From Branchiostoma floridae (Eukaryota > Chordata > Leptocardii > Amphioxiformes > Branchiostomatidae): a stretch of 64,000 nucleotides of DNA. Under the pieces are notes generated by a model that was given only the letters and a program-made list of their open reading frames with translations, was not told the DNA's origin and did not search any database. How positions within the stretch are numbered: position 1 is the stretch's first letter; each line of letters opens with the position of its first letter. Below, piece by piece: positions 1 to 64,000 of the stretch. The DNA is taken from NCBI RefSeq assembly GCF_000003815.2, contig NC_049982.1, positions 21,444,948 through 21,508,947 on the forward strand, read 5' to 3'. The translations under genes were made by a program, and so were the position numbers.

Positions 1-177
1 TGTGCAAAATTATCAGCATTGTCAAATCCAGTCCACGTTTATTGCTATCTAAGCATTATCTAGTTTTCACATGACTATAAAATCAGAAATTCACAAATAA
101 TCTTCATATTTCAGAGATCTTCTTGTTTTGGTGTCGGAATAGTTCAATCAGTACCTGCTACTGTAACTATTTCCATT

Positions 178-362
178 ACTGTAAATGCAGAAATGTTCGC
201 GGTGGACACTTCACCGCGAAATTAAAACCACCGCGAACATTTTTCCATGGCAGTAAGACACTACAGTGCATGGTGCTACCGCGAAATTAAAACCACCGCG
301 AAAAGTCCCTTTTCCCTCTACCGCGAAATTAAATCCCCGCGAACTTAAATGCATTTACAGTA
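178..362. mobile_element. MITE with TACTGTAAATGCA inverted ends and CCGCGAAATTAAA repeats
   Basis: The ends are inverted copies: TACTGTAAATGCA at 178-190 and TGCATTTACAGTA at 350-362. Inside, the motif ACCGCGAAATTAAA recurs three times, separated by short spacers, and its complement TTCGCGGT lies near the left end, so the element can fold extensively. It sits in the HTRA2 intron just 3' of the exon at 560-380. No coding capacity. Confidence 0.7.
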
Positions 363-379
363 TTTTCCCCCAACTTTAC

Positions 380-5601
<5,222 letters not shown>

Positions 5602-6346
5602 TTTCAGTTCTTCCCGTCATCCTCCTCCAGGAAGAAACTACTAACTTTGGAGGGGTGAAAGTTTCCTTGGATTTATATCGAGACATGACACATGTGCTGC
5701 GCTGTTTATGAGTACGAGTTTAACGCGTATTACGTGTAACGTTAAGTTAGAGACAATTTTCAAACTGAATCTATTCTGAAATAAAAACAGACGTTGCCAG
5801 TGCATTCTATAGAACCTCTGGTAGGAACAATTCATACATTTCTAACTAAAGATGGTTGAAAAAAATAAAAACTTCCAAACTGCAACAAGATTTTTTGGTT
5901 AAAATTGAAGCAAAGTGTTATATTGTTTCTTGAATAGCACAATACGCATAGCACAAATCCTGTAATACAGATGCCCTTTCTTTCATCCAAGCTCTTTTTT
6001 TTAATTATTTTTTTTCCATTACAGTCTTGTCTATTTGGGACTGTAACTAGTACAATGTAATGGATATCTTTTTTCTTCTTTCTGATCAGACAGTCTTGCC
6101 ATCCATAGATACAAGTAAATAATATTTCACAGAACGGCTAAACAGTGTCATATATCACATTTTTGCCAAAGGCAAAGTTCCTTTTATCTAGTCGTTAAAT
6201 GTACAGTATCATCATCATAACATTACACATAACATAACTATACTTAACGGAATATGGATCATTATGATGATATAAATAAGAGCGATGTCCCATAGCGAGC
6301 TCGAAGTTCAGGTCCGAGGGTTGTCACCCAGTGTTTTTTTATGACC
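5602..6346. other. Interval between HTRA2 start and the H3-variant gene
   Basis: No coding exon seen. It should contain the HTRA2 promoter (near 5602-5800, minus strand) and the 3' UTR of the H3-variant gene (below 6347). AT-rich; I see no TATA box or repeat I would defend. Confidence 0.4.
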
Positions 6347-7384
6347 CTAATGTAGTCTCTCCCCACGCAGCCGCAATGCAAGGTGCATGTCCCTGGGCAT
6401 GACGGTGACTCGTTTGGCATGAAGGGCGCACAAGTTCAAATCCTCGAACAACCCCACAAGGTAGGCCTCTGCAGCTTCCTGTAGGCATCAAACAATAAAC
6501 AGTCATTTAGACAAAATCTTTAAACAAACTGCTATTGCGCAAGTGACCATTATTTCATTTGATTGTTCACCAACAAAACATACGGCTCTTTGCTCAATTA
6601 TAACCAACGGGAGCTTTCATCCTTGCTATAAACGTACAGCTATTACATTTCTGCAAAATTTCAAGCTGAGGCACGTACTTGCAATGCAAAAAGCGCATCG
6701 ACTTGAAACTTCAATTCCAGGTTGAACCGCCAGGCGACCTCTCTGACTAGTCGCTGGAAGGTCATCTTGGGAATGAGAAGTGCCGTGCTGCGTTGGAACT
6801 TGCGGATCTCTTTGAGAGCTTTCCTCCCTGGACGGAAACGCCTTTGCATTTTCCTCTTGTCTGCATTGTACATCTTTGTGCCTGAAAATAAATCATTGTA
6901 CAGTATCATTATATGAACTGCTAGTTCAGCCTGGCCGTTTTCGTAACGTATGGAGGTTTTCAGACAGGTATAATTAATCGTATTGATAATATTTTAGAAA
7001 AACATACGGTGCTCAGAGTGTTGATCTGATCATACAAGCAACGGAGAGATCGCTTGCAAACAGTTCTAATAAGTTCTAGTACTGGACGTTTCAAATTGTT
7101 TTAATTTTCGTTCCATTGATAACGTTAGTCCTAACTCAATCTGCTATACTATGAAAAAATCACTGAATGTTCTTTGACCATATCTTATTGCGGGGGTGTT
7201 TTTTTTTTCTTCAACTTCATAGCAATACGCAGCATTCACCTCGGCCTTGCGTGCCGTGTTGATTCGCTGCCTCCGTGACGAAAGGAGACGGCCAGGGCTG
7301 TGTAGTCGATCTCACCGGAGAGGCGAACGTCACTGGTCTTTGTCGTGAGCCACGCTTTCTCGAGAGTTGCTTGGTTCGAGCCAT
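6347..7384 (-). CDS. CENP-A-like divergent histone H3 variant (cenH3 candidate)
   Basis: Exons 7384-7240, 6881-6679 and 6478-6347 join in phase (145+203+132 nt) to give 159 residues. The tail begins [10 protein letters not shown], as in canonical H3, then diverges completely (no K14/K18/K27-type motifs). The core reads [35 protein letters not shown], an alpha-2 segment ending DALFALQ, then [29 protein letters not shown] and stop after [17 protein letters not shown] and EAAEA are closer to CENP-A than to H3.1/H3.3. Loop 1 is not lengthened relative to H3. Presence of introns and divergence exclude a replication-dependent histone gene. The donor of the first exon (CGAG/GTGAAT) is ordinary but not strong; exon 8427-8370 is a competing first exon. 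Function as the centromeric histone is inference; a testis-type or other divergent H3 variant is the alternative. Confidence 0.8.
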
Positions 7385-7730
7385 TAACTTGTCAACCAGC
7401 AACCACACACAAGAATTCCCTAGTGACGAAGATAACAAATAAAGTAAGCCGACGTCAACAGCGCTATCAAATGTTACCCTTAAACAGAGCAAGTTTCTCA
7501 CAATTACATGACAGCAAATGGTATCATTACGGTATTACCTGAGGCTTAGATAAATACACTTTCGGTGGCAGTCTTACTCTACCTAACGTTACAAGTACTT
7601 TATCCAGCACACTATGCTGAAGGTTGGAATTCAAAAATGGCGGCAAGGTGATCAAAGCTAATGCGCATGCGTTGTACAGTTGTCGTCTGCAATGACACGG
7701 CATCAGAACGCAAAGGTAGAGACTATGATC

Positions 7731-7884
7731 TCATCATCATCATCCGGGCGTGCTGGTTGCACGGATGGCCATGACTCTCTTCCTCCATCCTTCCCTATCC
7801 TCCATAGCCTTGGGCAGTTCTTCAGCCGAGCAGCCAGAATCATCACAAAGTTGATGTACATATGTTTTGCGTAGTCTACCTCTG
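7731..7884 (-). mobile_element. LINE 3' fragment (end of reverse transcriptase ORF plus GAT tail)
   Basis: On the minus strand the bases read RGRLRKTYVHQLCDDSGC, then SAEELPKAMEDREGWRKRV, then MAIRATSTPG and a stop, followed at once by a GATGATGATGAT tail (7731-7743). This is the typical C-terminal tail of non-LTR retrotransposon polyproteins common in marine invertebrate genomes, truncated at its 5' end. It lies between the two candidate first exons of the histone variant. Confidence 0.72.
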
Positions 7885-8369
7885 ATCTATTTTAAGACCT
7901 TTTAATACTTAAAAGTTATTAACGTTATTGCAATACTTTGCTAGAACTACTTTTCTGGAGTACTTGTTCAATGAAGCATTCTAACAAATAGCCAGACTGT
8001 GAGTAAGATGCAATTAATACTACTGAATTTGTAGGCGTTAAAGGATCAAATCTCAAACAATTTTCAGATAACGCGGTAACACTCACCGAGTTAACAAGTG
8101 CAACAGTGTTGGAGGATCTAAGCTCTAAGATGATTTTGTTCCAAAACTGACAAAACTTCCCGCATTTTCCATTGTTCTCCTCCGGGTTCAATTGAATGAC
8201 CAATCAATGATGTTCACGAAACATATTCAGCCAAACAAATTTGAACATTGTAGGATTAATATCCATTGGCATAATACCGGTCGGTTTACTGAAATTTCTG
8301 AAGCAATGCTAATTTGGCAAATGATCAACGCATCATTTTCTCCAGTTACATGTTGCTGTTACAGCTTAC

Positions 8370-8427
8370 CTTTGCCACTTCTTCTGTGTAAATTATTTTG
8401 TCTCCCTGGTCCTGCTAAAAACATCAT
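8370..8427 (-). CDS. Candidate alternative first exon of the H3-variant gene
   Basis: An ATG at 8427 opens MMFLAGPGRQNNLHRRSGK and ends in phase 1 at a good donor (AAAG/GTAAGC). It joins exon 6881-6679 in frame (...[16 protein letters not shown]). Alternatively the segment is an internal exon using the acceptor TTTTTAG just inside it. The arginine/lysine-rich composition fits a histone tail. If used, the variant would lack the MARTKQ terminus. Based only on splice signals and phase. Confidence 0.4.
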
Positions 8428-10306
8428 ATCGTAATTGGAACACACCGCAGAATTGCACGGAGAACGGGCGCGTGGTTGGAAGGGGTGCACTATACCGGCC
8501 GAACGAAACACGGCACAATTAACTGCCGCTATGTACCTTTATACATCCTCTGTTGTTCCTTTCTTTCCTGTTAGTAGTTGCACAAAACAAAAATCTGCAT
8601 GAGCATACAAAAAGTCATGAGAAAATGGGCGTATACTGACAAGAATTTTCATTTAATTTTGGTCCGTCACAACCGCTATGACGTAAAACTTTACTGCTGG
8701 CCGTAGCATTAAAAATGGCGGGAAAATGGTGGCGTACGTTCAATTTGACCCATTCAGCCGTAGATCCGGGCGATAATGCAACGGTTCCTCACACTTTTAC
8801 ACGAGTTGTAGGTCACCAAAAGAAATTCAAGATTGCTGTTGAATCATGCTCGTCTTGTGCCGTGAGCACATGTGATTATTATCTACAAATCTGGCGATGA
8901 ACGTGACAGTGTGTTTGTCCCACGACGAGCTCGCCTGCCCCGAAAATGACCTGAAACCTTTTGGCCTTGTTGTCTTGGAATGCATTGTTATCGATGCTTT
9001 GTAAATTATGTATTGGACACCTAGATGTCTGAAGTGTGCATACCAGAGAAATAACTATTGTTGCATGTGTAGATCTCTTTAAGTTCCACTATTTTTAATC
9101 GACCGGTATAAGGCTTATGACCGGTATTATGCCAATGCATGTTACAGACAACACTTGTGCAAGTAGTTTGGCCTAAATTACACTTAGTTGTCTCACCAGT
9201 AGGAAATAGTAATGCCACTAAAATGTTACAGACATCTTACAAATGCACTTGTATATGCCCATGCAACAGATAAGATAATGTTCCTTGTTGCTGACATGCT
9301 AGTAACCCGGACGTTTTGCCAACACTCTTTGTACGGCAGCATGTATGAGGGTGAGTCAAGACGCCATGCAATTGGTTTTATAACAAGCTTAAGTTATGTT
9401 TTAATCGAGTTGAAATTTGGCAATTTGACAAAACGCATTGGAAGTCTGTCAGACGATCAATTCCTCTAGTAGATATAGATCTACCCCACTTACAAATGTG
9501 CCCTTACAATTTTGTCGGTTATATAACAATTTTCATTTATGAACTCCAAGTAGTTCCGCTTTTACAGCTGCTGAGATGAAATGGGTTGTGATATCAACCA
9601 GAACCAGCTTGTTGATCAAAGGCTTTTAATATAGTAGAATATTTTCCCATTAACAAAAAGGAACGAAGCTTGACAGTATACTAGTAAAGACCGAGAAGTA
9701 TACTAAGTTTTCAAGATGTTGTTTCTCTTATTTCAAGAAAAAATGTTTGAAAAAATGTTCATCAACACGACGCACATTCAGGGCCTTGGTGTCCGCTCTG
9801 AATTCAGCTCGCAATCACTCCACTCCAGCAACGCCAACGGAAAAAGAAAACTGAATTCACAGATGAAAATAAGCATATAGAGATCAATTGGACCATTTGG
9901 CACTAGACTTTATGAGAATCATCTGCGAAGAGCTTGTACTAATTCACAATCATGTGAAATATCAACCTTTAAAACCTTTGATTGTCCGGAAGTGTGCACT
10001 TTGATTAAAAAACATAGCACTGTTTGAATAGCAAGATTAAACGGTAAGATGACCTTTTGACCGCGCATTGAACACTCATTGATTTGATTGGTGTTGGCCG
10101 GTTTCACGAAGGTAACTGGAGGGCAAGGAGACAGGTTCGGCACACTCCCCACTTCCGGTTCTATCTCAAGAAAGCCTTTCAATATCCGGTTTCCTGTTTG
10201 GATCGAAGAAAGTTCAACTTGTTTTCTAAGGTCAGCATTTTGAAGACAAGCATCGTCGCAACTTTGTGGTAGTGCTTCCACTACAGCGGCGGTACAACTA
10301 GAAGCC
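8428..10306. other. Intergenic region upstream of the mosaic protease
   Basis: No gene I can support firmly. A plus-strand frame at 8715-8900 opens with AAAATGGCG but shows no family resemblance. A minus-strand frame of 129 codons (10308-9919, [15 protein letters not shown]...) starts at an ATG overlapping the protease start codon head-to-head; I do not recognise it. The protease promoter should lie here. Confidence 0.35.
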
Positions 10307-13300
10307 ATGATGTTGTTTGTTCAATTCCTGTTCGGATTATCCATTGTGTCTTGCGTCTGCTTGTCAACAACAATAGGTGAGTTTGACTACTATTGTCACG
10401 TGTGCCGTCATAACAACATGTGATGATCACACGGTAGCAAACTTGAAGTAGATAACATCTTTATGTCGCTATATAAATGTTATCAACCCTCTCTGCATAT
10501 TCTTGGGGTTGTCCACTTTAAGAATGATGCTGATTTGGGGGACAAACAACCTGTTTTTGATATCTTTTAATCAACCTTTGACTAGTTCATTACCTTGAAT
10601 GATCTTGCTTTGTATGTGACAAACATTAGGTAGGAAAACATTTTGCTCATAGGTATTTGCATGTTTAATAAAGTATGAATACATTTCAATAGTAATGATT
10701 TAAAACTTTAGCATAAAATCGTTTACGGTACTGGATTGTACCAAGCTCGTTGAGTGCTGCAAACATCATCTTACTCACGTACGGGAATGGACTTTGTTTT
10801 GCAGCCCAGTTCCCGTCGGCCTCTGATGAGGACTATGTCCCCTGCTGGACGGGAGCCCAGTGCGACCCTTGCCCCGCAGGCTTCGTCGGCAGCGTCAACG
10901 GCCAGAGCCGCTGCTGTCCGAACTGTGCCCCACAAGGTAGGGAGCGCGCTTGTACGGATACGGCATCAATAGTCTCTAGATATTCAGTCAGGAACAGTCA
11001 GCAGATGTTGGAAGAAGGTCTGCATCTTTTCCGTAAGGCGTAGGAAAGATCGGAAGGGATCCGAAGAGAAGAGTTCCAACCCTCCAAAGGTGGTGAGTTA
11101 GAAAAAAAATAGACCTATGACATTTAGAAGACATACGACCTTCCCTACTAATATCTGCTTGCAGATTAGCCTTCAGTCTTGGGAATCCATTTCCTGTAGG
11201 CTTTGGAGGAGGCAGATATTTTTGGCGACGCCTCAGAAGCGGAGTAGAAGAGCACAGGTACAGATTACGTGTACAAGATGTTCAAATATTCATTATNNNN
11301 NNNNNNNNNNNNNNNNNNNNNNNNNNNNNNNNNNNNNNNNNNNNNNNNNNNNNNNNNNNNNNNNNNNNNNNNNNNNNNNNNNNNNNNNNNNNNNNNNNNN
11401 NNNNNNNNNNNNNNNNNNNNNNNNNNNNNNNNNNNNNNNNNNNNNNNNNNNNNNNNNNNNNNNNNNNNNNNNNNNNNNNNNNNNNNNNNNNNNNNNNNNN
11501 NNNNNNNNNNNNNNNNNNNNNNNNNNNNNNNNNNNNNNNNNNNNNNNNNNNNNNNNNNNNNNNNNNNNNNNNNNNNNNNNNNNNNNNNNNNNNNNNNNNN
11601 NNNNNNNNNNNNNNNNNNNNNNNNNNNNNNNNNNNNNNNNNNNNNNNNNNNNNNNNNNNNNNNNNNNNNNNNNNNNNNNNNNNNNNNNNNNNNNNNNNNN
11701 NNNNNNNNNNNNNNNNNNNNNNNNNNNNNNNNNNNNNNNNNNNNNNNNNNNNNNNNNNNNNNNNNNNNNNNNNNNNNNNNNNNNNNNNNNNNNNNNNNNN
11801 NNNNNNNNNNNNNNNNNNNNNNNNNNNNNNNNNNNNNNNNNNNNNNNNNNNNNNNNNNNNNNNNNNNNNNNNNNNNNNNNNNNNNNNNNNNNNNNNNNNN
11901 NNNNNNNNNNNNNNNNNNNNNNNNNNNNNNNNNNNNNNNNNNNNNNNNNNNNNNNNNNNNNNNNNNNNNNNNNNNNNNNNNNNNNNNNNNNNNNNNNNNN
12001 NNNNNNNNNNNNNNNNNNNNNNNNNNNNNNNNNNNNNNNNNNNNNNNNNNNNNNNNNNNNNNNNNNNNNNNNNNNNNNNNNNNNNNNNNNNNNNNNNNNN
12101 NNNNNNNNNNNNNNNNNNNNNNNNNNNNNNNNNNNNNNNNNNNNNNNNNNNNNNNNNNNNNNNNNNNNNNNNNNNNNNNNNNNNNNNNNNNNNNNNNNNN
12201 NNNNNNNNNNNNNNNNNNNNNNNNNGTGTCATAATCATATGGTAAACTGTATAACTTGAATGTCTACAGGTAAATCAGGACCTGGAGGTGAGGAGCCACT
12301 AGCCGTAAGGGCGGCCAGTACGGGGGAGGAGGAGGCAGCCGGGCCGGCGGACGGGCCGGGGGAGGGGGAGGATACTCCCGGGCCGTCAACAGGGTCACAC
12401 CGGGAGAAAGGATCGCCGTGACGGTGGGCGAGGCGGGGACTCCGCACTACGCCAAGCCGGGAGACGGGGTGGTGGTTGTCGCCTGGGGACGGGAGATCAA
12501 CCCGACAGGGGACATGGTCACCTGCCCCGGCTGTGCCGACTGTCCCTGTCTGTGGGCTGAAATTACACCAGGTAATTCTGCCATCCATGTGTACCCAACT
12601 TCGGTTAGGGAGGTTCTCTCCCGGTTGGGACGTAAAGCCGCAGGTCCCGTGTTTGAGGAGAGCCATGCCTCGAGCTCACCACACTTGTCGAAAGGTACCG
12701 ATACTGGTCCATCCTGCAGTGAGTGGATCAAACCTGGTCTTACGCAGCTTGATTGTGCTTACTGTTAAAAAAATGACGTATTACGTCTAAAGGCGGTTTA
12801 CTGGTAATGCAGAACAAACAGACAAAACTAAACAGAAAAATAAGAAAGTCAAAGAAAAAGACAGCAAAAAGGAGAGAAAATGAAAAGAATTGGAAAGGGG
12901 TGGAAAGATGGGAAGATAGAAAAGGAGGGAGTAGGGGGTGAAAGTGGAAAGACCAGAAAAGAAAGAAAACGAAAGACATGTATGCACTTCATATGCACTT
13001 CCTGAATCATTTTAATTCACATATCTAGATCCCGCTGTTCCGGTAACCACCGAGCCTCCCCCTGTACCCGAGAATGAGAGGAGGAGGTGTACCGGAAGTG
13101 CCGGTTACTGTCCAGGTGCACACGTGACCGGTGCGCGGTGTGTAGACGGTTTCTGTGAGTGCTCCGGTCAGGAATACCAGAAATACACCTGCTTACGTAA
13201 GTTGACGTTTCCTTTTTGGTCTAGAATTACATTCATGTAAATTACTGAACAGATGAATGTAAAGATGCACTCTCACTGCACTTGCGTCAAGCTTGCGTCA

Positions 13301-16300
13301 CTGCGGGGTTCGTACACTGCGTCACTGTTTTGTTATTTTCTCCGTTTTCTTAAAATAATTTATATACTGCGTAATACGTAAAAGTATGACTTAGAAGACG
13401 ACAAACTACACAAAAAGTAAGAAAATTCGTTCTTTATCTCTGNNNNNNNNNNNNNNNNNNNNNNNNNNNNNNNNNNNNNNNNNNNNNNNNNNNNNNNNNN
13501 NNNNNNNNNNNNNNNNNNNNNNNNNNNNNNNNNNNNNNNNNNCTGCTTCAAACTTCCGTACAGACGGCATCACGCGGAAGGACCAACGACTTTACATTCA
13601 TCTATGTATCATGTATCGCATGCTGTACACCGTAGCTGGATATTGCGATCATATATATCTCGAAGTTCATATTTTAGAGTAATAGAGAGAAAGAAGTTGG
13701 TGCAATACTATAGTGTAACGGTATATCGTATAATCTAAAGCCATTGCAGCTTTTAGCCAATCAAACCTGTCATCTTAATCACCCTAGCGGTTGTCGGAAG
13801 CTGTGCAATATCACGTGACTCCAGCGACGCACGAGCTGTGCCTGGTTTTCAGTCCAGGTCGGGTGAGGTGTACAGTTGTGTAGCGGAGGACAACAGTCAG
13901 TATGAAGTCCACGCTCTGGCCGTGTATGAAGGCTACGGACCACGAAGGTATGTCAACATGTGCGTGTGTACAGCCTTTTCATCGGAACAGAAAGAATCCA
14001 AAACTTTTGTTGTTTATTCTCTTTGGCCTATGAAGTCTGTCAGAGTTGCCAAACGCAAACTAGACTATAGTTCCACTTTATAAAATGTTTGTCTATTTCA
14101 TCCGTCTAGGGGTTTCCAACAGGAGCCAACAGGGGGAGCCACAATGAACGTGTACGTCACCGCGGACCGGCTGGCCAAGCCTGTCGTGTTTGTGTTGAGT
14201 TCTTACGAGCCTGTCAACTGGGTGATCCATCTACCGGATGATGTCGAACTTCATAGAGTTGACCTGGTATGTGGAAGCGAATTGCTTTTGTGGCGTGTTA
14301 AATAAAAGCACTTTGGGAAGTTGTGTTCTCCAGAATGATACAGGTTTCTGTAAAACGAATTCAATACAGTCAACAAAGTAATAACAATTAAAAATATTTT
14401 GGCTAGATGGCCTACTATCTCACGCAACATACCAGTGTGACCGTGCGACGTGGATCAGTCAAAAGGGTGCTACGCCTGTCTGGTCGGATAGGGGGCGTCC
14501 CTGCGTGTGCGTACGGGAAAGACGAAGGCGGTTGCGACACACTGGAGCTGTTGAAATACATCCAAGAAACATTTGGACCCGTGACGTCTTTCACCGGAAC
14601 ATATAGGGCGGCGCAGTGGAGTTTGCGCATAGGTAAATGGTTTACTACTAACGTTACATACAAATCTGGATGAATATGTAAATTCATTCGTTGTCATCTG
14701 TCTTTCAAAGCGTGAATAGATAAAATGACATTTAGGTTTCAACATATTCCCAGACGAGTGCTTAATATATGCTCTCAGGGCAATTTCCTCATGCGAAATT
14801 TCACTTTTGATATGCACAATTTTATGTGCAACTGTCCAATATCTATTAACATTAAGCCAGATAAGACACCGTATATAACGTTAGATATGGAAATAGTGCT
14901 TGGTCACATTGATATAACTTGCGTTTGACATCGTTTCAGGACAACCTCCTGAAGAGTCGATTCCGCCTGGTCAGGTGCCATGTTGGACTGGCTCCCAGTG
15001 TGACGCATGCCCATCCGGGAATGTAGGGAGCGTGAACGGTGACAAGCGCTGCTGTCCGAACTGCGCCGCTCAAGGTAGGCGGCGCTTTTGAGCTTTCGAC
15101 GTGCAGTGTTACCGTCGGAACAACGCTGTTGATTGACTACAGGAGAGTAACTGCGACTGTGGAGATCATCAAGTAACGCTAACGCCATATATAAACATCT
15201 TGGGACTCATGACTGTCTGTAAGACAAAATTTGTGGATGAATACAGCTGATGACGGCATCTTGTCGTTACAGGTTTGATACTGTCACCCTCCTTCTGCTT
15301 TTGCCGCCGGACGCCTGAAACAGATGAAGATGGCGAGGGAGGAGAAATATTAGACACAGGAAGTGACGGTATGTTTTCGTCGGTACTTAGAATTACAAGG
15401 CATAATTTGTGGTGATCAAAGAGAAAAAAAAGGAATACTTGTACTGCTTGATCATCAATATTGATTATATATGTTTGTGTGCATCACAGGTTCTAAAGGA
15501 CAAGTTAAGTTCACCAGGTCCGGAGTATTTGTTGTTCCTGACGGGGTGACCGCCGTTGACGTCATCTGTATCGGAGGTGGGGGAGGGGGGCGTGACGACC
15601 ATGCCGAGATCCTGGGGGCCTATCCGTACGGCGGGAACGGCGGGAATTCTTCCTTCGGACGGTACCTGACGGCGGAGGGAGGGAAAGGCGCCAAGGCGGG
15701 AAACGCCGGTAAGTGCAGCTACAAAAGGCATGATCAATACAAAATGGATGGGCGCTGATGAACTTAAAAAGAAAACTGTAAATCAAAAGGTAGACCACCA
15801 CGACGAATTTCCAATTCTCTTGAGCCAATGAATGGACTCACTTGAGACTACAACATGACGTTGGCATAAACGATAAACGTGCGTAACGTTAACGACTCGG
15901 AAGGTACAGGAGGTATCAACGGTCGCCTACTAGTCGCTAGAATGGCGGAAATCTGTGCAACTTTAACAATTTGTAGTGACATCTTGTGTCCCTAGGCGGA
16001 GAGGGTGGGAAAGGGACCGTGGCGGACGGAGGACAGGGCGGGGTTGGAGGCGGGTGTAGCGCAGGCGCAGGAGCTGCCGGACAGACATCAGGAGGCGGAG
16101 GCGGGCTGGTGCCGGGATCCTCCACACACCCGTTCTGTGGGGCAGGGGGCAGCAGCGGCGGGTCCTCCTGCGGATCCGAGTTTGAGGATATGCCTCCAGG
16201 TGTGTACCCTAATACTAGGCCAGATTCGTAACAAAACACCAGGTAGATACAAGATTTACGTTTCAAACTTTCGATGGAAACAATACAGAAACTGAGGTCG

Positions 16301-19300
16301 GTTCCGGGCGGTCGGGTAACGGGAAACATTTTTCTATACCAGACATAAGCAAGAACTTTTGCGCATAAGATCAGGATACATTATCATATCCTGCAATAGT
16401 AAGTTGACCTTACGGTTCTTTTTAATCTAAGATCAGACAAGAGAGATGATAGATGTAAAGATATATAATACTGGGAGTTAAGTTTTTTTTTATTTAATAA
16501 ACATTTTTTTCATGAACCACAGGTAAATCTGGACCTGGAGGTGAGGAACCAACAAGCCGTAAGGGCGGTCAGTACGGGGGAGGAGGAGGCAGCCGGGCCG
16601 GCGGACGGGCCGGGGGAGGGGGAGGATACTCCCGGGCCGTCATCAGGGTCACACCGGGAGAAAGGATCGCCGTGACGGTGGGCGAGGCGGGGACTCCGCA
16701 CTACGCCAAGCCGGGAGACGGGGTGGTGGTTGTCGCCTGGGGACGGGAGATCGACCCGACAGGGGACATGTTCACCTGCCCCGGGTGTTCCGACTGTCCC
16801 TGTCAGCAAACTGACGCTGTAACAACACAAGGTGTTTACTTAACTTAATATGTATACATCATACATTGCATCACGAACATCACGTATTCAGATCCGTCTC
16901 CAATTTTTCTTTTCTTAAAATGAACCGTTCTTTCTAACCAGCTCCAGACCCTGCAGAAGTCACCGTTCCGGCGACGGTAGAAAGGGCCCGCTGCATCGGG
17001 AGCAGTGGGTACTGCTCGGGGGCTCGCACTACCGGGGCCAGGTGTGTCGATGGGTTCTGTGAATGCACGAAAAAACACTACCAGCGGTACACGTGCTTAC
17101 GTAAGTACAGCCTTTATTCTGTGTGTATGTTTCCCAGCCTCTCTCTGAAGTCAGGTTCCGCATAGCTCACCCGAGTGTCAATCCAGCCTGCTACCCTAAC
17201 TTTCCCAACGTCGTTTTTTGTCCATACTCATTAGATTACTATATTTGGTGCGATCTTGCTTGCCAGCCAATCATAGTACCTCGCGCAACTGTGCATACTT
17301 CACGCGACGCTGTTTTCGACCAATCAGCTGCACTCACCTTAGAAATTACTGTCCTACTGATCTAGCCAGCTCAGCCACTCCGTGGTGCTCTGGCTGGCTG
17401 GTAGCTATAGACCAATGTAAATAAAACGAAAATTCGATAAATTTAACGAAAGGACCGACCGTAAGCCAAATTGTCACTTAGTTTGTCTGTACTTGTTTAT
17501 CACCAAAAGCGGTTGTTGGGAGCTGTGCCATAAGACGTGGATCTGAAAATGCGGAGGCCTCCCAGGCTGCAGAACAGACCTTCAGCTGTGTCGCTGATGA
17601 CAACAGCCAGTATGAAGTGCACGTGCTGGGGGTGTACGAGGGGGTCGGACGCAGAAGGTGTGTACAGCTCATTGTCTATGGGCATGTTTTCTGAATTATA
17701 ACCGTATCCCTGTGGCATATAATCCCGAGAATATCAGACTTGCGGGTAGCTCGTCAATTTCCGTATATCTTGGTGACAACTAATCATTTTCTCTATGTCA
17801 AAACATAGTGTGCTTTTGCACGTACAAAGTTTGCATATTTTATTATTTCGAGGAACTTATATTCGATTTGTATGGACTGCATTATATGCACACTGATGCG
17901 ACCAAAGCAAAATCTATTTTGTCAAATTTCAGGTTGGCAGGGGAGATGAACGTACACGTGACCACAGGCCAGGTCTCAAAACCTCTGGTCTTGGTGTTTA
18001 GCTCGTACGAGGCGGTCAACTGGGTGCTCCACCTGCCGGAGGACGTGGAAGTGCACAAAGTGCTTCTGGTAAGAACAAGAATTTGTGGACCTGGGAAAAA
18101 CCTGACATATCTGGCAGCAGAGATCACACAGTGCTTTTGTTGCTTTTGGCTACACAATTTTGATGAAATGTGACGAGTTAACAATTGTTTCCGCAGATTT
18201 CGTATAATATCGACAAAAGTGACGTAACTCTGCGGAGGGGTTCCGTGAACGATGTGCAGCGCCTGTCAGCTAGGACAGGGGGCGTTCCTGCATGTGCATA
18301 TGGGAAGGACGACGGAGGCTGCAAGACTGTGGAGATGCTGAAGTACATCAAAAGACAGTTTGGACCCGTCTCGTCTTTCGCTGGAACATACAAGACAGAC
18401 AGATGGAACTTGAGAATTGGTGGGTATATGATTTTTTTTCAAGTTTACCAGTCGACTGTGTTCAGCAGCGTACAAAAACCTTGCGCGACTCGTGAGTAGT
18501 TTGATATTGACCAAACTGAATTTCTTCAGGTTCAGTAGAAGCGACGCCGTCCCCTAAGCCTCCTCCCCGATGTGAGCCGCTCCAGGTACGGCTGTGTGAG
18601 GGGCTGGGGTACAACAGAACGTACCTGCCGAATCTAGTAGGGCACGAGTTACAGCAAGATGCGGAACTCCAGCTGCAAACCTACACACCTTTGATTCAGT
18701 ACGGCTGCTACGAGCATTTAAAGGTCAGTTACATAGAGGATTTGACAGCAGTGCATAATGACCAATCTAGACATATCACCGAAATCAGATGTAATTTTGT
18801 GTGCATATGTTTGTCGTTGGTATGACCTGTACTGAGATCGGACGGGCATAAATGTACAATAAATGTCTTCATTCATTCATTTGTTGCATGTCTCGAGCTG
18901 GTAAGAATGGAATTATATACGTATGGGAAGATGGATACACTTTAGCAAACGCAATGTTACACCTTCATCACATAACAGGTTTGTTCTTTTCGTCGACAGT
19001 TGTTCCTATGCTCGATGTACGCGCCTCCTTGCGGAAGTCCCCCGCCATGCCGCTCCTTCTGTCTTGCCGCCAAGCGCGATTGCCTACCCGTCTTGTCCGA
19101 GTTCGGCTTTCCGTGGCCGTCAGCTTTGGACTGTGACAAATTACAAGATGTGACTTGTGAGGAGCCAGAGGAGGAAGAGGAGGAAGAGGACCAGGATGAG
19201 GAAGGTCAGCATCACCTAGATCAAATCTAGTGTTATATCTTAACACTAACTTTACCCCTCCAAAGTCAATAGGTATCAAAGAAGGATAGGCGACGGGAAA

Positions 19301-22300
19301 AGATGGGAGGATAATATCACGGAATGGACAGGCATGACACAAAGTGAAAGATTAAGAAAAACAGGAGTCCAAGAAGACCGTGTAGAAAACTGGTTGTCAG
19401 AAATCTATCTTTTATTTGTTGTTCGGTGTGCCGGCGGACTAAACGATAGATGAAATGAGAAGGTATGAGATGAGAGAGTTGTCGGAAAGAAATACTAGAA
19501 CTAAACAATTAATAAAAAGACAGTTGACGCGTTGAACTGAACATCCGACATTTTCTTGTTGACAGAATACCACGTGAATAAGTGGACGGTGTCCCCCACC
19601 GGTTGCCCATGCTGGTTTAACGAGAGCAGGGAAGACTGTGCGTGCTGTGCAGATGGAGGTTGTCAGTGCGACGAAGGAACCGACATGTAACGTTAACTTT
19701 ACTTGTTGTGCAACTGTTTTAGGTAACGTTATAGGGAGAAGTCAAAGGAAAGGTATTCTGCGCATTCTTAAAATTCATCCAAAAATAGTATTAAAGTTTC
19801 GACAACTTTTCAAAAAAGATGTCAAGACGCACTATCAACGACGAAACAGTAACGTGATAGCTTGTGGACAATATTTACAACATTGAGTGACAGTTCCAGC
19901 ATTTTGCAGGCACTTGTGCGTAGAGTGTAACAGTGACCAGCAGTGCGAGGCGGAACCGTGGGAGATTACCGGTACAGGGTGCGAATGTTGGTTCGACACA
20001 TCCAGACAGGACTGTGCGTGTTGTAGGTAAGATGTCGTAAGGTTTACCTCTGTAACAATTTTGTGTCAAAGCAATCATTTATTTACTTTAGTTGCAAGAC
20101 TGCACAGCCTTGTCTATATTAACGCAAAACGGTAAAAGTTACTAGAACAGAAACTGTAGCACTGATATAGATAGATAGATAGAAAAAGCATGCAGTTGTT
20201 TTAGTAACTTTGGTATAGTGGATCTGTAGTGCCCGTTTAATGAAAAATACTCTGTTAAACAATTGTTACGCATGGTGATTAACCCTGAGTCAGCTACCAT
20301 TAGAACAGGGCGGATGTGTACATGTAATTTTGCCATCTTACAGGTACGGTGGGTGTCAATGTGACGAAACCAGTCCCCACAGGTGCGCCAGGTGTGGGGA
20401 CGACTGCGGGATGGACATGTGGACTCTGACATCTGACGGGTGCGCCTGCGAAGACGACGACACCAGGGACGGTTGTGCTTGTTGTAAAGATGGCGGTTGT
20501 CAGTGCGGAGGCACACAGTCGCATAGATGCGTCCAGTGCGGCCATGAAGATGAGTGTGGTGGTGACAGTCACTCATCGACTGCGCCTCCTGACCTGCCCA
20601 CTACCCCGTCACCAGAGACACCGCCCACCTTCGCCGAACAGCCGGCCAACACCACTGTGGAGCCGGGGGAACAGGTCATCCTGCCGTGCCGTGGGAACGA
20701 GATCAACGGAGAAGAGCCAACCTCCACTTGGTTGAAAAACGGGAACGAGATTTCTGGCTTCATGGGAGGGATTTTCCCGCTGGCCACTGGTGGGCTGCTG
20801 GTGATAGTGGACGAACAGAACAAGGGAAAGTACACATGTAGGCTCGACTTTAACGGTAAAACAGCGGAGGCTACTGTGTGGGTTACTTTCACTTCTGACA
20901 GTAAGTTCTAGTTCTTATCACAAGCAATCAAATTACACAATCTGTTACGCTTTGTTTGTACTGACATTTACATTTATTTTGACTGTCGTTTCTTGTGGCC
21001 TTAAATAAGAGTTCAAAAGACATAAAGGTATCCCATATATGTAAGCTGGCATTAAAATATGCGTATGTATATTATAGAGCCCACAGCGAGATTGGGTAAA
21101 GAGAATTTGACGTTCTTTATGTTCTTTGGTGTTGTGCATTCACTAACCTCATGACCACGAACCCTGACAGGGCCCACCGGACAGCTTCACTTCACGGAGA
21201 AACCAGAAGATCAGGAAGTTCCGTTCGGCGGAAACGTCATCTTCAAGTGTAAGGCATCAGGTAAAGTCACATCTTTGTGTCATATATTAATGTTGAATTC
21301 GAAGTTGTAATGATTTTGCTTTATGTCTCAGGATAGTGGCCGTAGTACCCTTAGACTACAAATATTTTCCGAAAACTAACAGAGAAAATCATAATGTAGC
21401 CATATTCGACAACGATGAATATATTCTACGTAGATGATGAGAAATATGAAATAACATATTCAGCATTAACATATTCAGTTATAACTCTATTCAGTCCGCC
21501 GTACTCCATCACACATTGCGCTACAACCAAGCTACCTTTCACGTGGTATTTCAATTATGGCAAGTATGGCATCTACTGGGAATGAATGGTTCAATGTAAC
21601 AACCTTTTTACCAAAATTGGTAAAAATTCATGAATACAATAAAGCCCAAGGAGTAAATTAGAGTTAATAGAGTGTACGAAAGACACGTTCCCACGTTACC
21701 GTTGTCCACTCATGAGCAGGCGAGAACACAGTGGTTTGGCAAAAGGACAGAATGCCGGGCTCCGAGTTCATCGACGGACGTCGGGTCATCCAGCATCGGG
21801 ACGACCTGTTCATCACGGCGGCCATGTTGTCTGACGTAGGAACCTATACCTGCAGGGTGTTCAACGAAATTACCGGCCAATTCTTGGAGGCTTCTGGTAC
21901 TTTGGAAGTCATCGTACAACTAGAAAACGGTAAGAATTCTGATTTGATTTTCGACAAAATCGTTGAACATCTTTTGCTGTGGAAGCTTGGATCATTGTAT
22001 TCCTCTGCCATCAGTCTGCCTGGGATGCCAACTCGGGAAGGTAACTATGAGACGCGACATAGGGCATGATCCCGACAGAAAATCAGGAACATGTTAAGAC
22101 AGTCTTGTGTGTGTGTCATAGAAAATTTAGCTGTGCTTTGATGGAAGTGATCATCACCAGGGTCTTTGTTGGTGGTAATTTCTGTCATAGCCTCCCGTAA
22201 ATCGTACGACAAAGACATTCTGCGATGTTTGTGACGGTAACCAATATAGTCATAAGGATTGCTAAGCTGAAAAAAACAAATAATGGATATGCCGACCGTT

Positions 22301-24329
22301 ACCACCAGAACACCATAATAGCATACGTCTTGTTATTTTGCATCAATTCTTCTGGTTTACAATTTGCAGTTTGTGGAAGACCCATCCATCGTCAGGCCCC
22401 GGACAGCTACATCGTTGGCGGCACGGACGTGGCCCCGGGCGCGGTCCCGTGGATCGCCATGCTGTGGGACATCCGCCCCGGCAGGAACCGCTTCTTCTGC
22501 GGCGGGAGTCTGCTGACGGCGGAGTGGGTCGTCACTGCCGCACACTGCATTCTGGAGGGGGAGGTCACCAAGGACGACTTCATCATTCGTCTCGGGAAAC
22601 TCAGCTCCGAGCGGGGCATTTTTGAAGAAAACGAAAGATCCACAACAGGTTTGTCCGGCAAGTGTTAGCCTTTACCACGCCAAATTTCCAGGTATAAGAT
22701 CTGGGTTCGGCGCGGTAAAGGTACCTTTTGGAGCGAAATATTAAACATCTGCATACTTGTTCTTCTGTCGCCGCGAATCAGTAAAACGTAATTCGTCTAC
22801 TCTCCAAGCAGAGGTTGAGTCGCGGAGATTTAGTACTAGTAGTAGTCGGGAAATTTACAGTATAATTCGTGTACTATTGGCACAAATGTGTTCCTTTCTT
22901 GCCGTTAGTGTTACAAATTGCAGTGCAATCAATGTGTTGATGATGTGTGTTGTAACATGACTGAAATATGTCTGTTTTAATGCGAACACTGTTACAATTA
23001 TTCACGTATACAGTGCAAGAAGTCATCATCCACCCAAACCACGACCCGAACAATTACGACATTGACATCGCTCTTGTTCGTCTTGCTGAGAGGATCGCTT
23101 TTACCGACTACATCCTGCCGGTGTGCCTCCCCACGGTAGAGGACGCCCGCCGACTGCTCACAGCGCTGCCCGTGGGCTCCATCAGCGGCTGGGGCAGGAC
23201 CATGCAGGATGGTACATTTTCGTCTTCGCTGAAAGAGGTAAGATAATTGTACTTTTCTCCAACATAAGCGTATAATGCATAAACTGCACGATATACGAAT
23301 TCAGATTAAAAACGTTGTGAATTAATAATAGCTCAAAGACAAAATACGATTCCGAAACATTGGTAAGTAGGGTAGACTACACATTGTTCAGCACTTTGTC
23401 CTATACAGTTAATTTAGGTTATCCTCCTGCTTACAATCATAGGGGTTCTCACGACATTTTGTGATCATAGTTTGTTCTCGGATTTTAGGTTTCAGTCTTG
23501 TTGTTACTCATGTGTGTCTTTCTTGTGAATGTTTGCCATGATTGTCGCTCTGTAAAATTATGTTTTTCATAGAAAAATTAATGATAAATAAAAAGAATGA
23601 TTTAAAAAAAATTAAGACGTATTCGAACAACGCGAAGAGCGTATTACTAATTAAGTTAACGGAGTTATGCTGTTTAGTGCTATGTTGCATGTAAGCTAGG
23701 AATATCGATAGAATGATGCTTGAGTTAACTTGCTGCGTTTGTTTAGGTCAAGATTTTTACATGTGCTAACATTAATTTCATTATACTTTGCTTTTATTTC
23801 TCATGTTTATTAGGTCAACGTACCGATCATACGCCAGGGTAAATGCCGGAGAGCCCATGCGCGCTATGATGTAACAAAGAACATGTTCTGCGCCGGCAGT
23901 GAAACCGGAGGGAGGGACTCCTGTGATGGCGACAGCGGAGGACCATTTGTAGTCTACGATAACGGGAAGTCAGTACTACTACTACTAATAATAATAATAA
24001 TAACAATAATGATAGTAATATATAAGTCCCTCAGTAACTTTTATCGCATAATACTTTTCATCACTTTATATGATGAAAGCCTCGTACATTTCAGGCGCTG
24101 GGCTTATCAGACATTTTAAAATAAATACACATATTTTACACATCAATATGTTTCTTGATTGGTTCGGTACAGTTTCCATTCATTATTCTACAATATGATT
24201 TTTTTTAGGTGGAACTTGATAGGAATCGTTAGTTGGGGTGACGGCTGCGCACTGAGAGACAAATACGGCGTGTACACCCGAGTGCACAGGTTCCGCGACT
24301 GGCTGCAGGAGTACATCGGTGAGGAATAG
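10307..24329 (+). CDS. Secreted mosaic serine protease (Gly-rich, Frizzled CRD, Ig, trypsin)
   Basis: Exons: 10307-10376, 10805-10936, [gap], 12270-12571, 13029-13196, 13788-13947, 14110-14266, 14407-14632, 14940-15074, 15273-15368, 15490-15708, 15996-16199, 16523-16831, 16942-17100, 17510-17657, 17933-18068, 18197-18419, 18530-18723, 19000-19204, 19566-19686, 19910-20026, 20344-20900, 21171-21260, 21720-21929, 22370-22648, 23014-23237, 23814-23968, 24209-24329. Phases join throughout except for a one-base deficit in 12270-12571. About 1,705 residues are visible and roughly 170 more are expected in the gap. The first exon encodes a signal peptide ([16 protein letters not shown]). Order: block 1, block 2, Fz CRD, three CACC modules, two Ig, trypsin domain. 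The protein should be secreted and act outside the cell; substrate unknown. It could be two fused gene models, but no stop, start or polyadenylation signal interrupts it. AATAAA at 24665 is a plausible polyadenylation signal. Confidence 0.85.
11297..12225. other. Assembly gap (929 N)
   Basis: Unknown bases inside block 1 of the mosaic protease. By alignment with block 2 (exons 15273-15368, 15490-15708, 15996-16199) the gap probably hides the equivalents of these exons: the distance from the CWTG exon to the Gly-rich exon is 1,334 bp here and 1,449 bp in block 2. The sequence at 11040-11296 before the gap shows no clear exon. Confidence 0.95.
13443..13542. other. Assembly gap (100 N)
   Basis: A round-number run of N in the intron between exons 13029-13196 and 13788-13947 of the mosaic protease, probably a fixed-length placeholder of unknown true size. 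No exon appears to be lost, since the flanking exons join in phase as in block 2. Confidence 0.95.
14940..18419 (+). other. Mosaic protease, duplicated block 2
   Basis: Same order as block 1 with all exons present: CWTG module (14940-15074); linker exon (15273-15368); Gly-rich exons (15490-15708 with [12 protein letters not shown], 15996-16199 with long Gly runs, 16523-16831 ending CPGCSDCPC); [12 protein letters not shown] module (16942-17100); three-exon unnamed module (17510-17657, 17933-18068, 18197-18419; [32 protein letters not shown]). The start [20 protein letters not shown] followed by Gly-rich loops is the usual layout of a Gly-rich beta-roll-like domain. Intron phases equal those of block 1, so the pair arose by tandem duplication. 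Confidence 0.8.
18530..19204 (+). other. Mosaic protease, Frizzled-type cysteine-rich domain
   Basis: Exons 18530-18723 and 19000-19204. The order [20 protein letters not shown], ...[15 protein letters not shown]..., [46 protein letters not shown] is the classic Fz CRD pattern (LC...YN.T..PN, FLC..Y.P.C, C...C...P). Fz CRDs bind lipid-modified Wnts or other lipids; in proteases such as corin they are non-catalytic binding modules. It ends in an acidic stretch ([15 protein letters not shown]) that acts as a linker. Confidence 0.9.
19566..20580 (+). other. Mosaic protease, three tandem CxCW / DCACC / GGCQC modules
   Basis: Three repeats: [17 protein letters not shown]...GGCQCD (19566-19686) then [23 protein letters not shown] (19910-20026) then YGGCQCD...[29 protein letters not shown]...HRCVQC (20344-20580). 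About 10 Cys per unit. The exon borders cut between CACC and GGCQC in the second copy but after GGCQC in the first, so module and exon limits do not coincide. I know no named Pfam family with this pattern; function unknown. Confidence 0.7.
20590..21929 (+). other. Mosaic protease, two immunoglobulin domains
   Basis: Ig 1 lies in the large exon 20344-20900 ([34 protein letters not shown]). Ig 2 is split over 21171-21260 ([20 protein letters not shown]) and 21720-21929 ([21 protein letters not shown]). Each has the two Ig cysteines, the Trp of strand C and a Y.C motif, as in I-set domains. A Ser/Thr/Pro-rich linker ([17 protein letters not shown]) precedes Ig 1. Confidence 0.9.
22370..24329 (+). 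other. Mosaic protease, trypsin-like catalytic domain
   Basis: Four exons encode a complete S1 peptidase. [11 protein letters not shown] holds the linker Cys; [14 protein letters not shown] is the N-terminus of the mature enzyme. Triad: His in TAAHC (22370-22648), Asp in DIDIALVRL (23014-23237), Ser in GDSGGP (23814-23968). The residue six before the Ser is Asp ([11 protein letters not shown]), and SWGDGC...GVYTRV completes the pocket, so trypsin-like Arg/Lys specificity is expected. The bond before IVGG is Tyr-Ile rather than Arg/Lys-Ile, which is unusual. The enzyme should be active once processed. Confidence 0.92.
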
Positions 24330-24879
24330 CTAGGGGGCGCCATTGCACAGCAGGAGCCAACCTTACACTACAGCAAAGGGATACTTCCATTGCTTTGGAA
24401 AATTGAAAGAGCCAAAACTTGAAGATTGATGAAAAGCTGCTATGAACAAAGTTACCAACGATATCGGTACGTCTGGACAATCCAGCACCCGTTTCTTGAA
24501 GAAAATGTACATGTCTTAACAATCATACAGTAATTTGACAATTTAACAGAAAACCAGCACGATATTTCTTCATCTACGTCTTTTGATATGATAGTCTGTC
24601 TGTCTGACTTTGGGATCTGACAGCTAGGTTTTATCTTTGTAGTAATTGCCGAGTTAAACGTGCAAATAAAGGGAGCGTTGTAAGTAAAACCCTTCTAACC
24701 CTGAATGCTGTATGATTATTTTTTTTCTTGTACTCATCATAGCAATATAACTACAAGACCTCCACAAGACCTCCCAAGTTTCTAATTATACTGGTTCATG
24801 TATTCTATCATTATGATTTATGCATAACATTATCCGGCTGTTCCCCGGACAAATTTGTGGTGAATACTATCAGTGAACA
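24330..24879. other. 3' UTR and flank of the mosaic protease
   Basis: The stop codon is at 24327-24329. AATAAA at 24665-24670 is the likely polyadenylation signal, giving a 3' UTR of about 350 bases. Nothing else recognised up to the minisatellite. Confidence 0.5.
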
Positions 24880-25510
24880 CAACCACTCCAGTCCTTGGTG
24901 CTTAAGTCCATCAACACATACGGAACTATCCTTGTCCTTGGTGCTGAACACCATCAATACATGGACAAGTAAGCCTGTCCATGGTACTGAACACCATTAA
25001 TACATGAGCAACTAAGCCTGTCCTTGGTGCTGAAAACCATCAATAGATGAGCAACTAAGTCTATCCTCGGTTCTGTAAACCATCAATACATGAGCAACTA
25101 AGCCTGTCCTTGGTGCTGAACACCATCAATACATGAGCAACTAAGCCTGTCCTTGGTTCACCATCAATACATGGACAACTAAGCCTGTCCTTGGTACTGA
25201 ACACCATCAATACATGAGCAACTAAGCCTGTCCTTGGTACTGAACACCATCAATACATGAGCAACTAAGCCTGTCCTTGGTTCACCATCAATACATGGAC
25301 AACTAAGCCTGTCCTTGGTACTGAACACCATCAATACATGAGCAACTAAGCCTGTCCTTGGTACTGAACACCATCAATACATGGACAACTAAGCCTGTCC
25401 TTGGCGCTGACCACCATCAATACATGAGCAATCAAACCTGTCATTGGTGCTGAGCATGTATGGGTAACTAAGCTAAGCCTGTCCTTGGTGCTGAAAACTA
25501 TCAATAAAGG
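24880..25510. repeat. 43-bp minisatellite with a shorter variant unit
   Basis: About 14 tandem units built on CCATCAATACATGAGCAACT + AAGCCTGTCCTTGGTGCTGA + ACA. A shortened unit lacking TGCTGAACA-type bases recurs in the order long-long-short, so a higher-order repeat of two to three units is visible at 25080-25400. Units are nearly identical in the middle and diverged at the edges, the usual minisatellite gradient. Confidence 0.9.
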
Positions 25511-25607
25511 CCGCACATATTATTTACTTCCAATCATGCCGACAAATTAATCCCAGCCCATTTCAGCAATATGTTTCGATTCCATACCCCATAAGACACA
25601 CAAGAAC

Positions 25608-25778
25608 TTAACTTAGTTTCAGATCCGCTGGCAGGGCGTATACACGAGCATCAATCGTTCTGGACATCACCGTACAGCTAGCCGTGGAGATGGCATCGGA
25701 CAACCTCTCATCCAGGATAAGTCCCAACAAAAACATTGCAGATGCAGTTGATCCGGGCTTGATGGAACCAATAAGATC
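25608..25778 (-). CDS. Orphan terminal exon, unidentified
   Basis: A minus-strand exon of 57 codons including a stop. It is preceded by a pyrimidine tract and AG (TTTGTTGTTTCCAG) and starts in phase 0: DLIGSIKPGSTASAMFLLGL, then ILDERLSDAISTASCTVMSR, then TIDARVYALPADLKLS and stop. The helical, Ala/Ser-rich stretch after GSTASA faintly recalls C-termini of PfkB-type kinases, but I do not claim this. No partner exons are visible upstream before the Helitron-like copy at 26497. It could be the remnant of a broken gene or the end of a gene with a very long intron. Confidence 0.4.
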   Translation of the reverse strand, partial: DLIGSIKPGSTASAMFLLGLILDERLSDAISTASCTVMSRTIDARVYALPADLKLS

Positions 25779-26496
25779 CTGGAAACAACAAAGCGAAATT
25801 ATTAGAATTAGGTCGAAACGGTCTTCTTGCTTTGGTGTAATCTATAAGGCATAAGGCGACCTTATACATGTAACGGTCGGTATGCGCAAGAACGCTATAT
25901 AACGTCCTTGTTTTACATCCTCCAACAGCCACAAAAGAATTCAGCGTTAACGTTGCCGATTATTGGCATTTACATTTATATCGGACTGATGATAACTTGC
26001 ATAAAACACATAAAGGCAGTCTGTGAAAAACGACCCTAATAATCTGTTATCTTGGGTAAGACGCGGCTTAAGGTGCAAAGAACAGCGGCCGTGATGTAAT
26101 GAGGAGTTGCGAGGTGAGCTGTCACCGTCTGCGCTGGCAGACGGATGGCGCGACATTTGGGCTGCATACAGGTAAACACAGGGGCTTGTCTTCAATCGGT
26201 CTAGTCTAGAAAATCCCCCCGGTGTCATTGGTCAAAAGAATGCTCCTGTACGATTGGTTATGAGATGATGAAATTAATTGCAGCACACGACCAGAGGTAG
26301 CAGTTGATAACGGTACTGAAAATGAGTGCAACTGAAAATGAGCCCAGGACTCTGTTTGGCTCCATGCCTAGCCAGATGAGCACCATCTTTTGTAGTTGAT
26401 TAAGTGTTTGGACGTTTCGATTGAAAAAAAGTCCCTTGAGGTAGAAATGTATTAGAGTTATTTTGTTGTTGTTGAACACGATCCACTCTTCTATTT

Positions 26497-27580
26497 ATAT
26501 TGCAATCCATACATAGTATGGGATTGCAATATATTGTTTTTGCTGAGTTTCTTCTTCTCCTGTCAAAATCTTCAAGTTGATTCAACTTTTTCATTTTTGG
26601 GCCAAATGAGCTGAAATTTGACAGGGTGGTAGAAATAGCAAATACCCCCAGGTGTTTTTTTCACTTTCTTGATAGAGGCCTTAGAATTTATGATATTTAG
26701 GGTTTTTGGTCATTTTTAGACAAAATATGTATATTTTGGGCCCCTGTGCCCTGGTATTACAAGCTAATGACCTGAAATTTGGTAGAGAGGTGCATTGGAC
26801 ATATGAGCACAGAAAACCATCGGCACCTTCTTCATAGATCACTTCAAAAATGAGTTATTTTAGGGGTTTTGGCCATTTTTGACTAAAAATGTATATTTAT
26901 GGCTCATATGCCCTTGTATTAAAACCAAATGACCTGAAATTTGGTACATAGGTGCATTTGACATATGACCACAGAACCCCATCAACGCTTTATTCATTGT
27001 TTACACCAAAAATGAGTTATTTTAGGGTTTTTGGCCATTTTTGACTAAAAATGTATATTTTTTGCTCCTATGCCCTTGTATGAAAACCTAATGACCTGAA
27101 ATTTAGCACAGAGGTGCATTGAACATATGCTCACAGGACCTCATCGACACTTTCTTCATAGACCTCTTGAAAAATGAGTTATTTTTGGGTTTTCAGTCAT
27201 TTTTTACTAAAAATGTATATTTTTGGCCCCTATACCCTTGTATGTAAACCAAATGGCCTGAAATTTGGTACAGAGGTGCATTGGACATATGACAATAGGA
27301 CCCCATCAACACTTTCTTCATAGAGCACTTATAAAATGAGTTATTTTGGGATTTTTAGCCATTTTTGTCTAAAAATGTATATTTTTGGCATATATGCCCT
27401 TGTATTGAAACCAAATGACCTAAAACTCGACATGAAGGTGTGTAGGACAAGTGCCGAGAGTACTTAATTTTCCCTTTGAGTAGACATTACTTCAAATTGT
27501 TGAATTTGGGGATTTTTTCCAGGATGAAGATGGATTGCAATATGCTGTATTTGCTCCTAAGCAAATGTCGGCCTTTCTAG
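26497..27580 (+). mobile_element. Helitron-like non-autonomous element, second full copy
   Basis: Nearly collinear with 1581-2662: same 5' hairpin (ATTGCAATCCATACATAG...), the same five units of about 163 bp, the same 3' stem-loop ATTTGCTCCTAAGCAAAT and terminal GTCGGCCTTTCTAG followed by T. High identity to the other copy implies fairly recent spread. Lies upstream of HELQ. Confidence 0.72.
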
Positions 27581-27599
27581 TTTGAAACAGTTTTTCGTG

Positions 27600-28682
27600 T
27601 AACGTTAGGTCGGATCGTTCCCGGGTATGGTAGCCCGTGAAATGCTGTGCCATTTGTCTATTTATAACGTTATACTAATTGGAGGGTTCCATTTTTCGAC
27701 AGGGGTTCAAATTTCGTCAGGTTTTAAAAATCATTGTTGCGGAGGAATGCATAGATGCCTGCACATGAGAAGTACAACTAGCTGTAGACTAAACCTTGTT
27801 GTAAATAACTACAAATACGGGGTATGTGCCGAAGCAAGATAATGATAAAAGCTCCTTGGTCGAAGTTAGCAAGCCCCACAGATAACGATTGAAAAATGCA
27901 CAGACACAGCCTGCTGCAGTACCGACGGAAAATGCCAGATGGACCCAGTACCGCCGGAACTTTAGATTCCAAGGATAGTCACGTGACGCAAAATCCAAGA
28001 TGGAGGGTGTTTCAAAAAATTTTTTCGGATACAGTCTGGCCAAGCTTTAGGAGGTCTGACCAAGGACGTTACACAGGAATTAAAAAGTATAGAAAGGTGG
28101 GTACTGAAACATTACACAACAGCCAGCCCATAGTAGCAACATATTTGACTTTGTATCAAGATGGAATCGATTGTATGTCAGTCGATTAGCGGTGGGGAGG
28201 GGGGCGACAGTCGTACACTTTCCGGCAGGAATTCTTCTTCTTTGATGTACTTGCAGCTTGTGTCAAGTTGTGCAATTGTCAGGTTATATTCAACGTATCA
28301 ATCATATAAATAGTTACACTGACTTCAGTTTTGACAACTTATCTTGTGTCTTAAACTCCTTGTTTTAAGGCTGTAACGTTACCGTTGCGTTGCAGATCCA
28401 ACGTTTAACATAACAATAAGATGTGTAGGAAACTATACTATAGCCGTGGCTCTTGGAGGGCGTTTTAGTATTAATGATTAAAAAATCTTTGTAGTTTTCA
28501 GTTTTTTTACAAATATGCATCAAAGGTAAGATATCTACAATTATTAAGAAAATTATATGCTGCCTTTTAGACCACAGTAAATTTGTCATTTATAACTGGA
28601 GCTATTGTCGTATCACTTTTTCTCATTTCAGGTTTCTGCCACTGGAGATTTTTGAGGACGAGATATAGAACAGGCAGACAAG
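27600..28682 (+). promoter_or_regulatory. HELQ 5' region with probable non-coding first exon
   Basis: A 5' UTR exon probably ends at 28096 (AGAAAG/GTGGGT) and is joined to the coding exon at an acceptor CATTTCAG (exon starts 28632), 51 bases before the ATG. An E-box palindrome GTCACGTGAC lies at about 27978-27987. A minus-strand frame 28043-27789 (MARLYPKKFFETPSILDF..., 84 codons with one hydrophobic stretch) overlaps this region; it might be a divergent small gene but has no recognised relative. Confidence 0.4.
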
Positions 28683-31600
28683 ATGGATACAGAAGCCTGC
28701 AATATCAAGCGCCGTGTCAACTCTTCCCGTAAGCGCCGCCGTGACCCCACAGGGACCACGCCCGCAAAGGGAAAGATAGCCAGACAAATCAGTTTTACAG
28801 AAGGCCCATCCAGTCAGGTACAATCTTCAGACACTGCTTTAAAACAGAAAACTTCTAAAGCAATGTATTGTGAGGGAACCTGCCAGTCAAATCCAGTCAG
28901 TAACAATGAAGAAACACCCAGGAATAAAAGACTTGTGACAAATACTAGTGCAGTATCTTGTGGCCAGCCATCAAGAAGACCATTGTTTAAAGGGAATGCC
29001 AGTGAAGAAATGAAAGGGAAGCAGATGTACCAGGATATGCCAAACTCCTGGAAGGTTGTCTCAAGGCAAGAGGAGGTATCATCTGGAAGGCCAGGACTGA
29101 GGTCAGGGTCAGTGTCAGCAAGAGAAGTGAAAAGACCAGAAGATATGTCAAAGAGGAAAAGGCCTCTTCCTTGTGCAAGTTCTACACCAGGACCTGATAA
29201 GTCCTTTCAGGTAAAAATAAAATGCACTGTAAAACTTTCAAGACAGATGTCATTCTAATGATTCTTGAAGACCATTGTTTCCTTCTTAAAGTTTTAGAAA
29301 GCCCTGTGTGTATTGTCTCTTGGCGGGACTGACATCCAAGCTGAGCTGTGTGTTAGAGTATGAGCCTACCTTTAAGTTGTTACTAAATTTTATTTATCAT
29401 TGCTCTATGTTATTTTAATTACAACCACAGGAGTGTCCTGGAACACCTGATATGCTGTTCCAAGATGAAGACTGTAACACTGCAGACCCTCAGGATAGTT
29501 TTAACTCTAGCGACACACTCTTTGCACAGATGAACCTCAGCAATCTACAGGTTAGTGTCACATCTTAGTTGTTTATAGTTTCTTTCATTATTTCTCGTAA
29601 GATTACTAAGTACATTGAATTGTTTTCTCCACTCATTGAAAAAACACTGTTTCATAAAGGTTGTGCTAAGTCATAGTATAGGTTATATGCAAGCCATTTT
29701 TCAAGTATATTCCACCATTATAGGTACATATACTGACAAATGTATTGGTTAGAGCAAGGAGGTTGGTTAGAGTCAAATTTAGAAAAGAAAACAATGAAAA
29801 TATAAACTTCGTTGTGCTATATGCATAGCCCTCTTTGTTTATTTTTTCTTTACACATCTCAGGAATCAGAATCAGCCAATCAGGTAAAAGAATTCACACC
29901 TGCAGCAGATGATGTCGTCCTTGCTCCTATAGCTATGGAATCATCTCAAAATGATGACAGAAGTGAAAACACACACGTGCAAGAAAAGAAGATATTGACT
30001 GATGGACTCAGTAGGACTAGTGGTAAAGTTAAAGAAGCAAATGACCCCAAACAAGAACCAAAACTCAGTGGAATACAAAGTGGAAATATAGGGAACCTCA
30101 ACCCATCTTGCAAGACAATGCCACTTTCTGGAAAAGTATTTCATACCAGAGGACAGAGACAACAGTTGGGCAATACAACTATCCAAAGCCATTGTGCACA
30201 ATCTTCATCATATGGGAAGAAAGAAAGTGATACAAAATACACTAAGCCACCACAAGACAAAGTTAGGGAGGAGGCAAATACTGTACCCACAAAACCAATG
30301 GTTTTGAAACAGGAAACTGGCAAAGACAGCTGTCTGGGTGATGACATAAAAAAGCAACAGACTGTGGCAATCAAGTCTGCAGTGTCCACTCCCAAACCAT
30401 CAGGGTCATTAAGGGATAGAATTAGACAGGCACTGCAAACCAACATCAAGAACACCACACCTCAGGCTACCAAGAGCAAACAGATGAGGGAGGAGTCGGT
30501 TACCAAGGTGATCAGTGATGCTATGGAAACGTACCAGAAGACTTCAGAGTACGATGTCGGTCCATTCTATGGGCTGCCTTCCAGAGTGAGGGAGATGCTC
30601 ATCCAACATCGAGGGATTGGGAAGCTCTATGGTAAGTCTAGGATAGCAATTCTTTAATAAAGCTTGAAAAGATGTTTCAATCTTATTTTGATAGCTACTA
30701 AAAATGGGCCTTTTTTTATGGATCATTAACAGACAATTGCAAACTTCTTTTAGATCCATCGTTTAAAATCTGAGGTTCTGAATTCGTTTGATGTCCTAGT
30801 TTTGGTATGCCCAGTTTCTTGTTTTTGCAGTCATTTTCACAATAGCCATTTCACAGAATGACAATAGCAACAAGACAGAAATGTCCAAAACAAGACAGGT
30901 TCATGCTGTACCCAGAAAAGAGATACAGATGTAGAATGTCATGTAAACCCAGTTAAGAACTTGGTAAAAAAAATGATATGCACTGTTGCTGAACTTAAAG
31001 TACAGCAAAATCGCCATCATGTATTTCACCATGTTGTACTCTTTCATGATGTTTAGACTGGCAGAATGAGTGTCTGACCCTAGATACCATCCAGAACCGG
31101 GGAAACCTGATCTACTCCCTCCCGACCAGCGGGGGGAAAACCTTGGTGGCAGAGATCCTCATCATGAAGGAGATCCTCTGTAGGAAGAAGGACACACTGC
31201 TGGTTCTTCCCTTTGTTTCTATTGTACAAGAAAAGGTAAGCCATTTCTATTTGCTTTCTTTTGATAGTTTTAAGTGAGACCTGTAGATCTATTTGAAGCT
31301 TGGAAATTCCCTACATTGTAAAACTATTTCTTGTAATACAATGGTGAGTATACTAAATGTAACGAAAAAACATATGTAAAAAATATAGTATATGTTTAAA
31401 TGCTATAAGTGTAATGTTGTACAATTTGAAAGTCAAATTGCTGCCATTCAGCTAGAAGAAAGGGTATGCCATCCGTCAGGGGCGGTATAACCCCAACGGT
31501 GCTGTAGTACACCGTATGACTATGACTGACTGCTGCTTTTCATTGAGCTAATAACAATAGGCTGGCTGTCTGTCCTGACCATTCTTGATTAGTAATTCAA

Positions 31601-34600
31601 CTAATATTAGTATTTTCAATTAACAACTTGACCAATGATAGATTGGCTTTCATATCCATCAAATATTTCATTTTAATATTTTCCTTTGAATTGAATTTAT
31701 TCACATTTCTACATTTTAAATGTGGGCATGAAATCAATCTATTGCTGTAAGTTCATTTGAAAAATGTACATTTGTAAACTTTTGTTGAACACCTTCTGTG
31801 GACAGGTTCGCACAATTGCTCCCTTTGCCGCTGATCTGGACTTCATTGTGGAAGAGTATGCCGGGAGTCGAGGAAGGTTCCCTCCCAGAAAGAGGCGGAA
31901 TAAACATGCCCTTTACATCGCTACCATCGAGAAGGCCAACTCCTTAGTCAACTCACTTGTGGAGCTAGGAAGACTTGAAGAGATAGGCCTTGTCGTTGTG
32001 GATGAGGTATGTATAGATTTTCAAGAAAAAATGAACAGAACAGGTATATTTGAGTTCTGCAAATTAGGTACTTAAAAGCAGAATTTATATAACTTCACCT
32101 CAAGAGTGTGATTCATTATTTATGTGACTTTCAATATACACAATGCTGAGCTTTTAAAGTTTTATTGTCCGTGGGACTAGTAGTAAGTGAGGCACATTGA
32201 CTGATGATAGATACCCATGGAGAAGACACTTGAGAAATGTAAGGACAATATATTACTTTGGCATTACATTAGGGTGCAGAAACTGATTTAATATTGATAT
32301 AACCTCTCTGTCAAATACCAGCTCCACATGCTTGGGGAGGGGGGCAGTAGAGGTGCCACTCTGGAGATGTGCCTGGCAAAGGTGCTCTACATCAGCAGTA
32401 AGTTCTGCTCATTCTCTTGGTGAAATCTTTTTCCTCCTAGTCTCTACCCAACTAACTATGCTGGCTGAAAAACAGTCAAGTCTAGCCAAATAGGTCGACT
32501 AATTTGCTTGTTTGGCCACCACCTAAGGGTTGAAATTTCATTTGCCCTTTACCCTGTAGCTTTATCTCCTGACCAGTTACTCACCCTATTTTTTTACTTA
32601 ATTCTACCTCTCTTGCATGGTGAGGACTACATTTTCCTTTGGACCAAATTTGCCCTGTTTTAAGGTTAGACAGCAAGGACATAACATTGCTAATTGTGCT
32701 CTTACTTCCTTAGTTAGAGGATCATGAAACCTATTTTGGTATACTCAACAAATGTGGTGCATGAAGTAGAATTTCACAATAACCTAATAGAAGTTAAAAG
32801 AGGTCATATTGTGAAAATGCAGTGTAAATACACATGCAACGTACACGTGCAAGCTAGATAGATATTAAATGTTGTATGTCTATTACAGAATCTTCGCAAA
32901 TCATTGGCATGAGCGCCACACTGAACAACATCCAAGAACTGCAGACGTTCCTCTCTGCTGAGGTGTACTCCAACAACTTCAGACCTGTAAGGAGTTGTTT
33001 GTTTGTTTCTTACCTTCGCTAAGAAGGTCATATTTTCGGATATGTAGGTAAACAGCATAAAATTCGAGTAGCTAACGCGCCGCACGGCTGCCGCACGGCA
33101 AATGATTTCAACCTTTACAACTGGTGTTTCCATTCTGTTTGTCTTAAATTAGGCAAATAAGGTGCTAATTTGCATAAATAACTAAAATAAAAAAAATAGT
33201 TGATAATCTCTTCCATCCAATAGTTGATAATCTCTGCCGCACGGCTGCCGCACGGCATTATGCAAATGAGGAACTAATTTGGATGGAAGAGATTATCAAC
33301 TATTTTTTTATTTTAGTTATTTATGCAAATTAGCACCTTATTTGCCTAATTTAAGACAAACAGAATGGAAACACCAGTTGTAAAGGTTGAAATCATTTGG
33401 GGAAGGTGTGGTGTCATCAGGGCTCTAGCCAGCTCGAATTTTTTTTCCGTCAGCCAATGCCCATTGTCGCGAAAACACTATTCCATGAGTTAGAGAGACT
33501 GAACTGAGACTTTGAAAAATGGGTTTTTAATGAGATTATCGTATGCGAAAGGGCGCCAACACACATTGTCAGCAATCATAACAATAGCAAAGCAAACAGT
33601 GTATGGCTTTTACGGCCGTGGACGGCGTCCCCAAGCCGCCTGTAGCTTCCATCAAGGATTTTTGTCAGTCAAGGTTGACGGATTGGTTTTAAAATTTTTC
33701 TGTCACACACAGCAAATTTCCGTCAATTGACGGAAAAACGGACGCTGGCTAGAGCCCTGAGTGTCGTGGAACTCTAGTTTTTATTCCAATGCTTGGGCAA
33801 GCTTCCTCATGGCATAATACACCAGGTTCGTACTGAAGAGTACATGCTGTATATCTGGACAGATCAAATTAGGAAGGATCTTATTGATAAGTGTGGTGGG
33901 TTCTTCTATGTGTTAGTTGTGTGGCTCTCCTCAAACACAACTCAAAGTCAAAAATCAGACAGGACCTCCATTTAACTTCCTATCTGAGGAACATCCCTAG
34001 CGGTATTAAACATCAGATTTTTCTCAAGCAAACTACAAAAAATTAATATCAATGTCAACAATTCTACCTAACGGTCATTGATAAAGAGACTTACATGTAG
34101 AATATATTTCATCTTTGTTAATTGTAGGTGCAGCTTAAAGAATATCTGAAGATTACAGACAGTATTTATGAGGTGAACTCAAAGGCCTTATGTCCTGAAG
34201 ACCAGATTCAGTTCTCAAGAATGGTCAGCTATAAGGTAAGTGGCATGAACTGGTACATATCTAAATGTACAATCATAGTACCTGGATGTACATGTAGTTG
34301 TGCATCAACCATAGAATTTTTTTGCGTGCAAATTTTCACATTTGTTGCATTTTATTGTATGCCAAAAATGTGAATGGAGTAATGTGTACATATGGTATAG
34401 GCATTCTCATTCCAAATTTAAGGTCATCTGATTTCAATACCAGTGCACAGGACCCCTAAATGCATTACACTTTTTTGGAGGACTACCTATACTATGTTAC
34501 ATTGCAAGTTTAAGCATTACTGGTACTGATGACATCTGTCATTTTTACTCAGTACCCAAAAGAGATGCAGTCCCGAGACCCAGACCACCTGGTCGGCATG

Positions 34601-37600
34601 GTGATGGACGTGATCCCCACCCACTCCTGTCTGCTCTTCTGCCCCACCAAGAAGAACTGTCAGAATGTGGTGGACATGCTGTGTAAGCTACTGCCAAGGT
34701 AAAGGGAGAGGTTTAAAAATCTGCATTTTTACTTGAATTGGGGCTGGTAATGTTTTCAGGCAGACTTCATAACCCCTGCTTCTATTCTTAAGTTAAAACC
34801 TTTCCAATACCTTACAGTGTATAAGGGCGGTGGCCATCTTCATTTCTATAGCCATTACACAGGCCACTACAGCTGAGCATTGGGCTAGTCTTCAATGGCA
34901 GTGAGGTGTATGTAGCTCCCATACTCGTTTTCCAATGTGCTGAGTTAGCTTAAAGCAGTTTGTACCATTTTTCAAGTCTTGGTATTTCCTTCCCACCGTT
35001 TCCTATTCAAAAGAGAATGTATCTATGATTCCCCAGAACTCTCCGTGGACACAAAGTACCCGGGAAGAAGGCCCTTCTGAAGGCCCTGGAGTCTGATGGC
35101 AATGGTACGGTGTGCCCTGTGCTGAAGTACACCATCCCGTTTGGACTGGCGTACCACCACAGCGGGCTGACCATGGACGAGAGGAAACTGATCGAGGAGG
35201 CGTACTCGGAAGGAGTGCTGTGTCTACTGGCCTGCACCTCCACACTCGCTGCAGGGGTCAACCTGCCGGCAAAAAGGTCACACTTTAACCTTCACCCTGC
35301 TAGAGTAGGTTGGTTATTGGGTTGGAAAGGGTTTACATTGCTACCCAAAAATCACAGAAGCTGACTTTTAGTTTTCAATCCTTTTAAAACTGATCAGCCT
35401 GTACTAGGTAGCCTGAGTATACAATCCTCCATAGTAACCGCTGGCTCAATCCTTTTGCTTGCTAAACATGGAAAGGATTGAGCCAGCGGTCACTACGGAG
35501 GATTGTACTTAGGCTATACACTAGGCTTGGAGTATATGTACAAATGAAGATTTCCATGAAACCTCAGAATATGGGGCTTAAGAAGATGAACCAGAAAACT
35601 GGCTCTTGAGTTCATAAGGCTATACTGATGATGGTAAGATAAAGTTAATGTACTATATTTTCTTAACTCAGTTTCTTCTTTCAAACATACTGATGCACAT
35701 GCTGGTCTTTCCTATCGTATGACCACAGGGTGATCCTGAGAGCGCCCTTTGTTGGGGAACACTTCATCAGCAGAGCCCAGTATAAACAGATGGTGGGGCG
35801 GGCGGGCAGGGCAGGCATTGACTCCTCGGGGGAGAGTGTCACCATAGTCAAGCCTCAGGACAAGGCAAAGGTAGTTCACTTCAGCCAAGATGTGGTGTTG
35901 CCAAAAAAAAAGTAGAAGAAATTGTGATCTTTTTCTATTTCAAGTCATTCTTTCTTTTTGTACCAATTATATTTTGCACATAGACTTGTAGGGAGAATCT
36001 GCCTACAAGTTACAATCATAACTTGACAGTTACTGAGGGATTTGAGGCTTTGTTTAATGTTGATGTTTTTTTATTAGATTATTGAGCTGATTGGGAGACC
36101 ATTTGAGAGTTGCCGCAGCAGTCTGATGTATGATGATGGCAAAGGGCTGAGAACACTTATCTTAAATCTCATTGGTCTGAAGGTAATACTTGCATGATCT
36201 CACATATGTTCATTATTCAAAAGGAAATGTTTCTTAAGATTATGGAAAGATGTGTACCATGTGCTATATCAGTCAGTTTAAGGACATTCTGATTCTTAAA
36301 TAAGTGCTCTTAAGGCATTGCATTTAGATATTTTATTTCTGTGGTTTGTGAAAAAATAAAGTAATCAGTGTCAGACCTGTAAATCTTCCTTCCCAGCCAA
36401 CAATTGCACATTTTGTCACCAACACCAACAACCCTAAAAAAAAAAATAAACAGTATGTTGAAGGTTAAAATGCCTATCCCACATGGACTAATGCTGCATA
36501 TCTGTAGTTTATATTTCAATGTAAGACATGGCAATCTTTTATATTAAGAAGTCAGACTTAATGATATGATTTCCAAACTACTGTCTTCTATTTTATCTGT
36601 TGTTCCAATGTTATAAATTTCATTTTACCCAGATTGCCACCAGCAGAGCAGCAGTGTCAGCCTTTCTGAGCCACACCCTCTTCAGTGTGCAGTGTGATTC
36701 TCAGCAGGACCAGGGTTTCCTGGAGTTCACCCAGCATGCCTTGCAGGTGAGTTAGATTGTACTGATGATCTTGAAATTAATGTTTGCAGTGGTTTTATTT
36801 TTGTGGTTTTCTCTTGACATGAGATCATGACACCCCCAGTATAACTTGTTTTCCTACTACAGAAGTATAGAACTTCAACAACTGAACCTCATTTCATCTC
36901 CTACCACATAATATAGTCCCCGCAATAATAGATGAACAAACTGTATGTCCCATAGATAATGATCGAGATGAAAAAAAATTATGGCAGCTTGAATTTGCAA
37001 GATGACATCCAGACTTATTCCCAGATTCATTTCTTCCTTGTTCATTGCTGCAATGTATTCTTCTTGGATCTTGTTTAAGATATTGGAAGATTATGTCTAT
37101 TCTGTCTTGTAAATAGTGTCTCATTCCCCTTGCTCAGGACTTGGTAGAAGTGGGGCTAGTTACAGAGAAGACATTACTACCAGCAGACAGTGGAGATGAG
37201 GACATCCTGCTGGAAGTGACCAGACTGGGACAAGCTTCTTTCAAAGGTTAGTGTCATTAGTTAGTGTAAGCTTTTAGTGAAGTGGATTTATGGCCAGTAA
37301 GTTACCTTGCTAACAATGGAAAGAAAATGTCAGCTTGCCAAGAGACTGTCCTTTCATGGACTTTTTGTATATTCCAGATCAAAACCAAACTATTCTGAAT
37401 CCGTAATTGATGCAAGGTGAAGTAGGTTGTCATTGATAGCTGAATGGTTCTTTGTAATTCTATTTGGTCTTTTTCATGGCCTGAGTACCATCCTCTATAG
37501 TGACTGCTGGCTCAGTACTTTTGCTTGCTAACCATGGAGAGGATGGTACTCAGGTTAACTTTTTCATGGAAATATTAGACTGAATAAGAGCTGTCCCATG

Positions 37601-40350
37601 TATAATATCCTCTATCCTGTGTTTTTCTCCAGGTCCCATAGACATCAAGTACTGTACCCAGCTGTACCAGGACCTGTGTAAGGCTCAGGAGGCCCTGGTG
37701 GTGGAGAACAGCCTGCACATGTTATACCTGGTCACACCTTACGACATGGTGGGGAGTGTGCGCCCAAACTGGATGATATACTTCAGACAGGTACAGACTT
37801 ATAAACAAGTTATTGTAAATTTTTAGTGCAGTGAATTTATGGCTATCAAAGGAAATGAAAATGCAAGGTTAGCAAAGATTGCATGTCACATTTTTTATCG
37901 TACCTTATAGAAATTGTATTTTCTGGGTCACCAAACTTATCCAAACTGGATTATATACTTCAGACAGATATAAAAACACTACCTGATTTTCATAATTAAT
38001 TGTTTGTCAAGACATTGTGTTCTTTTTTTAATATCAAACTTAATTTGTAACAGATGCAATGTATGGTGCAAATGTATCCATGCTAGTACTTGTATGGCAG
38101 TTTGCTGTACTTCTATGTTACAGGTCTACAATCTAACACTACTCACATATATGTCTGCTGCTGGTAGGGTTACAAGTCTTCAATTTAATGTTTAAATTGC
38201 CTTGACTATCTTAGTGTACATTTAAAGTATCTCTACATTGAATCCAACAAGCATCATCTTGTTTCACCTGACACAGCTCAGCCAGCTGAAACCCATTGAG
38301 CTGAAGGCTGCAACAATCATCGGTGTTCCGGAGGGCTACATCACCAGGAAGGCGTCCGGACAGAGAGCCAGACAGGTAGTACCTAATAATAGTAATAGCC
38401 CCACAGTACCATTCAGTACGTACATAGTTCACTGACTGGAGAAAAGGTGTTTGTTTGTTGAATGATATGCACAAGTTAAATTGTATGCGTTATTCTAGCT
38501 CTCTGTGGCATGGTACCTGGGTTCAGGCAGTTACCCCTCTTACCCTACTTCTGAGAAAATCTTTGATTCCCAAAATGATGCAGGACAGTGAAATGTTTGA
38601 TTGTAGAATAGGTTCAGAAGCAATCGTTGGAGCTAATCAGAGGTAGATTAGAATAGATTGCAGGCTACTACATAATCATATGCTTGATAATTTTTCAACC
38701 TGTGCATATATTTTCTCCTACCAGGCCTCCATAGACGAGGCGGTGGTGAGCCGGTTCTACCTGACACTGATGATCTACAGTCTGATGAAGCAGCACAGCA
38801 TCTGGGACGTCTCCGAGAAGTTTGAGGTACCAAGGGGCTTTCTGCAAAACCTGCTGTCCAGTGCAGCCAGCTTCTGTGCCTGTGTGCTGCACTTTTGTGA
38901 GGTGAGAGAGATGCAAAATTTGCAAAAGAAAAGTTTCTTTCTTTTTGTTTGTCAATCCAGTAACATGCTTATGTGTAAATGGTGCAAAACATCCATTTTA
39001 ACCTTTTCTTTGTATTGTATCGTTTCTGCAACTTTTAATGACTCTGTAATGTATTTCTGAACAATAGGCACTGGAGGAGATGTGGCCATTAAGGGTTCTA
39101 CTAGAAACCCTTGTGAAGAACCTGTCCTACTGTGTCACCAGTGAACTCATCCCACTCATGGAGGTGCCTGGTGTCAAACAGGTCTGTAGCTATATCCTCA
39201 TGTATCAATTACACTTATGTAATTATGTATCAGTGGAAACCAGAGCAGTAACAACAAGACAGTTGTTAAGTTAACATCACATAGTAGGAAAATAGCTCTG
39301 CAAGCTCTAAAGGACATTTTTGGCTGTACAGATGTGTGTCACCGAACAAGTCCAATATGAAAGATTTCCAGATGAAAAATATCCCAGAAGCTCTGGCAAT
39401 TTTGAAATTCACTGACTCACTTGCAAATTTGACTGGGTTATTTCACAGTGTGAGGCCAGCTTAGCCGTTTTATGAAAACTTGACAGCAGAATGTATATTG
39501 TACAGATGTCAAAGTGCTGTCGGACCATTGCTTTATGAACCCTCACACTATCGCTCAGTTAACATGATTCCTGACATTACAACAGGGTCGAGCAAGACAG
39601 CTGTATAAGGCTGGGTACAAGACCTTACAGGACCTGGCTCATGCCGAGACAGAGAGTCTGGTCCAGAACATTCAGCACATGCCGAGGAAGGTGGCCTACC
39701 AGATCATCGCTGCTGCAAAGGTAAGGTACTGGTGCTAGAGCATGTACACACAGGTAGAATACTTTACAGTAACCAAATTTTTAAATGTTTTGCTGCAAAG
39801 AGTCTGTCAGCTTCACTAAATGGTACTTTAGAATTTGGGTAGCATTAGGGAACTTTGATGCTTATAAATGTAGGTAAAAATCTTTCTATGAAGCACTAGT
39901 AAAATGTTCTTGGTAGAAGATAACTGTCTTTATGTAGATAGACATCTTATCAGGGCAAAGCAATGAGAGGCTCTTCTAGATCTTGCTAATGACCAAGATA
40001 CCAAACTTTTCATCCAGTCCAAAACATCATCACTCCACAGAGGGTATGACTTGCAGAAGTTAGAATATACACTACACACCATTGCTTGGAGTTTGCATTG
40101 ACTTCTATGTTTACATTTACATTTACATGTACATTTAAAATCACATGATGCACCCATGCTTCAGGTTCTGATTTCTGAAAAAGCTGAAAGCCTACTGGAG
40201 GAGGCAGAGGACCTTGTTGCCATGCCAACAGATGGAGTTGCTGGTTCTGTTGCGGTGGAAACAGATGCCATGTCAGTGGACGGTTGGAGCCAGGACAGTC
40301 AGAACCAGCGGTGGTCACAAGTTTCCCTAAAGGAGACTCCATCACAGTAG
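28683..40350 (+). CDS. HELQ: HELQ, superfamily 2 DNA helicase (POLQ-like)
   Basis: Exons: 28683-29210, 29431-29550, 29863-30631, 31057-31235, 31806-32006, 32322-32397, 32889-32986, 34128-34235, 34553-34698, 35037-35276, 35729-35870, 36078-36182, 36633-36746, 37138-37246, 37633-37790, 38277-38375, 38725-38901, 39068-39181, 39586-39720, 40165-40350. All join in phase: 1,267 residues, against about 1,100 in human. The first 430 residues are a disordered basic/polar tail. Ski2/Hel308-type motifs: I TSGGKT (about 496-501), II DELH (about 598-601, split by an intron), III MSATL, an LPAKR/VILRAP segment, [11 protein letters not shown] winged-helix region and a helix-hairpin-helix end ([20 protein letters not shown]) follow. 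A 3'-5' helicase acting at stalled forks and in double-strand break repair with RAD51 paralogs and FANCD2/I (family knowledge). AATAAA at 40585 may end the transcript. Confidence 0.96.
33099..33399. repeat. Long inverted repeat (about 121-bp arms) in a HELQ intron
   Basis: Left arm 33099-33220 (CAAATGATTTCAACC...CCATCCAA) and right arm 33279-33399 are near-perfect reverse complements around a 58-bp loop. A direct repeat CCGCACGGCTGCCGCACGGC sits just before the left arm and again in the loop. A transcript through HELQ would fold into a long hairpin here. Confidence 0.85.
33418..33759. mobile_element. hAT-like MITE (CAGGGCTCTAGCCAGC ends)
   Basis: Perfect 16-bp inverted ends CAGGGCTCTAGCCAGC / GCTGGCTAGAGCCCTG. 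Flanks GGTGTCAT and AGTGTCGT match at 6 of 8 bases, as a decayed 8-bp target duplication would. CAGGG-type ends with 8-bp duplications are typical of hAT elements. 342 bp, non-coding, in a HELQ intron right beside the long inverted repeat. Confidence 0.75.
35409..35515. mobile_element. Foldback MITE, AGCCTGAGTA family, copy 1
   Basis: Nearly the whole 107 bp is one hairpin: AGCCTGAGTA..AATCCTCC..AGTAACCGCTGG paired with CAGCGGTCACTACGGAGGA..TACTTAGGCT around a TTGCTTGCTAAACATGG centre. Related copies lie at 37479-37555 and 59132-59200. Confidence 0.75.
37479..37555. mobile_element. Foldback MITE, AGCCTGAGTA family, copy 2 (shortened)
   Basis: Begins GCCTGAGTACCATCCTC and ends GAGGATGGTACTCAGG, with the same TTTTGCTTGCTAACCATGG centre as copy 1 but missing most of the right arm that pairs with GTGACTGCTGGCTCAG. 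In a HELQ intron. Confidence 0.7.
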
Positions 40351-41900
40351 AAGATGTAGAGAAGGAGATAAGATAGAATTGATTGGATGAACTATAGTAA
40401 ACCTCAAACTTCTGAAGATGTTGGAGCTGCAGTTATTTAAAATTGTTTGAAAAATGAATTGCACAAATACTGTGATTTGATATGCCTAAAAAGATATGTC
40501 GGTGCCTTATTTAAAGAATCCTAGGTATGGTTTCCTGAAATGTTTTACCATATGTATTTATAAACCAGTTACCATATTTTCTCGAATAAAGTAAGCACTG
40601 TGATGAAATGATGAAAAGTTGCTGCTTGTTGTTGCCAAAGTCGGGGTGCATGTATTACCTTGTTTGAGGTTATTGCACAGATAAATGAGAAAAAGACCTC
40701 AAATAGAGCAAAGTGGTGCTACGCTTTTAGGAAGGGGGCAAAACTATACACATTGTTTTTGTGTACAACATTTCTTCTATTCTGAATGTTTTCTTATAAC
40801 CGGCAGTAGGCAATTTGTGGGTCTTTAGAAACATTGACAGTGGGGGTTTATGTAGAATTACTTAGCAAAAAGAGAAGAAAATGTCATAGATTTGAATCAA
40901 GTTCAAGATTGGTAAAAAAAGGGTGCATACTTGATTTGAGTTTTTCCATTGCTTGCCCCAAATTGGGTGCGTATTTTGATTGGGATGCATACTTTCCTCA
41001 AGAAGATAGGTAGTCAACAGGACTGTCCAACTCAGTCGTAATCAACTATATATTTCCCCCAGCAATAATTCTGGCCAACAAGCATTTTGGGAGACATCCC
41101 ATACCAGTTGCTTTATTGATAGGTGATGGCTTTTATGTTTTATCTTAGAACAACATGAATTGTCATCTGAAGGACTACTTACATTTGTACATGTATACAT
41201 GGAGGTCCCTAGAGTCTAGAAACAATTGTAGAAACATTACATATTTTCCACTTTGTATTACTGGTATATGTAGTTCTAAAAGGAATAGATAGACTACATC
41301 ATAACATTTTTGTTTAAGTTGTTGCCCATTTTTACCACTAAACATGTGTAAATATGAAATATGTTCCTCAATGACTTGCGGTGTAATGGCTGATGCCAGA
41401 AATGACATTTTCACAAAACCCCTTCAGACCCTTAATTTGTGTTATGGGGCTTACATTAAGACAATGCAGCTTAGGAATTCTCGTTTTGAATTTTTTGTTC
41501 TCATAGACGAGTGACTGTTCATACTTTGGTTACTAGTATGTACACACAACAGTGTCATTTGAATTGAAAGCATATTTTATTTGTATGCCATCCCTCCTAT
41601 AACATGAACTTATTTATATTGAGGATACTAACCTTAATAAAAAAAGGGACGTTGTAACAATGTATGTTTATGACTTGTTTCCTAGTCCTGTTTCTCTGAC
41701 GACAGAATAACGCAGGTTGAATGTTAACATCTAAAACTACTTTGCCGGTAGACTGAGTAAACCTGTCTGGACTGCAAACAACATTAAAAAGCCATCTGAG
41801 GACTGCCTTTAGAAGTACAGTACTGTTTTACGCCTCGTGAGTACGGCCATTTGGAACAGTGCAGTTGAGGTATAGCTCACTTTAACATGACCAGGGAGAG
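40351..41900. other. HELQ 3' flank and upstream region of the receptor guanylate cyclase
   Basis: No coding exon. AATAAA at 40585 is a possible HELQ polyadenylation signal. A possible old MITE spans about 40573-41009: the left end TCTCGAATAAAGTAAGCA and the complement of the right end, TCTTGAGGAAAGTATGCA, are similar, and GGGTGCATACTTGATTTGAG repeats inside. The cyclase promoter should lie near 41700-41880; no clear core element seen. Confidence 0.4.
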
Positions 41901-44900
41901 ATGGGGGGCTCAACAGTCTGGTGTTTCCTTGTTTTCATACAAGCGTTTCCGCAAGTTTCGCTGGGCAGTGCTGTCAAACTGGGGGTTATGATGCCTGATC
42001 CCAGAGAAATGTTGCCATTCTGGGGACCAAGACTTGACAGAGCAGTCGACATTGCCCTTGCGGACATTGTTAACATGAACAACTCGGGGCAGGTTTCCAA
42101 CTTAACGTTTCATCGTGTTGAGAGACTTACGTCGTGTAAGGCTAGTGAGATAGTGGGAGCTGCCGTGGACTTGATGTCGGAAGGCGGAGTAGATGTAGTT
42201 GTAGGCCCCCCGTGTAAAGTGGGGTGTTCGGCACTCGCTGCGCTCAGCGACTTCTACAACGTTTCGACCGTCGTTCCCTCTTGTTTAGGAGACGCGACGT
42301 CTTCCGAACACAAGGACTTCTTCACAATCATGGAACCACCCAGGGCAATCGCGGAACGCGTCAAAAGTTTGGTTAACTACTACAAATGGTCGGATATACT
42401 GATGTTAACAAAAGAAGAAGAGCCTTGGAATACGTTAGGAAAGATCATGAAAGAAGCGCTGGATGACGTCACAACTGTGTCGAAGACCTTGACATACGCG
42501 GGCGCCATAAGCCTTGAAGAAGCGTTGACTATGCTGAGTGGGAAAGGGCAACCAAAAGGTAAGCTGTTTCGTATAGTCGAACCATTTGACTAGTGTAAAA
42601 TACAGGTTATGAATATGTTTACGTACATCAGCCATCATGTACAGTTAATAACTAATACTTCTACGACTGTAGAATTGATTCCTTTTGTTGTAAGATCTTG
42701 GTCTCGAATTTTTCACCTTTGCTAACCCTTCATATCGTCATTTCATACACAGTTGTGATCTTTGCCGTCCCGAGACTGTCCATAGGGATGCAGGATGAAC
42801 ACACCCTGATGCTCGCCGCCTATCAGCTCGGGATGACGACAAACACGGTCTTCTTAAACATAGACTTCTCGCCGCTGCCTGTTTTGGGAAATGAAAGCTG
42901 GAATTCTTCCAACATCGCTCAGGCAGTGATCGGAGGGATTATACAGGAGGCTTACAAGGCACTGCTTCTTCTTGCACCCAGGTACCAATGGTGGATTGTT
43001 AAACCTAGTGATAACTTAGACTGCTTTGTTGGCGCTCTCTGTTATGTCTGTCCCTGTCCTTGGTGCTGAATGTGAGTTTAATACAGGTACAAGTTTCACG
43101 TGGATGTGTGAGTACCACTATGTGTCTGATTATGTAAATATGAACGTATATGGAAGTTCGTATTGGTTTCCCATTCCACATTTTAGGGATTTGAACGTCG
43201 GATAAAATTTAAAACAGTCCCTTACAGAGGAAAAGTTCAACCATGCATGTAGTGCACTGAAGATCTTTTCATAGAAACTGCACTTAGGTCTGTACGTATT
43301 TACATGTACTCCAGGATACAGAGAAGCAATACTTTAACAGAGGACTTTGTAGACGCCGGAGGACCGTGGCCCATGGCTGCCTATGTTTACGACTCGGTCC
43401 TGCTCGCCACGCATATTTCCGACATAACCACCGGGTCAGCGGCAGTTCACAACGTGGGAAACACCGCACTTGACGGTAATCATATCTCACTCACTAACCG
43501 CACGGGAAACATTCAGCTATAGAAAGGCACCTAAGTAACAGCAAACAACTTTTTGTTCTTCTACTACAAACATACTTTGGTTGGGGTAACAAAAGTGTTT
43601 ATGATACGTTTTAATTTTCAATCATAATCTTTATGTAATATAGAAATGCTTTGTAGCTACAGCGGTGTTGACTTTGTGAGGGGACCGGGTTGCCCGTGAA
43701 GTGAGAAAATGTATACTCTGCATTCAGTTTATTTCCTGTCATTAAATGTGGACGTCAAACTTTAGAATATAAAAAATCAACGACTACTTCGTGTTGTGCA
43801 GGTCTGACTGGCAAACTTGAGTTCGACAGACAGGGAAGCAGGATTCAAGAGTTTCTTCTTTTCACCTTCCAGGTACTAGTGTTGTATAGAGGTCTAAGCA
43901 ACGCATTTTACGGCTATCAATGTTTCTTTCTTTTAATAGTAACGTTATGTAACCAAAAGCGTGCACATGTCAACACCATTTTTGGAAAATTTGTGGATGT
44001 GTTTGGCGACGCCTCAGAGGCGGAACCGATATCTCTTGTCACAATGTGCCTTTCGGACCATATTTCTTGTTCATTCAATAAGCTACGCCGTCCATTTCCG
44101 TCTCAGCTTTGCGTTTTCGTGTTGATCTACGAACGATCTTTAACGATATTCAAGTCTCATATTTCTCTTCTTTCCTTTTTCAGAATGGAAGGTTCGTCCC
44201 AACCGTGGGCTTCTCTATCGAAAACAAATCTCTGGCCTTCATCCCCGGTGTCACGCCATGTCCGGAGTCAGAAAACTGCCTGTCTTTCCGCTACTGCGCA
44301 GAAAACTGTCCCTGCCTGGGACCGGCATGCACGGAAAACAAGTCATCGGGTGAGAGAACAACTCAACTTTTGTTTCCATCAAACCAATTGCATACACAGA
44401 GAACATATGAACAGTACAATCATTGAGTTATCGACGGTGAATTTGTTAATTCTGAATTATGTTGCTTACAAAATTCTCTCATTGATTTCTATTTTCTGCA
44501 GATTTGCCGATGATTATTGGAGTCTCTGTGGCTGCTGTTGTCCTCGTGGGTCTGCTGTCAATGGCTGGTCTGCATCTGAAGTGAGTTTTGACTAAAAGAA
44601 TTCTGACTTTTATACAGAAAACACGTGCAGTTTTGACAACAGGCTGGGAAATTCCTTTAAAAAGGAGATGTATTTAAGTCGACTGGTTTTCCTTGCATAT
44701 TCCTACTTCTAGTAGCTATTCTGTCTTGTTTCGTTGCTTTCTGCATTTCAGGAACGAGGGCTTTCTTAGTTCGGTGTCTCCCAGGAGAAACAAAGGGAGA
44801 AACTGTTGGAAAGTCAGCCTGGAAGACATCAAGTTTGCCGATAGGAGCAGAGCCGTCTTACCCGGGGTATGTACAGATTATGTGTGCGTTGTCTTGAGTA

Positions 44901-47900
44901 CAAATGTGTTTTTATGGTTCAAATATGATGTATCTAACTATTTTCCCTTCACACTGTGTAGTTGAGGTTCGGGTCTCCCGCGAGCGGTGCTGTTTCGGGC
45001 AAACACCAGTCCCTCCTCAGCTCGTTCACAGGGGCGAGTCACGCGTCACTGCTGAACCTGGGAACGACACGTAAGTTTGTGCCGTCAGTTGGGACGTACA
45101 GCGGCCGGCCGGTAGCCGTGAAGAAGGTGTCACTGGGAGACTTCAACATCACTTCAAACGTGAAACGGGAGCTTGCACAGGTAATGTTCTGTCAGATGTA
45201 AACTTCTACAGAGAGAAAGAGAGAGAGAAAAAGGGAGACAGAGACAGAGAGTCCTTTAGGACGTATCATTTTACTTCATAAAATTGTTCTATTTTTTGCC
45301 CAGATCTGCAGCTTTCACCACGTGAACCTGAACATGCTGCACGGCATCTGTTTCCCTCCACACGGCTCTGGTGACGTCACCATTATCAGCGACTACTGCC
45401 AAAGAGGGAGCTTGGAGGTAAATTTTCACGTTTTTTTTTTTCACATTTTCAAAATCTCTCGTTTATACGCCTTTTAAAATCCCGATAACAATCGATGATG
45501 AATATTGATGTTTCCATAGGACATCATAGAGACGGAAGAAATACGACTGGATAACGTCTTTGTGTGGTCTTTCATGAACGACTTGGTTAAGGTATGTGTT
45601 CAATCTTGTATTTTTGTGTCATTCTACACTTTCAACAAATAGACAAATGAGAAAATAACATGTAACACGAACATGAAGTTTACCGCCTATGACGTGTTGC
45701 CAGAGCCATTATGTACTCCAGACCGTCCCCTCCCCAGGGCATGCTGTACCTACACAACAGCGAAGTCAAGTCTCACGGCAACCTGCGGCCCAGTAACTGC
45801 GTCATCGACAGCCGCTGGGTGCTGAAGCTGACGGACTTCGGCTCCATCAGCTGTGCCGCCAGCTGTGAGAAAACTCGGCAGGCGGAGGATGTCGCCAGAT
45901 TCACTCGTACGTAATGCACATTTTCATTCTGTACATGGAAGGTTTTCGTCGGACTAGTCAGCTTTTGATCCAACATTAAAGAAAAACTGACATGTTGCAT
46001 ATTGGGGAGTGCCTATAGCCTTTCTTTCCGATTAACTACGACTGTTACTTCAAACAGCTCATCTAAAAGACACGTGACTGCATTGATGGGTCAAAGGTGA
46101 CGGAAGTCTATACCGCCGCCCGTCTCGCAATGGGCTGATTATGGATATCGTTTCTTTTTTGCTTTAGTCAGATTTTGTCGCATAGGTCGCAAATGTTGCA
46201 TCAAGCCAGCAGAGTTTCTAACTAGAAAACGATCGCAACAATATGTTGAACTTTTTGTTTTGTTTTCAGGGATGTTTTGGGTTGCTCCCGAGTTGTTACG
46301 CCGGGAATGCCCATTGAAAGGCTCCCAGAAGGGTGACGTGTACTCTTTCGCCATGGTGGCCTATGAAGTCGCCACCCGCTCAGCCCCTTACACCGATAGT
46401 CAACTCACCCCGAGAGGTAAACATGGTAATCCTTCTTTTGGAACAACGCATGTCAAACGAAGTCATCTTTACGAAATCACGTAGCGATAAGGTCTTTAGT
46501 ACATGCATTTCTGTTGCTGCAATATAGAGATCGTCCGCAAGGTGATCCGGCGGGAGGACCCCTTGATGCGGCCAGAGACCGGAGAGGATTTCTCCAGCAT
46601 GCCGGGGCTGGAGTCGCTCATCAAGGACTGCTGGACCGAGCTCCCCGAGAACAGGCCTGACTTCACCGCCATTAGGAAGAGATTGAAAGGAATGGAGTAT
46701 GGAAGGTACGGCAGTTTGAGCTGTGTTCCAGCAGGATGGTTCTTTCCTTGGTGCTAGAATGGGGCTGTTGTTAACAGAAATTACTTAGGTTTCATCTATT
46801 TTACGGTATAGTTTCGGCTTACTTCGATTGATAAAACAGAAATGTCGCCAGACGTCTGTCAGTTCACAGACTGCAAATTATGTTAACTGATAGGTGTATC
46901 AAACCATTTTAAGTCGGTTGATTAATTGATTCATTTTTGGACTTTCACTTATAGTTTACCCTAATGCCACTTTTAGGTTACCCTAATGTCATCATCGCTA
47001 TCATTTGACTTGCAGAACTTTCAACATCGTAGACAACGTGATCGCGAAGTTAGAGAAGTACACTAAGAACCTGGAGAGCGTGGTGGCGGAGAGGACGGCC
47101 CAACTGGAGGACGAGAAACGGAAGACGGAACTCCTGCTGCAGAGAATGCTACCAAAGTCAGTCTAGTTTTCACGACACAGTACTGTTTTGTTTAAGACTT
47201 GTTATACTTTTATCCTTCTAGTATCTTCTGGATTTTGAGTAGGTGAATATTTTGTTCAAAGTGATTTGACGCTGTATGTTGACTGTACAGTTCGGTTGCG
47301 GACACGTTAAAGCAAGGTAATCCAGTGACGGCAGAACATTACGACATGGCAACCATCTTCTTCAGCGACATCGTGGGGTTCACTGAAATGGCGGCGGACA
47401 GCTCACCTATGGATGTACGTTAAAAGGCCAAGGCTTCCAATAAACGTCAACATTAACAGAAAATGGAACAGCTCTAATTATTACCAATCCTACATACTAC
47501 TTAGTCTACTACTACTATGCACACGCTGTTGAATTTTATTTGTGAGAGTTTTCCATAGACCTTTATTTTGTGCGATAACGCTGTAGTCTTTTCAACATCA
47601 ACAGGATCGTGTTGATAACAAATATAGCACAACGTGCAAATCGTTTCCCTGCTTTGTTTCTGTTCAGGTAGTGACCATGCTAAACGATCTGTACTGCTGT
47701 TTTGATGCCATCATTGACGGGTTTGACGTCTACAAGGTATCTAATTAGCTAGCAGGTCATGGTAAATTCACATTTCCAAGTTTCAGTTGTTGGCGTTTAT
47801 GGTACTGTGTATATTTTTCGCTTAACTTCCCTCGTTCCCAGACTACAGTGCTTTCTCATCTGTGTCTCGTTCCCGTGGCAGGTGGAGACGATCGGAGACG

Positions 47901-49046
47901 CGTACATGGTGGTGTCGGGTCTGCCCGAGCGGAACGGAGACCGACACGTCACGGAGATTGCCGACATGGCGCTCACGCTGTTACGGGACGTGCACAGCTT
48001 CCGCATCAGTCACAAGGCCGACCAGAAGCTGCAGCTGCGGATAGGCATCCACACAGGTGGGTGATGCTGACAAAACCGCCTTCACCAGGCAGGCTGCTGA
48101 TATTCTGTATTAATTTCATGAGCATAAGATCTTTACTAAGTCTATACTGCTCCGGACTTTAACATCTGGTCTCATGGCAAGCACTTGGATAGAATTTTGC
48201 TAGTTGCGTCATTGATCAACCACGACGTTATGTGTAAAATCAAAAACCCGGATCCAACTGTTGACTTTTTATCCTTGGACCACAAAACATTTAGTTCTGA
48301 TTTCACAAAACAGAAAACGTAACTAAACTACAGAACAAAGTAAACCATCTTGGTGGAGAACACTTGACACTTATCCACACTGCCTGTTGTGTGGTTGTTG
48401 AAGGTCCGGTGGTGGCGGGAGTGGTAGGGCTGACCATGCCGCGCTACTGTCTGTTCGGGGACACCGTCAACACGTCATCCCGCATGGAGTCCACCGGCGC
48501 CCCCTTGCGGATCCACGTGAGCGGCACCACGGCCAAAATGCTGGCTCAGCACAAAGTCTACGACCTCGTGCTCCGGGGAGAGATACAGGTCAAGGTTGGT
48601 AGCGTCTGAGTGATTGACAGATAATGACATAGCCAAACTGTTTCATCATGCATCACATATAGATGATATCAATACCACATGATTGACAGTGTTGTCTCAA
48701 AGTACTTCAAATATGTGCTCTTCATATGCTTGTACTTATGCATCCATTTTGCAATATGTGTACAGTCAAACTTCCTGCTCGTGTCAAAAATTTCCATTAC
48801 AAAAATTGTTTGCACGAGGCAAAAAAAAAGTTTTATTTTTTCGTTCATTTTCTTGTCTTGTCTTCTATTCAGGGTAAAGGGAAGATGACCACATACTGGT
48901 TGTTGGATAAAGTCCAGAAAGGCCAAGAGGAGCCTGAAGAACCCCCAACACAGCCACAGCCACAGCCACAGCCTCAGCCACAGCCTGGCCAACACAAGAG
49001 ACAGAAGACTGTCATGTCTACCCTTGGGCAGAAGTCACTTGACTAG
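41901..49046 (+). CDS. Receptor-type (membrane) guanylate cyclase, natriuretic-peptide-receptor-like
   Basis: Exons: 41901-42558, 42753-42981, 43315-43475, 43802-43872, 44184-44349, 44502-44580, 44752-44866, 44962-45180, 45304-45417, 45520-45591, 45738-45906, 46270-46416, 46528-46705, 47016-47156, 47291-47414, 47668-47736, 47882-48056, 48404-48594, 48873-49046; phases agree, 1,083 residues. Order: signal peptide ([19 protein letters not shown]); ligand-binding ANF-receptor fold to about 425; one membrane span ([20 protein letters not shown], about 432-453); protein-kinase homology domain, with AVKK and DFG kept but HGNLRPSNC where kinases have HRD, so catalytically dead; dimerisation helix ([20 protein letters not shown]); class III cyclase domain (FFSDIVGFT metal site, [24 protein letters not shown]). 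The Glu and Cys that select GTP are present. It should make cGMP in response to an extracellular ligand. The tail has a Pro-Gln repeat. Which vertebrate paralogue is closest cannot be told by eye. Confidence 0.95.
45203..45252. repeat. GA-rich simple repeat
   Basis: Purine-only stretch of GAGA/GACAGA units in an intron of the guanylate cyclase gene, just after exon 44962-45180. Confidence 0.8.
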
Positions 49047-50590
49047 GAAATGGTTATCTCCAAGAAGATGTTGGGAGGGAACCTGTCAAGTATTGTCTGG
49101 GGTCATGTTGTCATCTCAACCAATAATAGAATAGCCCAACCAATCTTAAGTCAGGTTGAAAAGTCATGACATCATGTCATACCTCTGCCATTACCTCATA
49201 ACCATGTGGTCCTCGTGCAGCATTGCTATCGATCACTTTTGGTACAAACCATTTCTGATACACTTCCTCACAATTGTGTATGATTTGTTATCAACTTGGA
49301 AAGTATGTTTAGTCTAAACATGTCACTGTACATTGTGGCTGTACATGGGGTCTTCAAATATTTGAGTATGTTTTATTAACTTTTTCTAGACTTATCTGAA
49401 AACATTTGCAAATACAAGTAGCTTTTATTGGCCAAGTTCAAAGATGCATTATCTATACTGCAGAAATATACACACACTTAAGCTGACAATGCCTATTGGG
49501 GCATTTGCTGTGATACAGATAAGGATTTTTCCATTGGAACTGTTGCTGTATGGCTGAAATGTTTTACAATACCTAAGCTTAGAACTTGTCATTCTGTAAA
49601 ACTAATGTACAATAGCAAACTTGTTTTGAATTAATTCTATAGCAAATCCCAGATGCTCTGACTATGTAGCCACACTTGTGTTGTGCTCTTCTTTGTTGGT
49701 GAGTTCTAATTTCAAAATGAGAGAATTAGGAAAAAAACAAGAATCTATTTACAGGAAAACTAACATAGTCAAACACTTGAGTCTAATTCTGCACTTTTCT
49801 TCGTTCTGTTATAAAATTCTCTTCAAGATGGAGGCATTCCACATGAATATGGTTGCTAATTTAGAAAGGAATTAATGCCTTGCTTTAATAATTCTAAAAG
49901 TGAAAGCAATATTTACAGTTTGGAAAAGGTGCAGAGAGGCTGCATGTTTTAGGGCTACGATCCGGCTATCCATATCACACAAATGGTGTGAATTTTGCTT
50001 GTATAAAGCCTATGTCATAGAATATTTTACTCTAAAAACTAATGACAGTGATTGTCATTTTGAAGGTTATCTTTTATGTTCATTTATGTCCTTCCTTTTG
50101 TAGTAAAGTACCTTAAATAGTATCCTGCATACCATTTTTCTGAGTTTAAGTCAGTAGGAGGGATTGAAAACTCACAAGGATGGTACACAGGCTATTTTGG
50201 TTGAAGTATCTCCTATCTATCTGGCTCAAATGCCACTCATAGACTGTGATGCTATATTCTCTGTGAATAAACTATCGTAACGCTATCTCCATGCATAGAG
50301 CTTGAGAACAAAGGTTTCTATGTCAGTGATTTAAGCTACATGTAAGCAAATGTATCTATATACAAGAAAACGTTTGCTCATTATATTTAGATATTATATT
50401 TAGAAAAATGCATAACCTTAGAAGTCTCAAATTGTTGAAATTGCAAACAGAATAGGTAAAGAAATGCTCCTTCTAACTTTCATAGTGTCTGCATTTTCCC
50501 AAGGGTAACCTTGATTTTCCAATACAAAAGAATCTATACAATAGGATGGATTCTGGTTGAGCCCATGGAGCAGTAATGCCACCTCGAAGA
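49047..50590. other. Convergent 3' regions of the guanylate cyclase and CHMP3
   Basis: The two genes end tail-to-tail 1.5 kb apart. AATAAA at 50266-50271 on the plus strand could be a distal polyadenylation signal for the cyclase. AT-rich, with no coding exon or repeat recognised. Confidence 0.45.
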
Positions 50591-53500
50591 CTAGCTTCGA
50601 AGTGCAGCTAACCTAGACTGCATGGCAGAGATGTCCTCCTCCTCTTCCTCTGACTCCACCCCTCCCACCGCGCCTTCCAAAACTTCATCTCCCGGTAACT
50701 CATCTGTGACTTTGCTTGGTGCCTGTCCCAAGGCTCCTAAAGATGTAGATGAAGAAGTTGTAAAAAAGACATTTTTGGTAGAAATCTTTTCAAGAAGTTG
50801 CCTGATGTGATTGTTTATAGGTTTACCCAACCTACCATTCACAACATTTACTAAGCCTAATTGGGCATTTTAATGCATTGTCATCTGGATACCAACATGG
50901 AGGTCAATGCACAAATCTGTACACTTAGACTAAACTAAAAATGGGTGAAACATGAAAACATTTTAAAGATGGATGTAAATAACCATTGTCAGCAATCTGA
51001 AGTCAATAAGCATGAAGTGATACTGCAGTATAAATGTATCATTAACCATGTACATCATTATCTCCTTTCAAATAATGAAAAGGAATTTTTCTCCCACCTG
51101 CTGTCAGCTCAAACAGGATCTTCTCCACCTCTGCTTCTGTCTCCTCTTCCAGGTCCTCATCATCCTCCAGCGACTCAAACGTGTCGTCCAACATCTCCTC
51201 AATAATGCCTGCCTAAAGTACAAGAACAATACAAACGTGTCATCCTATATCTCCTCGAAAATGCCTGCCTAAAGTATATGGACAATAACACAAGGGACCC
51301 TTCCAGCCGAATGCCATATCGAACAAATAGAATCCCCTATTCTAGATTTATTTCGAATACTCCGTCAAAAACAGCCCTAGTGGGACAGGAATGGCCAAAG
51401 AAAAATGCTATGCCTATTTTGTTGAAGACTACACTGGCTAAGTATAGTTGTTTTGGGAAGTGTAGGTGCTATATAGCATTACTTTGTTCCTGGTCAGGAT
51501 GTACAAGTAAAGCAGTGTGCGTAGAGGTAGGGTCTTATGTTTGGCATGTGGTACAAGCTTCCTCTCTGTGAGTGACCGAGCTGCTTTCTTCTTAATTTGG
51601 CTTTTCTCCTGAGCATGTGTGCACATGCCATGCATGCAACAATCGCAGTAGAAAACCTGTCACAGATATACGTACCCAGCTTTACACCTGCATCGACCAC
51701 ATGTCAGAAACTGGGCACTCTTGCCCGCCAACAAGGTAATATCATGGAGCGCCTCCCGCTTCCGCTTTGACTGAAATTATATCACCCTTATGGCAACTAT
51801 ATATGCTCCCTCCTCAAACGACTGTACACGGTGCACACCCCAGTTTATTAGGGGTCTCAAATCGAGACTGCGCACCCTCAAGTCGAGAGGCCGTCTCTTC
51901 AAGAAAATAAATCTAAAGCAGAAAAGCCGTATATGAAAATGAAGGGTATCACTCCAGCTTTAAGAACAGCCGGGTTTCAGTTTCTTCACTCTCTCTACTT
52001 TTCGTAATATTTGGGGGAGAAAAGTTTTTTTCACGTAAAAAAGTATGCAAAAAAAGGGGAATTTTGACGTGGAAATAAACTCATCACCTATATTTTAGTC
52101 ATGAAAATGACTGATATTGTCGGAAAGAGAATACACTTAAGATTAATCAAGCAAAAAATAAAGAAAATCGTAACACTGAGATTCTTACAATAACCCGACG
52201 CGCGAGGCATAGCAACACGGCTCACAGACCGCATATGGACGGAGAATCTGGGTCAACGGGTAAATCACTTCCGACGCGTAGAAATACAAGGAAGGGACAC
52301 TCGGGCCCAAAACCAATTTGCACAAAAAACACATCACTTCTTACGCTTTTTAGCCATGCCAGTATTAAATGCCACTCCGCAGCAGATTATGAGAAATTTG
52401 AACTCAAACACGGACCCTCAAGACCCTTTCGCGACACATTTTTGTCGCGTACTATCTCGGACCCCTGTCGCGGAAGAATTGGTGTGTGCACCGTTCACAG
52501 TGTATGTAGCCTTCCACAAAGAATGTATAGCATTTTTCTTTCGCCCGTTCTAAGAGGATTTCAGGGCCCCGAAAGCTAAACCGAAGTCAGTCGGTATCCT
52601 CAGCTTAATAGCGGCGGCGGCCATGTTTTTGCAACTCGCGCCATTTTTGACCGAGGTTCTGAAATAGAACCCAAGATCAAACAGGGGGCGGGGCATATGG
52701 TGTTCGGCTGGAAGGGTCCATTGCAAATGTGTCCTCTGGAGAGTGAAGGACTAAAGACTTTGGTAGACTTATATTTCCTTTCAGAATCTGTATTTTGTAA
52801 AACCAGTCACATCTCAAACCAACATCTGATCTGCGTCACTTTCCACACTGTTACATTATCATATACAAAATACTAGTAGCTCATCTCCAAGCAGATATTG
52901 AGGGAGGTCATTACATATTCCTAGTTGCCCTTTCCTTTGACATACTGTGGTGGTGTCACAAAAATGGCTCATGAGGGAGGATGTATCTCACCAAACATCT
53001 GCTTGAAGGTTACTAGTCCCCTCCTTTAGTGCTTCTCACCTTCATCATCTCCTTGGACAAGTCCCTCATGGTGGCCTGGATCTCAGGCACCTTCACCAGG
53101 TTCTGCATGTACTTCATCACCTCTGTGCTCTTCTCCATTGCACCTGACACCTTTAGTACACCTAGAACAGGTGATACCATACAGCTGTTTGAATTCTTTC
53201 TTGTGTAGAGGTCAACTCAGACATTTACAATTGGGCAAGTGGCAAGATCAAGGCTAGTGGGTACAACACAACATCTTAAAACTTATCTATCCATAAGTTA
53301 ACCAGTCCCTCACCCAGCTGGTTCTTCATCCCCATGGAGACAGAGTTGATCTGTGCCTTGGAGGTGTAGATCTTACTGACGGCCTTCCGCGATCGCACCA
53401 TCTCCTTCGCCAGGATACGGCACGTGTCCTTGTCGCCCTTCTTGGCCGCTTCCTTCAAGGACCGTTTCACCTTCTCCTCTTCCCTCTGGATCCCTGTCAC

Positions 53501-54467
53501 ACACAGGTGGGTCAGCAAAGTTCACATCATTATCTTCGCTGTATATCCGTCAATGTAAGTTATATATTGGCTAGTGCTTGGTTGGTTAATAAGTTGATTA
53601 ATTGGGAGATTGAATCTAGATGTTTATCTCAGTGCTACCAGTAATGCAAGTTAAAACACATGCAAGCAGCTTTTACCTTTTCTTTCCATATAAAAGTAAA
53701 GTCTCTTCAAGTTTGAAATCATAACATTATGTCACACATAAAAAGCTATCATATACCTCGAATTTGTCTATCCAAAAGTCGGTCCTGCTTCCTTAACTGG
53801 CTGGTCCATTCTCTGACCTGTTAAAAACATTATATCACACCTGTAAAATAATGTTGCAACACCATCGGATATGCCAAAAACAATAAAATTACTCTTTAAC
53901 AAATGCACTGTAGATAATACAACTTTTTTACAAGTGGTTTTGTAAGATTAGAAAAAAATGCTTTCATTCTTTGTGCCCTATCAGATATTCCCACAAAGTA
54001 GAAACCGTGGTTCTGAATATTTTGCATTGATTTCAGAGCCAACACCCTGTTCAAGTAACTAAATCAAATAACAAGTCGAACCAGTCACACACTGGTACGA
54101 CTATTCGGCTTGTAACTTCACAGACGGCGGCTATCAATTTTAGACCTCAAATGTCATAAACTTGACACTCGTGTGTTTAAAGGCAACCCACATAGAGCTC
54201 TAATCATCAAAAGGGAATGTATTCAGATGTCATATCGGTCAATTGCAAAGAACAGCATTCTACATGCGGAAGTGCTTATAATTCTTGCAAACAAACTCGT
54301 TTCGCGGTCGGTCCAATATTAGGATGGAACATCCCAGTTGCCTTATATTATGCCTAAAGAAATCAAGAACGATAGGAGAAAAGAATGGAGCACGGCTACG
54401 TCTCGAAAGAGAGAAAATCTACCTGTTCTTTGGGGTCTTTTCCCTGAGACTTCCCAAACAAACCCAT
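50591..54467 (-). CDS. CHMP3: CHMP3 (VPS24), ESCRT-III subunit
   Basis: Exons: 54467-54423, 53817-53757, 53493-53314, 53161-53040, 51212-51098, 50736-50591; all phases join to 222 residues, the length of vertebrate CHMP3. The protein starts MGLFGKSQGKDPKE and contains DRQIRGIQREEEKVKRSLK, AKEMVRSRKAVSKIYTSKAQ, VPEIQATMRDLSKEMMK, AGIIEEMLDDTFESLEDDE and GALGQAPSKVTDELP, ending in a MIM1-type helix (ISAMQSRLAALRS) that binds MIT domains such as VPS4. The N-terminal half is basic and the C-terminal half acidic, as expected for an autoinhibited ESCRT-III core protein that co-assembles with CHMP2 to remodel endosomal and cytokinetic membranes. Head-to-head with GOT1, about 1.06 kb between start codons. 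Confidence 0.97.
51178..51282. repeat. Tandem duplication covering the acceptor of CHMP3 exon 5
   Basis: The segment AACGTGTCGTCCAACATCTC...AATGCCTGCCTAAAGTA (51178-51221) is repeated with changes about 54 bp away (51232-51275). In transcript sense the duplicate lies upstream, so it offers a second, diverged copy of the acceptor CTTTAG/GCAGGCAT and the first dozen or so codons of exon 5. Confidence 0.75.
51295..52719. mobile_element. 1.4-kb TIR element in a CHMP3 intron
   Basis: Inverted ends GGACCCTTCCAGCCGAATGC (51295) and the complement GTTCGGCTGGAAGGGTCC (ending 52719) match over about 25 bp. The body has no transposase. A 66-codon plus-strand frame (52356-52553, MPVLNATPQQIMRNLN...) and a GCGGCGGCGGCCATG stretch near 52610 look promoter- or exon-like, so a captured host fragment is possible. 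No clear target duplication (ACACAAG / ATTGCAA). Confidence 0.6.
51825..51905. repeat. Interspersed repeat, CCCCAGTTTATTAGGGGT family, copy 1
   Basis: Contains CCCCAGTTTATTAGGGGTCT, then GCGCACCCTCAAGTCGAGAG and CCGTCTCTTC. The same string order recurs at 56425-56535 beside the foldback element in GOT1 intron 1. CCCCAGTTTATTAGGGG is itself an imperfect palindrome. Confidence 0.55.
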
Positions 54468-54526
54468 CCTGCTTCGGTCTTCTGGAGTATGTGACCTTTG
54501 ACCCGTGAGTAAGACGCATGTGCAGA

Positions 54527-54925
54527 TGTAGCAATTACCCAATTTGTAGCTTCGCTACAAAGTAATGAATTTGCTATATTAGACAAAAAATAACAACAAT
54601 CCTTTAGTGAAAGTGTTTTATCTTTCAACCAAACGTCAAAATTGATCCATCTTGAAATGACAAGAAATTCTGATAAGAAACGATTAAACAGGATTGGAAA
54701 TGATGGAACTGCAATATTAATTTTGCCCGCAAGAGAACCCACAACAGTAAACACATACGAAAGCCTGTTATAAACGTAAAATCCGCTAGACGACGCTGTT
54801 GCGCCGCAAGGTTTCTCGGCATTGGTGACCATTGGTATGATGTTGAATTCAATGGCGACGTCCAGGTTCGTGAATGTGCAACTCGCGCCTCCTGTAAATT
54901 TGGGAATGGGTGGGTATTGGTGGAT
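54527..54925 (+). pseudogene. Duplicated GOT1 promoter and internally deleted copy of GOT1 exon 1
   Basis: This stretch is a diverged copy of the region just upstream of and including GOT1 exon 1 (roughly 55375-55640). Shared landmarks: AACAGGATTGG, CCGCAAGAG, CAACAGTAAAC, then ATGGCGACGTCCAGGTTCGT (54852 versus 55526). The copy reads MATSRFVNVQLAPPV and then jumps to NLGMGG; compared with the intact exon exactly 18 codons (54 nt, PVFALTARYREDNHANKH) are missing. GTAGCAATTACCCAATTTGT marks the start of the duplicated unit at 54527 and again at 54928. A donor ATGG/GTGGGT would allow in-frame splicing to GOT1 exon 2, but a decayed duplicate is the simpler reading. Confidence 0.65.
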
Positions 54926-54982
54926 GTAGCAATTACCCAATTTGTAACTTCGCTACAAAGTAATGAATTTGCTATATGGACC

Positions 54983-55093
54983 TAGCCTGGAATCCAGCCG
55001 TGTTGTGCTTTGGAAAGTTTGGTCGCTCTGCTTCTGACAGGAAGCGTACCTCTGTGGAGCGACTAAAGCACAACACGACTGGATTCCAGGCTA
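54983..55093. mobile_element. Foldback MITE (TAGCCTGGAATCCAG ends)
   Basis: Inverted arms TAGCCTGGAATCCAGCCGTG... and ...CACGACTGGATTCCAGGCTA of about 45 bp, also pairing GGTCGCTC with GAGCGACT. It lies inside the second copy of the GOT1 promoter duplication but not the first, so it was inserted after the duplication. Confidence 0.8.
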
Positions 55094-55525
55094 ATATGGA
55101 TAGAAAATAACAGCAGTCCTTTCGCGACAGTTTTAATATCATATTGCAATCAAAAGTCAAAATCGAGCCACCTTGAAATGGCAAGGGACGGATGATAAGA
55201 CGGATTATTATTATTATAAGAAACGATATTCTATTACAACAAGTCAAGTTTATTGCACAACGATTGCATCAGGTACAATGTATGGCAGATAACGTATATT
55301 ACCAACAACAACAAATACTAGTAACAGGATTGGGAGTGTTGATATTACCAACAACGTTCAACAAATAACAGGATTGGGAGTGTTAGAAATTGCAATATTA
55401 TTTTTGTCCGCAAGAGGGCCAACAACAGTAAACGCATATGATAGGCTGTCATAAACACTAGTTCCGCTAGGAAGCGCTGCTGTACCACGAGATTGCTTGT
55501 CTAGCCTCTAGTCTAATTGGCGAAA

Positions 55526-63267
<7,742 letters not shown>

Positions 63268-63273
63268 TAGGAT

Positions 63274-63504
63274 CAGGGCTGTCTCCAGGACCCATCCTCC
63301 GTCCTGGGACGGGCATTTGCTTGTTGGATTGGAATGGACAAAAATTTCACCCCATCTGTCCCACAAATCAGAGCTTCAGTACATAAGATTGATGAAAATC
63401 TGTTTTCATAAGATTGAAAGATGGGATTTACAAGGAAAATCAACAACATGGGTTCCCAAACAATGAGTGGGATGGAAAAAAAATTTAAGCTGGAGACAGC
63501 CCTG
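63274..63504. mobile_element. hAT-like MITE (CAGGGCTGTCTCCAG ends)
   Basis: Perfect 15-bp inverted ends CAGGGCTGTCTCCAG / CTGGAGACAGCCCTG, 231 bp, non-coding. The flanks TGGTGGGGATGTGGTTAGG and TGGTGGGGACATAGTTAAGG are also alike, which suggests that the insertion lies inside a small duplicated flank. Confidence 0.75.
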
Positions 63505-64000
63505 GTGGGGACATAGTTAAGGTACAGCTGTCCAAAAATATAGGGGTAGGTCAGATGGTTGATTTTGTCTCAGTCCCTATTTTCACAATTGTATTTGCTT
63601 GAGGCAGAATGTCAATTTGAAAAATATGATACACACGGGAAAGTAATGTATGCAAAATTGGAATACTATGAATAATAGTAAGCGGAGGGTAGAAAAGACG
63701 AGCCAAAACCTCACAACAACTGGCAGCATACAGCTCTAATTATAAGGCCTCAATGCAGCATCTACCTGCTGAGGATGTTAAACAGAAATTTTGTTCTTGT
63801 TACTGGAGTTGGGCAGCAGATGTAGGTTAAATGGCCAATGCTGTTGAAAGACTCGAGAGGTTTAGTGTCAGTTTTCTTCTGTAAACATCACTCAGAACAA
63901 GCACCCTTCTGACTAGTTCAGCCACGTTATGCAAATATGTCTACTGGTACTTAATTGATTGACATTCCCTTTTGCTTTGAAGTCAGAGAAGTTTTCAATT
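63505..64000. other. GOT1 intron 4, partial
   Basis: No exon of GOT1 or other gene seen between the MITE and the window end; the next GOT1 exon must lie beyond base 64000. Confidence 0.5.

Follow-up and report, generated by a model that had tools for sequence, protein, structure and literature searches.

The stretch of the Branchiostoma floridae genome analysed here (the window; 64,000 nucleotides, C4:21444948-21508947) raises the question of whether positions 10307 to 24329 encode one secreted protease built from an unusual series of modules, or several neighbouring genes that only appear joined when their exons are read together. An earlier note had described at this place an uninterrupted chain of exons running from a signal peptide through two copies of a Cys-rich/Gly-rich/unnamed block, a Frizzled-type cysteine-rich domain (CRD), three CACC modules and two Ig domains to a trypsin domain. 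This architecture turned out to be largely real, both in its domains and in their order, with copy A of the repeated block being broken as assembled. The gene model comprises 27 exons over 10307-24329, with GT and AG flanking all 26 of the 26 exon-exon gaps. The exons were placed by hand from open frames, splice sites, similarity between the copies and domain matches, and are distributed as follows (u-domain designates the block that had been left unnamed).

10307..10376, + strand: exon E1, start codon and signal-peptide-like stretch of 23 residues (best 11-residue hydropathy 2.42), with a GT donor in phase 1
10805..10936, + strand: exon A_cys, Cys-rich block of copy A, 6 Cys, 79% identical to B_cys over 33 residues
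11297..12225, no strand: assembly gap of 929 N, from the spacing in copy B the expected place of copy A's other Gly-rich exons
12270..12571, + strand: exon A_g3, last Gly-rich exon of copy A, which lacks one base compared with copy B and so falls out of frame in the assembly
13029..13196, + strand: exon A_lnk, 6-Cys EB-like linker of copy A, named by resemblance
13788-13947, 14110-14266 and 14407-14632, + strand: u-domain of copy A, three exons
14940..15074, + strand: exon B_cys, Cys-rich block of copy B
15273..15368, + strand: exon B_x, short acidic linker
15490-15708, 15996-16199 and 16523-16831, + strand: Gly-rich domain of copy B, three exons
16942..17100, + strand: exon B_lnk, 6-Cys EB-like linker of copy B
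17510-17657, 17933-18068 and 18197-18419, + strand: u-domain of copy B, three exons
18530-18723 and 19000-19204, + strand: Frizzled-type CRD, two exons, then an acidic tail
19566-19686, 19910-20026 and the first part of 20344-20900 (to about 20580, an approximate end), + strand: three CACC modules, 10 Cys each
20581..20900, + strand: Thr/Pro linker and Ig domain 1, sharing their exon with CACC module 3
21171-21260 and 21720-21929, + strand: Ig domain 2, two exons
22370-22648, 23014-23237, 23814-23968 and 24209-24329 (stop), + strand: S1A trypsin-like protease, four exons

The 24 exons between 13029 and the stop codon (24327-24329) join in consistent phase into a single open frame of about 1,537 codons. 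Over this part, the introns between blocks are all in phase 1; departures from phase 1 are confined to introns within the u-domain, CRD, CACC run and protease. Before 13029, copy B served as the guide to the phases around the N gap and on both sides of A_g3, and the interval between A_cys and A_g3, which contains the 929 N, may hide further exons. A second assembly gap (100 N, 13443-13542) lies inside the intron 13197-13787. The signal-peptide-like first exon that had been claimed was recovered by hydropathy at 10307-10376, and the Pfam search proposed in the earlier note for each block confirmed Trypsin, Fz and two Ig domains. Judging from these joints, the gene appears to have been assembled from phase-1 exon modules, like reshuffled parts of other lancelet genes.

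The protease matches Pfam Trypsin over the full profile (1-220 of 220; E 2.6e-61), and the Ig domains match I-set in two stretches (1.1e-17). Alignment with thrombin showed that His57, Asp102, Ser195 and Asp189 are present, the catalytic triad being intact, and thrombin, MASP-1 and plasma kallikrein gave the best PDB matches (among the best 60 of 559 matching sequences). The chain also contains both the Cys of CGRP and the Cys of LPVCLP, the usual interchain partner with which the former presumably pairs. In S1A proteases the residue before the activation cleavage is usually basic, a feature that is not strictly defining; in the window protease the site reads PDSY↓IVGG, with Tyr standing before IVGG.

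A survey of S1 domains in the same genome assembly (513,431,437 bases in 431 contigs; 59 matches listed and 114 of 271 candidates scored, which makes the resulting list of Ig-S1 loci a lower bound) revealed at least four other places where Ig adjoins S1, namely C3:23.08 Mb, C12:8.74 Mb, C14:9.73 Mb and C19:9.04 Mb, with two Ig domains being seen at the C12, C14 and C19 loci. Their activation sites read EGF↓IVGG, DGF↓VVGG, DGF↓VVGG and DGF↓IVGG, with Phe in all four; as far as can be read from these exons, an aromatic P1 is common to all five Ig-S1 genes seen (Y, F, F, F, F). Lys was found before the activation site in both other S1 loci read (L041 and L043). The window gene displays the features of this small family (Ig adjoining the S1 protease, CGRP and an aromatic P1), and its relatives, which have an aromatic residue before [IV]VGG, are 45-75% identical to it in the aligned protease exons. 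They differ from it in having no CRD, CACC, Gly-rich domain or u-domain among the genome-search matches (8 kb examined at three of the four, plus the 3.3-kb loci). The previous statement that no known family has this architecture needs to be qualified accordingly: in the genome searches made, the whole combination was seen only in the window, where alone the genomic places of CRD, CACC, u-domain and Gly-rich matches coincide with those of the Ig-S1 list (itself a lower bound), but Ig plus S1 constitutes a small family in this genome, and u-domains, CACC modules and Gly-rich domains are also found elsewhere in it.

What such a protein might do can be approached from its layout. We give about even chances to a secreted mosaic S1A zymogen whose N-terminal modules would hold it at a surface or ligand and which, once activated by a cut after Tyr, would act in defence or in the matrix. 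In this model, the Cys-rich, Gly-rich and u blocks, the CRD and the CACC modules would localize the enzyme to a target surface or to a ligand that carries lipid, where a chymotrypsin-like protease would cut after Tyr in PDSY↓IVGG. The catalytic trypsin-like chain would stay disulfide-linked to the recognition chain after the cut, and would cleave its substrates after Arg or Lys at the target site. Localized proteolysis in host defence or in the extracellular matrix would be the most likely role; the part in innate immunity suggested in the earlier note is likewise putative.

Such an arrangement would work like MASP or C1r, without their modules. MASP-1 and C1r share with the window chain the placement of recognition modules before a disulfide-tethered trypsin-like chain, but they carry CUB-EGF-CUB-CCP-CCP ahead of the protease and Arg before the activation site, whereas the window chain has no CUB, EGF or Sushi match (Pfam, E up to 1) and Tyr in place of that Arg. 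The combination of Ig and Fz CRD in one chain is known from MuSK and ROR; the window chain differs from these in having no kinase match, its catalytic part being a protease. Corin, like the window chain, unites an Fz CRD and an S1A protease, and it has LDL-A repeats, an SRCR domain and an N-terminal type II anchor; the window chain shows no LDL-A or SRCR match and begins with a signal-peptide-like stretch (hydropathy) instead of the anchor. It also has one CRD, where corin has two according to PMC6747125. As predicted from the sequence, the window chain is organized like the targeted, tethered proteases MASP and corin, and falls outside the definition of either family.

The same architecture was not found in the open-licence papers searched, including the accessible parts of PMC2575513, PMC4284660 and PMC6767649, the last of which surveyed trypsin architectures with B. 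floridae among the species; this statement applies to that literature and not beyond it. Phase-1 shuffling has been described as common in lancelets: phase 1 is described as the intron class that they shuffle most, with very high shuffling rates reported (PMC4284660, in part). Less expected are the domain shared with cyanobacteria (see below) and the aromatic activation site, for which the literature searched offered nothing relevant, and which points to a protease subfamily with a non-standard site of activation.

The CRD bears on the link to Wnt or lipid binding that the earlier note had suggested. It matches Pfam Fz over positions 1-108 of 110 (2.4e-29) and carries all 10 Cys, nine of them within the span aligned to FZD4 and one just after. 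The nearest relative in the genome, the best of 62 matches, is a 590-codon Frizzled-4-like frame at C9:5126201 (62% identity), and 60 of 100 aligned residues are identical to FZD4 in the PDB, with a five-residue deletion in the window CRD. A tree was built from the window CRD, FZD4 of the PDB and 14 of the other genome matches; among these 16 CRDs, the window CRD, C9:5126201 and FZD4 formed a group with support of 94/98, short of the program's starred level. This kinship and the complete set of Cys favour the main functional rival, a secreted modulator of the Wnt pathway whose CRD would bind Wnt or another lipid ligand and whose protease would trim that ligand or its receptor; modelling in PMC6747125 likewise predicted that both CRDs of corin bind selected Wnts with high affinity, although the same text calls the functions of these CRDs unknown. 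The Norrin-Fz4 study PMC4497409, in the part available, counts Asn55 and Lys109 of FZD4 among the specificity determinants, and the window CRD has Gly at position 55 (chain numbering) while its deletion shortens and removes the Lys109 loop. Since both named determinants are absent, binding of Norrin is unlikely and Norrin was rejected as ligand. The Wnt modulator as a whole seems unlikely to us, with the defence or matrix zymogen being retained as the working model.

The remaining N-terminal blocks gave few matches. The Cys-rich and CACC blocks have no Pfam match. The three CACC modules are nonetheless as claimed, each with 10 Cys in near-identical spacing (1,8,1,0,4,1,7-8,2,3-5); they found nothing in NCBIfam and nothing better than E 0.8 in the PDB. 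In the genome, 14 CACC matches were obtained including those of the window, the other places being on C5, C8, C10 and C18, in the neighbourhood of TSP1 on C18 and EGF_CA on C10 (both Pfam) and of a TSP1-like frame on C5 (recognized by eye). The Gly-rich domain of copy B reaches Pfam Gly_rich_2 (PF21722) with E 0.0015 and 19.1 bits, below the cut-off of 24.3, and its exons recur in the genome only in the window and on C2 (seven matches). The Gly-rich part also matches the phage tail family phrog_863 (E 1.9e-8), a match that may reflect composition because tblastn against phages found nothing; against the PDB nothing was found below E 0.07. EB as a name for the linker was rejected as weak, with Pfam EB giving E 0.62 in copy B only.

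The u-domain has no match in Pfam or NCBIfam, only two in the PDB (E 0.3 and 0.79), and no relatives among the plasmids and viral contigs searched. A first scan of genome contigs returned 34 pattern matches, none of them a relative, and a second scan, with 26 pattern matches, yielded two relatives in the cyanobacteria Okeania and Lyngbya. These were aligned by tblastn at 9e-11 and 2e-8 (E-values relative to the candidate stretches) over residues 1-103 of a 105-residue query taken from the second and third u exons, and the u-domain aligns over its whole length between lancelet and cyanobacteria, with 28-32% identity to copy A. In the cyanobacteria it forms the C-terminal part of proteins of 347 and 344 residues, which have no Pfam match for this domain either; the likeness consists of this C-terminal domain over its length, the N-terminal half differing from the lancelet chain and the proteins showing no protease, Ig or Fz match. 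As read by eye, the cyanobacterial u-domain follows a hydrophobic, probably membrane-spanning segment and is probably extracytoplasmic. A four-row model (two window copies and two cyanobacterial sequences) was run against 292 genomes sampled from the phylum to which the Lyngbya genome belongs; 11 of these, the Lyngbya genome among them, gave a match, strong in ten cases (4.5e-47 or better). Because cyanobacterial rows are part of the model, the strong scores mean that the family recurs in that phylum, and do not measure the closeness of the lancelet copies. The one weaker match (L082 in genome G235, of the same phylum; E 1.7e-11) comes from a 515-codon frame in which a divergent u-domain is combined with another N-terminal half.

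In the lancelet genome, 15 u-domain matches were obtained in five blocks: the two window copies, C4:21.336 Mb, C2:21.83 Mb and C7:3.96 Mb. On the same strand at C4:21.336 Mb, LDLR class B and EGF-like (FXa_inhibition) matches precede the u-domain and Sushi follows it, and at C2:21.83 Mb a Gly-rich match precedes it and a SUEL lectin follows, these neighbouring exons presumably belonging to the same genes as their u-domains. Nearby same-strand frames at C7:3.96 Mb held no identifiable domain. A tree of the five lancelet copies did not resolve their relationships. The locus therefore points to a domain without Pfam or NCBIfam match that is common to lancelets and cyanobacteria. A tentative scenario, to which we would not attach much weight, is that animals acquired the u-domain either by transfer or through very early descent, that phase-1 shuffling carried it into four or more lancelet genes, and that it would serve here as the sensor on a protease family activated after an aromatic residue, forming a recognition-triggered proteolytic switch. 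If true, this switch would be unlike the Arg-activated complement and clotting cascades.

A rival explanation is that at least two adjacent genes were fused by our reading, for example an upstream Gly-rich/u-domain gene and a downstream Ig-trypsin gene, as phase-1 exons can be spliced on paper to almost anything and three Ig-Ig-S1 loci have no CRD, CACC or u-domain (8 kb examined at each). All 26 exon-exon gaps were scanned for AATAAA or ATTAAA and for possible new starts followed by a hydrophobic leader (own criteria). Leader candidates appeared in 2 of the 26, two overlapping ones in 13197-13787 and one in 21930-22369, where an open stretch with a hydrophobic segment lies ahead of the protease exon; against a fusion, this hydrophobic stretch overlaps, and so doubles as, the pyrimidine tract of the acceptor. 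PolyA-type hexamers were present in 12 of the 26 gaps and say little, because they lie mostly inside domains and are common by chance. The joints themselves are tight: u-domain B and the CRD are separated by an intron of 110 bp, CACC module 3 and Ig domain 1 share an exon, and the 307-bp intron between copies A and B contains neither polyA hexamer nor leader candidate. The Ig-to-protease intron measures 440 bp, and this junction is supported because Ig adjoins S1 at four other loci. The loosest joint of the chain is that from CRD to CACC, with an intron of 361 bp and a polyA-type hexamer at 19511. Fused genes are accordingly judged improbable, and we regard the single gene predicted over 10307-24329 as likely. 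The single mosaic secreted protease proposed earlier is in this respect well supported, by the exon chain and its very short introns. Our confidence is tempered by PMC6071037, which cautions that unusual architectures in lancelets may stem from errors of gene prediction and attributes to such errors the architecture differences that it examined. Whether lancelets really possess many new extracellular architectures created by phase-1 shuffling (PMC4284660, in part) or whether these stem from prediction errors (PMC6071037, likewise) is disputed, and the locus is a good test case because several of its joints are fixed by the 110-bp intron and the shared exon rather than by a predictor.

The claim that failed is that of an uninterrupted chain, since copy A as assembled is broken by the N gap at 11297-12225 and by the one-base frameshift in A_g3. 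Both Cys-rich blocks and both unnamed blocks were found, and the Gly-rich domain is complete in copy B; copy A retains only the last Gly-rich exon. Over five exon pairs (262 codons), the copies differ at codon positions 1/2/3 in 71/58/153 cases, with pN 0.24 and pS 0.73, a pattern that is, from such counts, that of long-separated coding sequences under constraint (purifying selection). The last Gly-rich exon departs from it: 12266-12550 and 16519-16804 are 96.5% identical, with 6 differences in 247 bases after the shift, against pS of 0.64-0.86 in the five other pairs. Local gene conversion would account for this near-identity, and so would a misassembly next to the gap. A recent tandem duplication of the A/B block was considered and rejected, because only that exon is near-identical between the copies and because u-domain B is closer to the C4:21.336 Mb block (79% identity; u-exon pS 0.16-0.33) than to copy A (62%; 0.64-0.73). 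That the frameshift is real and the locus a decaying or null allele making no full-length protein is very doubtful: A_g3 is one base different and, in the phase 1 of its copy B counterpart, does reach a stop before the exon end, but every other exon of the model is open, the defect sits close to an assembly gap and borders the stretch near-identical to copy B, as conversion or misassembly would give, and a transcript that skipped A_g3 would join phase 1 to phase 1.

The rest of the window contains several other features. On the minus strand upstream of the gene, 4366-5616 holds a Trypsin_2 exon with an HtrA-like look, and at 6664-7534 lies a histone-fold exon of divergent sequence (Pfam Histone 1e-12), accompanied by a separate N-terminal piece that resembles H3 and has no Pfam match; the latter gene is possibly CENP-A-like, to judge from these pieces. 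Downstream, on the plus strand, a helicase C-terminal match below its cut-off was found at 35029-35361, and exons like those of a receptor guanylyl cyclase (ANF receptor, a kinase match just below cut-off, and cyclase) at 41886-48061. Tandem repeats of a similar 162-bp unit form two arrays about 25 kb apart (1777-2510 and 26696-27425), and two arrays of one 53-bp unit, 95-96% internally matched, stand in opposite orientation at 56876-57298 and 58151-58616. Finally, an Rfam mir-2060 match (25297-25389, minus strand) falls inside a 43-bp tandem repeat at 24891-25453. One member of the mir-2060 family is listed from Branchiostoma belcheri, and a published miR-2060c-3p sequence of that species (PMC5650284, in part) has eleven minus-strand matches in the window with 0-2 mismatches, one of them exact, ten being at 24930-25477 and one stray at 43052; the mir-2060 microRNA family may be derived from a minisatellite.
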